Source: a virus
IMG/VR virus record: IMGVR_UViG_3300025853_000126
Span: 1-52,361 of that record
Strand: one strand, 5' to 3'
DNA length: 52,361 nucleotides
How positions within the stretch are numbered: position 1 is the first letter of the stretch; the number at the start of each line of letters is the position of its first letter. The notes beneath the pieces were generated by a model. It ran no database searches and was not told the origin of the DNA. It was given only the letters and a program-made list of their open reading frames with translations. The position numbers were made by a program, and so were the translations under genes. Of the stretch, positions 1 to 52,361 are shown piece by piece.

Positions 1-1266
1 GGTAATGTTGGTATCGGAACTAGTAGCCCTGGACAAAAATTAGAAGTATATGGAACTATAAAAGCAAGAACCGTAGCTAATGGAGCTGTTGGTGAATTAA
101 AATTAGGTAATTTATCTAACCTGCTTGCTGATAATGGAGATTTATCCATAAGAAATAATACAACAAGTTTAGTAAAAGTTACAAGCGCAGGCAACGTAGG
201 TATTGGAACTGCTACTCCAGGGAATAAACTGCACGTGTCTGGTGGTGAAATTCAAGTAGTCAATGGCAGTTTTGGTAAATTATTATTACAAAACTCTACT
301 AATTATGTTTATGGTGATCAAAACGGTGTTGTTATTTTTAACGCTAATGATAATTTAAGATTATATACTGTAGGATCTGAAAAAATGCGTATTGATTCAT
401 CAGGTAATGTTGGTATTGGAACTACTAATCCTACAGAAAAACTTCAAGTTAATTCTGGTGATATTCTTATAAATAATAGCACAATTTCTTCTTTAAAATC
501 AGGCGGTTCTTTATATATAGATTTAAACACCTTTGGTAGTTATAGTGGTAGAAACTTTAGAATTTCAGATAATGGTACTTCTTTAGTAAATGTTAAGCAA
601 ACCGGTGAGGTTGGAATAGGAACTACTAGTCCTGGTGTGCCTTTAGATGTTGTAGGTCTTATACGTACTACTACAAGTTTTGTAGGTAATGCTTGTATTG
701 TAAATAGCCTTACTTCAGCAACATCTGGTGGTAGTATTTTTTTTAAAAATAATAGCGGTGTAAATCTAGCAACTTTAACAGACAATGGCAACGTAGGTAT
801 TGGAACGACTAGTCCAACTCATAAACTTCATGTTGCTGGAACAACAGCGCATACTACCGTTAAAGTCTCAACTACTACCCATAATGCAAATTTTGAAGTA
901 AAAACAGATAATTCTAATTTTGCACTTATAGGTCAAGGTAGTTCAAATAGATTTGATATTTGGGACACTAACGCTGGAGCTACAAGATTATCAGTTAATT
1001 CATCCGGTAATGTTGGTATTGGATCTACTAATCCAAGTTACAAACTAGACGTCGTTGGATCCGCAGGCAACACTGCTAGATTTAAAGGAAGTGGCGGTCA
1101 AGCAACTGTTTCTATTAACGATGGAACAAACGATAATTATATAGTTGCACTATCTGGAGATTTACAACTAAGACCAAGCGGAACAACAGTTTTAACTACT
1201 AAATCAAGTGGTAACGTAGGTATTGGATCTACTAGTCCTACTTCGAAATTGACAGTTGCTGTTGGA
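1..1266 (+). repeat. seven in-frame GNVGIG-type modules in the fibre gene
   Basis: Modules start at 1, 190, 403, 604, 787, 1006 and 1210. Spacings are 189, 213, 201, 183, 219 and 204 bases, all multiples of three. The opening DNA (GGTAATGTTGGTATTGGA and variants) is similar enough between copies to recombine or to confuse short-read assembly. An eighth, divergent copy (KRLGIGTTTP) lies near 52085. Confidence 0.85.
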
Positions 1267-1377
1267 GATATAGAAACATCAGGTGTAGGATATGGTATTA
1301 TTTTAAAATCACCAGACGGAACAAGATATAGAGTAACAGTAGCAAATGGAGGTACATTATCAGTATCTGCAGTATAG
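1..1377 (+). CDS. tail fibre / receptor-binding protein, C-terminal part (5' end outside window)
   Basis: The reading frame is open from base 1, so the start lies outside the window; the first internal ATG at 235 is not the real start. The protein consists of seven modules of about 61-73 residues, each opening with G-N/E-V-G-I-G-T/S and followed by a P and a K-L-x-V-like strand. Such repeats are typical of large Bacteroidota surface and phage fibre proteins. The C-terminus (KSPDGTRYRVTVANGG) resembles the end piece of fibre proteins in marine phages (from memory). No S74 chaperone/peptidase domain is visible. It is probably the end of the gene starting at 50887, which contains the same type of module. 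Inferred role: host recognition at the distal tail. Confidence 0.8.
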   Translation, partial: GNVGIGTSSPGQKLEVYGTIKARTVANGAVGELKLGNLSNLLADNGDLSIRNNTTSLVKVTSAGNVGIGTATPGNKLHVSGGEIQVVNGSFGKLLLQNSTNYVYGDQNGVVIFNANDNLRLYTVGSEKMRIDSSGNVGIGTTNPTEKLQVNSGDILINNSTISSLKSGGSLYIDLNTFGSYSGRNFRISDNGTSLVNVKQTGEVGIGTTSPGVPLDVVGLIRTTTSFVGNACIVNSLTSATSGGSIFFKNNSGVNLATLTDNGNVGIGTTSPTHKLHVAGTTAHTTVKVSTTTHNANFEVKTDNSNFALIGQGSSNRFDIWDTNAGATRLSVNSSGNVGIGSTNPSYKLDVVGSAGNTARFKGSGGQATVSINDGTNDNYIVALSGDLQLRPSGTTVLTTKSSGNVGIGSTSPTSKLTVAVGDIETSGVGYGIILKSPDGTRYRVTVANGGTLSVSAV

Positions 1378-1443
1378 TAAAAACACAATAATAAGTGTAA
1401 CTATTTAATAAAGAAACATATTAATTAATTAAATTAAATCAAA

Positions 1444-1683
1444 ATGGCAAAAATTAAAGACGAACAATTAAAAAAAGTAACAGAACAACAACAAGCTTTA
1501 ACTAATTTATTAGCTAGAATTGGTGTTCTAGAAATTGAAAAACTTAACCTTTCTGGTGAGATTAAAAAACTAGAAGGTGAAGTTGAACAAACTAAAAAAG
1601 AACTAGAAGAAGAGTACGGGAAGGTTAGTATTAATCTAGCTGATGGTACATACGAGAAGATCGAGGATAAAGAAGATGCATAA
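1444..1683 (+). CDS. small coiled-coil protein
   Basis: 79 residues. Residues about 3-62 are heptad-rich in Leu, Glu and Lys and should form a coiled coil; the tail ends in acidic residues (IEDKEDA). It directly follows the fibre gene after 66 bases of A/T-rich leader and overlaps the next gene by 8 bases. No catalytic motif is visible. By position it could be a fibre or assembly accessory protein, but I do not recognise a function. Confidence 0.6.
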   Translation: MAKIKDEQLKKVTEQQQALTNLLARIGVLEIEKLNLSGEIKKLEGEVEQTKKELEEEYGKVSINLADGTYEKIEDKEDA

Positions 1684-1900
1684 CATCAGAAAAATCAGTA
1701 TTGGAACTGATTATAAAAATGATGCAATGCATTATGCGGTAGGCCAACAAGTTTATGGTGGTCATGAAATATCGCATATTTTATTTGAAGATTCTGATAG
1801 TTCTTATAACATTTATATAAAGAAAAACGATGAAGTATTACCATGGAAGAAGTTTAATTCTAACATGGCTATATCAATCGAATACGATTTAGAGTATTAA
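1676..1900 (+). CDS. small hypothetical protein
   Basis: 74 residues. I start it at ATG 1676 (MHNIRKISIG), which overlaps the previous gene by 8 bases; an upstream in-frame ATG at 1643 would overlap it by 41 bases. The protein has mixed alpha/beta character with several Tyr and Asp and no recognised motif. Its stop shares a base with the next start (TAATG), indicating translational coupling. Confidence 0.55.
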   Translation: MHNIRKISIGTDYKNDAMHYAVGQQVYGGHEISHILFEDSDSSYNIYIKKNDEVLPWKKFNSNMAISIEYDLEY

Positions 1901-2505
1901 TGAAAAGCTTATATGATTTTATTGTAGAACCTTTAGGTGATAAATACAATAATGAAATACAAGTTGGTGATAAAAAACTAGTTGTTAATACTAAAATTGA
2001 ATCATGGACTTTTGTAAATAGACTAGCTAAAGTAATTGAAACACCAATTGCTTTTAAAACAAAAATTAAAAAAGGTGATACTATTGTAATACATCAAAAT
2101 GTATTTAGAACTTTTTATGACATGCGTGGTAATAAAAAAGTTAGTAGATCATGGTTTAAAGATAATCTTTATTTTGTAGGTTTAGATCAAATATATTTAT
2201 ATAAAAACTCTGAGGGTTGGCACTCATTTGCAAACAGATGCTTTGTGCACCCAATAAAAGATAAGAGTGATTTTACTACAAATAAAGAACAAAAATTAAA
2301 AGGTATATTAAAACACGGTAATACGAATTTAAAAAACCTTAATATAAACGAAGGAGATTTAGTTGGTTTTAAACCAAACAGAGAGTGGCAGTTTTTAGTA
2401 GAGGGAAAACGTTTATATTGTATGGAATCAAATGATATTGTAATTAAATATGAGCACCAAGGAAACGAAGAAGAATATAATCCAAGCTGGGCAAGTAGCA
2501 GTTAA
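1900..2505 (+). CDS. two-lobed GroES (Cpn10)-like protein, tentative
   Basis: 201 residues. Two segments resemble the GroES barrel. The first, residues about 25-105, has an R-x-A-x-V-I strand, then IKKGDTIVIHQNVF and a closing strand DQIYLYK. The second, about 135-190, has NINEGDLVGF, then EGKRLYCMESNDIVIKYE, matching the GroES C-terminal pattern (VKxGDxVxF...LDGEEYLxMxExDIxAxIE). Family knowledge: T4 gp31 replaces GroES during capsid folding, so a phage co-chaperonin next to head genes would make sense. This is inference from pattern; it could be another beta-barrel virion protein. TAATG coupling upstream; the next gene starts inside its end. Confidence 0.4.
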   Translation: MKSLYDFIVEPLGDKYNNEIQVGDKKLVVNTKIESWTFVNRLAKVIETPIAFKTKIKKGDTIVIHQNVFRTFYDMRGNKKVSRSWFKDNLYFVGLDQIYLYKNSEGWHSFANRCFVHPIKDKSDFTTNKEQKLKGILKHGNTNLKNLNINEGDLVGFKPNREWQFLVEGKRLYCMESNDIVIKYEHQGNEEEYNPSWASSS

Positions 2506-2728
2506 AGAGTTAATCAAAGTTGCTAAAGAACCTATTATAGATTATGGTCCTGATATTTCCGCAGACAGACTTAAGAATGCTGCAGCTACAAAAAAACTAG
2601 CTATATTCGATGCTTTTGAAATACTTAATCGTATTGAAGAAGAAAAGAATATGCTAGAAGATAAACCTAAAGTTGAAGAAAAGAAAAAATCTAACTTTAA
2701 AGGTTTTGCAGAAGGGAGGTCTAAATAA
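2450..2728 (+). CDS. small basic/helical protein before terminase; possible small terminase subunit
   Basis: 92 residues, helical, with a charged Lys/Glu-rich C-terminus. Its start lies 56 bases inside the previous gene in another frame, and its stop overlaps the TerL start (TAATG). The slot just before large terminase is where terminase small subunits usually sit, but no helix-turn-helix is obvious, so this is only a positional suggestion. Its coding sequence supplies AAGGGAGG about 9 bases before the TerL ATG, one of the few Shine-Dalgarno-like stretches in the window. Confidence 0.45.
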   Translation: MSTKETKKNIIQAGQVAVKELIKVAKEPIIDYGPDISADRLKNAAATKKLAIFDAFEILNRIEEEKNMLEDKPKVEEKKKSNFKGFAEGRSK

Positions 2729-4947
2729 TGTACGAGCAAACTTTATATACAATATTAGAAGATTACATTACACCTAGTACTCTTAAAAAAAATAATAAGT
2801 ATAAGAAATGGGAGTATGGTTATAATGAACAACATGATATGGTTGTTATTAGTAAAGACGGTACAATAGGTGATATATACGAAATACAAAATCTTAAAAT
2901 AGCTTTACCACAAGCAAAGAGTATTCACAAGTTTGAAAATGGTAAGTGGAATCAGTTTGAATATCCTAAAGTTTTAAGTAAAATAAAAACAGTATTTGAT
3001 TTTAAACAATATCCAGAGGATTTTAAAGAAAAATGGTATGATTACATCGATAATGAGTTCACCCGCAGGGAGGAAGGTTTTTGGTTTTATAACAAAGGCG
3101 TTCCTACTTACATTAGTGGTACTCATTACATGTACTTGCAGTGGTCTAAGATTGACGTCGGGGCACCAGACTTTAGAGAGTCAAATAGATTATTCTTTAT
3201 TTTCTGGGAAGCTTGTAAGGCAGATACACGATCCTATGGGATGTGTTACCTTAAGAACAGGCGTTCCGGGTTTTCTTTCATGGCCTCAGGAGAGGTGGTT
3301 AACTTGGCAACCATATCAAGTGACAGTAGGTATGGTATATTATCCAAGTCCGGTCCTGATGCAAAGAAGATGTTCACAGATAAGGTGGTACCCATATCAG
3401 TTAATTATCCCTTCTTTTTCAAACCGACCCAGGATGGAATGGACCGTCCAAAGACCGAACTTGCCTACCGTGTCCCCGCAACCAAGTACACCCGTCGTAA
3501 GCTCACCTCCTCCGCCGACGAGACCTTACAGGACGAATTACAGGGACTTGACACCACTATCGACTGGAAGAATACCGGTGACAACTCCTACGATGGGGAG
3601 AAGCTCAAACTACTCGTTCACGACGAGTCCGGTAAATGGGAGAAGCCGAACAACATCCTCAACAACTGGAGGGTCACGAAAACCACGTTAAGATTAGGTA
3701 GTAGAATTATTGGAAAGTGTATGATGGGTTCAACATCAAATGCTTTAGATAAAGGAGGTAAAGAATTTAAAAAATTATATGATGACTCAGATGTCACAAA
3801 AAGAAACAGCAATGGACAGACTCGCTCAGGATTATATAGTTTGTTCATACCTATGGAATGGAATTACGAAGGATACATTGATTCTTATGGATTACCTGTA
3901 TTCGATACACCAAAAAAACAAGTTAAAGATCCGCACGGTATAACAATAAAACAAGGTGTTATAGAATATTGGGAAAATGAAGTAGAAGGATTAAAAGAAG
4001 ATCAAGATGCTTTAAATGAATTTTACAGACAGTTTCCTCGTACAACTAAGCATGCTTTTAGAGACGAGTCAAAACAATCTTTATTTAATCTAACTAAGAT
4101 ATATGAGCAAATAGATTTTAATGAAGATTTAAAAAATAGTATAAATATAACAAGAGGTAGTTTTCAATGGGAAAATGGAGATCAAGACACTAGAGTTATA
4201 TTTGTACCAAATAAACAAGGAAGATTTTTAATTACTTGGATACCAGATATTAATATACAAAATAGAAGATATATTAAAAACGGTATAAATTACCCAGGTA
4301 ATGAACATATGGGAGCATTTGGCTGTGACCCATATGATATATCAGGAACAGTGGATAAAAGAGGTTCAAATGGTTCACTGCATGGGCTTACAAAGTTTAG
4401 TATGGAGAACGCACCACCAAATCATTTTTTCTTAGAATATATAGCGAGACCTCAAACTGCTGAAATATTTTTTGAAGATGTATTGATGGCGTGTATATTT
4501 TATGGTATGCCAATACTTGCAGAGAATAATAAACCAAGATTACTTTACTATTTTAAACGTAGAGGTTATAGAGGTTTTGCAATGAACAGACCTGATAAAG
4601 CAAGAAATAAATTATCTGTAACAGAAAGAGAAATAGGTGGAATACCTAATTCTAGTGAAGATATAAAGCAAGCTCACGCTGCAGCAATTGAAACGTATGT
4701 TGAAAATTTTGTAGGATTAAAAGAAACAGGATATGGAGATATGTATTTTCAAAGAACGTTAGAAGACTGGGCTAAATTTAATATAAATAATAGAACAACT
4801 CATGATGCTTCGATCAGCTCAGGTTTAGCTCTTATGGCGTGTAACAAACACAGATATACGCCAACAACAAAAAGAGAATTACAACCTGTTGATTTAGGTA
4901 TTAAAAAATATAATAATAAAGGATCGACATCAAAAATTATAAGTTAA
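2728..4947 (+). CDS. terminase large subunit (DNA packaging ATPase-nuclease)
   Basis: 739 residues. It packages genomic DNA into the prohead through the portal. The ATPase part shows a degenerate phosphate-binding segment NRRSGFS (177-183) and a Walker-B-like strand LKLLVHDESG (293-302) with D299-E300. The RNase-H-like nuclease part shows GCDPYD (D534), an internal strand ILAENNKPR, and HDASISSGLAL near residue 690 supplying the last acidic residue. Length fits phage TerL proteins of the larger type. TAATG coupling upstream; the portal starts immediately after the stop. Codons from about residue 110 to 321 are strongly GC-rich, unlike the rest (see separate feature). Confidence 0.9.
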   Translation: MYEQTLYTILEDYITPSTLKKNNKYKKWEYGYNEQHDMVVISKDGTIGDIYEIQNLKIALPQAKSIHKFENGKWNQFEYPKVLSKIKTVFDFKQYPEDFKEKWYDYIDNEFTRREEGFWFYNKGVPTYISGTHYMYLQWSKIDVGAPDFRESNRLFFIFWEACKADTRSYGMCYLKNRRSGFSFMASGEVVNLATISSDSRYGILSKSGPDAKKMFTDKVVPISVNYPFFFKPTQDGMDRPKTELAYRVPATKYTRRKLTSSADETLQDELQGLDTTIDWKNTGDNSYDGEKLKLLVHDESGKWEKPNNILNNWRVTKTTLRLGSRIIGKCMMGSTSNALDKGGKEFKKLYDDSDVTKRNSNGQTRSGLYSLFIPMEWNYEGYIDSYGLPVFDTPKKQVKDPHGITIKQGVIEYWENEVEGLKEDQDALNEFYRQFPRTTKHAFRDESKQSLFNLTKIYEQIDFNEDLKNSINITRGSFQWENGDQDTRVIFVPNKQGRFLITWIPDINIQNRRYIKNGINYPGNEHMGAFGCDPYDISGTVDKRGSNGSLHGLTKFSMENAPPNHFFLEYIARPQTAEIFFEDVLMACIFYGMPILAENNKPRLLYYFKRRGYRGFAMNRPDKARNKLSVTEREIGGIPNSSEDIKQAHAAAIETYVENFVGLKETGYGDMYFQRTLEDWAKFNINNRTTHDASISSGLALMACNKHRYTPTTKRELQPVDLGIKKYNNKGSTSKIIS
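3057..3690 (+). other. GC-rich codon island inside the terminase gene
   Basis: By direct count 144 of 270 bases in 3421-3690 are G or C, against 15 of 60 in 3721-3780 and 10 of 60 in 4081-4140. Codons switch to ACC, GAG, TCC, CTC, AAC and GAC, then return to AT-rich usage immediately after 3690. The left edge is more gradual, starting about 3057. The terminase frame stays open throughout. A 231-codon alternative frame (2996-3691, one frame on) is open across the same stretch and stops exactly at its right edge. Confidence 0.85.
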
Positions 4948-7335
4948 ATGAATATATATACTAACACTAATAGTCCTTTTCCAAGTCAAGTAGTAAGTGA
5001 CGTAGAAAAAGCTAGTATTGAGTATGGAACACAGGTTGCTCAAGCTATAGAGCAAGAGTGGTTTTCACAAGGAAGGACTAGTGGTAATAGATACTTAACT
5101 AACTGGAATAATTTCCATATGTTAAGATCATATGCTAGAGGTGAGCAGTCAATACAAAAATACAAAGATGAGTTAGCTATTAACGGTGATTTATCATATT
5201 TAAATTTAGACTGGAAACCAGTACCTATATTATCTAAGTTTGTAGATATAGTGGTAAACGGTATATCATCAAAAACTTATGATATAAAAGCTTATGCCCA
5301 AGATCCTGAGTCAATAAAGAAAAGAACTAGCTATGCTTCTAAGATATATGAAGACATGCTGTCTAAAGAATATTTGGATAACTTAAAAAATACTTTAGGT
5401 ATTGATTTATACCAAACACCTAATACAGATATAATACCAGAAACAACAGAAGAGTTAGAGCTTCACATGCAATTATCATATAAGCAAAGTGTAGAAATAG
5501 CAGAAGAAGAAGCTATATCTAGTGTACTTGCTCAAAACAAATATGATTTAATTAGACGTAGATTAAATATGGATTTAGCTGTTTGCGGTATTGCAGCGGC
5601 TAAAACTAGTTTTAATACAGCTGAAGGTATTACTGTTGATTATGTTGATCCAGCATATATGATATATTCTTATACAGAGGATCCAAATTTTGAAGACATA
5701 TACTATGTTGGTGAATTAAAAGCTATAACAATACCAGAGCTTAAAAAAGAGTTTCCTAATATATCTGATGAAGAATTAAAAAGAATACAAGCAATGCCAG
5801 GTAATAAATCTTATATTACTGGTTGGGGTGATTATGATGAAAATACTGTTCAAGTTTTATATTTTGATTATAAAACATATCATAATCAAGTATTTAAAAT
5901 AAAACAAACAGATCAAGGATTAATGAAAGCTATTGAAAAGCCAGACACATTTAATCCACCAGAAAATGATATGTTTGAAAGAGTTTCAAGATCTATTGAA
6001 GTATTATATAGCGGTGCTAAAGTTTTAGGTACTGATACAATGCTTAAATGGGAGCTTGCTGAAAACATGTCAAGACCTTATGCTGATACTACTAAGGTTA
6101 AAATGAACTACGCAATATGTGCGCCTAGAATTTATAAAGGTAGAATAGAATCATTAGTTAGCAAATGTACTGGTTTTGCTGATATGATTCAAATTACACA
6201 TTTAAAATTACAACAAGTTATATCTCGTATGGTGCCAGATGGTGTTTACTTAGATATGGACGGGCTTGCTGAAGTTGATCTTGGTAATGGTACTAATTAT
6301 AATCCAGCAGAAGCATTGAATATGTATTTCCAAACTGGTAGTATTGTTGGTAGATCATTAACACAAGAAGGTGATATGAACCCAGGTAAAGTTCCAATAC
6401 AAGAACTTAATTCTGGTACAGGAGCAGGTAAAATACAAAGTCTTATACAAACTTATCAATACTATTTACAGATGATAAGAGACGTGACGGGACTAAATGA
6501 AGCTAGAGATGGTAGTTTACCAGACCGTAACACGCTTGTAGGACTGCAGAAACTAGCCGCTAATGCATCAAATGTAGCAACTAGACATATTGTACAATCT
6601 AGTTTATTTTTAACGCTTAAATTGTCAGAAAATATTAGCTTAAAAGTAGCTGATGCACTGGAGTTTCCATTAACTAGAGCATCATTACAGAACTCTATAT
6701 CAACGTATAATATTAAAACATTGGATGAAGTTGTTAATCTTAATTTACACGACTTTGGTATTTTCTTAGAATTAGAACCAGATGAAGAAGAAAAACAACA
6801 ATTAGAAGCTAATATACAAATAGCTTTACAAGCTAAAAACATTGATGTTGAAGATGCTATTGATTTAAGACAAATTAAAAATCTTAAACTAGCTAATCAA
6901 ATGTTAAAAGTAAAACGTAAAGAAAAAGCTAAACAAGATCAATTAGCACAACAAGCAAATATTCAAGCTCAAGCAGAGGCTCAATCACAAGCAGCAGAAA
7001 AAACAGCTATGGCAGAAGTACAAAAACAACAAGCTATATCTGGTGCTAATGTAGAATATGAAAAAGCTAAGAGTGAGTTTGAAAAAGATCGTATGCAGCT
7101 GCAAGCACAATTAGATCAACAAAAAATAATGCAGCAACATAAAAACGATATGGAACTTAAACAATTAGAAGTTTCAAATCAAAAACAAAAAGAAAAAGAA
7201 ATAGAAGATCGTAAAGATAAAAGAATAAAAATGGAAGGTACTCAACAGAGTAAAATGATACAGCAAAGACAAACAGATAGCCCAGCTATAGATTTTGAAG
7301 CTGAATCAGGACTAGACATGTCGCCTTTCATGTAG
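4948..7335 (+). CDS. portal protein
   Basis: 795 residues, the usual size for large podovirus portals. It would form the dodecameric ring at the capsid vertex through which DNA enters and leaves. Support is mainly order (terminase, portal, scaffold, capsid) and protein character: a mixed N-terminal body with VDYVDPAYMIYSY and DVTGLNEARDGSLP segments seen in portals of this kind, then a Gln/Lys/Glu-rich coiled coil from about residue 640 to 780, consistent with an elongated barrel or crown. It starts directly at the terminase stop with no Shine-Dalgarno sequence. Confidence 0.85.
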   Translation: MNIYTNTNSPFPSQVVSDVEKASIEYGTQVAQAIEQEWFSQGRTSGNRYLTNWNNFHMLRSYARGEQSIQKYKDELAINGDLSYLNLDWKPVPILSKFVDIVVNGISSKTYDIKAYAQDPESIKKRTSYASKIYEDMLSKEYLDNLKNTLGIDLYQTPNTDIIPETTEELELHMQLSYKQSVEIAEEEAISSVLAQNKYDLIRRRLNMDLAVCGIAAAKTSFNTAEGITVDYVDPAYMIYSYTEDPNFEDIYYVGELKAITIPELKKEFPNISDEELKRIQAMPGNKSYITGWGDYDENTVQVLYFDYKTYHNQVFKIKQTDQGLMKAIEKPDTFNPPENDMFERVSRSIEVLYSGAKVLGTDTMLKWELAENMSRPYADTTKVKMNYAICAPRIYKGRIESLVSKCTGFADMIQITHLKLQQVISRMVPDGVYLDMDGLAEVDLGNGTNYNPAEALNMYFQTGSIVGRSLTQEGDMNPGKVPIQELNSGTGAGKIQSLIQTYQYYLQMIRDVTGLNEARDGSLPDRNTLVGLQKLAANASNVATRHIVQSSLFLTLKLSENISLKVADALEFPLTRASLQNSISTYNIKTLDEVVNLNLHDFGIFLELEPDEEEKQQLEANIQIALQAKNIDVEDAIDLRQIKNLKLANQMLKVKRKEKAKQDQLAQQANIQAQAEAQSQAAEKTAMAEVQKQQAISGANVEYEKAKSEFEKDRMQLQAQLDQQKIMQQHKNDMELKQLEVSNQKQKEKEIEDRKDKRIKMEGTQQSKMIQQRQTDSPAIDFEAESGLDMSPFM

Positions 7336-7337
7336 TA

Positions 7338-7350
7338 TTAACTATTTAAT
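7338..7350 (+). promoter_or_regulatory. late-gene leader motif TTAACTATTTAAT before scaffold
   Basis: The 13-base motif ends 11 bases before the scaffold ATG at 7362. Near-identical motifs lie 11-12 bases before the ATGs at 8600 and 10106. It may act as an A/U-rich translation enhancer replacing a Shine-Dalgarno sequence, or as part of a late promoter. Confidence 0.45.
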
Positions 7351-7361
7351 TATATTATATT

Positions 7362-8582
7362 ATGTCAAACACAAAAGCAGCCGTAGAGGTGAAGCAAGAA
7401 GGTGAATTTACTTTAAAAGGTAAATCAAAACCTAGAAAACCAAAACAATTAGGTAATAAAGAACAAGAAATACCAAAGGTGAATATTAAAGAGCCTTTAG
7501 TAGAAGTGGAACCTGATGTTAAAAAGGTAGAAATTAAAAACGAAGAAATTAAAAAAGAAGACGATGCCATTCAAATCGGAGAAACAGAGAAGGTATCTGT
7601 GGAAAAACCATCCGGAGATAGCACAGAGGTGGGAGAACCTGTACAAGAGTCCAACGAGACTACTGAAGGGTTTTCTCCGATCCAAGAAGTAACTGAAGAA
7701 GAGGAAGTTAAACAAGAAGTAAAGCAACCAGAAGTTAAACCAGTTGAACAACCAGCTGTAGATTTACCTGAAAATGTAGAAAAACTTGTTAGCTTTATGA
7801 AAGAAACAGGTGGTACTGTAGAAGATTATGTTAGATTAAACGCTGATTACAGTAACATCGATGAAAAAGCATTGTTAAAAGAATATTATAAAAAAAATAA
7901 ACCTCATTTAGACGCTGAAGATGTAGATCTTATTTTAGAAGATTTTACATGGGATACAGATGTTGATGAGGAAAGAGATATACGAAAGAAAAAGTTAGCA
8001 TTTAAAGAAGAAGTTGCTAAAGCTAGAACGTATCTAGATAGTTTGAAAGATAAATACTATGACGAAATTAAATTACGTCCTGGTGTAACTCAAGAGCAAC
8101 AAAAAGCAATGGACTTTTTCAATCGTTACAATAAACAGCAAGAACAGGCTGAGCAACTACACACGCAGTTTAAACAAAGTACTCAACAGCTTTTCAGCGA
8201 TCAATTCAAAGGTTTTGATTTTGAAGTTGGAGGTAAAAAGTATAAGTATAACATACAAAATCGTGATGCAGTTGCAGAAAACCAATCAAACATTAACAAT
8301 CTGATAGGGAAGTTCCTAGACGCAGATGGTAGTGTAGTAGACCCGGCTGGTTATCATAAAGCAATGTATGCTGCTGAAAACGTAGATAGAATCGCTACTC
8401 ATTTTTACGAACAAGGTAAAGCTGATGCCGTTAAGGATGTAGTTAACAAATCTAAAAACCTTTCTGATGTAAAAGCCAGACAAGGTAATACAGGTGAAGT
8501 TTTCATCGGTGGAATGAAAGTAAAATCGATTAGTGGTGCGGACTCTACAAAACTTAAAATAAAAACAAGAAAGTTTAACTAA
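7362..8582 (+). CDS. capsid scaffolding / head morphogenesis protein
   Basis: 406 residues, highly charged. The first 135 residues are a disordered Glu/Lys/Pro/Val-rich stretch; 150-330 is helical with Gln-rich segments; a basic C-terminus ends KLKIKTRKFN. A long charged helical protein between portal and major capsid fits a scaffold that organises capsid assembly and is removed later. No protease motif is visible. The TTAACT..TTTAAT leader precedes it. Confidence 0.7.
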   Translation: MSNTKAAVEVKQEGEFTLKGKSKPRKPKQLGNKEQEIPKVNIKEPLVEVEPDVKKVEIKNEEIKKEDDAIQIGETEKVSVEKPSGDSTEVGEPVQESNETTEGFSPIQEVTEEEEVKQEVKQPEVKPVEQPAVDLPENVEKLVSFMKETGGTVEDYVRLNADYSNIDEKALLKEYYKKNKPHLDAEDVDLILEDFTWDTDVDEERDIRKKKLAFKEEVAKARTYLDSLKDKYYDEIKLRPGVTQEQQKAMDFFNRYNKQQEQAEQLHTQFKQSTQQLFSDQFKGFDFEVGGKKYKYNIQNRDAVAENQSNINNLIGKFLDADGSVVDPAGYHKAMYAAENVDRIATHFYEQGKADAVKDVVNKSKNLSDVKARQGNTGEVFIGGMKVKSISGADSTKLKIKTRKFN

Positions 8583-8588
8583 TTTAAA
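8575..8588 (+). promoter_or_regulatory. late-gene leader motif TTAACTAATTTAAA before major capsid
   Basis: Second copy of the leader motif, overlapping the scaffold stop codon; 11-12 bases separate it from the capsid ATG at 8600. Confidence 0.45.
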
Positions 8589-8599
8589 ATTTATTAATT

Positions 8600-10042
8600 A
8601 TGGGTACATTAACTCCACAGTTTGGAACAATATTACCATCTCAGAAGCAAGAGCTTTTAAATAGCAATTATTTAAAGTTCAACACTGGAGGTGCTAATGA
8701 TTTTATCCAACAGTATTTACCAGAGGTCTACGAAGCTGAAGTAGAGCGTTATGGAAACAGAACGTTATCTGGATTTTTAAGAATGGTCGGTGCAGAAATG
8801 CCAATGACCTCTGATCAAGTAATCTGGTCTGAGCAAAATAGATTACATATTTCATATGATAACATGACTGCAAACGGTGCTGGTACTATTTTAACATTAA
8901 GTGCTACAGCTGGTCAGAACATGGTTATCTCTATAAATGACACTGTAGTTGTATTAGATACAGGTACTGGCGCTTCAGGAAAAGCAATTGTTACTGGTGT
9001 AACAGCTGGTGGACCTGGTGTTGGTGCTATTACAGTACAAGCATGGGACGGTGTTCAGTATACTCTTGCAAATAACTTTAATTCTGGAAGTCTTAAAGTA
9101 TTTGTTTACGGTTCTGCATACAGTAAAGGAAGATCAACTGTTGGAACAGGTGCTGACGCAGCTAGAGTTTCTGTTGATCCTTCTTTCACGCAATATGCTA
9201 ACTCACCAGTTATTATTAGAAACCAATACGTAGTAAATGGTTCTGATATGGCGCAAATCGGTTGGGTTGAAGTTGCTACTGAAGATGGTGCTTCTGGATA
9301 CTTATGGTATTTAAAAGCTGAGTCTGAAACTAGATTAAGATTCGAAGACTACCTAGAAATGGTATGTGTTGAAGGTGAATTAAACGTTGCTGCAGGTGCT
9401 GGTGATTATCAAATCGACAAGTTACCAGGTACTGAAGGTTTATTTGCTGCTATCGAAGGAAGAGGTAATGTTGAAGTAGGATTTACTGCTGCAACTGGTA
9501 TTTCTGATTTTGATGAAATTCTTAAAAACCTAGATACTCAAGGAGCTATCGAAGAAAACATGCTTTTCTTACAAAGACAAACTGCTCTAGATTTTGATGA
9601 CATGCTAGCTAGCATTTCTGCTGGTGGACAAGGTGGTGTTGCTTATGGATTATTTGAAAATTCAGAAGAAATGGCACTTAACTTAGGTTTCTCAGGATTT
9701 AGAAGAGGTTCTTATGACTTTTACAAAACTGATTGGAAATACTTAAACGATGCTTCTACAAGAGGTGCTGTTACAGGTATTAACTCAATCGAAGGTGTAT
9801 TAGTACCAGCTGGAACTTCTACAGTTTATGATCAAGTTTTAGGAACTAACATCAGAAGACCTTTCTTACACGTTAGATATAGAGCTTCTCAAGCTGACGA
9901 TAGAAGAATGAAGTCTTGGGTGACTGGTTCTGCAGGTGGTGCGTTTACTTCAACTCTTGATGCTATGGAAATCAACTTCCTATCAGAAAGATGTTTAGTA
10001 ACACAAGCTGCTAACAACTTTGTATTATTCAAAGGAGTGTAA
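8600..10042 (+). CDS. major capsid protein
   Basis: 480 residues. It follows the scaffold and precedes a strong hairpin, the usual place of the major head protein. The sequence is rich in Gly, Ala, Thr and Ser with long beta segments; residues about 90-180 form a Gly/Thr/Val-rich beta domain that could be an inserted or surface domain. Segments such as MTSDQVIWSEQNRLH and RPFLHVRYRASQADDR look like those of marine phage capsid proteins (from memory). Codons use more AAC, TTC and ATC than neighbours, consistent with high expression. The HK97 fold is assumed from context, not visible directly. Confidence 0.8.
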   Translation: MGTLTPQFGTILPSQKQELLNSNYLKFNTGGANDFIQQYLPEVYEAEVERYGNRTLSGFLRMVGAEMPMTSDQVIWSEQNRLHISYDNMTANGAGTILTLSATAGQNMVISINDTVVVLDTGTGASGKAIVTGVTAGGPGVGAITVQAWDGVQYTLANNFNSGSLKVFVYGSAYSKGRSTVGTGADAARVSVDPSFTQYANSPVIIRNQYVVNGSDMAQIGWVEVATEDGASGYLWYLKAESETRLRFEDYLEMVCVEGELNVAAGAGDYQIDKLPGTEGLFAAIEGRGNVEVGFTAATGISDFDEILKNLDTQGAIEENMLFLQRQTALDFDDMLASISAGGQGGVAYGLFENSEEMALNLGFSGFRRGSYDFYKTDWKYLNDASTRGAVTGINSIEGVLVPAGTSTVYDQVLGTNIRRPFLHVRYRASQADDRRMKSWVTGSAGGAFTSTLDAMEINFLSERCLVTQAANNFVLFKGV

Positions 10043-10049
10043 TTTTTAT

Positions 10050-10081
10050 AAGGTAAGGGCGCTTCGGCGCCCATATACCTT
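10050..10081 (+). terminator. UUCG-tetraloop hairpin after major capsid gene
   Basis: GGGCGC (10057-10062), TTCG, GCGCCC (10067-10072) form a 6-bp GC stem closed by an ultrastable C(UUCG)G loop. AAGGTA (10050-10055) and TACCTT (10076-10081) extend it. Only a weak U-rich tail follows, so it may be a partial terminator or an RNA processing/stability element that raises capsid mRNA over downstream genes. Confidence 0.75.
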
Positions 10082-10094
10082 TAACTTATTTAAT
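10081..10094 (+). promoter_or_regulatory. late-gene leader motif TTAACTTATTTAAT
   Basis: Third copy of the leader motif, touching the outer stem of the capsid hairpin and ending 11 bases before the ATG at 10106. Confidence 0.45.
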
Positions 10095-10105
10095 TTTATT
10101 ATATC

Positions 10106-10930
10106 ATGACAAAAAAGAAAAAAGAAGAAAAGGTTATAGAAGAGCCAGTGGCTGTTGCAGAACCTAAAAAAGAAACACCTAAGGTTGTAAAACCTGAATG
10201 GGAAGTAAAAGATAGAACATATCTATTAAAAGGAAATAAAACACCTTTAACATTGACAATACCAGGTAAGCATACAAGAAAACATGCTTTATTATGGTTT
10301 GATCCAAAAACACAGAAACAAAGAGAAATAAGATATGCTACCAATATGTCTTCACCACTTGCAGATGAGCAAAAAGGAGAAGCAACTCTTGGGCATATTA
10401 TTTTTAGAGATGGTAGACTTGATGTACCAGCAAGAAACATTGCTTTACAAAAACTATTAAGTCTATATCACCCTTTAAAAGATAAAATGTATACTGAATT
10501 TAAACCAGTTCAAAATGCAGAAGATGAACTTGAAACTATTGAGTGGGAGATCGATGCTTTAAACGCTGCTAGAACAATTGATATTGATCAAGCAGAAGCA
10601 ATAATGAGAGTTGAACTAGGATCTAAAGTTGGTCTAATGAGCTCTAAAGAAATAAAAAGAGATTTACTTTTATTCGCTAAAAGAAATCCAAAGTTATTTA
10701 TTGAATTAGCTAAAGATGAAAATGTAATGCTTAGAAACTTGGCTATTAGAGCTGAAGAAGCAGGTGTTATAACATTGTCGCAAGACCAAAGAACATTTTA
10801 TTGGGGTTCAAATAATAGAAAGTTAATGAATGTACCGTTTGATGAAAATCCATATTCGGCATTTGCGTCTTTCTTGAAAACTGATGAAGGTGTTGAAATC
10901 TATAAATCTATAGATAAAAAACTAAATTAA
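10106..10930 (+). CDS. hypothetical structural-region protein
   Basis: 274 residues. The N-terminal 35 residues are Lys/Glu/Pro-rich and probably disordered; the rest is mixed, with a beta segment (TYLLKGNKTPLTLTIPGKH) and then helices (EDELETIEWEIDALNAARTI; ELGSKVGLMSSKEIKRDLLL). The gene stands alone between two strong hairpins, directly after the major capsid gene. It could be a head accessory or DNA-proximal virion protein; I recognise no family. Confidence 0.55.
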   Translation: MTKKKKEEKVIEEPVAVAEPKKETPKVVKPEWEVKDRTYLLKGNKTPLTLTIPGKHTRKHALLWFDPKTQKQREIRYATNMSSPLADEQKGEATLGHIIFRDGRLDVPARNIALQKLLSLYHPLKDKMYTEFKPVQNAEDELETIEWEIDALNAARTIDIDQAEAIMRVELGSKVGLMSSKEIKRDLLLFAKRNPKLFIELAKDENVMLRNLAIRAEEAGVITLSQDQRTFYWGSNNRKLMNVPFDENPYSAFASFLKTDEGVEIYKSIDKKLN

Positions 10931-10939
10931 CAAGTGATA

Positions 10940-10975
10940 ATAATATAGGGGCAACGCTTGTTGCCTCTGTATTAT
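10940..10975 (+). terminator. 16-bp intergenic hairpin
   Basis: ATAATATA (10940-10947) plus GGGGCAAC (10948-10955), loop GCTT, GTTGCCTC (10960-10967) plus TGTATTAT (10968-10975). The stem is 16 bp with two G-T pairs. An A-rich rather than T-rich run follows on the plus strand, so it is not a classical terminator; mRNA processing or stability is equally likely. Confidence 0.6.
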
Positions 10976-10990
10976 AATAAAAAAAATATA

Positions 10991-11758
10991 ATGGCGGTAA
11001 ATGTAAATACAGTATATACTACAGTCTTGTACATATTGAACAAAGAACAAAGAGGTTATTTAACTCCACAGGAGTTTAATAGCTTGGGTGCTCAAGTGCA
11101 AGAAGAAATATTTAATTCATATTTTCCAGATGGTAATCAATCAAACCGTCAAGTTCAAAATAATTCAGAAAATAACACTGAATTTTTTAATATTAATAAA
11201 AATATAGCTTATAAATTATATCCTTTTGAAAAGGAAGTTGCTTTTACAGTAAATGGTGGCACTTGGCAGTATGCTGGTGCTGAAACTATTTATAATATAG
11301 GCGACATAATAGCTACATACAATACTACAAGTCCTCAAAACGATGGACCAAGATACGATTCTATCGTTGATATAGTTGATAGAAATGATTATAACGTAAT
11401 TATTAGATCTAGATTAACTGCTCCTACCAAACAATATCCAATAGGTTTTACTCAAAAAAATGAAGTTGCTTCTACAAGTGGAGCGTCAATAACAATTTCA
11501 CCTTTACCCACGAGTGTAAATGTAAATGTATTATTTAAGCCAACACCTCCTGTATGGGGATTCACTGTTGGTGGTGCTGGTCAATATATATATGATCCAG
11601 CTCCTGCTTCTTCAACTGATTTTGAATTAGATATATCAGAACAAACTAATTTAATAATAGGTATATTAAAGTATGCTGGAGTTATAATAAATGATCCAAC
11701 AGTTATACAAGTTGCTCAACAAGAACAACAGAAAGAACTACAAAATGAAAAATCATAA
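10991..11758 (+). CDS. virion connector/adaptor-type protein
   Basis: 255 residues, starting at ATG 10991 (MAVNVNTVYTTV). An in-frame upstream TTG at 10958 lies inside the intergenic hairpin and is unlikely. The N-terminal helix with YILNKEQRGYLTPQEFNSLG is followed by beta-rich sequence and a helical Gln/Glu-rich tail. It sits between head genes and tail-hub genes, which suggests a head-tail connector or virion structural protein. Stop and next start overlap (TAATG). Confidence 0.5.
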   Translation: MAVNVNTVYTTVLYILNKEQRGYLTPQEFNSLGAQVQEEIFNSYFPDGNQSNRQVQNNSENNTEFFNINKNIAYKLYPFEKEVAFTVNGGTWQYAGAETIYNIGDIIATYNTTSPQNDGPRYDSIVDIVDRNDYNVIIRSRLTAPTKQYPIGFTQKNEVASTSGASITISPLPTSVNVNVLFKPTPPVWGFTVGGAGQYIYDPAPASSTDFELDISEQTNLIIGILKYAGVIINDPTVIQVAQQEQQKELQNEKS

Positions 11759-12972
11759 TGTCTAAAATAACAGAAACAAACGCACAATATTATCAAGGCG
11801 CGCAAGGCTTTAGATTACCTGAAACTGTAACAACTACTTTTGACACGGACTTAGTTTTTGGAGGTACTAATGCTTGGGACCCTAATAATGAATTGTATGC
11901 TTTAAATAATTTTAAACTATATACAAGTGCCACAGGTTTTCCAGGTACTTTTACAGAATATATATTAGCATACACAGTTGTAAATAATACTATTACTTTT
12001 ACAGTTGCTCCAGCAGCTGGAACTTTTGTAGTAGTGCAACTTAAAAAACTAGATGGTGGTAAGTATGGAAATAATGACGCTTATGGTGAAGCTGTAGAAA
12101 ATAATTATGGTGGATATGAATATGTAAAACTTAATGATATTGTAAACAACTTTATGGTTGGTTATGTTGGAGATGGTAAAGTTATACAAACATGTAAAAA
12201 ATCTGATGTTGTTTTCTTTGCAAAAAGAAGTTTACAGGAATTTAGTTATGATACATTGAAAAGTATAAAATCATCTGAATTAACTGTACCATCTACATTA
12301 TCTTTAATAATACCACAAGATTATGTAAACTATGTTAGTTTTTGCTACATAGATCAATTAGGTGTAAAAAGACCTATATATCCAGCTAATAATTTAACTA
12401 CAGATCCATATTATACCTTTATACAAGATGAACAAGCTGTTCCAACACAAGATAACTTTGGTGAAAACATAGAAGGTACTTCTATAACAGAAGCTAGATG
12501 GAAAGAAGCTAATACTAAATTATTAAATGGTGAATGGTATCGTGATTTTGATTATTACGGTTATGCTAATCCAGATTTATGGAGTTTAAATGGACCGTGG
12601 AATTGGGGTAGACTATATGGTTTAGACCCAACATTATCACAAGCAAATGGTTGGTTTGGTATTGATGAAAGAGAAGGCAAGTTTACTTTTTCTAGTAATT
12701 TAGTAGATAGATTAGTTGTATTAGAATATATATCTGATGGACTTGCTTACGATTTAGATACTAAAGTACCTAAAATGGCTGAAGATGCTATGTATAAAAG
12801 TATACTATATAACATTGTATCGACAAGAGCTAATCAACCAGAATATTTAGTACAAAGATATAAAAAAGATAGATATGCTGCTTTACGCAACGCTAAAATA
12901 AGATTATCTAATATAAAGCTACAAGAATTTACACAGCTTATGCGTGGTAAATCTAAGTGGATAAAACACTAA
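11758..12972 (+). CDS. head-to-tail adaptor-like structural protein
   Basis: 404 residues. Residues about 10-95 form a beta domain (phage PhageFiber/Ig-like in character) followed by a helical/mixed region: VVFFAKRSLQEFSYDTLK, then DAMYKSILYNIVSTR and a basic end. In related podoviruses the body after the beta domain corresponds to the tail adaptor that docks on the portal. This is inferred from order and general character. Coupled to the previous gene by TAATG. Confidence 0.5.
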   Translation: MSKITETNAQYYQGAQGFRLPETVTTTFDTDLVFGGTNAWDPNNELYALNNFKLYTSATGFPGTFTEYILAYTVVNNTITFTVAPAAGTFVVVQLKKLDGGKYGNNDAYGEAVENNYGGYEYVKLNDIVNNFMVGYVGDGKVIQTCKKSDVVFFAKRSLQEFSYDTLKSIKSSELTVPSTLSLIIPQDYVNYVSFCYIDQLGVKRPIYPANNLTTDPYYTFIQDEQAVPTQDNFGENIEGTSITEARWKEANTKLLNGEWYRDFDYYGYANPDLWSLNGPWNWGRLYGLDPTLSQANGWFGIDEREGKFTFSSNLVDRLVVLEYISDGLAYDLDTKVPKMAEDAMYKSILYNIVSTRANQPEYLVQRYKKDRYAALRNAKIRLSNIKLQEFTQLMRGKSKWIKH

Positions 12973-12978
12973 AATTTA

Positions 12979-15900
12979 ATGGCAAAAATAGTTAATAACT
13001 TCATTAAGGGTAGAATGAACAAAGATCTTGATGATCGTTTAGTTCCCCAAGGTGAATATAGAAACTCTGTAAATACTCAGATAAGTAAATCTGAAGGTCA
13101 AAATGTAGGTGCTTTAGAAAATTCTATAGGAAATACTGTTTTAAAAAACGCTGATTTTAGAACTATACTAGGCATTAATGATCTTGTTTCTATTGGTGTT
13201 TTTCCAGATGAAACAAATAATAGAGTTTTTGTATTTTTAACTAATAAAACTAGTGGATCATACGATCCAGCAGCTGAGCATTTTTTAATGATGTATGATG
13301 TTGGAGCTGATAATTATAGTATTTTGCTAAAAGCTAGATGGTTAAACTTTGCTATATCAAATCCTATTACAGGAGTTAATTTATTAGAAAATTTATTATT
13401 TTGGACTGATAATAGAAATCAGCCAAGAGTTATAAACGTAGATACAGCGATTAATGATCCAGGTTTTTATAGATATGAAGATTTAGTTTCAGTATCTAAG
13501 TATTATCCATATCAACCTATTGAATTATATAGACACTCTGCTGACCTAACTTCAACAGTAGCTACTCCTAATTATGAAACAACTATGTATGACGTTACTA
13601 GTTTATCATACCCTGATGGTGGTAGTGGAAAAGTTTTAGGCGCATTTGGTGCTCCAACATCAACTTTAGATTTAGATAAAGGAACTATTGATGGCACAAT
13701 AAGAAACGGTATGAAAGTTGCTTACGTGGATTCCGTATTAAATAAAATTGTAGATACAGGAACAACTGTGAGTGCTGTTGATTATGCTTTTTCTGCAACT
13801 CAAGCAAGAATAACTACCTCAGCAAATGTAAGTCCTTCTGGTAATGATGTTGTTTTTGCTTTTGAATTTAATCCTTATTACGAAGAAGATTATGCTGGTG
13901 ATAAAGATTTTTTAAAAAAGAAGTTTGCTAGATTTGCGTATAGATTTAAATATAACGATGGCGAATATTCTATATTTTCTCCATTTACTCAAGATTGTTT
14001 TATTCCAAAACAAGACGGTTATTTTATGTATGATGTTGAAAATGTTGATGGCACTGGCGCTCAAGTACCTATTGATATAACTGATGAAGAAGATACATAT
14101 AGATCTACTACCGTTGAGTTTATGGAAAACAAAGTAGATAAAATAATACTTAGAATACCTTTACCTGCTGATGCTGATAATTTAGTTAGTAATTTTAATA
14201 TTTCAGAATTAGATATATTATATAAAGAATCAGATGGTGTTGCAGTAAATGTTATAGATACAATACCAGTTTCAAGAATAGCAAATCAAAGTGGAATAAC
14301 AGGTGTAGTTAATCCTGGCGCTACAGGAACTGTCTTTACGGTTACTAATTTAACTGGAACACCTAGAATAGGATCTATAGTTACAGATAATTTAGGTCAG
14401 ATAACAGATTTTCCAACAATATTAAGTATTACTTCAGCTGGTCAAATTACTTTATCTAGTACTCAAACACTAGCAATTAATACTGTTTTAACTTTTGGTG
14501 AAGCAAACATATTTGAATATGAATATGAATCTAAAAAACCATACAAAGTTTTACCTGAAGCAGACTTATTAAGAACATATGATAAAGTACCAGTAAAAGC
14601 ATTGTCACAAGAAATTATAAGCAATAGAGTTGTATATGGTAATTTTCAAGATAAACATACACCTCCTGCTAGTTTAAATTATAATTTAGGTGTAAGTGCA
14701 AAAGAAAATTTCAGTTTAGGTTTAGGAACTGCGCAAGTTGATACAGCTGGTTATTCTTCAGGTGTAACTACGATACCTTATAATGCTGCTACATTAGTAG
14801 GATATTTAAACAACGGAGCCATTATAACAGGACCAGGTATTCCCAACAATACAGTTATTGTTTCTTTTAATCCATTAGGAACAATAGAAATAAGCAATAC
14901 TACAACAGGAGCTGGTGTTGCTGGTAATGTCTTAAATTTTTCTGATCCTGGAACTGTACAAGATACTACAAGTGTTGTAGAATATCCTAATCACACTTTA
15001 AAACAAAATAGAAATTATCAAGTAGGTATAGTATTATCTGATAGATACGGAAGACAATCTACTGTTATATTGTCTAGTGAAGAAGGTTCTACAATTTTTA
15101 ATAATGAATTATTTAAAGGATCTACTATATTTTCTGATTATATAGATGAAAGTGTTAATCAATTAACTTGGCCAGGTAACTCTTTAAAGGTATTATTCAA
15201 CGAAAGTATTAGTCCATCAGCTGCTAACCCATCAACTTTGTGGCCAGGTATTTATAATGGTGATTCATCATCTGCTGACTATAACCCTCTTGGTTGGTAT
15301 AGTTATAAAATTGTAGTTAAACAAACAGAGCAAGAATATTACAACGTGTATTTGCCTGGAATAATGGCTGCGTATCCTGAAGATCCAACTAAAGAATTAA
15401 ATAAGACATCTCACACTGTATTAATAAATGATAATATTAATAAAGTTCCTAGAGATTTAACTGAAGTTGGACCAGAGCAAAAATTATTTAGAAGTAGTGT
15501 AGTACTGCATGGAAGAGTACAAAATTTAAATAGCAGTATTGTAACTGAAAATAATTCTCAATTTTATCCAGGTAATTTTGATGATATAGTTTCAGTAATA
15601 GCTACTGACGACGATTTATTTAATGGTAACGATGTTAGAGACTTTATACCTGCTGCTGAATTTTACAGTATAGCTTCAAATCCACTTATAGCTAGAATTA
15701 CAACACCTTCTAAAAAAATTGGTATAACAGCTGTTTTAACAACTAGCAATATAAGTGCTTATTCTGGTGGTAGTAATAGAATAACTGTTACTAATGTTAG
15801 TCCTGATCCTACTACTCCATCAAACTGTATAAGACCAGGTATGACTATTTCAGGTCCAGGAATTCCACCTGGAACAACTGTTGTCACTATAGTATCGTCA

Positions 15901-17082
15901 AATCAATTTGATTTAAGCCAAAGTATTACACCAACACTTAGTACTACACCACCAGCATTATATACTTATACTCCTACTCAATTAACAGCTGGCGGATTAC
16001 CCGGTGGAACAAGATATATAAATATGCCGCAATTAGCTGTAATGGAAACAGATCCTGTAGAATCTAATTTAGATATTTACTGGGAAACATCTACAGCTGG
16101 TTTAATTAGTGAATTAAACGAAGCTATTGCTAATGACACTGCTTCCGCAGTTGATTTTAGCAGTTTTAATACAAGTGCTTTTACAGAAGCATTAGTGGTA
16201 GGAGGAAATATATTATCTGCTAATTTTTATTTAGTAGATCAATTTAATACTACTATACCTTATTTAGCTACAACACCAGCACAGTTACAATTAATAAGCG
16301 TAGTTGATGGCGCTGGTAATACAATAGGAATAGGACCGGGTAATCAATTTGAACTAATAACAATAGGTTCTGGTCCAAGTACTACTTATAATATAAGATT
16401 TAATGGTGTGCCAAACCCATCATCTCCGCCAGATGCTTTGTATTATAAAAATAATTTTAATTTAAATACTTATGTGTTTGAATTTTTAGCTACTATAAAT
16501 GGAGTAGGAACTACACTAGTAAAAGCTCCTGTTAATTTACAAAATGAAACACCTGTAATTGGTGGTAAAGCATGTCCAGGAAATTTAACTTGGAATGGTG
16601 GTGATCCTACATCTCCAATTACCGGGGCTATAGTTTCTTTTAGAAATGGATCATCAGGACTTACAGTTTATAGATTAGGTATGACTGCTGATTTTACAGT
16701 TGTTAATAGTTCTGGAGTTGATTTCAAATCTTCTTTTGCTATAACTACATCTGACTTATTAAATGAGTTTGTGGTTCAACTTGGATTTAATGGTTCAGCT
16801 ACTGTTCCAGACGATGTTTATACAGTAGTTATAACCGCTACAGACGCAGGCGCAGCAACTGTTTCATGTTCGTTTAACCTAACAGTAAGTAATAGTATTT
16901 GTAGAACATATACATTTACTGTTCCAGGAGGCGGAGCCACTGTGAATTATACTGGTTGCGCTGGAGGTGGTCCTCAAGTAAACACTTATTTACCAGCTGA
17001 TGCAGGTCCTCAGTTCTTATGTTCTGAAACCGTACCTACATCTACACCAACTCTAACGTTTACAGATGCTGGTTCATGTTAA
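12979..17082 (+). CDS. large tail hub / DNA-stabilisation-type protein
   Basis: 1367 residues. The start MAKIVNNFIKGRMNKDLDDRL, then VPQGEYRNSVNTQISKSEG, resembles the N-terminus of P22 gp10-like packaged-DNA stabilisation proteins and T7 gp12-like nozzles. Blades of a beta-propeller follow (NRVFVFLTN; ENLLFWTDNRNQPRVINVD). From about residue 440, inserted Ser/Thr/Gly-rich beta domains appear (TGTVFTVTNLTGTP; SGPGIPPGTTVV), and the last 200 residues look like Ig-type modules ending in a Cys/Pro-rich tail. Role inferred: closes the portal channel and carries fibres. The C-terminal modules could instead be glycan-binding. Confidence 0.65.
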   Translation: MAKIVNNFIKGRMNKDLDDRLVPQGEYRNSVNTQISKSEGQNVGALENSIGNTVLKNADFRTILGINDLVSIGVFPDETNNRVFVFLTNKTSGSYDPAAEHFLMMYDVGADNYSILLKARWLNFAISNPITGVNLLENLLFWTDNRNQPRVINVDTAINDPGFYRYEDLVSVSKYYPYQPIELYRHSADLTSTVATPNYETTMYDVTSLSYPDGGSGKVLGAFGAPTSTLDLDKGTIDGTIRNGMKVAYVDSVLNKIVDTGTTVSAVDYAFSATQARITTSANVSPSGNDVVFAFEFNPYYEEDYAGDKDFLKKKFARFAYRFKYNDGEYSIFSPFTQDCFIPKQDGYFMYDVENVDGTGAQVPIDITDEEDTYRSTTVEFMENKVDKIILRIPLPADADNLVSNFNISELDILYKESDGVAVNVIDTIPVSRIANQSGITGVVNPGATGTVFTVTNLTGTPRIGSIVTDNLGQITDFPTILSITSAGQITLSSTQTLAINTVLTFGEANIFEYEYESKKPYKVLPEADLLRTYDKVPVKALSQEIISNRVVYGNFQDKHTPPASLNYNLGVSAKENFSLGLGTAQVDTAGYSSGVTTIPYNAATLVGYLNNGAIITGPGIPNNTVIVSFNPLGTIEISNTTTGAGVAGNVLNFSDPGTVQDTTSVVEYPNHTLKQNRNYQVGIVLSDRYGRQSTVILSSEEGSTIFNNELFKGSTIFSDYIDESVNQLTWPGNSLKVLFNESISPSAANPSTLWPGIYNGDSSSADYNPLGWYSYKIVVKQTEQEYYNVYLPGIMAAYPEDPTKELNKTSHTVLINDNINKVPRDLTEVGPEQKLFRSSVVLHGRVQNLNSSIVTENNSQFYPGNFDDIVSVIATDDDLFNGNDVRDFIPAAEFYSIASNPLIARITTPSKKIGITAVLTTSNISAYSGGSNRITVTNVSPDPTTPSNCIRPGMTISGPGIPPGTTVVTIVSSNQFDLSQSITPTLSTTPPALYTYTPTQLTAGGLPGGTRYINMPQLAVMETDPVESNLDIYWETSTAGLISELNEAIANDTASAVDFSSFNTSAFTEALVVGGNILSANFYLVDQFNTTIPYLATTPAQLQLISVVDGAGNTIGIGPGNQFELITIGSGPSTTYNIRFNGVPNPSSPPDALYYKNNFNLNTYVFEFLATINGVGTTLVKAPVNLQNETPVIGGKACPGNLTWNGGDPTSPITGAIVSFRNGSSGLTVYRLGMTADFTVVNSSGVDFKSSFAITTSDLLNEFVVQLGFNGSATVPDDVYTVVITATDAGAATVSCSFNLTVSNSICRTYTFTVPGGGATVNYTGCAGGGPQVNTYLPADAGPQFLCSETVPTSTPTLTFTDAGSC

Positions 17083-17111
17083 TAATGTAAAAAACAAGTA
17101 ATAATAATAAT

Positions 17112-18557
17112 ATGCCCGCTTTAATAGAAGTAAAATACTTTAATTCTTTTGTTTTAAAAAAGACTATAGATGGATCATCAAATGTTGTTTGGAACGGATC
17201 TACAGGTATTCCTAATGCCAAAGGTGGTTATCCACAATCAGCAATCACTAATGATAATCAATGGGCTATTGAAGAGTCTAGAATAAACGGTGGATATAAT
17301 AATACATCTGTTTCTTTTGGCGCTAAAGCTTATTTAGTTGAAGAAGAGCCAAATGGAGCTGTTAGAGGCAATAGTATGATATATTCTGGAATATTTAATT
17401 CTAGAACCGGTATAAACAATACAAATGTTTTTTCTGTAGCAGATAATATAACTAGATCAGTTGATCCAGCAAATGGTAGTATTCAAAAATTATATGCTGA
17501 AGACACCAACATAACAGTATTTCAAGAGCAAAAAGTTAGTATGGCATTGATAGATAAAGATGCTATATATTCTGCTGAAGGTGGAGGCGCTGTTACAAGT
17601 AGCAACTTAGTAATAGGAGCTATTCAACCAGTATATGGTGAATATGGTATAAGTAAAGATCCTACTAGTTTTGCTGTATACGGTGGTTATAAATATTTTA
17701 CAGATAAAAACAACAATGTAGTATTGCAATTAGCAGGTAAAACACTAAAAGAAATATCAGCTTTTAATATGATAGATTATTTTAGAGATACTTTAGGTAA
17801 TACTATAAATGTAGGTAGCATAGAAGGTACTATTTTAGGTGGTTGGGATATACATAATAAACAATATGTATTAAATTTAAAAAGAAACAATGTATCTTTT
17901 CCTAATGATACTAATTATCAAACATTAAGCTGGGACGATTCAGTAAAAGGTTGGACTAGTTTTTATACTTATAATCCAGATAATATATTTAGTTTAAGAA
18001 ATAATTTTTATACAATACATAAAGGAGCTATTTGGAAACATTACGAAGGTGCAAGAGCTAATTACTACGGAGTTAAATATGATTCTTCAATTACTTTTGT
18101 ATTTAATCCATCTCCTAATATTTCTAAAACATTTAAAACTATTGAATATGAAGGTGATAGTGGTTGGGAAGTTGAAAGCTTTGTGTCTGGTTTAACAGGA
18201 GTAGATTCAAGATCAAGTGGTTGGGACACTACATTTGATAGAACAAACTCTGTATTAAGTTATTATGGTGGCCAATATGATTCAAATAATGTTTCTTATG
18301 GACAAGTAGGTTTTGGAGCACTACCACTTTATCACGCAGGGTTTACAAGAAAAGAAAATAAATATGTTGCTAATCTTATAAATAATTCACCAGAAGTTTA
18401 TAATGCTCCAGGTGAAGTTATATTTGGGCAAGCAATATCAGGAATAAAAGGATTTTTTGCAACAGTAAAAATTAAAACAGATACCGTTACAGACAGAGGC
18501 GGTGAAAAAGAATTATTTGCTGTAGGCACAACTTATATAGGAAACAATGGATATTAA
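17112..18557 (+). CDS. second tail beta-propeller-like protein
   Basis: 481 residues. Sequence such as KYFTDKNNNVVLQLAGKTLKEIS and GWDIHNKQYVLNLKRN has the repeated W/Y-Asp strand pattern of propeller blades in tail-nozzle proteins. It follows the hub gene by 29 bases and may be the continuation of a nozzle that is a single polypeptide in other phages. No enzymatic motif is visible. Confidence 0.55.
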   Translation: MPALIEVKYFNSFVLKKTIDGSSNVVWNGSTGIPNAKGGYPQSAITNDNQWAIEESRINGGYNNTSVSFGAKAYLVEEEPNGAVRGNSMIYSGIFNSRTGINNTNVFSVADNITRSVDPANGSIQKLYAEDTNITVFQEQKVSMALIDKDAIYSAEGGGAVTSSNLVIGAIQPVYGEYGISKDPTSFAVYGGYKYFTDKNNNVVLQLAGKTLKEISAFNMIDYFRDTLGNTINVGSIEGTILGGWDIHNKQYVLNLKRNNVSFPNDTNYQTLSWDDSVKGWTSFYTYNPDNIFSLRNNFYTIHKGAIWKHYEGARANYYGVKYDSSITFVFNPSPNISKTFKTIEYEGDSGWEVESFVSGLTGVDSRSSGWDTTFDRTNSVLSYYGGQYDSNNVSYGQVGFGALPLYHAGFTRKENKYVANLINNSPEVYNAPGEVIFGQAISGIKGFFATVKIKTDTVTDRGGEKELFAVGTTYIGNNGY

Positions 18558-18575
18558 CAATAAAATAAACAAATT

Positions 18576-19238
18576 ATGCCAGCAGCAGCAATTATAGGAG
18601 CCGCGGTTAGTGTCGCAGGTGGAATATTTGGCGCTAGTAGAGCTAAACGCGAAGCTAGACGTAGAGAGCGTGAAGCAGGTAGGCTACAAAGTAAATTAGA
18701 TAGACTCGAAGCAAATAGACAAGAAATAATAAATCCTTACGAAAATGTAACGGATTTAAGTTCTATGCTATCTAATCCTTTTGCTAGTTTGTCAGTTGCT
18801 ACTCAAGCAGCTGAAATGCAAATGGAACAAACTGATATAGCCTTAGCTAATACGCTAGATACAATTAGAGCCACAGGTAGTGCTGGTAGTGCAACTGCAT
18901 TAGCTCAAGCAGCATTACAAGCTAAAAAAGGTGTTGCAGCAAGTATTGAATCTCAAGAAGTTGCAAACGAAAAAGCTAGAGCACAAGGCGAAGCTACATT
19001 GCAAAGACAGCAAATGGCTGAAGCTCAAAGAATACAACAAGCTGAAGTAGCAGGCGAGCAATTTGTATTTGGTCAAAGAGAACAAAGAGAAATGCAACAA
19101 TTAAATAGATTATCTAATCAAATTGGTGCACTACGTGGAGCCGCTGCTCAAGCAAGAGCTGATCAAACAGCCGCAATAACTGGAGCTATTGGTGGTGCCG
19201 CTGGTATATTGGGCGGTGCTGATTGGGGTGGTAATTAA
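18576..19238 (+). CDS. internal virion protein, ejection-complex type
   Basis: 220 residues. The N-terminal hydrophobic stretch IIGAAVSVAGGIFGA (5-19) is followed by a very long Arg/Gln/Glu/Ala coiled coil and a C-terminal Gly/Ala hydrophobic segment (ITGAIGGAAGILGG). This layout matches small internal virion proteins such as T7 gp14, which enter the outer membrane during DNA ejection. It lies directly before the large internal protein genes, as in T7-like phages. Confidence 0.65.
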   Translation: MPAAAIIGAAVSVAGGIFGASRAKREARRREREAGRLQSKLDRLEANRQEIINPYENVTDLSSMLSNPFASLSVATQAAEMQMEQTDIALANTLDTIRATGSAGSATALAQAALQAKKGVAASIESQEVANEKARAQGEATLQRQQMAEAQRIQQAEVAGEQFVFGQREQREMQQLNRLSNQIGALRGAAAQARADQTAAITGAIGGAAGILGGADWGGN

Positions 19239-19251
19239 TAAATAAATTATA

Positions 19252-20343
19252 ATGGAAGATAAAAACATAAAAATTAATCTGTTTATAAAGCAATTAAACA
19301 AGAGTAATGCACTTGGTTATAATAAACAATATGTTGCTAGTCATGCTGATTATAATTTTAAAATATTAGATAATGCTTATGAAGGTACTGGTAGAGTATA
19401 TGCTAAATTAAAAACAGCTATACAAAACAATACCTGTGTTGATCCTACTTGTTATACTGAAAATCAACAATTAAAATATTTAATGGAAGCTCCACAAAAG
19501 TCTATGGATTTTATTACTAACGTAGGGTCTCAATTAAGTATTACAGAAGATACATATTATGATGTTAATCAAGATTATAAATACGCTGTTGCTTATGCTA
19601 TATTAACTGGTAAGCCTACATTTGCTAAAAGCGATGGCTATAATATATCTTTATATTTAAATACAGATGGCAGCCAATCAATAGTATTTGAAGGACCAAT
19701 GCTTGAGCAACCGTTTATTATTAATAATGACGCATTAGATGCTTTATTAGAATCAGGTACAGATATAGTTGCAGAAACTCCAGATATAAACAAAGACATG
19801 CTTAGATTATTAGGAGAAGTTGGAGTTATGGCAGGTAATTCAACTAACCCAGAAACAGGTGAATTAATGCCTGGAGCTAAAATAGCAGAAGAGTTTGTAT
19901 TAAAAGATAGGCAAGGCCAATATATATATGAAGTAATTGAAATAGGAAATGGTATGGCTAGAAATATATTAAGATATGATCTTGATAAAATTGAAAGAAA
20001 AGTAACTCCATTTATAAACGCTGAAGTAGCTGGTTTACTAAGTTCAGAGCAATCAGTACTTGCAGCATGGAACGTATTTATAGGTGCTGGCACAAGTGTA
20101 GAAGAAGATGATCAAATGGCTCAAAATGCTAATGCAGGTTTTGTAGCATGGTCATATGAAAAAGATCTACCATTGATGCAGGATAAAAAAGAATTATTTA
20201 TGTCTAAGTACAAAAAATACTTTATGAATAATTACTTAAAACAATTTACAACTAATCAAATACCTAGTGTTTCTGCGGATGCAGTTCCATTTGAATTAGA
20301 AACAGAAAAAGTAAAGCAAGACGCTGAACAACTACAAAATTAA
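19252..20343 (+). CDS. probable internal virion protein
   Basis: 363 residues with no signal peptide or clear motif. The N-terminal part includes NTCVDPTCYTENQQLKYLME; the C-terminal part is helical and acidic/Gln-rich (ETEKVKQDAEQLQN). It sits between the gp14-like protein and the 2907-residue protein and ends 5 bases before it, so membership of the ejection apparatus is likely by context only. Confidence 0.5.
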   Translation: MEDKNIKINLFIKQLNKSNALGYNKQYVASHADYNFKILDNAYEGTGRVYAKLKTAIQNNTCVDPTCYTENQQLKYLMEAPQKSMDFITNVGSQLSITEDTYYDVNQDYKYAVAYAILTGKPTFAKSDGYNISLYLNTDGSQSIVFEGPMLEQPFIINNDALDALLESGTDIVAETPDINKDMLRLLGEVGVMAGNSTNPETGELMPGAKIAEEFVLKDRQGQYIYEVIEIGNGMARNILRYDLDKIERKVTPFINAEVAGLLSSEQSVLAAWNVFIGAGTSVEEDDQMAQNANAGFVAWSYEKDLPLMQDKKELFMSKYKKYFMNNYLKQFTTNQIPSVSADAVPFELETEKVKQDAEQLQN

Positions 20344-20348
20344 ATTGA

Positions 20349-23300
20349 ATGCAGACTTACGAAGAATATTTAGCTAGCTTACAAGAGGGTCAAGAACCTT
20401 TGAGTAAAGAAGAATTTGATTTACAACAAAACCAAAATGTTGAAGAAGTTGAAGAAGTCGAAAGAAGTGCAGAAGAATTAGCTGAAATACAACAAAATTT
20501 TAACCAAGTTGTAAGTGATTTACCAGAAGATAATAAAGTAAACTTGTCGTTTAGTATTGCTGAGCAAGCGGGATTATCTGATTTTGGTGGTAGTGGATCT
20601 AAAAGAGTTTCAGAAAAAGAATTCATGTCATCTGATTATGCTTTTAACAGAGCTTTAGAAGTTTACGACAAAGTAAGCTCTAAAGATTTTATGGCTGATG
20701 TAACTGAAGATGAAATAAAAAAAGAAGCCGCTAATATATATTTTGATACTGCTAATATTTTAGATTATGAAGCAGAAGAAGATAAAGGAGATAAATCACC
20801 TGAGGCAACAGCTCTTAGAAAATTTAGAAATACTAAATTAAGAGAAATAAATCCTGAAACTATTGGAACTAAAGGTTATCCTAAAGGTAGACCTTATACT
20901 GATCAAGAAATAGCTGCTTTACCAGAATTTCAAGAATTAAAAAGAAAAAGACAAAAAAAGTTTACAACACCAGAGGAATATGAAGCTTATAGAAAAGAAA
21001 CTCTTGGTGACAAATATAACGATTTTTTAAAGTGGGAGTCTGGAGATAAAAATATTGAAATACCTTTAAGTGCTATACAAGCTGGTGAAGATAAAATATT
21101 TGCTGATAAATTAAATGTAGCATTTAGAGACATGTTTGATGGTCCTGGAGGTGAGTTGATACAGAAAAATGTTGAAATATTATCTAGTCTAAATAAAAAC
21201 CCACAAGAGCAGTTTGAATCTACTGTAAAAGTTAAAGAATTAATAGAAGCTGATCAAAAAATAATAGCTCAAAAAGAAAACGCTTTAATAAAAGCTCAAC
21301 AACCATTTGTTGATAATATTAATAATACTAAAAAAGAAATAGATGATTTAGGTTTTAGTGTATTTGACACTGTTGGTACACTTGAAATAAACGAAGATGG
21401 ATCTATAGCTGGTGGAGATTATATCACAGTTGATTATGACGAGGCTGAAAAAAAAGTAGCTGAATATAATGATTTAGTAGAAAAATATAAAGAAGCTTAT
21501 GTTGAGTATGAAAAGCAAGATTTTGAAGGTCAATATAATATACTTGTAAAAGATCAACAAAATTTACAAAAAACTATAAATAAATATAATAGCGATATAC
21601 AAAAATACGCGCAGACAGGCGAGCAAGCTAGTAAAGATTTTTTAATAGCTAAAGCTGCTGGATATGATTATTCACTAACATATAGAGCCGGCGCTGCGAT
21701 GGAAGATTTTTTTATAAAAGGAGGTAGAAACTTTGCTACTTTAACTGGTCAAACAGGTTTAAAAGTTATTAAAGCTTTGGTAGATAACCCTGGTTTAGAA
21801 GCCGGTATTGAGCATACTATCAAAAACATGTCAGAAAGTCTTGCTAATTATAATCAAAGATTAGCAAAAGAAAGAGAAGAAAAATTACCTCCTGCTTTAA
21901 CATTAGATGACGTAGAGTTTGGCGCAAGTGGTAATGGCGTTCTACAATATATAGGTGAAGCATTAGCCGACAATAGCCCGTCAATAATTACTACATTTAT
22001 ACCAGCTGGGGCTGCAATAGCTGGTAGCTTAAAAGTTGCTGGCGCTGCTGGCAAAGGATTTGGAGTTATGCGCGCGGCTGTAGAAGCACAGAAAGCATAT
22101 GGTTTATATGCAATGAGAGCTGCTCAAGGTATATTTTTTGCTGGGGAATCTGGAGGTAAATACGGTGATATACTTGTTGAAGAGTACAATAAAAAAGATA
22201 GGATAAAGCAAATTGATGATCTTATAGATAAAGGTGGTTTAACAGATGCTATGAGAAATGATTTAATAGATGAAAAAGAATCTTTAAATCAAATGTTGAA
22301 TACTAATTTTAGTTTTGCACAAAAAGCTTTTGCTTCATATGGATTTGGTGCAACTGCCGCATTGGCAGAAACAATGGGTTCTTTAAAACTTGTTAGTAGC
22401 GTAGGAAAAGCTGCTAGTGCTTATGGTAAAATAGCTGTTAAAAAAGAATTATATAAAAACGCTACTAAATTTTCAGGTGTATTAGCTAAAGGTTTTATAA
22501 GAGGTTTAAGACCTGCTATTACAAAAGCAATGCCTAGTGAAGTGTTTGAAGAGGCGTTTACTCAAATTGGTCACAATGCTATAGATGTTATTGCTTTAAA
22601 TGAAGATAAAAGTATATTAGAAGGATTAAATGCTGATTTCTTTGTAAAAACAGCTATTACTTCTTTTGCAATCATGGGACCAACAACCATGAATAATACT
22701 AGACAAATACTGCAAAACGAGTTTAAAACTAAAAATGAAATAGCTCAAAACTCTAAAGACGTAAATGAATTAATTGTTATACAGCAACAATTAGAAGGTT
22801 TAAAAGGACCTCAAAGAAATGAATTAAATAAAAGAAGAAGAGCTTTAGTTAAAAAACTAGGTTTTTATGACGCACAGATATTAAATAAGTTGAACTCTAT
22901 GACAACTTCTGAAATTAAAGAAGTTGCTGAAATAGGTAGACAGCAAAGAGCCTTAGCTACAAACATGAGAGGATTAGCAGGCACGGGTGGTTCTATTGAT
23001 CAAAATAACGAGTATGTTAAAGCAAAAAAATCTATTGAGGATCAATTTAATAATTTAGAGAATAGAAAAAACGAGTTGCTTGGAAGACACGATCAAAAGA
23101 TGTTAGACAAAATGACTCAAATGAATAAAGAATTAGGAATATCTCCTAATTTAGATTTAGCTTACAGTTTAGGTTTAAATGATTTTGCTACAAACGCGGC
23201 TTTAACTATGTCTGATGCAGGTAAGAAATTCACTAAAATTACTTCTGAAGACTTTAATAATCCAGAAGCTATTAGAAAACAACTTAAAGCAGAAGGATAT

Positions 23301-26300
23301 ACTGATTCACAAATTGAAACTGTAGTTGAAAAATTTACAGGTGATACCGCTTCAAATGCTATGTATTTTCCAGAAACAGGAGATATTCTTATAAACCAAG
23401 GAGCTATAGATATTAGAATGCACTCACTTCCTGCTGGTCAAGCTAACTATGCTGCTCTTGCTCCGTTAGAAGAGTTATTTCATGCTACTATTTCACAAAA
23501 AGGATTAAGAGTTGAAGGTGAATTAAGAAAAGATGCTGAACAATCTACTCAACAATTGTTAGATTTGATTAAAGGCAAAATGGAAGTAGGTACACCTGCT
23601 CAAAAACAAAAATTACAAGATTTATTAAAAAGAGTAGAGCTTTATAAAAAAGACGGTAAATATAATTATGAAGAAATGTTAGCTCAGGTTAACAATGCTA
23701 TGTTAATGGGAGCTTTAAATTCTAGTGATTTTGTTTCTTTACCATCTTTAAAATCATTTTTAAACAAAGCTATTAGTAAAATAATGGGTGATCCAGCTTG
23801 GATGCTTGAACTAAACGAAGCTTCTGATGTTGCTGAGTTTATGAGAAACTGGCAAAACAATATTCTTGAAGATAAAGCTGTATTGGACCAAACTCCTCCA
23901 GAAGATGAAGTTGTTGCTGCTAAACCGACAATTAGAGAAGAAGCACCTTTAGAGTCTATAGGTGAGTTGCCTCAAGCTACTCAAGCTTACATGGAATTAG
24001 AAAATGAAGTATTACAACAAGGTTTAATATCTGCTATAAAAAACAATACTGATCAACAGTTTCCATTAGCACAAGCTATAACAGAAAAAAACTGGGGATT
24101 AATTAGTCCTATTTTAAATATAAATAATCAGCAAGAAATGCTGGCTGCTAAAGAAGTTGTTGTAGATCAACTATTAGGTAGGTTTGAAGGATCTGGCCAA
24201 GGTAAATATGGTCCAAGAAATACTAGTTTATTAGCAGGTTTTTCATTAGATCCTAATGGACCACCAGCACAGGTTAGTACTTATTTAACTAAAACAATTA
24301 GAACTAGAAAACCTGAAATAGATGCTGCTATAGCTGATAGAACAGCGGGTCCAGGTATAGATGTGTCTACTGCTGGTGAAGTAGCTGTAGAAACAGCAGA
24401 AACTGTAGATACAACTCAATTAGCTAAAAAACCTAGTGAAACTACAGGTTTAGATGTTGAAACAGAAACTAGAATAACAGAAGCGGTAAAACAAGTTTAT
24501 AAAGGTAAAGATGTTAAGTTTGCTGAAACAAGAAATATACCTAAAGAAGTAGCTGATATATATGCAGAAGAATTTGGTATCAACCCACAAACTATTACTG
24601 ATAAAACAAGGAATTTTCAAAAAACAGATTCTGAAGGTTTAACTAAAGCAAAACAATTTTTACTTAAAAACGCTAAAGATGATTTTGCTAGACTACCTAA
24701 AACAAAAGATGATTTTGGCAAAGGAACATTTGTACCTAAAAATGTAAAAGACGCTTTATATACAGATGGTGAATTAACTGGTTCATTGAAAGATTACATG
24801 GATCTTATAAGAACTAAACCAGAAAAACCAATATATAGAGATAGAGTTAGTCAAACTATTAGAGGTTTATTAGGTTTACACATACGTAATCGTATGTTAG
24901 AAACTGCTCAGCCAGTTCAAGCCAAACGTATACAGCAAGGTGCTAGATTTAGTGAAGGCGAAGTTATAACTAAAAAAGCGAAACAAGCTAAAAAGAAAAG
25001 ACAAGAAACTATATCAGAGTTAAATGATATTTCTGTTTTAAAAAACAAGCAGCAAGTTAGAAAAAGATTAGGTATAAAAAAACTAACTATAAATGAAGAT
25101 ACTAGGCAAGATATAATAAACGAAATTGAAGCTGCTGATTTACCACCTGCTGCTATAGAAAATATGGGTTTAACTACTGGTGGTGCGTTAAGAGCAACAG
25201 TAGGAAAAGATAGAGCTAAAGATAAAGCGCTTGAAAAATGGGCTAAAGAAAATGGTGTAAAAGTAAAGCCAGGTGAAATATTTTACAAAACTACTGATGG
25301 TAACTATATAAAAGGAATAAAAAAAGTTATAAATACTCCAGAAGGTAAAAGAACTGTTTATAGTCAACCAGCTGTAGACAACTTAGTTCCAAATAGAAAC
25401 AAAGTATTTTTTGGTACAAGTGATCCTAACTACAAAAGAATACTAGCAAAAGCAAAAAAAGATTATCCAAACGCTAAAAAGCCAAAACAAGTTAAATCAA
25501 CAAGCGTTGAAGGTTATTTTACAGATAAAAATTTAGAGCAATCAAGATTAAATCAAGATGTTTTATATGAAATTTCTAAGCAATTAGAAAAGAAAGTAAA
25601 ATCTGGTGAAATATCTATAGACGTTGCCGCAGCTTTAATAGAAAGCGGTTATCAAGCCACTAATGGTTTAATAAAAATATCTGCTCCTTTTCTTTATAAG
25701 TCAGACATAATAGAGTATGGTAAAGATAGAAAAGGTAAAAAATATAGAGAAGAACATAATCCACCAGCGTCTGTAGTAGGAGCTAGTTTAGTTGTTGCTA
25801 TTAAAAACGGTACTGTAGATCAAGTTTTTCCAAGTATTAGAGAAAACTTTACTCAAACCATATTATCTAAAAAATCAGATGAAGCTTTAGATGTAGATTA
25901 TAAAGAGACATTGGTAGAAGGTACTAGCATTTTAAATCCAGCTGGTATAAGATACGCTGCTGCAGGTATTAATTTAAATGGTATTAAAAATCAGTTCACT
26001 GGTAAAACAATGGCTCAAGAGCTTAAAATACCTATTAAAAATAAATCTGATATAAATTTAGAATCTATACACTATCAAAACGAATTAATACTTAAAAGCA
26101 AAGGCGAAATAGCTTCTTTAGATAGACAAAAATTAAAAGCTAGTTTACCAGTTCAAAATTTAAAAGCTAGTCAAGCGCAAACAAATGCTAATGATTTTGA
26201 TGTTATTTTAAATAATAATCAAAGATCACAACAGCAAAAAGATAAAATGGCAACATCATTAGAAAGTAAAGGTGAAGCTATTAAAATAAAAAAACCTAAA

Positions 26301-29072
26301 AAAGGTATAAGCGTCTTTGATTTTGATGACACACTTGCTAAAACAAAAGAAAAAGTTATAGTCAACATGCCTGACGGTAATGTTATGGAAATTACAGCTT
26401 CTGATTTTGCAAAAAACGCTGGTGATCTACAAAACCAAGGAGCTGAGTTTGATTTTAGTAATTTTGAAGATGTCGCTAAAGATACAAAAGAAGGACCCTT
26501 AGCGGATTTAGCTAGAAAACGTCAAGGTAAGTTTGGATCTGGTGATATATTCGTTCTTACAGCGCGTCCTAATAGTGCTGGACCAGCAATTAAACAGTTT
26601 TTAGACAGTATAGGTATAAACATACCTTTAGAAAATATAACTGGCTTAGAAGACGGATCTTCACAGGCTAAAGTTGATTGGGTTTTAAACAAAACAGCTG
26701 AAGGTTATAATGATTTTTATTTTGCTGATGATTCATTAGCTAATGTAGAAGGTGTTAGACAGGTGTTGGACGCTGTTGATGTTAAGAATAAAGTGCAACA
26801 AGCACTTGAAAGTAAAGGCGAAAAACTAAATAAAGACTTTAACAAACAATTAGAGCAGGTTACTGGTAAAGAAGCATTTAAAAAATATTCTGACGCTAGA
26901 GCAAGATTAGAAGGTCAGCAAAAAGATAAAGGATTATTTAAAAGATTTATTAATCAATTTAAAATTACACCATCAGCTGATGACTTTATGGGGCTATTAT
27001 ATGCTTTCGCAGGTAAAGGCGAGCAAGGTAATAAACATTTAAAGTTTTTAAAAGATAACTTAATTGATCCTTATAATAAGGCAGAGCAAGAATTATTATC
27101 AGCTAAAGTAAGAGTTGCTAATGATTTTGCAGCATTGAAAAAACAATTTCCAAACTTAAAAAGTAAAAAAGGTAAAAATCCTTTATTAGAAGAAATAGGT
27201 ATTGGGCCATACACTAAATCTCACGCAGTAAGAGTTTACAACTGGGCTAAGCAAGGACTAGAAATACCAGGCATGTCTAAAAGAGATGTCGATGCTTTAG
27301 TTAAAGCGGTAGAACAAGATAATGAACTTAATGTATTCGCAGATGAATTAGGACTTATACAAAAAGGTGAAAAATATCCAGCGCCAGAAGCAAACTGGTT
27401 AGCAGGTGACATTAAAACAGATATACTTAGAGGTTTAGATACTACGTTTAGAAAAAAATTAATGGCTGAGTTTAATCAAAATTCAGATATTATATTTTCT
27501 AAAGAAAACTTAAATAAAATAGAATCTATATATGGTTCTAAATTTAGAGAAGCATTAGAAGATTCTTTACGTAGGATGAAGTCTGGTAGCAACAGACCAG
27601 TGTTTGTAGGAAGTGGCGCTCGTATTGTAAACGAAATGATGGACTGGTTGAACAGTTCTGTTGGTGCAGTTATGTTCTTAAACATGAGATCTGGTTTACT
27701 ACAAATGATTTCTAATGTAAACTTTATAAACTGGGGTGATAACAATATATATAAAGCTGCTAAAGCATTTGCTAGTAAAGATTATTTCCCAACAGTGTTG
27801 AAGTTAATGAACTCTGATTATCTTGTTAACAGACGTGATGGTTTAAAGATAAATGTAAATGAAGCAGAACTTGCAGACGCCGGTAGAAAAGGTGGTATAA
27901 AAGGTATGATTAACTATATACTTGATAAAGGTTTTGCTATTACAAGAATAATGGATACTCTAGCTATTGCAACTGGTGGTGCTACATTTTTTATAAATAG
28001 AAAAGCTGCTTTACAAAATAGAGTTAATGAGAAAACTGGCAAACTATATACTGAAGCTGAAGCAGAGCAACAAGCATTTGATGATTTCTATGCAATAGCA
28101 GAAGAAACACAACAGTCAAGTAATCCAAGCAAAATATCACAACAACAAGCTAGTTTTGCTGGTCGTATTATACTTTCGTTCCAAAACGTAACAATGCAGT
28201 ATAATAGAAAAACTAAAAAGTCTATACAGGATTTATATAACAGACGTAAAAAACCTGGTATGACTCAGCGTGAAAGTGATTTAAGTAACATGTCTAGTAT
28301 TATATATTATGTCGGTATGCAAAACTTGTTATTCCAAGGATTACAACAAGGTTTATTTGCTTTAGCATTTGATGATGATGAAGAAGATAATGAAAAAGAA
28401 AAAGCTAATGCAGCGGATATAGTAAACGGTATGTCTGACTCTTTATTGTTTGGGCTTGGTTTTGGTGGCGCAATAGTTTCTACAGTTAAAAATATTTTAA
28501 TAAGAGTTGCAGATGAAAAAGAAAAGAAAACTACTCAATACAGAGAGATAATATGGGATGTATTTAATCTTTCACCAGTGCTTGATAGTAAGGTTCGTAA
28601 GTTAAGAACAGCTGCTAAAACATTTGACTGGAACATGAAAGAAATAAAAAGGCGTGGTTGGAGTATAGATAACCCAGCGTATCTAGCTATATCACAAATT
28701 ATTTCTGCTACAACGAATTTACCTATTGATCGCGCGTTGCAAAAATTAAATAACATGAGGCAGGCAACTGACGAGCAAACAAAAACTTGGCAAAGAGTTG
28801 CATTATTTTTAGGTTGGTCTGGCTGGAACTTTGGTTTACCATATTGGGGAAGACAAAGTACAATAGATAAAGAAGCTAAAGACTTAGAAAAAATAAAAGA
28901 AAAGTATAAAAACGATATACGTAAGTTTAAAAATATGGGCTTTACTAAAAAAATCCCATTATCAGGACCAAATGCTATAAAACCAACAGGCGAGCTTGGT
29001 GTTGATTATATACAAGTAGAAAGACCTGATGGAACATTGCAGTACTATGTTAAACCTAAAAATAAATCATGA
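20349..29072 (+). CDS. giant multi-domain internal virion (ejection) protein with HAD domain
   Basis: 2907 residues, about one sixth of the window. The first ~480 residues are acidic and helical. Hydrophobic Gly/Ala segments (about 545-600, 665-690, 775) could insert in membrane. Around 1041-1046 is EELFHA, resembling a zincin HExxH with the first His lost. Residues 1986-2135 form a complete HAD domain: FDFDDT (D1991, D1993), LTARP (T2071), K2108, FADDS (D2127, D2128). An EHNPP motif lies upstream of it. The C-terminal conserved region (about 2430-2690; MFLNMRSGLLQMISN, SFQNVTMQYNRKTKK) looks like the large polyvalent/ejection-protein type. Position after small internal proteins supports delivery into the cell with the DNA. 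The HAD substrate is unknown. Confidence 0.65.
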   Translation: MQTYEEYLASLQEGQEPLSKEEFDLQQNQNVEEVEEVERSAEELAEIQQNFNQVVSDLPEDNKVNLSFSIAEQAGLSDFGGSGSKRVSEKEFMSSDYAFNRALEVYDKVSSKDFMADVTEDEIKKEAANIYFDTANILDYEAEEDKGDKSPEATALRKFRNTKLREINPETIGTKGYPKGRPYTDQEIAALPEFQELKRKRQKKFTTPEEYEAYRKETLGDKYNDFLKWESGDKNIEIPLSAIQAGEDKIFADKLNVAFRDMFDGPGGELIQKNVEILSSLNKNPQEQFESTVKVKELIEADQKIIAQKENALIKAQQPFVDNINNTKKEIDDLGFSVFDTVGTLEINEDGSIAGGDYITVDYDEAEKKVAEYNDLVEKYKEAYVEYEKQDFEGQYNILVKDQQNLQKTINKYNSDIQKYAQTGEQASKDFLIAKAAGYDYSLTYRAGAAMEDFFIKGGRNFATLTGQTGLKVIKALVDNPGLEAGIEHTIKNMSESLANYNQRLAKEREEKLPPALTLDDVEFGASGNGVLQYIGEALADNSPSIITTFIPAGAAIAGSLKVAGAAGKGFGVMRAAVEAQKAYGLYAMRAAQGIFFAGESGGKYGDILVEEYNKKDRIKQIDDLIDKGGLTDAMRNDLIDEKESLNQMLNTNFSFAQKAFASYGFGATAALAETMGSLKLVSSVGKAASAYGKIAVKKELYKNATKFSGVLAKGFIRGLRPAITKAMPSEVFEEAFTQIGHNAIDVIALNEDKSILEGLNADFFVKTAITSFAIMGPTTMNNTRQILQNEFKTKNEIAQNSKDVNELIVIQQQLEGLKGPQRNELNKRRRALVKKLGFYDAQILNKLNSMTTSEIKEVAEIGRQQRALATNMRGLAGTGGSIDQNNEYVKAKKSIEDQFNNLENRKNELLGRHDQKMLDKMTQMNKELGISPNLDLAYSLGLNDFATNAALTMSDAGKKFTKITSEDFNNPEAIRKQLKAEGYTDSQIETVVEKFTGDTASNAMYFPETGDILINQGAIDIRMHSLPAGQANYAALAPLEELFHATISQKGLRVEGELRKDAEQSTQQLLDLIKGKMEVGTPAQKQKLQDLLKRVELYKKDGKYNYEEMLAQVNNAMLMGALNSSDFVSLPSLKSFLNKAISKIMGDPAWMLELNEASDVAEFMRNWQNNILEDKAVLDQTPPEDEVVAAKPTIREEAPLESIGELPQATQAYMELENEVLQQGLISAIKNNTDQQFPLAQAITEKNWGLISPILNINNQQEMLAAKEVVVDQLLGRFEGSGQGKYGPRNTSLLAGFSLDPNGPPAQVSTYLTKTIRTRKPEIDAAIADRTAGPGIDVSTAGEVAVETAETVDTTQLAKKPSETTGLDVETETRITEAVKQVYKGKDVKFAETRNIPKEVADIYAEEFGINPQTITDKTRNFQKTDSEGLTKAKQFLLKNAKDDFARLPKTKDDFGKGTFVPKNVKDALYTDGELTGSLKDYMDLIRTKPEKPIYRDRVSQTIRGLLGLHIRNRMLETAQPVQAKRIQQGARFSEGEVITKKAKQAKKKRQETISELNDISVLKNKQQVRKRLGIKKLTINEDTRQDIINEIEAADLPPAAIENMGLTTGGALRATVGKDRAKDKALEKWAKENGVKVKPGEIFYKTTDGNYIKGIKKVINTPEGKRTVYSQPAVDNLVPNRNKVFFGTSDPNYKRILAKAKKDYPNAKKPKQVKSTSVEGYFTDKNLEQSRLNQDVLYEISKQLEKKVKSGEISIDVAAALIESGYQATNGLIKISAPFLYKSDIIEYGKDRKGKKYREEHNPPASVVGASLVVAIKNGTVDQVFPSIRENFTQTILSKKSDEALDVDYKETLVEGTSILNPAGIRYAAAGINLNGIKNQFTGKTMAQELKIPIKNKSDINLESIHYQNELILKSKGEIASLDRQKLKASLPVQNLKASQAQTNANDFDVILNNNQRSQQQKDKMATSLESKGEAIKIKKPKKGISVFDFDDTLAKTKEKVIVNMPDGNVMEITASDFAKNAGDLQNQGAEFDFSNFEDVAKDTKEGPLADLARKRQGKFGSGDIFVLTARPNSAGPAIKQFLDSIGINIPLENITGLEDGSSQAKVDWVLNKTAEGYNDFYFADDSLANVEGVRQVLDAVDVKNKVQQALESKGEKLNKDFNKQLEQVTGKEAFKKYSDARARLEGQQKDKGLFKRFINQFKITPSADDFMGLLYAFAGKGEQGNKHLKFLKDNLIDPYNKAEQELLSAKVRVANDFAALKKQFPNLKSKKGKNPLLEEIGIGPYTKSHAVRVYNWAKQGLEIPGMSKRDVDALVKAVEQDNELNVFADELGLIQKGEKYPAPEANWLAGDIKTDILRGLDTTFRKKLMAEFNQNSDIIFSKENLNKIESIYGSKFREALEDSLRRMKSGSNRPVFVGSGARIVNEMMDWLNSSVGAVMFLNMRSGLLQMISNVNFINWGDNNIYKAAKAFASKDYFPTVLKLMNSDYLVNRRDGLKINVNEAELADAGRKGGIKGMINYILDKGFAITRIMDTLAIATGGATFFINRKAALQNRVNEKTGKLYTEAEAEQQAFDDFYAIAEETQQSSNPSKISQQQASFAGRIILSFQNVTMQYNRKTKKSIQDLYNRRKKPGMTQRESDLSNMSSIIYYVGMQNLLFQGLQQGLFALAFDDDEEDNEKEKANAADIVNGMSDSLLFGLGFGGAIVSTVKNILIRVADEKEKKTTQYREIIWDVFNLSPVLDSKVRKLRTAAKTFDWNMKEIKRRGWSIDNPAYLAISQIISATTNLPIDRALQKLNNMRQATDEQTKTWQRVALFLGWSGWNFGLPYWGRQSTIDKEAKDLEKIKEKYKNDIRKFKNMGFTKKIPLSGPNAIKPTGELGVDYIQVERPDGTLQYYVKPKNKS

Positions 29073-29372
29073 GTGAAAAAAATCCTTGTCCTCTTTGCGG
29101 TGGTTACTGTGGGTTGTGCTAGTTCACAATCTATAGGTAAAGATAAATACTATCATTTTGCAGCTGGAGCAACTACTGAAATCGTAGCTAATGAAATGAG
29201 TTTACCAGTAGGAACCTCATTTATAGCTGGATTTGCTAAAGAAACCTACGATTATTTAAGATATGGTGGTTTCGATGCTAAAGATTTAGTTGCAACTACA
29301 TTAGGTGGTATAATTATAAATTACATAATTAAAAAAAAGAATGAAAGAAAAAATAAAAAAATTCGTAGATAA
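29073..29372 (+). CDS. small lipoprotein with DKxxHFxxG motif
   Basis: 99 residues, starting at GTG directly after the TGA of the giant gene. Signal peptide MKKILVLFAVVTVGC has a lipobox VTVGC, so the mature protein should be a lipid-anchored lipoprotein. It then carries DKYYHFAAGA, AKETYD and a D-x5-TLGG ending in a hydrophobic segment and a basic tail. The same motif order appears in the membrane protein at 35362-35607. This resembles YfiM-type (DUF2279) small lipoproteins; the assignment is from memory. Being in the lysis region, a spanin-like or envelope role is possible. Confidence 0.55.
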   Translation: MKKILVLFAVVTVGCASSQSIGKDKYYHFAAGATTEIVANEMSLPVGTSFIAGFAKETYDYLRYGGFDAKDLVATTLGGIIINYIIKKKNERKNKKIRR

Positions 29373-29430
29373 AATACAAGAAGCTTGGAATAAGTTATTA
29401 TATAAATTAATGTTTAAAAAATATAAATAA
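29341..29430 (+). CDS. 29-residue cationic amphipathic peptide
   Basis: Reads MKEKIKKFVDKIQEAWNKLL followed by YKLMFKKYK. About ten Lys are spaced with aromatic and aliphatic residues so that a helix would be amphipathic. It starts inside the end of the lipoprotein gene and its stop overlaps the next start (TAATG), so all three genes are chained. The position within the envelope/lysis cluster suggests a membrane-active or small regulatory peptide; function unknown and expression unproven. Confidence 0.45.
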   Translation: MKEKIKKFVDKIQEAWNKLLYKLMFKKYK

Positions 29431-30605
29431 TGAAGCAATTACTTACATTACTATTGTTTTTAGTGAGTTTTACTATAAATTCACAAAATCTTTTTGAAAA
29501 AATATATAAAGATTTCTTAAAATATGGAACTATATATGTAGCGGGTGATATAGATAATCCTAAAGAAGAACCAAAAGATTACTTTGTTAGAACTAATCCT
29601 AATGGAAATCTATACTCTGCGCCTGTAGTTGTTGATGGTACAGATTATTATGACTATGATTATAGATATGGATTTGGCATACGTAAATTAGCTAGATTTG
29701 ATTATGAAGTAAAAGGTAAACAATACTACGATGGAACAGAAAGTAATGTAGGTTTGTCTGCTACTAACTCACCTGTAAAAGGTTTAGAATATGTATTTCA
29801 TACAGAAAAAGAAAGATCTAGAGATGAAATATTTAAAAACCATAGATACTTTGTAAAGCATAGTGGTAAAAACCACATGGTTAAATTAGAAAGTAGAGCG
29901 CAAGGCAAAGTTGATTTTAAATATAAATCAGCAGAAGTTAGAGTTAAACTACCTATTGGTAAAAAGTTTAGTGTATCTGCTGGAGCTATATATCGTACAC
30001 ATGAAAGACCTTATGGTTATAATCCAGTAGAGATATGGTTAAATGAAACAAATGAGTCAGGGCAAATTGTAAATCCTTGGTACACGTTAGGTTTTATGTA
30101 TGGTTATGATGATATATATTATACGCAAGAAGATTCTTTTGGCAATGAAACATTTGATTGGTATTGGATAGATGAAGAAGGTGAAACTGTAGCTTATACA
30201 GATTTACAATTCCGTGACACAGTATTTGCTGAATTAATGAATCGTTATAATCATGAAGTATGGGACGATCTAGACGCTTTTGGTGTATTATCACCTGTGC
30301 TCGGTTTTGACTATTACCATTATAAAAATAACTTTTGGCTTCATGCTTATGGTTCTTACTTATTACCATACCACAAGTATGTAAAAGGCGACGAAGATTT
30401 TAGTTATTTAAATAGAAACAATTGGGGACTTGGTGGTTTAATGCAAGACTCAGAGCTTGAGCAATGGGAAGATTATCAGGCTGGTGTTGTTTTTGGATGG
30501 AAATTAAGCAAAAGCATTGGAGTGTTTGTAGAAGGCGAATACACTAAGTTTTGGGATAGTAAAATATATAACGGATCTGTAGGATTAAATATAACATTAA
30601 AATAA
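29430..30605 (+). CDS. exported outer-membrane beta-barrel-like protein
   Basis: 391 residues. Clear signal peptide MKQLLTLLLFLVSFTINSQ with cleavage after SQ, common in Bacteroidota. The mature protein is rich in Tyr, Trp, Asp and Gly with alternating beta-strand pattern (FKYKSAEVRVKLPIGKKFSV; GVVFGWKLSKSIGVFVEGEY) and ends in the strand GSVGLNITLK, as outer membrane barrels do. TAATG-coupled to the upstream peptide gene. Possible roles: altering the host surface to block superinfection, or assisting lysis. No enzyme motif is visible. Confidence 0.55.
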   Translation: MKQLLTLLLFLVSFTINSQNLFEKIYKDFLKYGTIYVAGDIDNPKEEPKDYFVRTNPNGNLYSAPVVVDGTDYYDYDYRYGFGIRKLARFDYEVKGKQYYDGTESNVGLSATNSPVKGLEYVFHTEKERSRDEIFKNHRYFVKHSGKNHMVKLESRAQGKVDFKYKSAEVRVKLPIGKKFSVSAGAIYRTHERPYGYNPVEIWLNETNESGQIVNPWYTLGFMYGYDDIYYTQEDSFGNETFDWYWIDEEGETVAYTDLQFRDTVFAELMNRYNHEVWDDLDAFGVLSPVLGFDYYHYKNNFWLHAYGSYLLPYHKYVKGDEDFSYLNRNNWGLGGLMQDSELEQWEDYQAGVVFGWKLSKSIGVFVEGEYTKFWDSKIYNGSVGLNITLK

Positions 30606-30606
30606 A

Positions 30607-30897
30607 ATGGGAGCACCACAAATTGGCGAAGATACTAAAATAACCGTTGATTTAAAAACAATAGGTTTAATAATTGGAGGAGCAGTAGGTTTTGCTACTC
30701 TTTATTTCACATTGCAGGCAGACATAGCTTTAGCTAAAGAATTACCTGCTCCTGTAATCGACAGAGTAGAATATGATTTAAAAGACGAGTTGATACGTCA
30801 AACAATTATAGACACTCAAGAAGATGTACAAGAAATAAAAGAAACTATAGAAAAAATCGACGAACGTTTGTACGAGCTACAACAAAGAGGTAGGTAA
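30607..30897 (+). CDS. membrane-anchored coiled-coil protein (holin- or spanin-like)
   Basis: 96 residues. One transmembrane segment (TIGLIIGGAVGFATLYFTL, residues 18-36) is followed by a long charged helix (VIDRVEYDL to KIDERLYELQQRGR) likely to be a coiled coil. The single-span anchor with periplasmic or cytoplasmic coil, adjacent to lysis genes, fits a spanin or small holin, but neither is proven. Starts 1 base after the preceding stop. Confidence 0.5.
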   Translation: MGAPQIGEDTKITVDLKTIGLIIGGAVGFATLYFTLQADIALAKELPAPVIDRVEYDLKDELIRQTIIDTQEDVQEIKETIEKIDERLYELQQRGR

Positions 30898-30898
30898 T

Positions 30899-31297
30899 AT
30901 GAAATATTTAAATATAATTTTATTATTAATATCGTTTAACGTATCTGCTCAAGAGTGGATAAGCGATGATAATTTTGATAATAAAATAAATGAAAAACAA
31001 GCTTTTGGCGATGATCAAAACAAACCTGTTATTGTAGAATTTTATGCTAAGTTTAACGATGCTAATAAATTTGAGCAATGGTTAGAACTAAAAGATGTTA
31101 TATATTATAGAGCAGATATAGCTACGTGCCCAGCTGCTAAAAAGAAATACAAGGTACGTATGGCGCCAACATTAATTATATTTAAAGACGGTATTAAAGA
31201 AACTGTTTTTAAAGCAGGACTAGATTTAATGTTGCCAGTAGATTTAAATGAAATACAAGAAGCAGTTGATGAGGTAAACACTGCAAGTCAATTTTAA
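30899..31297 (+). CDS. exported thioredoxin-fold protein without CXXC
   Basis: 132 residues. Signal peptide MKYLNIILLLISFNVSAQ. The mature part has the thioredoxin order: PVIVEFYAKF strand, helix, then YKVRMAPTLIIFKDG with the conserved cis-Pro and a glycine-turn, then a C-terminal helix. Where WCGPC should be there is AKFNDANKF, so the redox pair is absent; the only mature Cys is in ATCPAAK. It could be a binding or chaperone-type thioredoxin-like protein in the periplasm. Function in lysis or envelope change is inference. Confidence 0.6.
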   Translation: MKYLNIILLLISFNVSAQEWISDDNFDNKINEKQAFGDDQNKPVIVEFYAKFNDANKFEQWLELKDVIYYRADIATCPAAKKKYKVRMAPTLIIFKDGIKETVFKAGLDLMLPVDLNEIQEAVDEVNTASQF

Positions 31298-31298
31298 A

Positions 31299-31448
31299 AT
31301 GAAAAAAAGAAAATTAAATAGTAAAAATCCTAAATATTATCCAGTTACAGAGGATCTGGTAAAAGAAAGAAAAGAATTAATAGCTACAATACGTAAAGGC
31401 AGAAAACGAAACGTTAGAGTCTACGCTGTGTTTAGCGAAATAGAATAA
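31299..31448 (+). CDS. 49-residue basic protein
   Basis: Starts MKKRKLNSKNPKYYPVTEDL and ends RVYAVFSEIE; strongly basic in the middle (KERKELIATIRKGRKRNVRV). It fills exactly the gap between two plus-strand genes, starting 1 base after one stop and ending 2 bases before the next start, which supports a real gene. Function unknown; nucleic-acid binding is possible from charge. Confidence 0.55.
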   Translation: MKKRKLNSKNPKYYPVTEDLVKERKELIATIRKGRKRNVRVYAVFSEIE

Positions 31449-31450
31449 TC

Positions 31451-31825
31451 ATGGGAAACATTTATAAAAGCAAGAAAAAAACTGGTGAAACATCTTCAGA
31501 ATATAGAGATAGAGTCGCTAAAGAAGGAGCTGAATGGTATGCTGCTGGTGCTGGTCAAAGATCACATTTAGTAGTACCTGATAGTGAAAAAGTACAAAAC
31601 AATAAACCCGCAGAGTCATCTACGTCTTTTCAAGATTGGTATATGAGTAAACAAACAACAAGTCCTTCATCTAATAACTATAATGGTCCATTAGCTAAAA
31701 TTAGTTCAGCTTGTAAAGCTGCTGCAAAAAGAAAATTTAAAGTTTGGCCAAGCGCTTATGCTTCAGGTTGGGGTGTAAGATGTACAAAAGCTGGTGGTCC
31801 AAGTAAATTTGGAGGTAAAAAATAA
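31451..31825 (+). CDS. small basic protein with C-terminal Cys/Trp domain
   Basis: 124 residues. The C-terminal 45 residues (SSACKAAAKRKFKVWPSAYA, then SGWGVRCTKAGG) form a compact Lys/Cys/Trp motif recognised from many aquatic phage small proteins, which I associate with DUF5872-like families from memory. The N-terminus is charged and the middle is Ser/Gln-rich. It heads three consecutive basic Cys-containing genes. Stop overlaps the next start (TAATG). Confidence 0.5.
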   Translation: MGNIYKSKKKTGETSSEYRDRVAKEGAEWYAAGAGQRSHLVVPDSEKVQNNKPAESSTSFQDWYMSKQTTSPSSNNYNGPLAKISSACKAAAKRKFKVWPSAYASGWGVRCTKAGGPSKFGGKK

Positions 31826-32100
31826 TGACTTATATACAGCACAACTCACCATTTGCTAAGCAAAAAGGTGGCGGCACAACTAAAACTTGTCTACCTGCTT
31901 CTAAAATAAGAAGCATGAGTAAAGAGCAAAGAGAAAAACTAGTTAACTCTAAAAAAGCTGCTGGTGCTAAAGGTAAATATAAGCGATCATCTAAAACAAA
32001 CGTAAAAGGAGCTCGTAAAAAAGGGGCTACATTACGTGACTGGTTTGAAAAAGAAGACTGGAGAAGAGTTGATGATCCATCTAAAAAATGTGGAGAATAA
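31825..32100 (+). CDS. small basic protein, DUF5872-like
   Basis: 91 residues, about a quarter Lys/Arg. It contains CLPASKIRSMSKEQREKLV and the C-terminal LRDWFEKEDWRRVDDPSKKC, a pattern I recall as characteristic of this phage-borne family. Gene chaining by TAATG at both ends. A virion or DNA-condensing role could be guessed from charge, but no function is known to me. Confidence 0.5.
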   Translation: MTYIQHNSPFAKQKGGGTTKTCLPASKIRSMSKEQREKLVNSKKAAGAKGKYKRSSKTNVKGARKKGATLRDWFEKEDWRRVDDPSKKCGE

Positions 32101-32513
32101 TGGAAAATCCTATTAAACATTGTGCTGCTAGTGTAATGCACACTAAAGCATGGAACGACATGCGAGCTAGACAAGCTGCTGTAGCAGGTAGAGGCTCAGG
32201 TAATAAAGTTGGTTTAAAACATGCTGAAGCTAAAAGAACTGCTCCATTGACTATTAAAGAGCAAGCTTATGAAAAGCAAAATAAAAAAATGAGAGCTGAG
32301 CATAAACGTGACACTGGTAAAACTCTAGGTGAAAGACAAACTAAAGGTACTGGTAAACGTAGAGTTTCATTTGCTTGTAGATTTGCAGGTATGAAAGGAT
32401 CTATGAAAGATAAAAAAGGAGAACCTACTAGATATGCTATGGCATTAAAAAAGTGGGGATTTGGTAGTAGAGAAGCTGCTAGAAATTTTTGCAACAAAAA
32501 TAAAGAAAAATGA
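32100..32513 (+). CDS. small basic protein with CRFAGMKG motif
   Basis: 137 residues from ATG 32100 (MENPIKHCAASVMHTKAW), chosen because it overlaps the preceding stop as TAATG; an in-frame ATG at 32088 would lengthen it by four residues. The C-terminus SFACRFAGMKGSMKD, then GEPTRYAMALKKWGFGSREA, is related in style to its two neighbours: Lys-rich with conserved Cys, Trp and Gly. Function unknown. Confidence 0.5.
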   Translation: MENPIKHCAASVMHTKAWNDMRARQAAVAGRGSGNKVGLKHAEAKRTAPLTIKEQAYEKQNKKMRAEHKRDTGKTLGERQTKGTGKRRVSFACRFAGMKGSMKDKKGEPTRYAMALKKWGFGSREAARNFCNKNKEK

Positions 32514-32971
32514 AAATAAGCGCCAATATAACTTATGCAGAAGCAATACACTCTGAAACTGCTAAGCGTAAAGGAATAGATAATACGCCAAACCCAACAC
32601 AAATAGAAGCTATGAAATTATTAGCTGAAAAAGTGTTTCAACCATTACGTGAGTGGGTTGGTGGACCAATAAAAGTTAATTCATTTTTTAGATCACCAGA
32701 TTTAAACGAAGCCATAGGAGGTTCTAAAACTTCACAGCATTGTAAAGGTCAAGCAATTGATATTGATGATGTCTATGGTTGTAAAACTAATGCAGAAATG
32801 TATCATTGGATAAAAGAAAACTTAAATTTTGATCAAATGATATGGGAGTTTGGTACAGACACACAGCCAAACTGGATTCATGTATCATATGTGTCAGAAG
32901 AAGATAATAGAAATAAATGTTTAAAAGCCTATAAAGATGACATGGGTAAAACTAAATACAAAGTAATATGA
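32510..32971 (+). CDS. endolysin, peptidase M15 (D-Ala-D-Ala/L-Ala-D-Glu type)
   Basis: 153 residues, single domain. The zinc site is readable: SQHCKGQAIDID gives H77 and D84, NWIHVSY gives H124, and WEFG supplies catalytic E113. This is the M15 order SxHxxGxAxD...ExxxxxxxWxH. It would cleave peptidoglycan peptide cross-links at lysis. There is no signal peptide, so a holin or other pore is needed for export. It overlaps both neighbours by 4 bases. Confidence 0.85.
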   Translation: MKISANITYAEAIHSETAKRKGIDNTPNPTQIEAMKLLAEKVFQPLREWVGGPIKVNSFFRSPDLNEAIGGSKTSQHCKGQAIDIDDVYGCKTNAEMYHWIKENLNFDQMIWEFGTDTQPNWIHVSYVSEEDNRNKCLKAYKDDMGKTKYKVI

Positions 32972-33396
32972 AAAATTTTAATATAGGTAATTACAAGTTA
33001 CCGCACATGAGTCCATTTCCTGTTAAAAAAATAGTAAAAAAAGTTGAAAAACCATTTGATAGAACTCCTAAAAGACTAGATATACCAGAACCAATTCCGA
33101 TACGTAATAATGGAGTTGTAAGCAGCAGTGGTGGTAATGATTTAGATGAATTTTTAAAAAGAGTAGAAAGTAGGAAAATTAAAAATCCTGAATATGCTGA
33201 TGTAGAAGGACCAGAATATAGTAAAAGTTATGATTTTTTTATAACTAATAGAAATGAAGAAAGTGATAAAGTTGCTAGACAAATAGATTCATTAAATAAA
33301 GTTGTAATGGAACAAGCTAAAAATAGACAGTTTGATGAAATGAAAAAAACTAGAGCTTATCAACAAGATTTAATGAGTAAGTATGATATAGACTAG
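32968..33396 (+). CDS. hypothetical protein closing the late region
   Basis: 142 residues, Lys/Pro-rich N-terminus (FPVKKIVKKVEKPFDRTPKR), Ser/Gly linker, then charged helices. No motif recognised. It is the last plus-strand gene before the terminator and overlaps the endolysin by 4 bases. A virion or lysis-regulation role would be guesswork. Confidence 0.5.
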   Translation: MKNFNIGNYKLPHMSPFPVKKIVKKVEKPFDRTPKRLDIPEPIPIRNNGVVSSSGGNDLDEFLKRVESRKIKNPEYADVEGPEYSKSYDFFITNRNEESDKVARQIDSLNKVVMEQAKNRQFDEMKKTRAYQQDLMSKYDID

Positions 33397-33434
33397 GATC
33401 AACATATAATGGGCGTACCATACCCAAAGATCCT
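33395..33434 (+). other. nested RNA structure upstream of the terminator
   Basis: AGGATC (33395-33400) can pair with GATCCT (33429-33434), enclosing a smaller hairpin ATGG..CCAT. The first arm overlaps the stop codon of the last late gene. Possible mRNA 3' protective structure. Confidence 0.4.
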
Positions 33435-33444
33435 GTAACAAGAA

Positions 33445-33469
33445 GGGAGGCATTGAGCCTCCCTTTTTT
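33445..33469 (+). terminator. intrinsic terminator between convergent late and early/middle genes
   Basis: GGGAGGC, loop ATTGA, GCCTCCC followed by six T. A perfect 7-bp GC-rich stem and U-tract just after the last plus-strand gene and 2 bases before the minus-strand NrdA stop. On the minus strand the same stem is followed by TTCTTGTT, so it may stop transcription from both sides. Confidence 0.93.
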
Positions 33470-33470
33470 A

Positions 33471-35165
33471 TTATCCGTCACACGCGACGCAGTCTTCCAT
33501 AGCTTTACTTGCTATATCTCCACGTAGCACTGACTCAGTCCGCATATAATATAAAGTTTTAATTCCTTTTTTCCATGCATCTAAATGTACTTGATTTATC
33601 CATTTAGGATTTGCTACAGCTGGAAAAGCTAAATTCAAACTAACTGACTGATCTATATATTGCTGGCGTATACCAGCTTGTCTAACTAATTCTAATTGAT
33701 TTATTTCCTTAAATGTTTTAAATACTTCTTTTGTATCGTCGTCTAGTTCTTTTATATCTTGTACTGAACCACCATCTGCTAAGATTTTGTCCCACGTTTC
33801 TTTTGTGTTGATTTTGGCTTTTTCCAAAACCTTAACCAACGTAGGATTTTTCCTAATGAACGTTCCTTTAGCTGACTGTTCCGTAAATACATTAGCTGCC
33901 CAGGGTTCAATCCCGGGACTAACATTTCCAGAAAGTTTAGAATTACTAACAGTGGGAGCAATAGCGCGTAAATGGGTATTACGAAAACCAGTACCGACAC
34001 ACCAAAGAGGTTCTCCATAAACATCAGCAAGAGCCATTGAAGCTCTTTCAGATTCGATTTTGATTTGACTAAAAATTCTTCTAGTTTCATATTGTGCTAA
34101 TAAACCCTCAAATGGTAAACCTTTTTCTTGTAAGTATGTATGCCATCCGAGTACACCAAGACCTAACGCTCTACCTTTTTCAGCAGATCTTACAGAGTTT
34201 TCAAACCCTTTTCTATATTTAGCTCTTTGTATAAACTCTTCAAGTACTCCATCAAGAAACCATATTGAGTCATAAATGATATTTGTATTTTTCCATTCGT
34301 CGTACTTAGCTAGGTTTAAGCTAGACAGACAACAAACGAATGAGTGATTTTCATCTGTGTGTAATGTTATTTCACTACAGATATTTGTCATATGTACTTT
34401 TAAAGCGTTGTCTTTGTAAGCTTTTGGATTTTGTTTGTTAGTGTTACCTTTAAAAAGTATATAAGGTTCTCCAGTCGCTTTACGTTTTTGTAATAGCTTT
34501 CCCCATTTCTTTCTAGCTTCTGTATCGCCAGCTTCAAGTCTTCGCATGAATTTATCGCCGACGACAGCGCATTGATGTAGGTTAAGCGATTGTCTGTTAA
34601 CGTCTCCTTTAGGTTCTCTAATCTCGAGCCACTCCTCAAAATCGGGGTGGTCAATGTTAATGTTAACTGATGCAGCTCCTCGTCTGACAGATCCTTGATT
34701 AGTGGCAAGTATTGTGCTATCGTATATTTTACAAAAAGGCACAACTCCGTCGCTTGTTCCATTTCCTGTTATTTTAGCTCCGGCGGGTCTAATTTGATTT
34801 ATACCGATACCAACTCCACCGCCGTGCTTAGCGAGCAGCATCATCTCTAAGTTTTTTTGTCCTATGTCAATGATACTATCAGCCACATCAATGCCGAAAC
34901 AGCTAATAGGCAAACCGCGATCAGTACCTGTGTTAGATAATACCGGACTAGCAAGACATAACCATCCTTTCCATATGTATTCAAAAAAGACATCAGCCAT
35001 TTCAGGTTTAAATAACCTTTTGGCAACTGTTTTTGAAACTCGTTGATAAGCTTCTTTAGGTGTTTCACCATTATATAAATAACCTCCACCTATAGTTTTT
35101 TTATAAACTTCGTTGTCACCCCATTCAGGATAATCAACTCCCTTTTTCCATTGATTGTTCCACAT
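33471..35165 (-). CDS. nrdA: ribonucleotide reductase class I, large (alpha) subunit
   Basis: 564 residues. Reduces ribonucleotides to deoxyribonucleotides for phage DNA synthesis. Visible: SCFG with C89 and FVCCL with C278/C279 as the active-site disulfide partners, NICSEI (N261, C263, E265) for the thiyl radical and catalysis, and C-terminal CVACDG for re-reduction. It is shorter than E. coli NrdA (761) and lacks the N-terminal ATP-cone, so dATP feedback inhibition should be absent, as in other phage enzymes. It is last in the minus operon; beta subunit 0.4 kb upstream. Confidence 0.93.
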   Translation of the reverse strand: MWNNQWKKGVDYPEWGDNEVYKKTIGGGYLYNGETPKEAYQRVSKTVAKRLFKPEMADVFFEYIWKGWLCLASPVLSNTGTDRGLPISCFGIDVADSIIDIGQKNLEMMLLAKHGGGVGIGINQIRPAGAKITGNGTSDGVVPFCKIYDSTILATNQGSVRRGAASVNINIDHPDFEEWLEIREPKGDVNRQSLNLHQCAVVGDKFMRRLEAGDTEARKKWGKLLQKRKATGEPYILFKGNTNKQNPKAYKDNALKVHMTNICSEITLHTDENHSFVCCLSSLNLAKYDEWKNTNIIYDSIWFLDGVLEEFIQRAKYRKGFENSVRSAEKGRALGLGVLGWHTYLQEKGLPFEGLLAQYETRRIFSQIKIESERASMALADVYGEPLWCVGTGFRNTHLRAIAPTVSNSKLSGNVSPGIEPWAANVFTEQSAKGTFIRKNPTLVKVLEKAKINTKETWDKILADGGSVQDIKELDDDTKEVFKTFKEINQLELVRQAGIRQQYIDQSVSLNLAFPAVANPKWINQVHLDAWKKGIKTLYYMRTESVLRGDIASKAMEDCVACDG

Positions 35166-35361
35166 CTTTTAATCTTTTTTCTCTGTCTTTTAATTCTTCT
35201 ACTATTTTATCCCACTCTTCTTTACCTAAATGTAGTTGAAGCGCGGTTAAAGTACCTTGTGACATACTAACACAGGAGTGTACTTCTTGTACTAAATTTC
35301 TAACTAAACCAGTTAGACCTTCTACTCTTTTTTTTAATTCTATTATTTTTGATTCTTTCAT
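35134..35361 (-). CDS. small coiled-coil protein between RNR genes
   Basis: 75 residues, mostly helical (IIELKKRVEGLTGLVRNLV; EELKDREKRLKDVEQSME) and with one Cys. It overlaps the nrdA start by 32 bases and directly abuts the upstream gene. No motif; a similar small coiled-coil gene occurs beside RNR genes in some phages, but function is unknown. Confidence 0.5.
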   Translation of the reverse strand: MKESKIIELKKRVEGLTGLVRNLVQEVHSCVSMSQGTLTALQLHLGKEEWDKIVEELKDREKRLKDVEQSMEKGS

Positions 35362-35607
35362 TTAACATAATATTAAAAACATACCCGCAGGTATAATTGT
35401 GAATATAAAATCTAATAATTCAGGACTACCTTTTTTCATCAGCCAATCCCATATTATCTCTTTTGCTGCGGCTACAATAACTGTAATCCACAAGCCGTTT
35501 ACACCAAATATTAACATGGAAACAAAACTAATTATTGTTCCATAAAAAAAGTGTAATAATTTATCTGTTGGTATATTACCAAATGTCTTCAAAGTCTTCA
35601 TTTTCAT
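35362..35607 (-). CDS. small membrane protein with DKxxHFxxG motif
   Basis: 81 residues if started at ATG 35607 (MKMKTLKTFGNIPTDK), overlapping the nrdB end by 32 bases; ATG 35601 is an alternative, and a longer frame to 35763 lies mostly within nrdB and is unlikely. Motifs: DKLLHFFYGTI, AAAKEIIWDW, LLDFIFTIIPAG, with three hydrophobic helices. The same order DKxxHFxxG..AKExxD..D-x(4-6)-G occurs in the lipoprotein at 29073. Likely inner-membrane; function unknown. Confidence 0.5.
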   Translation of the reverse strand: MKMKTLKTFGNIPTDKLLHFFYGTIISFVSMLIFGVNGLWITVIVAAAKEIIWDWLMKKGSPELLDFIFTIIPAGMFLILC

Positions 35608-36544
35608 TTGCTTTACTATAATCTGTTGGTCTAATTGCGAAAAAGTCAGTATGAGTATGTCCACCAGTAAGATGATAAAACCAATCAAGATTAGCTGCAG
35701 AATCAGTATCGTAGCTAAAAAAACGTCTTTTATCAGTGTAGCCAAGTTCGACAAGTTTTTCATTTGTTCTTTTTCTAATAAATTGTTTTAAATCGTTTGA
35801 TTTTAGGTTTTCAATATCACCCATTTCAAACATTTTATCTATATATTTTTCTTCTAATTCTACCATGATCTTAGCTGCTTTGTATATATCTTCCTTGCAT
35901 TGTTCTTTTAGATCAGGTATTTCCTCACACATGTGTCTAAATAATTGACAACCCATGCGGCTGTGTAATGATTCGTCTCTTACAGACCATTTCATTTGTT
36001 GTCCTATTCCTTTGAGAAGATTTCTAAGCTGAAAAGAATATAAAACAGCAAAAGCTGAATACAAACTAACACCCTCTGCAAAGGCTGAAAACACGGCCAA
36101 ACTTCTACCAATGCCAACAGGATCACTGCCGTCATAACTAACCAAGTTATCAAACCTTTCCGATGTTGCCGGTTCGTGAAGAAACGCTTCAAAGTCTTCA
36201 AGTCCAAGTGTTTCATTTAAATAACTGTATGCAACAGCGTGTATTGTTTCTTGTGAGCCGAACATCATAGCCATCTGTTGCACTTCATGTTTTGGAAACC
36301 ATGATACGACTTTTTGAGTCCAATAATCAGATACAGCACATTCAGTTTGAGCAAATCCTAACAATATATTACCAACTAAGTTTTTCTCAGCATCAGTAAG
36401 CTTTTCGTTCCAGTCTTTTACATCACCTGACATAGGTATTTCTGTATGTAACCAAAATGCTTGTGCTTGCTTTAACCAACCTTCAGTGTAATATATAGGG
36501 TATTCAAACGGTTTGTACGGTATTCTTTCTTTAAATAGACTCAT
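35576..36544 (-). CDS. nrdB: ribonucleotide reductase class I, small (beta) subunit
   Basis: 322 residues. Supplies the radical to NrdA through a di-metal site: E68 (AQTEC), E99 and H102 (SQETIHA), E157 (FAEGVS), and E191, H194 (RDESLHS). Y106 or Y108 in HAVAYSYL is in place for the radical Tyr. Both subunits lie in one operon, and the last residues (ANENEDFEDIW) are the usual acidic tail binding the alpha subunit. Confidence 0.93.
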   Translation of the reverse strand: MSLFKERIPYKPFEYPIYYTEGWLKQAQAFWLHTEIPMSGDVKDWNEKLTDAEKNLVGNILLGFAQTECAVSDYWTQKVVSWFPKHEVQQMAMMFGSQETIHAVAYSYLNETLGLEDFEAFLHEPATSERFDNLVSYDGSDPVGIGRSLAVFSAFAEGVSLYSAFAVLYSFQLRNLLKGIGQQMKWSVRDESLHSRMGCQLFRHMCEEIPDLKEQCKEDIYKAAKIMVELEEKYIDKMFEMGDIENLKSNDLKQFIRKRTNEKLVELGYTDKRRFFSYDTDSAANLDWFYHLTGGHTHTDFFAIRPTDYSKANENEDFEDIW

Positions 36545-36692
36545 TGTTATAAGGTATTTCTAGTGCTATATCCACAAATGGGATATAAAACACATAAGTT
36601 AATTGGTTTTGTTCTTCATAAGCTCTTGTTCCGAATAATATACCCGGGTAAAAACCTATTGACAAAGACCAGTTCCATTTTTCTTTATCCAT
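36531..36692 (-). CDS. 53-residue conserved-type small protein
   Basis: Reads MDKEKWNWSLSIGFYPGILF to a C-terminus EIPYNNESI. It overlaps nrdB by 14 bases and the upstream small gene by 8 bases, the usual chaining here. The pattern WS.SIGFYPGILFG.R.YE......YIPFVDI resembles a small protein I recall from other marine phages next to RNR genes. Function unknown. Confidence 0.6.
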   Translation of the reverse strand: MDKEKWNWSLSIGFYPGILFGTRAYEEQNQLTYVFYIPFVDIALEIPYNNESI

Positions 36693-36858
36693 AAACTTTT
36701 ATATTATATTGATCTTGATATTTCACAAGTTCTTTATATTTTATTTTTCCTCTTTGTTGCCAAGACCACTTAACCCATTTGTCAATTTGGCGCTCAGCAT
36801 ATTTTTTCCTAGCTATTATTTTTGCGAGCTTAGGATTAACCTTACTGTTTCGTCGCAT
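36685..36858 (-). CDS. 57-residue basic protein
   Basis: Reads MRRNSKVNPKLAKIIARKKY and ends DQYNIKVYG. About one third Lys/Arg with several Trp (WVKWSWQQ), suggesting nucleic-acid binding. It starts 43 bases inside the end of the nuclease gene and overlaps the next gene by 8 bases. Without it, 36693-36815 would be the only gap in a tightly packed operon. Confidence 0.5.
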   Translation of the reverse strand: MRRNSKVNPKLAKIIARKKYAERQIDKWVKWSWQQRGKIKYKELVKYQDQYNIKVYG

Positions 36859-37265
36859 TCTTTTTGATTTTGTGGTTTATATAATCTTGGGTACAATTTA
36901 TTATCAACTAAATATTTTTTAAATAATTTCCAGCGCAATGGAAAAGACTCATTAGCTCTACCTTTACATTCAATTATAAAGTCTTTACCAATAAAATCTG
37001 GAGTATATTTGATTGGTAGTATTTTTTTACCACCACGTTGTTTAAACTCTCCTTTACCATTAGCTGTTCTTGCGTAACAAGGATTTATAAAATCAAACCC
37101 AGAAACTATTTCATAAGTTTGACCTTCATATTTAGCTTTTATTTTAGCTTTCTTTAAAGCCATGTACATATAACGTTCAAGACCAGAAGCAAATTTGATA
37201 CCGTCATACGTTACCTTCTTTGCTTGTACTGGTCCACGTTTTCTTTTATAGTTCTTCTTCTTCAT
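36816..37265 (-). CDS. endonuclease I-like (Holliday junction resolvase type) nuclease
   Basis: 149 residues. PD-(D/E)xK layout: E30 in FASGLERY, D90 in YTPDF, E99 and K101 in IIECKG, then FPLRWKLFKKYL. This matches T7 endonuclease I/DUF1064-type resolvases in length and order. Likely role: resolving branched DNA before packaging or breaking host DNA. Its start overlaps the upstream MazG-like gene by 20 bases. Confidence 0.8.
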   Translation of the reverse strand: MKKKNYKRKRGPVQAKKVTYDGIKFASGLERYMYMALKKAKIKAKYEGQTYEIVSGFDFINPCYARTANGKGEFKQRGGKKILPIKYTPDFIGKDFIIECKGRANESFPLRWKLFKKYLVDNKLYPRLYKPQNQKECDETVRLILSSQK

Positions 37266-37551
37266 AATGTAAGCCGTCGTTTCCGTTTTGCCCTATCACA
37301 TTCATTCTATTCACCATTGCTTCTTCAATCTCGTCACGTAAGCAAACTCTTGCGGCTTGTATGTATAGCAACGCATCCATTATTTCTTCTTGCACATCAA
37401 CTAAAAATCTGTCAAGGTCTTTGACTTCATTTTTAATTTCACCCATCATTGTTGCACCGTACTTTTTCTGACCAATTAGACTACGTTGGTCTATCTTTTC
37501 GATAACTCTTTGTACGATTTCATCGTTAGTCTTTACTACGTAATTATTCAT
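37246..37551 (-). CDS. MazG-like NTP pyrophosphohydrolase-type protein
   Basis: 101 residues, all helical. The stretch RSLIGQKKYGATMMGEIKNE, then DVQEEIMDALLYIQAA, shows the EExMD metal-binding pattern of the all-alpha NTP-PPase superfamily, as in small phage nucleotide pyrophosphatases. Would act on (d)NTPs, fitting its place between nuclease and nucleotide genes. Overlaps the next upstream gene by 8 bases. Substrate unknown. Confidence 0.6.
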   Translation of the reverse strand: MNNYVVKTNDEIVQRVIEKIDQRSLIGQKKYGATMMGEIKNEVKDLDRFLVDVQEEIMDALLYIQAARVCLRDEIEEAMVNRMNVIGQNGNDGLHYEEEEL

Positions 37552-38326
37552 CTTTTACAAATGTTCCGTTAATCATTTTACCTGTTCTTGTACTTATAAC
37601 TGTGTAAGCACTGTCTACACAGTCTTCTATAGTAACTCCTTGTAAATGAGCTAGATTTGTTAATACAACAACCATGTCACCAATAGCATCAATAATTTCA
37701 GGTTTATCATCTTTTAACAATGCTTTAGCTAGTTCACCAGCTTCTTCTTGAAGTTTAACATATTGTGTATGTGAATTACCTTTATCATACAAGCCTCTAG
37801 ATCTAGCCCAGTCTCTTATTAATTCAAATCTATCACTATTTGTTATTGATGGTTTTTGATCTACTTGATCTTCACTCCATAATTCAGGAGTTTTAAACCA
37901 TTCAGCAAAAGCTTTATTGTAAACATAAGATCTATTGTTGTTATACATAGAGGTTTTAACGTTTTTCATTATCCAACGTATAGAATCTAAATTAAGTACA
38001 AAATCACCGTGCTCTGACTTCCATTTAAATCCTATATTATCCATTAAATTACCTTTTAATTTTGTAACTGGATAAGGAAACGTAGTAGTTTGTTCTGTTA
38101 CGTTTATTTTCATTTTATTAAATAAATTTTTATATAATTTTCTATCAATCTTGTAGCCATAAGACTTTTGAAGTTCTATCTCTTTCTCTGATATATAATT
38201 TATATCATCGGACTGATCAAGAACTTCATATTCGTCTGGGCTATAACCCTGTGTTATTGTAACTCTCCTATTAAGATTACATGTAACACCAATCTTTTTA
38301 CCTGGTATGTGATAAATATAATACAT
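37544..38326 (-). CDS. GIY-YIG-like domain fused to MazG-type pyrophosphohydrolase
   Basis: 260 residues. Residues 1-65 (YYIYHIPGKKIGVTCNLNRR) follow the GIY-YIG nuclease plan: Y-I-Y strand, then K-I-G-V-T-x-N-L-x-x-R, and E49/E51 further on. Residues 165-255 are MazG-like: LQEEAGELAKAL (E194, E195, E198), then EIIDAIGDMVVVL (E210, D213, D217). The middle 100 residues are unassigned. Combines a possible nicking/nuclease fold with nucleotide pyrophosphatase. The GIY-YIG part may be inactive; catalytic residues need structural check. Confidence 0.55.
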   Translation of the reverse strand: MYYIYHIPGKKIGVTCNLNRRVTITQGYSPDEYEVLDQSDDINYISEKEIELQKSYGYKIDRKLYKNLFNKMKINVTEQTTTFPYPVTKLKGNLMDNIGFKWKSEHGDFVLNLDSIRWIMKNVKTSMYNNNRSYVYNKAFAEWFKTPELWSEDQVDQKPSITNSDRFELIRDWARSRGLYDKGNSHTQYVKLQEEAGELAKALLKDDKPEIIDAIGDMVVVLTNLAHLQGVTIEDCVDSAYTVISTRTGKMINGTFVKDE

Positions 38327-38328
38327 GT

Positions 38329-38970
38329 TTATAATTTATTGTTATACAAGTGTAAGTTGTGTGCATAATGGTAATATTCACCAACTTCAATATTTAATCT
38401 ATCTGCAACTAATTTTTGCAACATACTAAAACAGTATTGATCGTTGCAGAAGCCGTACCAGAGGTCATTAGAACGCATCAGGGCAGCCATATTTAGTCTA
38501 TTATTTACAATTGTAAACTGAACTGCATAAGTACACGGCGTATCTTTAGCATATGTCTTGTGTTCTTTACAGTCATATATACTAATAGCTGCGTGTCTAG
38601 TATCTTTGCAATTTTTTAACTTAGCAACTACGTAATCTAATTGATCATTACGTTGCCATTGCCAACCATAATTAGATCTAACCTCATTATGACTATCTGC
38701 CATTTTTTCCCATATCGGTGGTATCTTACCGTATATTTTACCTAACTCATAAATATTAGGATCACCGGATAAATACCATTTCCATTCAGCATGAGCATAA
38801 TCAGGTTTCCAATTACGTTCTTTATTAAATATATAATTTTCTAGTGGTTTTTCTAACGTAAACCCAACGTTAAATAAAGCTTTAGTATCACCAAAAGGTA
38901 TACCGTCTGTAATTATTTTATCAAGAAAATAATTATAAGCTTCGTCTGCATTTTTAAATTTTCTGCGCAT
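38329..38970 (-). CDS. thymidylate synthase (ThyA superfamily)
   Basis: 213 residues from ATG 38970 (MRRKFKNADEAYNYF); a longer start at 39030 lies in the upstream gene. Makes dTMP from dUMP and methylene-tetrahydrofolate. Visible: catalytic C146 in TPCTYAVQF (usual PCH, here Thr), RSND at 166-169, N176 in GFCNDQY (the dUMP-selective Asn), and HNLHLY near the end. Shorter than E. coli ThyA (264). N176 argues for dUMP rather than dCMP as substrate, but a modified-pyrimidine transferase cannot be excluded. Confidence 0.75.
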   Translation of the reverse strand: MRRKFKNADEAYNYFLDKIITDGIPFGDTKALFNVGFTLEKPLENYIFNKERNWKPDYAHAEWKWYLSGDPNIYELGKIYGKIPPIWEKMADSHNEVRSNYGWQWQRNDQLDYVVAKLKNCKDTRHAAISIYDCKEHKTYAKDTPCTYAVQFTIVNNRLNMAALMRSNDLWYGFCNDQYCFSMLQKLVADRLNIEVGEYYHYAHNLHLYNNKL

Positions 38971-39205
38971 ATTTTTTATAATAATATTTATAGAACTCGT
39001 ACATCTGTATCCATATTGATACTGGACCATAGACTAGCGGAGATCTATTTGTTTTGTTATTTATCTTAATATCAATGTACCAAGCTCCTTCTCCATTCGC
39101 AAATGGGGATATATATATTCCATTGTTTATACACCATCTGTACGCTTCCATCTCCAGCATAGTAGGCATATATTGTCCCATTACATCTTTCTTTTTTCGC
39201 GGCAT
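38954..39205 (-). CDS. small hypothetical protein before thymidylate synthase
   Basis: 83 residues: basic start (MPRKKKD), AYRWCINNGIYISPF, then WYIDIKINN and an aromatic C-terminus (YEFYKYYYKKYAQ). Follows the primase-helicase stop without a gap and overlaps thymidylate synthase by 17 bases. No recognised function. Confidence 0.5.
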   Translation of the reverse strand: MPRKKKDVMGQYMPTMLEMEAYRWCINNGIYISPFANGEGAWYIDIKINNKTNRSPLVYGPVSIWIQMYEFYKYYYKKYAQKI

Positions 39206-40927
39206 CTATTCCCAAGGCATTGGTTCTTCTTTAATTTGATCTACAACATGAGGTATAAAACAACCTGAGTTTGGTTCCCATTTAAAATGACATTCAGCTC
39301 CGTTTTCACCGAGGTTTTGAAATTTTACTTTAAGAACTTTTGCTTTAACTGTTTTAGCATCATAATCTCTATGGACTAATATACCGTGATAACTAGCATC
39401 ATACCATTCACCACCACCTTTTATATTATACATATTAGGTTCTTCAATTTGTCCGTCTTTATCTTTATACATTTTAGTTGGATGCGCTACAATAAACACA
39501 AGCACATCAAACTTTTTAGCAAAGTTTTCTATCTTAGTTAGATATTCCATCGTATATGTATTAACATCTAACGAGCTAGCGTTTTTATCTCTAACTTTAT
39601 TAAAAGGATCAATAACTAAGCATTTAATACCTTTACGTTTAACAAGCTCAGCACCTTTGCGTAACACAGACTCAAGACTATATTTTTCCATATCAATAAA
39701 AAAGAAGTTGTCATTAACGTGTTGAGCAACTTGATTCCATTTGTCTGTATCTATATCATCTACGTTAGGCATATTACCCCATACTTTACGCATTAACTTG
39801 TGTGCATGTAAATAATTTGGAGTATTTTCTGGCGATGCGAACCCTGTTTTCCAACCGTAGTTTTGATTATAACCTACGCACATCTGGTCAACAAAATCAG
39901 ACTTACCAGAAGAAGGTATACCAGTAACAGTGATAAACTGTCCGGTATAAGTTGAAAAAATTTGATCAAAGTTTGGTAAACCAATTTGATAACCCGGTTT
40001 GAATCCGTTTTTAACAAAGTCTTTGACTTCACCTTCGATGTCTTTAAATGTTGTGACATTTTCCAAAGGATACGCTTTTGCTTTATCGATTGTTTGCTTA
40101 AGTTTATCTTTGCCATACTTCATCAAGTATTCATTAGCATCTTTACAGTCTTCAAAATCTACTAGAAAACATGTTTCAGCACCTAGCCTACGCACAAACT
40201 CTGTACGCAAAGCCATACCTGGAGCATCAGTGTCTAATGCTAATATTATTTGTTTTTTATCTTCAAAATAATCTATACAATTATCTAGATAATCTAAGTT
40301 GTTATGTGTTATTGTTGCACCATTAGGTACAGACACACAGTTTTTAATACCTGCTTCGTGTAAAGCAAGTACATCCATTTCTCCTTCGGTTATAACACAA
40401 CTATCATAACCTACTATGCTGTTAATATTATAAAATACTTTTTCAGCACCCTTATATAGTTTAAAATTTTTACGGCCATCTCTATATTTTACATTAATAA
40501 GTTGATCGCCGATATAATAATTAAACTTTATGGTGTTCTCGGTCTTACCGGTTTGCGGCATATACTCAGGACCCTCACTGATCTGAAGATCAATAAGAGT
40601 CCTAGTAGATATACCTCTAGTTTCAAACCACTCAGCTACTTTAGTACGAGGAATATTAAATTCCTCTTTTGGTGGATCAACTGGTCTGATATACTCTTTA
40701 TCAGTTGCTCCTTTACGTTGATACGTATGTAGTTGAAAAGTGGTGTCACAGTTGTGGCAAGTTCCAAGACCACGTTCCCAGTCGTATGAAGCACATTTCT
40801 TCTTACGGTTTTCGGGTTTTCTATCTTCAGAACAAAGAGGACATATGCCCTGTTTCTTCTGCTCTAGATTATATTGATTGAACTGGTCAATAACAAATCC
40901 ATTGATCTCGTATTGTTCTACTTGCAT
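39206..40927 (-). CDS. bifunctional primase-helicase (T7 gp4-like)
   Basis: 573 residues. Zinc ribbon C29-x2-C32 and C57-x2-C60; TOPRIM primase with E181 (VITEGEMD) and D232/D234 (ALDTDAPG); RecA-type helicase with Walker A GIPSSGKS (336-343) and Walker B LVIDPF (D440), then IVAHPTKM. Unwinds the fork and makes primers. Since no DNA polymerase is seen in the window, it must work with another polymerase, probably the host's. Confidence 0.93.
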   Translation of the reverse strand: MQVEQYEINGFVIDQFNQYNLEQKKQGICPLCSEDRKPENRKKKCASYDWERGLGTCHNCDTTFQLHTYQRKGATDKEYIRPVDPPKEEFNIPRTKVAEWFETRGISTRTLIDLQISEGPEYMPQTGKTENTIKFNYYIGDQLINVKYRDGRKNFKLYKGAEKVFYNINSIVGYDSCVITEGEMDVLALHEAGIKNCVSVPNGATITHNNLDYLDNCIDYFEDKKQIILALDTDAPGMALRTEFVRRLGAETCFLVDFEDCKDANEYLMKYGKDKLKQTIDKAKAYPLENVTTFKDIEGEVKDFVKNGFKPGYQIGLPNFDQIFSTYTGQFITVTGIPSSGKSDFVDQMCVGYNQNYGWKTGFASPENTPNYLHAHKLMRKVWGNMPNVDDIDTDKWNQVAQHVNDNFFFIDMEKYSLESVLRKGAELVKRKGIKCLVIDPFNKVRDKNASSLDVNTYTMEYLTKIENFAKKFDVLVFIVAHPTKMYKDKDGQIEEPNMYNIKGGGEWYDASYHGILVHRDYDAKTVKAKVLKVKFQNLGENGAECHFKWEPNSGCFIPHVVDQIKEEPMPWE

Positions 40928-40936
40928 TTAATTTAA

Positions 40937-41248
40937 TTAAAATGGTAAATCGTCCTTTGCTTCAACTGCTGCTGCTTTTAAAGCTGGAGCTGGTGCTCCT
41001 TGCTTTGGTGCATCAGGGAAAGTACCGTTGCTCCAAACAACTCTAACATTACCAAGATATTTCTTAGCAACCTTAGCATCTCTTTCCTCTTTTGACTGAT
41101 CAACTATGATTGGTCCGAAGTTACCAAACTGGTCGACTTCATCATTAATCGTAATTGATATTGGTAAGTATTTACCTTTTTTACCTTCGATAATTTTATC
41201 TTTAGGTATTTCAGATAAGTTAATACTACCTTTAATAATTCCTGCCAT
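40937..41248 (-). CDS. single-stranded DNA-binding protein-like
   Basis: 103 residues. N-terminal beta segment (INLSEIPKDKIIEGKKGKYL) and the strand NVRVVWSNG, an Ala/Pro linker, and the tail KDDLPF, which matches the acidic SSB C-terminal tip (DDDIPF) that binds partner proteins. Location between primase-helicase and recombination genes fits. The OB-fold is inferred. Confidence 0.65.
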   Translation of the reverse strand: MAGIIKGSINLSEIPKDKIIEGKKGKYLPISITINDEVDQFGNFGPIIVDQSKEERDAKVAKKYLGNVRVVWSNGTFPDAPKQGAPAPALKAAAVEAKDDLPF

Positions 41249-41249
41249 A

Positions 41250-41429
41250 TTATGCGTATTGATTAATTTGGTTAAACATTCTAGCTAATTGCTCTTTAGT
41301 AGCATTAGTAGTTCTTCTTAAATTGTCTACAGCTTTAACATGGTTTTGATTCTTGTAAAAGTTGTTTACAGAAGTTTCTAATCCAGTTACGCTGCATACT
41401 TTCATTTGGTTTTTTCTAGTTCTTGCCAT
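41250..41429 (-). CDS. 59-residue small protein
   Basis: Reads MARTRKNQMKVCSVTGLETS, then VNNFYKNQNHVKAVDNLRRT and a helical end. The order C-x-V-T-G-L-E...F-Y...N-H...V-D-N-x-R-R-x-T resembles small proteins in other Bacteroidota phages (from memory). It fills the space between the SSB-like and exonuclease genes with 1-2 base spacings. Possibly nucleic-acid binding. Confidence 0.55.
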   Translation of the reverse strand: MARTRKNQMKVCSVTGLETSVNNFYKNQNHVKAVDNLRRTTNATKEQLARMFNQINQYA

Positions 41430-41431
41430 GG

Positions 41432-42163
41432 TTATAAGGTTTTATTAATAAAATATTGCTTTGGGTCAAAGTCTTTGTTCTTATAAAATAATCTATAAGC
41501 ATCCACTGCTCGTTGGACCTTGTCTTGACCTTTAGCATAAAATTCTGGTGAGCAGTCAAATATTCCGAGTTGTCCTGAGTTTTTATCTATTACAATAAAA
41601 ACCATTTCATAACCGAACAACTCACTGTAAATATAAGCTTGAGAGTCATAGTTGTACTTAGAAGCAGACCATTTAAATTTTTGAATATCAGCTGTCGTTT
41701 TTAAATCAATGACTAGCTTTTCATTATGATTTATAATATCTGCTTTACCTTTCCACATTTCACCCTCAATCTCTTTAATACCTGGAGTTTCGTATTCTGT
41801 ATTACTATCACGTATCATTGCTTGACATACTTTATTATCTAACATAATATCAGATAATTTTTCTATAGCATCAACTTCATGTTGTAATAAGCATAATTCA
41901 CCACCAGACATCTCTTTGTAAGCTTTAGTATTCCTAGTTGACGAAGGTATAACCTTGTACTTTTTCAGTTTATCTGGTTCTAGTATAGCGGTATGAAAGT
42001 ATCCGCCAACTAAGAAAGCAGGCCTAGGCTCGCTAGGCTTTCCTAAAGCTAAAGGATTTGTAAGTAAAGCCGAGATGTCAGAATTACTTAGATACTTTTT
42101 ACCAAAGTCTCCGTAGTAATGCGCATCGTCGCGTAGCTTTTCAATTACATTTTCTTTATTCAT
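41432..42163 (-). CDS. PD-(D/E)XK exonuclease, RecE/lambda-exo-like
   Basis: 243 residues. H57 (GYFHTAI), D142 (KGKADII), D153 and K155 (VIDLKT) follow the RecE/Cas4-like exonuclease order, with QAYIYSELFG (the Q-x3-Y motif) downstream. Would resect double-strand ends for the ERF protein encoded immediately upstream; the two genes overlap by one base (TAATG). Together they form a two-component single-strand annealing recombination system. Confidence 0.82.
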   Translation of the reverse strand: MNKENVIEKLRDDAHYYGDFGKKYLSNSDISALLTNPLALGKPSEPRPAFLVGGYFHTAILEPDKLKKYKVIPSSTRNTKAYKEMSGGELCLLQHEVDAIEKLSDIMLDNKVCQAMIRDSNTEYETPGIKEIEGEMWKGKADIINHNEKLVIDLKTTADIQKFKWSASKYNYDSQAYIYSELFGYEMVFIVIDKNSGQLGIFDCSPEFYAKGQDKVQRAVDAYRLFYKNKDFDPKQYFINKTL

Positions 42164-42675
42164 TAGAGAGTTTTAAGCTCAGCTTCTTGAGCTGATGTTA
42201 ATTGATACTTCTTTTTGATAGCTTCTATTTTACCACCTGATTTAATATAGCTTTTAGCTTTATTAATATCAGTAAGTTTATCCTTACCGTGGTTATTAGT
42301 TGCGTCACTATCTTGAGTATCATCAATTAGGAATAAATTTCCTAGTGCATACTTCTTTGCGTAACTCGATGCTGAACCGAACTGTTGAGGTGCTTGCATA
42401 CCTTTTTGATTAAGATCAACTCCAACTACTGATGTAGCTGTAATTGTACCTTCACCATCAGTTACTGTAGCAGTTGATTGTATAACAGGCATTGGCTCTG
42501 TTGCAATTAACTCCTCATTAACTGTTACGGTAACTCCTAACTCTAACAGAAAGGGTTTTGTAGCTTCGAGAATGTCTTCGGCTGACCTGAAGTAATACTT
42601 ACCGAATGAATTAAATCTACTTTTTTTCGATTTAAATTTTGTCTGAATTTTTGATAGTTTTTCGTATATGGTCAT
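42163..42675 (-). CDS. ERF-family single-strand annealing recombinase
   Basis: 170 residues. SSRFNSFGKYYFRS-like start (KSRFNSFGKYYFRSAED), a central beta region and then GSASSYAKKYALGNLFLIDD, the ERF hallmark helix followed by an Asp-rich stretch. Anneals complementary single strands; partner exonuclease directly downstream. Role: repair and recombination, possibly concatemer formation. Confidence 0.8.
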   Translation of the reverse strand: MTIYEKLSKIQTKFKSKKSRFNSFGKYYFRSAEDILEATKPFLLELGVTVTVNEELIATEPMPVIQSTATVTDGEGTITATSVVGVDLNQKGMQAPQQFGSASSYAKKYALGNLFLIDDTQDSDATNNHGKDKLTDINKAKSYIKSGGKIEAIKKKYQLTSAQEAELKTL

Positions 42676-42718
42676 AGTATAATAATTACATATTTAATTG
42701 TTAATTTACATATTTAAC

Positions 42719-43462
42719 TTACAGATAATCAAGCACTTGCGAGTGATCTACATTATCAATTAAAGTTTGTACGGCTTGCTTTTTTAGCTCAGATATTCTT
42801 ACATAACTAGCCGATCCTTCAATGTTTAATTTGTCTGCAATTTGCTTTGCTGTATGCTTATCGCAATCAAGACCATAAGATAATCTTAAAACTTCATATT
42901 CATTTTGTTTTAAATACTTTTGCATTAAACTTTTTAAATATAAGTTTATTAAATGTATATTATATGGTTCTGATTTATCAGGTATTTGGTTAAATATATC
43001 TTCGTCGTTTACTTTAGCGTCAATAGATAAAAATATAGAATTAAAAAACATTTCAACTGCTTTTTTATCTTTACTTTTACGCATATGATTTAGTTGATGC
43101 TCTGGTATTCTTATATTGCCTCGAGCCATATCTACACGTCTACGTATTCCGCCTTTTATTCTTTTGCTAAAAAATGATTTTAAAGTTTTTTCTATATCAT
43201 CAGATTTATCTACTGTTTCCCAGTCTAGTCTATCTACTGCTTTTGTCAATGCTTCACTACCAGCTTGTATTATATCCATAATAGTCATAACTCCTGAAGC
43301 TTGATCACTAGTTGAAAATTTTCTACCTAATGTTTCTACTAACGGTAAAAACTTGACTATTAGTTCCTGTCTAGTATAATCTTTATAAGGTTTATTTTCT
43401 GGCATACTTGCCTTTAAATCCTCTTTATATCGAATGTAGTTTGCTACACTATATTTTTTCAT
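42719..43462 (-). CDS. sigma-70-family RNA polymerase sigma factor
   Basis: 247 residues. Region 2-like: IVKFLPLVETLGRKF, then MDIIQAGSEALTKAV (the D-x2-Q-x-G core). A basic stretch KRIKGGIRRRVDMARG follows. Region 4: LKQNEYEVLRLSYGLD, then HTAKQIADKLNI with a helix-turn-helix. Likely redirects host RNA polymerase to phage middle or late promoters. No phage RNA polymerase is present, so this is the main visible transcription regulator. Confidence 0.8.
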   Translation of the reverse strand: MKKYSVANYIRYKEDLKASMPENKPYKDYTRQELIVKFLPLVETLGRKFSTSDQASGVMTIMDIIQAGSEALTKAVDRLDWETVDKSDDIEKTLKSFFSKRIKGGIRRRVDMARGNIRIPEHQLNHMRKSKDKKAVEMFFNSIFLSIDAKVNDEDIFNQIPDKSEPYNIHLINLYLKSLMQKYLKQNEYEVLRLSYGLDCDKHTAKQIADKLNIEGSASYVRISELKKQAVQTLIDNVDHSQVLDYL

Positions 43463-43529
43463 TTCTTCTTCTTTTTACCTTTTTAAATTGTTTTACTTTA
43501 GAAGCTAAGTTCATAAAGTTTGTCTCCAT
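43449..43529 (-). CDS. possible 26-residue basic peptide before sigma gene
   Basis: METNFMNLASKVKQFKKVKR and then RRNEKI. Lies in the 74-base gap and overlaps the sigma gene start by 14 bases. May be a leader peptide or chance frame. Confidence 0.25.
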   Translation of the reverse strand: METNFMNLASKVKQFKKVKRRRNEKI

Positions 43530-43536
43530 TAAATGT

Positions 43537-44037
43537 TTATATAATTTCCTTCTCATATAATTTATCTCTTGTTATTAATTCTTCTGTAGCTCCTGCTACT
43601 AAATATTTTTCACCTTCATAATAATTCCAGTAAGCTGTAATGCTACAACCTGGAACTTTATATTCATCAGGCATAGCTTGTGGTGGTTCACAAAAATCGC
43701 CAATAGGTATATGCACTGGAGGTACATTTAAAAACTTAGCACATTTAGTTATAGTTAAATGTGTTTTATTGTATCTTTTAGTATATTCATCACCTAAAGC
43801 AATCATATGTAAAAACAACCATCTGTAATTAGCTCTGCATTGTCTAGTCCATATTGTTGACGGGTGATTTAAATGCGCTTGTTTATAAGGTACATTTAAT
43901 TGTTGTTCTGCATTACCGTATACATGATGAGCTGTACAAAGCATTTGAGCTGATTCTAAGATCATTTTAACTACATGCTTATTGTATTGTATCTGTGCAG
44001 CTTTAACTGGGTCAGAATGTAAATAAAATATATTCAT
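43537..44037 (-). CDS. conserved phage protein of unknown function (MNIFYLHxDP family)
   Basis: 166 residues. Begins MNIFYLHSDPVKAAQIQYNK, then HVVKMILESAQMLCTA, NHPSTIWTRQCRANY and PPQAMPDEYK. I recall this family as widespread in aquatic phages, sometimes loosely linked to pyrimidine-dimer glycosylase-like proteins; I cannot confirm that. Many His, Tyr and Asp could form an active site. Its ATG overlaps the previous gene's TGA. Confidence 0.5.
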   Translation of the reverse strand: MNIFYLHSDPVKAAQIQYNKHVVKMILESAQMLCTAHHVYGNAEQQLNVPYKQAHLNHPSTIWTRQCRANYRWLFLHMIALGDEYTKRYNKTHLTITKCAKFLNVPPVHIPIGDFCEPPQAMPDEYKVPGCSITAYWNYYEGEKYLVAGATEELITRDKLYEKEII

Positions 44038-44144
44038 TTATATCTTTTGTGGTTTAACCTATTATAATGTTTGTCTAATAAGAGGTTTGCTACCTCTTCT
44101 GATATTAAGTTGTCGTTGTATAATTGCCATATTAGTTTACTCAT
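44034..44144 (-). CDS. 36-residue small protein
   Basis: MSKLIWQLYNDNLISEEVAN, then LLLDKHYNRLNHKRYK. It starts 8 bases inside the ligase gene's end and its TGA overlaps the next ATG (ATGA), so it closes the only gap between those genes. Function unknown. Confidence 0.5.
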   Translation of the reverse strand: MSKLIWQLYNDNLISEEVANLLLDKHYNRLNHKRYK

Positions 44145-44967
44145 AATTTCTTAGTGCTTTAAATAATGGATGTCTGTAGCTACCAGCATTAGTTCTTTGG
44201 AAATAGGTAAAGGTAGCACGCTGACCAATATAGTCGTGAACGTTGTCGAGCATATTGCTAAGATCTTTGTAAGTAAATCCTTTGCCCGGTGGACAACCGA
44301 ACTCATTACCTTCATCATCTTGCATTATGAACTTACCGAGCGTGCCTGTCCTTTTGCCTTTACCTGTTTCATAACCTATGATTGTTGCTTCAGTATCGCT
44401 GAAGTCTTTGAATTTCATTAAGTCGTAAGATCTACCGTGTTTGTATTTACCATTAAGTCTAATGATAGAGCCTTCGTAACCATCTTCTAAGAACTCTTCA
44501 TGTAAGGTTCTAGCATAACTATATGAATCAGCTAGTAATGTTGGCACGTGTTTAATATATTCATCATAAACATCTGAACAAACTAGATTAGCCATGCGTA
44601 CTTGATAGTTGTCATAACTATCATCAATATAATCATACACGTGGAACTGTACTAATTTTTGAGCATCTAATCTATCATCTGCGGTAGGTTTTTGCTTACG
44701 AACTAATGATATAATTTTTTCAAAATCATTTTTTAATTCATGATTGTATAATTCACCGTCAAGAACAGTGTTTGGGTTCTGTTTAAAGAACGGTATCAAT
44801 ACTAACTCTATATGAGCTAGATTCATAAATTTATTACCAGCACGTGAATACGCGCCATCTTTAGTAAATAGACAGCGGACACCGTCTAGTTTAGGTTGTA
44901 TATACACAGGTAATGACCAGTTTATTCTTGACTCGTCATACTTGTGTGCAAGCATAGGTTTTATCAT
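44137..44967 (-). CDS. ATP-dependent DNA ligase
   Basis: 276 residues, compact like Chlorella-virus ligase (298). Adenylated Lys in motif I: QPKLDGVR (K26); motif III DGELYN; motif IV EGSIIR; motif V LMKFK; C-terminal OB-like part with EATIIGYETGKG. Seals nicks in replication and recombination. Overlaps the upstream small gene by 4 bases (ATGA). Confidence 0.9.
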   Translation of the reverse strand: MIKPMLAHKYDESRINWSLPVYIQPKLDGVRCLFTKDGAYSRAGNKFMNLAHIELVLIPFFKQNPNTVLDGELYNHELKNDFEKIISLVRKQKPTADDRLDAQKLVQFHVYDYIDDSYDNYQVRMANLVCSDVYDEYIKHVPTLLADSYSYARTLHEEFLEDGYEGSIIRLNGKYKHGRSYDLMKFKDFSDTEATIIGYETGKGKRTGTLGKFIMQDDEGNEFGCPPGKGFTYKDLSNMLDNVHDYIGQRATFTYFQRTNAGSYRHPLFKALRNYE

Positions 44968-45197
44968 AGGTTTTTTAATTTTAATTCTATTGTTTTAATT
45001 TTCTTTTTTAACAATTCACACTCTTCGTATTTTTCTTCTGCTAAGTATTTACTCATCAATGTCATACATCTAGCAAGTTCAGCTAGTAAATCCTCTTCTT
45101 CATCAGGTTGCATATCTATTAATAAACCTTCATGTAGTTGATCAAGTATAATTTTAGCTACGCGTTGTGCTAATTGTTCGATTTGTTCATCAGTCAT
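44964..45197 (-). CDS. small coiled-coil protein, first gene of replication operon
   Basis: 77 residues from ATG 45197 (MTDEQIEQLAQRV); an in-frame TTG at 45206 would be inside the promoter-like box. Acidic and helical, with LLKKKIKTIELKLKNL at the end. The TTGGATAAT box touches the ATG directly, so either the mRNA is leaderless, the box is not a -10, or translation starts downstream, for example at a Met near residue 30. Confidence 0.55.
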   Translation of the reverse strand: MTDEQIEQLAQRVAKIILDQLHEGLLIDMQPDEEEDLLAELARCMTLMSKYLAEEKYEECELLKKKIKTIELKLKNL

Positions 45198-45229
45198 ATT
45201 ATCCAAATATTTTTGTAATTTGTTTGTAA
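45198..45229 (-). promoter_or_regulatory. bipartite promoter-like element, copy a (replication operon)
   Basis: Minus strand: TTACAAACAAA (45229-45219), 12 bases, TTGGATAAT (45206-45198). One of six copies with identical 12-base spacing. It precedes the co-directional block 45197 to 33471. Confidence 0.75.
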
Positions 45230-45297
45230 TGTAATTCCTTTTTTAGACATGTAATAATATAATTATATTCATAATAAATATGAAATATTTATCTATG

Positions 45298-45861
45298 TTA
45301 GTCTTCATGGGTTAGTATATCTATAATTTTCTGAGCGTTAGCCCTAACCTTATTATATTTAGCTATTTCTTCTTTTTCATTAAGGGTTGAATCGAATATA
45401 TGTTTAATTTTATCTCCATATCTAGTTTCTCCATTAGAAAAATCAGTATAATCCATATCTTCCATATATTTAGATATAATCTTTTCAGGTTTTAATACAA
45501 ATACTATTTCATTAGAATACATATTCCAACAACTTACATGTATTTTATCTTTATCACCACTCCATATAATATATCTATACTCGTGATCTACATTTTCTGC
45601 ATCAGGAAATAAGTAACAGCTATCATAATACATATCATGTACTAATTTAGATGCTAATCTACTACCATCTTTACATCCATTATTCTTAGCTAATAACCAG
45701 TTAGCAATTTGTACACCTTGCCATTCAGGATAACCGTCATGGTGCATGTACATATTAACACAACTATACTTATTAACAAGATCTGGATGTATAGCAAACC
45801 CTTCTGGGTATTTACTACTGTGTTTGCGGTCTACGACCATTATTAAGTTTCTTGTACTCAT
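45298..45861 (-). CDS. conserved phage protein, MSTRNLI..HHDGYPE type
   Basis: 187 residues. Starts MSTRNLIMVVDRKH and contains MYMHHDGYPEWQGVQIANWL. The 'MSTR.....HxDGYPE' signature occurs in many phage proteins of unknown role (from memory). Last gene of transcription unit b; the 91-base gap downstream carries element a. Confidence 0.55.
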   Translation of the reverse strand: MSTRNLIMVVDRKHSSKYPEGFAIHPDLVNKYSCVNMYMHHDGYPEWQGVQIANWLLAKNNGCKDGSRLASKLVHDMYYDSCYLFPDAENVDHEYRYIIWSGDKDKIHVSCWNMYSNEIVFVLKPEKIISKYMEDMDYTDFSNGETRYGDKIKHIFDSTLNEKEEIAKYNKVRANAQKIIDILTHED

Positions 45862-45863
45862 AT

Positions 45864-46121
45864 TTAATCTAATAATACCATATAAGCTTTAGGGTTTACA
45901 GTTCTAAACCAAGATAAAGCTTTTTGGTGTGTTGTTATTAATTCATCGTCCCAACCTCTATGGTCACCAACATAGTTAATACCCATAATTAAGTCGTACA
46001 TAGATGTCTCTGCAGCGTCTAAGTCATAAGACTCACCACTGAACGGATTTGTTATTGTATCACCTTCGTCGTAGATCGTACCGTTAAACCAATCAGGTAA
46101 TGTTGAGTTTATTTTATTCAT
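45864..46121 (-). CDS. small acidic hypothetical protein
   Basis: 85 residues: LPDWFNGTIYDEGDTITNPF, SMYDLIMGIN and the end WFRTVNPKAYMVLLD. I recall the pattern WFxGxxYxxGxxVxNPFSG...ANPxAYMxLLD from cyanophage and marine phage small genes; no known function. Overlaps the next upstream gene by 8 bases. Confidence 0.55.
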   Translation of the reverse strand: MNKINSTLPDWFNGTIYDEGDTITNPFSGESYDLDAAETSMYDLIMGINYVGDHRGWDDELITTHQKALSWFRTVNPKAYMVLLD

Positions 46122-46590
46122 CGTGTTCTTTTATTGTGTATTCTCCTGTATCTAGTAATTCGTCTTCAGCTTCTGCCATTTTGTCATTATAATAATCTCT
46201 ATACCAAGATTCTAATTCATAATTAAAATCATATTCTATATCGTCCCATATATTAGGGTCGCACCATACATCGCCACCATTAGTTAAAGAATCAATTATT
46301 TGCTCTGACCAACCAGCGTTGTCAAGATAATAATACACATCATTTTCAAAACTTATATCTCTATGATTATGAGAATGTGTAATGATGTATACTTCATAGG
46401 AATCTGCTGTTGATTGATAGTAACATATTAAATCTTCGTGACCTTCAGCCCATGAGCTATCATTGTTTAGCTTGCTACCATATGCTGATTCTATTAGTTC
46501 AAGTATAACTGGTCCATCTGGTTCTTCTTGTAAACCATGCTCATTTTCTAAGTATTCGATGATAATCTCATCTGTTAGTAATTCTGCCAT
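46114..46590 (-). CDS. acidic hypothetical protein
   Basis: 158 residues with a strong excess of Asp/Glu (LLTDEIIIEYLENEHGLQEE; DPNIWDDIEYDFNYELE) and many Tyr/Trp. Acidic early phage proteins are often DNA mimics or host-protein inhibitors; that is only a suggestion here. Confidence 0.45.
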   Translation of the reverse strand: MAELLTDEIIIEYLENEHGLQEEPDGPVILELIESAYGSKLNNDSSWAEGHEDLICYYQSTADSYEVYIITHSHNHRDISFENDVYYYLDNAGWSEQIIDSLTNGGDVWCDPNIWDDIEYDFNYELESWYRDYYNDKMAEAEDELLDTGEYTIKEHDE

Positions 46591-46592
46591 AT

Positions 46593-46961
46593 TTATTTAT
46601 TTAAGTAATTTTTCTTTGCATATTCGTGTAAGAAGTTTAGTCTAGCTAATCCTGACCATATCAGTGCTCTTGACCATACATCATACTCTTTTGTAACTAG
46701 TTGATTACCATCAAGAAACACCCACCTTGCCTTACGTTTATATTTAGGGTTTAGTTGCCATATTCTGTCACTACTATCACATCTACGTACATAACCTGAT
46801 TTATAGGTTGCTAGTAGTTGACCTGTTGGTAATTTAAATTGACGTGTACCGTTGAGGTGTTGTCTTTTCGTGGTAGTTTCTACGATACCATCTTCGTGAA
46901 GCATAGCTTGAGCGTATGCATTTTCTAGTCGTAATTGTTCTTTTCTCCAATTTGTTGCCAT
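46593..46961 (-). CDS. basic hypothetical protein
   Basis: 122 residues, basic and Trp-rich (RIWQLNPKYKRKARWVFLDG). It contains an antiparallel beta stretch (FKLPTGQLLATYKSGYVRRC). No motif recognised. Member of early unit b. Confidence 0.45.
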   Translation of the reverse strand: MATNWRKEQLRLENAYAQAMLHEDGIVETTTKRQHLNGTRQFKLPTGQLLATYKSGYVRRCDSSDRIWQLNPKYKRKARWVFLDGNQLVTKEYDVWSRALIWSGLARLNFLHEYAKKNYLNK

Positions 46962-46964
46962 AAT

Positions 46965-47195
46965 TTAGTCATTAAATAATTTATCACCATATCTCCAATC
47001 AATAGAATTCCATCTTCTATCGTCTATGTCTGAATACAATACTAAGTCTTTAACAGTTCCAACAGTTAATTCAGAGTAATTATGAAATCTATGTAACTCT
47101 GCAATTACTTGCCTTGTACCTTCTCTGTACTTAACAGAGTTGTATTTAAGTTTAATTTTAAGATTTGGTTTTAGTCTTTCGTATAATGTTTTCAT
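46965..47195 (-). CDS. small basic hypothetical protein, first gene of unit b
   Basis: 76 residues from ATG 47195 (MKTLYERLKPNLKIKL). A longer in-frame start at 47237 would translate through the promoter-like element and is rejected. Ends DDRRWNSIDWRYGDKLFND. The gap between the TTGGATAAT box and ATG is 6 bases, again unusually short. Confidence 0.55.
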   Translation of the reverse strand: MKTLYERLKPNLKIKLKYNSVKYREGTRQVIAELHRFHNYSELTVGTVKDLVLYSDIDDRRWNSIDWRYGDKLFND

Positions 47196-47201
47196 ATTAT
47201 T

Positions 47202-47233
47202 ATTATCCAAAGTTATTATTGTTTTGTTTGTAA
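47202..47233 (-). promoter_or_regulatory. bipartite promoter-like element, copy b
   Basis: Minus strand: TTACAAACAAA (47233-47223), 12 bases, TTGGATAAT (47210-47202). Precedes the unit 47195 to 45298 and lies just after the tRNA. Confidence 0.75.
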
Positions 47234-47235
47234 AC

Positions 47236-47250
47236 ATGACATTTTGTCAT
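47236..47250. promoter_or_regulatory. perfect inverted repeat ATGACA-TTT-TGTCAT
   Basis: Six-base arms with a 3-base centre, 2 bases upstream of the TTACAAAC box of element b and 4 bases from the tRNA 3' end. The same half-site TGTCAT recurs four times upstream of element e. Operator or tRNA 3'-end hairpin. Confidence 0.5.
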
Positions 47251-47254
47251 ATAG

Positions 47255-47326
47255 TTGCGGGAGGTGGAGTCGAACCACCGACCTCAAGGTTATGAGCCTT
47301 GCGAGCTACCACTGCTCTATCCCGCT
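47255..47326 (-). tRNA. tRNA-Met(CAT), initiator type
   Basis: 72 bases with a full cloverleaf: acceptor AGCGGGA/TCCCGCA, D-arm GAGC..GCTC, anticodon arm CAAGG-CTCATAA-CCTTG, T-arm GGTGG-TTCGACT-CCACC, discriminator A, no encoded CCA. Initiator hallmarks: positions 1 and 72 cannot pair (A-A) and the D-stem has A11-T24. The anticodon stem has AGG/CCT instead of the usual GGG/CCC. It is the only tRNA seen. Confidence 0.93.
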
Positions 47327-47333
47327 AATATCT

Positions 47334-47412
47334 TACCGGCTGTCACTACGACTGGCTTTGTACAACTGATACCTTAAGGAAGCCAAGGCGTCGGTTTACT
47401 GTTAGGCCGGTA
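47334..47412 (-). ncRNA. structured RNA candidate beside the tRNA
   Basis: Nested stems: TACCGGC (47334-47340) with GCCGGTA (47406-47412); CGAC (47349-47352) with GTCG (47390-47393); TGGCTT (47353-47358) with AAGCCA (47380-47385); and GTA/TAC inside. 17 bp of perfect stem in 79 bases. It does not fit a tRNA (no T-arm). It lies 7 bases upstream of the tRNA in its direction of transcription. The remaining 47413-47526 has no gene; it holds the palindrome ACTTATGTATAAGT (47449-47462) and may belong to the same transcript. Strand assumed from neighbours. Confidence 0.5.
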
Positions 47413-47526
47413 GATGTAATCTATTGATACCTAATCGGTTAGCTATTCACTTATGTATAAGTTAGTGTGACTTTCATCTCCTATTTCTTATCTAATTAAG
47501 CTACTCGTCTAACTATCTATCAATGA

Positions 47527-47712
47527 TTACAAGTGCCATTCTTTTAATAATTTAATGGCTGATGCTTTTATATCTCTGAACATAGTTTCATCAAGTGGAT
47601 CAGTGTAATTAATTATTCTATCCAATGCTCTTTCTAGTTCAGTACAAAGATATGCTGATTCTCTATCAACTATGTCTTCTTTAATTTGCTCGTATGCTTT
47701 CTTGCTATCCAT
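47527..47712 (-). CDS. small helical hypothetical protein
   Basis: 61 residues, helical and acidic (YEQIKEDIVDRESAYLCTEL). Follows the next gene upstream by 2 bases. It is the last protein gene of unit c before the structured RNA and tRNA. Function unknown. Confidence 0.5.
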   Translation of the reverse strand: MDSKKAYEQIKEDIVDRESAYLCTELERALDRIINYTDPLDETMFRDIKASAIKLLKEWHL

Positions 47713-47714
47713 AT

Positions 47715-47891
47715 TTATTTTATTACTCGTTTAAATCTTGTTACCATCCACTCTATGTTACCTATTGAGTGTCCCATGTCGTCTAGATATTCTTCTATTT
47801 TTTCTGAATCATCTATCCATACATCATATCTATACACTCTACCATCTACATAGTCGAGTACAAATACATATTTTCTACCTTTTGTTTCCAT
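47715..47891 (-). CDS. 58-residue hypothetical protein
   Basis: METKGRKYVFVLDYVDGRVY, then RYDVWIDDSEKIEEYLDDMG and WMVTRFKRVIK. The pattern YVFVLDYVDGxVYRYD...E.FL...GH......WMVT looks like a conserved small phage protein (from memory). It fits between two genes with 2-base spacing on one side and a 17-base overlap on the other. Confidence 0.6.
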   Translation of the reverse strand: METKGRKYVFVLDYVDGRVYRYDVWIDDSEKIEEYLDDMGHSIGNIEWMVTRFKRVIK

Positions 47892-48102
47892 ATATTATTC
47901 TTTCTAAGTCGTCTCGTTTATAATTTCTTTTAGTTGGGTAGTTTAAATACCTCGTCTCTATGTCTCTAGCTTTTAATATTTCTTCGTTCCATAGTCGCTG
48001 GTCTATTTTATAATATGTATAGAATACACCTGTAAAGAAGCAAATACCTGCTATCAATGTAAGATATAATAATCTTTCTAATTTATTTACTTTCGTCTCC
48101 AT
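47875..48102 (-). CDS. small single-span membrane protein
   Basis: 75 residues. One transmembrane helix (LLYLTLIAGICFFTGVFYTY, residues 11-30) followed by a basic cytoplasmic tail (YPTKRNYKRDDLERIIYG). Overlaps both neighbours. Small early membrane proteins can alter the host envelope; no function is recognised. Confidence 0.55.
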   Translation of the reverse strand: METKVNKLERLLYLTLIAGICFFTGVFYTYYKIDQRLWNEEILKARDIETRYLNYPTKRNYKRDDLERIIYGNKR

Positions 48103-48275
48103 GCTTTATGTACTGATGCGGAAACCTCTTGTGATACTATTTGTATAGTATTACCAGTTTTATGGGTGATAATAGGTACGTACGAGTAAGTTTTAGTAGT
48201 ACTACAACTAACACAATTTTTATAACCTAATTCTAATCTTACTGGGTGCACAGTATTTCCACATCTACAATACAT
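48087..48275 (-). CDS. small zinc-ribbon-like protein, first gene of unit c
   Basis: 62 residues. MYCRCGNTVHPVRLELGYKN then CVSC gives C3, C5, C21 and C24, a possible four-Cys zinc site; the remainder is beta-rich and basic at the end. Early zinc-ribbon proteins often bind nucleic acid or RNA polymerase; this is only a possibility. Confidence 0.5.
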   Translation of the reverse strand: MYCRCGNTVHPVRLELGYKNCVSCSTTKTYSYVPIITHKTGNTIQIVSQEVSASVHKAWRRK

Positions 48276-48292
48276 ATTTATTATTTTATATT

Positions 48293-48324
48293 ATTATCCA
48301 AAGATATTTTAATTTTGTTTGTAA
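48293..48324 (-). promoter_or_regulatory. bipartite promoter-like element, copy c
   Basis: Minus strand: TTACAAACAAA (48324-48314), 12 bases, TTGGATAAT (48301-48293). It begins directly after the stop codon of the upstream gene and drives the unit 48275 to 47255 (including the RNA candidate and tRNA). Confidence 0.75.
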
Positions 48325-48531
48325 TTACTCGCCAAGTTCAATGGAATAATCTGTATCGAGTAATATATCTTCTATTGATTGCTTGTCATACCAATCAGAG
48401 TCAAACCATCTATTTTCCCATCTGTCTATTATAGTTTGCTCACCTTGTTGTTTACCTAGTCCGTAACTAGTACCAATTATTGCTATAGTAAATAGCGCTG
48501 TTCTTAAATTTTTATTTATTTTCATCTCCAT
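48325..48531 (-). CDS. small membrane protein
   Basis: 68 residues. One hydrophobic segment (LRTALFTIAIIGTSYGLG, residues 9-26), then an acidic tail (WYDKQSIEDILLDTDYSIEL). Starts MEMKINKN at 48531; a Met two codons later is equally possible. Overlaps the upstream gene by 10 bases. Confidence 0.5.
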   Translation of the reverse strand: MEMKINKNLRTALFTIAIIGTSYGLGKQQGEQTIIDRWENRWFDSDWYDKQSIEDILLDTDYSIELGE

Positions 48532-48713
48532 ATTTTATTAAATGCCGCTTTATATTGTTTAGGGAACGAAGATTTTTGCGGAATAGTATATCTTTTGTCT
48601 CCCATACCTTTACACTCACCGTAGATTTTAATGATTTCTACGTGTTGTGCTTTACGAGCTAACTTCTTCTGTCTGTTATACTCGCATAATTCTTTCATAT
48701 TAGTAACTACCAT
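48522..48713 (-). CDS. small basic hypothetical protein
   Basis: 63 residues from ATG 48713 (MVVTNMKELCEYN), which overlaps the upstream stop (ATGGTAG). An in-frame TTG at 48737 is less likely. Basic (RQKKLARKAQHVEIIKIYGE; SSFPKQYKAAFNKIWR). Function unknown. Confidence 0.5.
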   Translation of the reverse strand: MVVTNMKELCEYNRQKKLARKAQHVEIIKIYGECKGMGDKRYTIPQKSSFPKQYKAAFNKIWR

Positions 48714-48898
48714 GGTAATTCTGTTTTTTCTACCCAAGTTAAACCTTTGAAGTTAAACCAGTGTGATTTGCCATATGAGTCTTTGTCTTCATTGTAAAGA
48801 AAACCAAATGAGTTAGGAAGTTCACCGACATTATAGCCTTTATAACTAATGCCATTTAGTTTTAATGTAGTTTTAGAAGTAAATTTAATTGTATTCAT
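48707..48898 (-). CDS. small hypothetical protein, first gene of unit d
   Basis: 63 residues from ATG 48898 (MNTIKFTSKTTLKLNGISYK). An in-frame TTG at 48922 lies in the promoter box and is rejected. Beta-rich with aromatic end (HWFNFKGLTWVEKTELPW). Function unknown. Confidence 0.5.
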   Translation of the reverse strand: MNTIKFTSKTTLKLNGISYKGYNVGELPNSFGFLYNEDKDSYGKSHWFNFKGLTWVEKTELPW

Positions 48899-48913
48899 AT
48901 TTGATTTTATTAT

Positions 48914-48945
48914 ATTATCCAATAGATTTTATATTTTGTTTGTAA
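48914..48945 (-). promoter_or_regulatory. bipartite promoter-like element, copy d
   Basis: Minus strand: TTACAAACAAA (48945-48935), 12 bases, TTGGATAAT (48922-48914). It overlaps the last codons of a possible 43-residue gene and precedes the unit 48898 to 48325. Confidence 0.75.
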
Positions 48946-49046
48946 TATTCTTTATTAAACTTATAGTAATAGTTATCTTCTATCATTTTAATTTGATTAC
49001 TATTTAACTTGAATAGTTCTTTATGTTTATGTTTTCTTTTAGTCAC
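48915..49046 (-). CDS. possible 43-residue basic protein (GTG start)
   Basis: MTKRKHKHKELFKLNSNQIK, then MIEDNYYYKFNKEYYKQNIK and SIG. Starts at GTG 49046 overlapping the previous stop by 8 bases; the promoter element d is encoded within its last ten codons. Basic and Tyr-rich. Real expression uncertain. Confidence 0.35.
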   Translation of the reverse strand: MTKRKHKHKELFKLNSNQIKMIEDNYYYKFNKEYYKQNIKSIG

Positions 49047-49257
49047 CAGTCCAATTATTGTGGTTATTTTCATACATTGAAGCTAAACCTTCAGCTCTAA
49101 GTTCTGACAATTCTTTATAGTAATCTGCATTGATTAACTTATCATCTCGCCATAGTTCTACATTTTCACGATGAGGTGATGAGTAGTGTTCGTTGTTTAT
49201 TTCACAGTGAAACCAATCACATTGAAACTTAGTGTTATATGTTTTTCTTATTACCAT
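49039..49257 (-). CDS. small hypothetical protein
   Basis: 72 residues: basic, aromatic N-terminus (VIRKTYNTKFQCDWFHCEIN), acidic C-terminus (MYENNHNNWTGD). C and H in CDWFHC might bind metal. ATG overlaps the upstream stop (ATGGTAA). Function unknown. Confidence 0.5.
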   Translation of the reverse strand: MVIRKTYNTKFQCDWFHCEINNEHYSSPHRENVELWRDDKLINADYYKELSELRAEGLASMYENNHNNWTGD

Positions 49258-49391
49258 CCGCCAAATGTTATTGTGTTGAAGTCAACGTTAAATATTAAGT
49301 GATATGTTAGGTTTAAGAAACCGAAAGCAAACAATGAAGTTAAACCTATTAATAATGTATTGATTGCGTAGTGTTGAAATTTTCTTTTCAT
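49251..49391 (-). CDS. 46-residue membrane protein
   Basis: MKRKFQHYAINTLLIGLTSL, then FAFGFLNLTYHLIFNVDFNT and ITFGGW. A basic start followed by one long hydrophobic helix (residues 9-35). Fits precisely between the tRNA-like minihelix and the next gene, with a 7-base overlap. Small early membrane protein of unknown role. Confidence 0.55.
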   Translation of the reverse strand: MKRKFQHYAINTLLIGLTSLFAFGFLNLTYHLIFNVDFNTITFGGW

Positions 49392-49414
49392 AGTTGTAAT
49401 ATTAATTTGTTAGT

Positions 49415-49457
49415 TCTAGTGTGTGTAGTCGAAACACACCTCTGCTCCAAGACTAGA
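49415..49457 (-). ncRNA. minihelix resembling acceptor stem plus T-arm
   Basis: Minus strand: TCTAGT (49457-49452), 13 bases CTTGGAGCAGAGG... leading to TGTGT-TTCGACT-ACACA (49438-49422), then ACTAGA (49420-49415). The 7-base loop TTCGACT is identical to the T-loop of the tRNA at 47255, with a 5-bp stem and a stacked 6-bp outer stem, but D- and anticodon arms are absent. May be a decayed tRNA or a tRNA-like element. It lies in an untranslated gap of unit e. Confidence 0.45.
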
Positions 49458-49473
49458 TTTTAAGTTGTGTTGT

Positions 49474-49707
49474 TTATTTTATTTCAACAACATTTCTTAC
49501 TTTGACAGGTACATTAGTTGAACTTGTGTATGAATTATATTTTATAAAACAAGGTAAAGTTTCAAGTGTAGATTTCATAATGTTATACACTTCGTCATGA
49601 TTATAAGTACATGATTTACCATTTTTAAATTCAACATTAATAGTAGTGTCTTTTCCGATTAGAGATTTACGTATTACAAATCTTTTAGAGTTAATTGTGT
49701 TTGTCAT
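49474..49707 (-). CDS. small hypothetical protein, first gene of unit e
   Basis: 77 residues: MTNTINSKRFVIRKSLIGKD, then INVEFKNGKSCTYNHDEVYN and a beta-rich end (TNVPVKVRNVVEIK). No motif recognised. Its leader to the TTGGATAAT-type box is 44 bases, longer than in units a and b. Confidence 0.5.
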   Translation of the reverse strand: MTNTINSKRFVIRKSLIGKDTTINVEFKNGKSCTYNHDEVYNIMKSTLETLPCFIKYNSYTSSTNVPVKVRNVVEIK

Positions 49708-49751
49708 AATTTTAAGTATTAAGTTATTATTATTATTATTTAGTTTATTAT

Positions 49752-49783
49752 ATTATCCAGTTAGTTATATATTTTGTTTGTAA
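49752..49783 (-). promoter_or_regulatory. bipartite promoter-like element, copy e
   Basis: Minus strand: TTACAAACAAA (49783-49773), 12 bases, CTGGATAAT (49760-49752). Precedes the unit 49707 to 48915. A TGTCAT cluster lies 33-79 bases upstream. Confidence 0.75.
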
Positions 49784-49815
49784 TTAGAAGTGTTAATTTG
49801 TTTAGTGTGTAATAA

Positions 49816-49862
49816 TGTCATAATGTCATTGCACATTGTGTCATGATGTGACAATATGTCAT
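49816..49862. repeat. cluster of TGTCAT half-sites upstream of element e
   Basis: TGTCAT at 49816, 49824, 49839 and 49857 plus the inverted TGACA at 49849; the third and inverted sites make TGTCA-TGATG-TGACA. The 156-base gap 49708-49863 holds this cluster and element e but no gene. Possible repressor or activator binding array. Confidence 0.55.
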
Positions 49863-49863
49863 A

Positions 49864-50100
49864 TTATATTATTATATATTTTAAGTCAAGTTCGTCAGTA
49901 TGAATTGAGTATTTAATATTATTTTGTTGTAATAATTCTATAGTATGTGGAAAATAGTCAATTGTGTATTCGAATAGTATAAAAGTATTATTTTTAAATT
50001 GTTTTGATTTTATTTGATTGTCAATAAAGAATTGAGTTGAGTCAGAAATGTAATGAATTTCGTGATTTGGTAATATTGATTGTAATTTAGTGTAAGTCAT
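49864..50100 (-). CDS. small hypothetical protein, only gene of unit f
   Basis: 78 residues: MTYTKLQSILPNHEIHYISD, then FKNNTFILFEYTIDYF and YSIHTDELDLKYIII. Mixed alpha/beta, very A/T-rich codons. First minus-strand gene next to the control region, hence probably the earliest expressed. Function unknown. Confidence 0.5.
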   Translation of the reverse strand: MTYTKLQSILPNHEIHYISDSTQFFIDNQIKSKQFKNNTFILFEYTIDYFPHTIELLQQNNIKYSIHTDELDLKYIII

Positions 50101-50125
50101 TTTATTAATTATTTTAATTTATTAT

Positions 50126-50157
50126 ATTATCCACTAAAACTCAAAAAACGTTTGTAA
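50126..50157 (-). promoter_or_regulatory. bipartite promoter-like element, copy f
   Basis: Minus strand: TTACAAACGTT (50157-50147), 12 bases, GTGGATAAT (50134-50126). The most divergent copy, but with the same spacing. Precedes the gene at 50100. Confidence 0.65.
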
Positions 50158-50414
50158 AAAATAGGTAAAAAAGGGTGGGGCTGGTGAAAAAAAGGCGTTT
50201 TACATAGAAAAGTAAGAAAAAAAAGTGGAGGGGGTATGCCATACCTCTCTATTTGTAACGACTATTCCAAAACTCTCCCCCCTTATGATATTATACTACG
50301 TATAATATCTAGATAGGAGTAAGGTATTATATAATAGATATACTATATTACACAGCTTTTAGTAAATTTACTGCTTTTTGTGTGAGTATATACTTATAGA
50401 TAAAAAAATTAAAT
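50158..50414. promoter_or_regulatory. divergent control region between minus and plus arms
   Basis: No gene. From left: a G-rich stretch (GGGTGGGGCTGG), A-runs, GGTATGCCATACC near 50237-50250, a C-rich run, the perfect inverted repeat at 50287-50309, A/T-rich sequence, the palindrome AGTAAATTTACT near 50350-50361, and a TATATACTTATAGATA stretch before the ATG at 50415. It probably carries the promoter for the fibre genes; an origin or packaging site is also possible. Confidence 0.55.
50287..50309. promoter_or_regulatory. perfect 10-bp inverted repeat GATATTATAC-TAC-GTATAATATC
   Basis: Each arm contains TATAAT read outward, so both strands present a -10-like hexamer. Symmetry suggests a dimeric regulator site or a back-to-back promoter pair at the junction of the two gene arms. 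Confidence 0.65.
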
Positions 50415-50879
50415 ATGGCAAGAATAATCGCATATCAATCAACAACTCCAGCTACTGATGATTTACTTCTAGGTACGCAGAAAACAACAAGTGGGACGAA
50501 TAAAACGAATCCTACAAAGAACTTCACTGTAGATTCTGTAGTACAAGCAGGTTTGGGTTACACAGTATATACAGCGCTTGTGACACAAACAGGAACTGGA
50601 GCACCAGTTGCAACAATACTAAAAAATAACACAACAGCAACGTTAACTTGGGCTAGGACAGTAGGTGGTACGTATACCGTAACAGCTAATAGTAATATTT
50701 TCACTGCTAATAAAACAGTGGTATTTATGAATTATGGTAATCCACCCTCAGATGCACTACCTCCTAAGTGGGTTAGAACATCAGACACAGTAATAACTGT
50801 AACCACACAAGATGAACAAGCAGTTCTTGATGATGGTGTTTTAAATGGAGCAGCTTTTGAAATAAGAATTTACTCATAA
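50415..50879 (+). CDS. small tail-fibre-type protein with shared N-terminal anchor
   Basis: 154 residues. The N-terminus MARIIAYQSTTPATDDLLLG, then TNPTKNFTVDSVV, has the same layout as the next gene (MAIIYSYPQINL..SADDLMI...PTKSLTLKNLADFV), suggesting a common virion-attachment module. The rest is a beta domain (VYTALVTQTGTGAPVATIL; NKTVVFMNYG) as seen in fibre-associated proteins. Ends 7 bases before the next start. Likely a short tail spike or baseplate-type decoration. Confidence 0.6.
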   Translation: MARIIAYQSTTPATDDLLLGTQKTTSGTNKTNPTKNFTVDSVVQAGLGYTVYTALVTQTGTGAPVATILKNNTTATLTWARTVGGTYTVTANSNIFTANKTVVFMNYGNPPSDALPPKWVRTSDTVITVTTQDEQAVLDDGVLNGAAFEIRIYS

Positions 50880-50886
50880 TATACAC

Positions 50887-52361
50887 ATGGCAATAATATA
50901 TTCATACCCTCAAATAAACTTATCCAGTATATCTGCTGATGACTTAATGATTATATCTGATATGAATGCAGATGGTAGACCTACCAAATCATTAACATTG
51001 AAAAATCTAGCAGATTTTGTTACCTCAACTGGTACAGGTACTGGTACAACTAACAAAATAATTAAGTGGTCTGACGGTCCAGCTGGTTTACTAGGTGATT
51101 CTATTATGAACGAAGACGTAGACAAGATCTATGTAGATGGTCAATTAAGAATTGGTTCATCTTCTGGCGCTTCAAGAATTCAGATTTTTCATGATGTATT
51201 AGATAGTGACAATACTTTTAGTTCTGGAGGAGCAACAGGATCACAAATCATTGGTAGAAGAAATGAATTATATATAGAAAATAGAGGAGCTTCAAGAGGA
51301 GATATAATATTTAAAGCAAATAATGGTGAGAATAACGGGTCTGTGGATACGTATTTCTTATTAGATGCTAGCATGGCTGATATTGGTACTAGTGCTATAT
51401 ATACTAGATGGCCTGATCATTCTCGTATAGTTTTAGGTAATTCATCAAATGTGAACAGTCTTGACTTTGAAATGTATCATGATGGTGGGACTGGTCTTAA
51501 AAATGGCGCGTCTAATTTAAGTATCACTAGTAAAGGTGGTATATTTATTGAAAATGAAACTGGTGGTGAAATAGAAATACATAATAATATAAATAGTGAT
51601 TTTAATATTAGATCAGAAGGAGATATTAAACTAAAAGGTTCTGGAGGCGCTGAGTATTTTAGAGTAGATAGTGGTGTAGGTGAAGCAATTTTCTATAAAC
51701 AAGCACAAGTACCACTTGTACCTACAGCAAATACGCATGCTACTTCAAAACAATATGTTGATCAACAAATAGCAAGTATACCAGCAGGTCTTGTATTTCA
51801 AGGTAACTGGGATGCTAACGCAAACTCTCCAACATTAGCATCGGGAACAGGTACTGTGGGTAACTACTATGTAGTGTCTGTAGCTGGTAATACAGACTTA
51901 GATGGTATTACTGACTGGGAAGTTGGTGACTGGGCTGTATTTGTAGAAGTTGGTGGTGTTGATAAATGGGATAAGATAGATCAAACATTTGTACAAGGTG
52001 CAGGAGCTACTGGTCAAGTTAGTTTCTGGAGCGGCATAAACTCTGTTACAGGTGATAATGATTTTTTCTGGGACAACACAAATAAAAGATTAGGTATTGG
52101 TACTACTACTCCTGCCGCTGCACTAGATGTAGTTGGTAGAATAGGATTAAATGATGGTAACAACAACGTGTCTGTTGGAGATTTAGCTGGAGACGCGCTT
52201 ACTACAGGTAATAATAATACCGTGGTAGGTTATTATGCGTTAAGCGCTGAAACATTAGGCGATAGAAACGTTGCTCTAGGTGCTTATGCTTTGCATAATC
52301 AAAACAACACTTCTGATACAGATGTATATAATATAGCTATAGGTTATCAAGCTGGTTTATC
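50887..52361 (+). CDS. tail fibre / receptor-binding protein, N-terminal part (3' end outside window)
   Basis: Open from ATG 50887 to the window end (491 codons plus two bases). N-terminal anchor module; Gly/Asn/Ile beta-repeats; around residues 285-300 a THATSKQYVDQQIASIPAG collar; then a beta domain (FQGNWDANANSPTLASGTGT, DLDGITDWEVGDWAVF), a module KRLGIGTTTPAAALDVVG, and head-type repeats NTVVGYYAL, NVALGAYAL, NIAIGYQAG. This order is common in Bacteroidota phage fibres. Probably continues into the C-terminal part at 1-1377, with sequence missing between. Confidence 0.8.
   Translation, partial: MAIIYSYPQINLSSISADDLMIISDMNADGRPTKSLTLKNLADFVTSTGTGTGTTNKIIKWSDGPAGLLGDSIMNEDVDKIYVDGQLRIGSSSGASRIQIFHDVLDSDNTFSSGGATGSQIIGRRNELYIENRGASRGDIIFKANNGENNGSVDTYFLLDASMADIGTSAIYTRWPDHSRIVLGNSSNVNSLDFEMYHDGGTGLKNGASNLSITSKGGIFIENETGGEIEIHNNINSDFNIRSEGDIKLKGSGGAEYFRVDSGVGEAIFYKQAQVPLVPTANTHATSKQYVDQQIASIPAGLVFQGNWDANANSPTLASGTGTVGNYYVVSVAGNTDLDGITDWEVGDWAVFVEVGGVDKWDKIDQTFVQGAGATGQVSFWSGINSVTGDNDFFWDNTNKRLGIGTTTPAAALDVVGRIGLNDGNNNVSVGDLAGDALTTGNNNTVVGYYALSAETLGDRNVALGAYALHNQNNTSDTDVYNIAIGYQAGL

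Follow-up and report, generated by a model that had tools for sequence, protein, structure and literature searches.

The window, the whole 52,361-nucleotide stretch of viral DNA analysed here (IMG/VR record IMGVR_UViG_3300025853_000126), contains six exact copies of a bipartite element, TTACAAAC-N16-TGGATAAT, on its minus strand and none on its plus strand (Table 1). The copies lie on a non-structural arm, called early on the basis of its gene content, which also encodes a sigma70-family protein. An earlier note on this DNA had reported six minus-strand copies, each heading a cluster of co-directional genes. All six were recovered where it had placed them, and each lies just 5' of such a run, with copy 3 (48945) overlapping the preceding small ORF. 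Its claim of invariant spacing holds for the 16-base gap separating TTACAAAC from TGGATAAT; the 12-base form it gave does not hold, as the additional AAA is absent from the copy at 50157 (TTACAAACGTTTTTTG...).

Table 1 Element copies and neighbouring features in the window.
Feature	Position	Strand	Score or match	Predicted start
Copy 1 (TTACAAACGTTTTTTGAGTTTTAGTGGATAAT), most upstream	50126..50157	-	20.5 bits	50119
Copy 2	49752..49783	-	31.4 bits	49745
Copy 3, overlapping 3' end of ORF 48915-49073	48914..48945	-	34.8 bits	48907
Copy 4, directly after stop codon of ORF 48325-48531	48293..48324	-	28.6 bits	48286
tRNA-Met (CAT), 20 bases 5' of copy 5	47254..47326	-		
Copy 5	47202..47233	-	32.6 bits	47195
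Copy 6, final one ahead of ligase/sigma operon	45198..45229	-	32.9 bits	45191
Small conserved ORF (MTDEQIEQLAQ...), between copy 6 and ligase gene	44967..45197	-		
ATP-dependent DNA ligase, first large gene in run leading to sigma	44137..44967	-	phrog_114, 1e-74	
Predicted DNA-binding protein beside sigma	43537-44037		phrog_624	
Sigma70-family protein, 247 aa, proposed reader of the element	42719..43462	-	phrog_351, 3.3e-14	
Weak seventh match, one mismatch, within MazG-like gene, doubtful	38036..38067	-	15.3 bits	

With the gap allowed to range from 12 to 16 bases, the two boxes gave exactly six matches in the window compared with none in 100 dinucleotide shuffles, and the window read backwards gave no match to the pattern. 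A relaxed scan (mismatches, gaps of 8-25 bases) added one minus-strand near match at ≤2 mismatches, TTACAAAA-N16-TGGATAAT at 38067, which scored 15.3 bits compared with about 20-35 bits for the six copies. The earlier note held that many copies inside genes or on the plus strand would speak against it; this weak intragenic match was the only one.

The element is present in at least 120 IMG/VR loci, where a gap of 16 gave 179, 116 and 92 sites at 0, 1 and 2 mismatches, compared with 0-1, 0-2 and 0-19 sites for other gaps. Its carriers form a large assemblage of aquatic phages that are uncultured and kin to phages of flavobacteria; no earlier description of the motif was found in the open-access literature. 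The earlier note had proposed scanning a motif model over this genome and related phages. Whole-genome matrix scans, covering 10 relatives plus the window and then 4 further relatives, confined the copies of the 14 relatives to the non-structural arm, opposite terminase and portal, with identical geometry throughout; structural arms were free of copies bar one weak match. The reversed-sequence control for the scan of 10 relatives plus the window contained nothing above 8 bits.

Only because relatives were pooled did a longer element become visible, TTACAAACTAAATACGA-N7-TGGATAATATAA, of which the two boxes of the earlier note are the core. Among whole-genome copies, GATAATA is conserved at 99-100%, and position 38, seven bases after GATAAT, is almost always a purine (A69/G29/C0/T0, 97-98% purine), with 40-50% T at the neighbouring positions; it is still 97% purine where ATG is not nearby. 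Position 38 is the spot where a sigma-type -10 box would put the transcription start. A start-stop leader, ATGTAA at position 36, was considered (94 sites), yet GTGTAA and ACGTAA occur too, and pyrimidine-G-TAAC about the predicted start site is the better description. Inspection of the consensus revealed no dyad symmetry or inverted repeat.

The sigma70-family protein contains region 2, a 3.0-like region (RIPEH) and region 4, and matches sigma factors in the PDB (FliA, 1.2e-10; SigA, 1.6e-10); among its homologues, Sigma70_r2 was detected in 28/32 and r4 in 29/32. A homologue is encoded in 31 of 40 motif-bearing records. Five of the other nine stop just beyond the copies and four hold lone, chance-like matches, and every motif-bearing relative in which the sigma locus is not cut off has the gene. 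Sigma and copies are likewise present in three genomes recovered via terminase (G041, G044 and G045), and neither was found in four related named phage genomes (elemoE, phi38:1, Panino and Manatee Spring). Five sigma-bearing contigs have no copy (L299, L300, L302, L303 and L308) and are short upstream or chimeric-looking. A search of the named-phage collection for this sigma gave no match, and its matches in bacterial MAGs were attributed to phage contigs that had been binned wrongly. The co-occurrence of sigma and motif, and their co-divergence, are confounded by common descent, such that any other phage factor would look alike.

In divergent relatives, all copies change together. The G041 set reads TTCGAANNTTAATACGA-N7-NNGATAATA, and copies in L305 carry AGATAAT. 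L306 and L307, which were recovered through sigma alone, have diverged sets of three and nine copies, respectively, with identical spacing and all on the sigma strand; the nine in L307 read TTGCAGATCTATAACGA-N7-TATATAATA. In sigma-bearing contigs found without the main motif, such as L307, the putative promoter set is changed as a whole. Residues specific to the G041 sigma are mostly scattered, with two near the region-4 recognition helix, a pattern that is not decisive. This concerted change supports the reading of the element as a promoter recognized by a sigma factor.

Host sigmaA in Bacteroidota requires TTTG or TAnnTTTG (PMC6847099, PMC7366714, PMC9723704), the sigma repertoire of F. psychrophilum comprises only sigmaA, sigma54 and ECF factors (PMC9723704), and GATAATA is not among the known flavobacterial -7/-10 elements (PMC9723704, PMC6847099). 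The view of the earlier note that the element is not the Bacteroidota housekeeping pattern is borne out, as TAnnTTTG (-12 to -5) is in register in just 13/461 copies, with 6.5 expected. SigmaA promoters are expected in the host, and TAnnTTTG happens to occur in two of the six window copies; however, it does not belong to the conserved element, and a host sigmaA box was rejected as a general part of it. The spacer of copy 4 holds TATCTTTG, a host-type -7 box, and that of copy 5 holds TAACTTTG. The stretch at 42.0-50.6 kb yielded no clear, independent host promoter, and a generic sigma70 scan gave matches no commoner than in shuffles. Searches for a late promoter (dyads, shared 8-mers and TAHHTTTG) returned just conserved coding sequence and AT-rich words.

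The element is probably a phage-class promoter, read by the phage sigma on host core polymerase and serving both the sigma's own operon and the early/middle arm. The earlier note had suggested a phage or alternative sigma factor; geometry, restriction to positions ahead of gene runs along a single arm, the purine start and the sigma gene favour such a promoter, with this sigma as the presumptive reader. Promoter activity, the start site, recognition by this sigma and timing are what we infer from these sequences, and the phages seem to steer host RNA polymerase by a private promoter code. GATAATA would form the -10 box (-12 to -6), with transcription starting at a purine seven bases beyond the final T of GATAAT. 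The 17-bp upstream box, TTACAAACTAAATACGA (-38 to -22), would replace a -35 element, the gap between the full boxes being fixed at 7 (equal to 16 between the boxes of the earlier note). Bound to host core RNA polymerase, the sigma would read copies that drive successive minus-strand gene runs, beginning with small ORFs without known function and continuing with genes for ligase, sigma, recombination, replication and nucleotide metabolism. Since the last copy heads the run containing sigma, the system would be self-reinforcing, and since the structural arm has no copies, it must use another signal. If all copies need the phage sigma, its first expression is left without explanation; the first sigma would have to be supplied by leaky transcription with host sigmaA or be carried in by the virion. 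The start codon of a 76-aa ORF immediately follows the -10 box of copy 6, and in several genomes position 32 is where the small ORF after the last promoter begins. This is 5' of the predicted transcription start, so the ORF could not come from that promoter.

Neither conservation from -29 to -22 nor a gap that never varies is usual for a sigma holoenzyme acting alone, and a second protein may be involved. A further reading, although an unlikely one, is that the 17-bp box, at its fully fixed distance, is read as a unit by an unusual holoenzyme (sigma with a partner, or with a remodelled region 4), and that the entire non-structural programme, sigma included, depends on it; infection could then start only with a virion-delivered sigma or complex. 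Unlikely as well is host polymerase with host sigma, assisted by a phage activator that occupies the 17-bp box much as MotA acts at T4 middle promoters, while the phage sigma serves another class of genes. The conserved block at -38 to -22 does exceed a -35 element, the constant distance from it to the -10 box would suit an activator docked on polymerase, and the phrog_624 protein adjoins sigma. However, GATAATA is foreign to the flavobacterial elements cited above, no second class of promoters for sigma to serve came to light (structural-arm gaps show no enrichment of GATAATA, 5 versus 4.6), and the -10 box (TATAATA in L307) has diverged along with the upstream box, a change not expected if a host sigma were the reader.

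We also seriously weighed a reading in which a single-polypeptide RNA polymerase, encoded by the phage or carried in the virion, would use these sites as promoters, with transcripts beginning GATAATA; it was rejected as the main reading and is improbable. The T7 promoter is TAATACGA-N9-G, and the AAATACGA box followed nine bases later by an invariant G resembles it, with AATACGA at the T7 distance from that G. Such promoters typically have fixed spacing, as here, and the start would precede the ORF that begins with an ATG at position 32. However, conservation is absent from the seven bases preceding the putative start and complete in the seven from it, the reverse of the T7 type, in which it runs unbroken across the melting region to +6; L307 has T where the invariant G is expected; and the purine at position 38, a start signature 12 bases further on, is left unexplained. 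The single-subunit polymerase domain PF00940 gave no match in 14 records and none in the control genomes either, and a simple search of the 2907-aa virion protein gave no polymerase catalytic pattern. Least of all do we favour an operator, which the earlier note had offered as an alternative, or an RNA leader signal: the element lies shortly 5' of start codons, some ORFs begin inside it and one related genome has a 14-copy palindrome on the same arm, but it heads gene runs rather than each gene, and its asymmetry and fixed bipartite geometry, with a -10-like box and purine start signature, make this very improbable.

As a promoter read by the phage sigma, the element would make the promoter code readable in a common, mostly uncultured lineage related to flavobacterial podoviruses, whose gene runs, operon heads and regulon could be annotated from sequence alone. 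The main type, G041, L305, L306 and L307 would form a natural series of sigma-promoter pairs changed on both sides, useful for learning how sigma factors read DNA and as orthogonal promoters in Bacteroidota. It also raises the question of what first activates a sigma programme that depends on itself.

Among known systems, crAss-like phage phi14:2, with its virion RNA polymerase (g065/g066, NC_021806), shares the host group and the possession of its own transcription apparatus, but the 100,000 bases scanned contain no full element copy (best, 10.9 bits). Known parallels to the predicted sigma-promoter system would be phages phiEco32 and 7-11. In phiEco32, middle and late promoters (tAATGTAtA) are read by phi32_gp36 (PMC8948821); there a phage sigma redirects host polymerase, as predicted here, and transcription starts 6-8 bp 3' of a -10-like element, a range that would include the predicted start here, but phiEco32 uses a single element and a sigma without region 4, whereas two elements and region 4 are present here. 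The late promoters of Salmonella phage 7-11, GTAAtg-(16)-aCTA, are read by the SaPh711_gp47 sigma with host core (PMC8948821). Phage 7-11 and the window both have a phage-encoded sigma, its gene within a DNA-metabolism cluster opposite the structural genes, and multiple dispersed copies of a bipartite promoter with a 16-bp gap. The sequences are unrelated, and the upstream box here is about 17 bp. The 7-11 sigma promoters drive late genes, whereas the copies here would drive the non-structural arm, the sigma gene run included; relative to the phiEco32/7-11 type, their absence from the structural arm is a matter of another target gene set, not a criterion for sigma dependence.

This viral record of 52,361 bases encodes tail fibre, terminase, portal and virion proteins on the plus strand, and ligase, a sigma factor, ERF and exonuclease recombination proteins, primase/helicase, thymidylate synthase, MazG and ribonucleotide reductase on the minus strand, with a run of small ORFs without clear family and one tRNA-Met upstream of these minus-strand genes. 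By its terminase and portal, it groups with podoviruses infecting Flavobacterium, Cellulophaga, Maribacter and Tenacibaculum. The 2907-aa virion-arm protein listed in the table contains FDFDDTLAKT, a HAD-like motif. All six minus-strand copies of a bipartite promoter-like element located by the earlier note are present: TTACAAAC-N(12-16)-TGGATAAT matches the window exactly six times, with a gap of 16 in every copy, and has no match in 100 shuffles of the window or in its backwards control. The AAA that the note had written directly after TTACAAAC holds except in the copy at 50157, where it is absent. Allowing mismatches and any gap of 8-25 on the minus strand yields a single further near match, at 38067, which has no counterpart at the same place in relatives and may be either a chance match or an internal promoter private to this phage.

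Features of the window relevant to the element and its proposed reader
Feature	Position	Strand	Remarks
Element copies (six; first base)	50157, 49783, 48945, 48324, 47233, 45229	minus	
Weak seventh copy	38036-38067	minus	inside MazG-like gene
Sigma70-family ORF	42719-43462	minus	matches phrog_351 'RNA polymerase sigma factor', 3.3e-14
Virion-arm protein, 2907 aa	20349-29072		no PHROG match, no named-phage match
Perfect palindrome GATATTATAC-TAC-GTATAATATC	50287-50309		divergent intergenic region between two arms

An exact IMG/VR scan detected the element in at least 120 loci, and those listed hold 179, 116 and 92 gap-16 sites with zero, one and two mismatches, respectively, and almost no sites with other gaps. 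The pooled consensus of 372 copies is TTACAAACTAAATACGA-N7-TGGATAATATAA, with an A-rich leader behind it. When a matrix from the pooled copies was scanned over ten relatives and then four more, the element recurred, as a rule in 4-12 copies per genome; the related contig G006 has 22, and part of the arm is repeated at its ends. Every copy in the ten relatives lies on the arm opposite terminase and portal, and the reversed-sequence control was empty; the four further relatives gave one weak opposite-strand match (9 bits). Copies were also confined to one strand in each positive record of a 50-record pattern search (lone exception, a three-mismatch match in G024), the control of which had no copies.

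Among 104 copies from whole genomes, GATAATA (positions 26-32 of the full consensus) is 99-100% invariant, and the base in front of it, at position 25, varies (G68 A24 C5). C and T do not occur at position 38 (A69 G29), while T makes up 40-50% of neighbouring positions 36, 37 and 39. The purine at position 38 is kept in 97% of 214 copies without a nearby ATG. Setting GATAAT at -12 to -7 places position 38 at +1 and the upstream box at -38 to -22, longer than the usual -35 element. GATAATA with this purine is the layout of a putative sigma-dependent promoter. We note that in ~94 copies in relatives, positions 36-41 read ATGTAA, a start codon then an immediate stop at the predicted transcript 5' end.

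Recognition by flavobacterial sigmaA depends on TAnnTTTG at -12 to -5 (PMC6847099, PMC9723704). This motif is in register in only 13 of 461 copies (6.5 expected), among them the window copies at 47233 and 48324, which bears out the earlier view that the element is not the Bacteroidota housekeeping pattern. The sigma factors of F. psychrophilum other than sigmaA are one sigma54 and seven of ECF type (PMC9723704). A T7-type promoter read by a phage polymerase, suggested by AATACGA nine bases before the invariant G and by a small ORF behind the last promoter that starts at position 32 in several genomes, is disfavoured: the conservation pattern contradicts it, T replaces the otherwise invariant G in the relative L307, and no recognisable polymerase was found by a simple pattern search of the 2907-aa virion protein or by a family search of 14 records run without a positive control.

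Most likely, the phage sigma factor would bind host core and direct it to the element sites. Sigma70_r2 and Sigma70_r4 match 28 and 29 of 32 homologs, respectively, and the family profile retrieves FliA (1.2e-10) and SigA (1.6e-10) from the PDB. The predicted structure also retrieves sigma factors (mean pLDDT 80.6), with an uncertain domain arrangement because pTM is only 0.48. A homolog is present in 31 of 40 motif-bearing records; among the other nine, five (G012, G027, G030, G032 and G033) have copies near a contig end facing the expected sigma locus, and four (G031 and the very long contigs G022, G025 and G040) have a single chance-like match only. Sigma and motif are both absent from four related named phage genomes, and a search of the named-phage collection with sigma gave no match at all. 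As read from these genomes, the motif-sigma association is confounded by common descent. In the raw sequence of the contig L308, another sigma reading frame, short and ECF-like, lies ~1.0-2.2 kb upstream of the phage sigma gene.

Divergent relatives have altered sites. Copies read TTCGAANNTTAATACGA-N7-NNGATAATA in G041 (found via terminase; closest sigma, 76% identity) and have AGATAAT in L305 (found by sigma), and there are three AAGCAAATTCGGTACGA-N7-TTGATAAT copies in L306 (sigma 52%) and nine TTGCAGATCTATAACGA-N7-TATATAATA copies in L307 (sigma 50%). All L306 and L307 copies lie upstream of sigma on its own strand and keep the 17-7-9 layout; the reversed control for these sets was empty. 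A dedicated reader protein would be expected to make a site set change together under fixed geometry; concerted divergence alone is no proof that sigma is that reader.

Other repeats occur in these phages. The palindrome between the arms, also present in G041, may serve as an operator, an origin or a site of late control; the same region in other relatives has a longer imperfect dyad, GTGACATTAG...CTATTGTCAC. The Manatee Spring relative (L208, MW202828) has 14 exact copies of a 16-bp palindrome, GTGTCGTTAACGACAC, at 12744-24168 in its non-structural half and none in the other half, with an annotated repressor gene nearby; this looks like a multi-site operator system. AAACACTATCA is repeated in the early arms of phi38:1 and Panino, mostly right before early-gene start codons in phi38:1 (13 forward, 1 reverse); in Panino it is the core of this word, CACTATCA, that is enriched (20 forward, 2 reverse). 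The repeat may be a leader or translation signal.

With the phage sigma factor as reader, sigma and host core RNA polymerase would together transcribe from the element copies. The last copy (45229) heads a run of small ORF, ligase, phrog_624 protein and sigma, and sigma would thereby boost its own synthesis. No element sites lie at structural genes, and a search for a late promoter found none recognisable. Known phage sigma factors read GTAAtg-(16)-aCTA in phage 7-11, for late genes, and tAATGTAtA in phiEco32, for middle and late genes (PMC8948821); in contrast, the predicted targets in the window phage lie on the opposite, non-structural arm.
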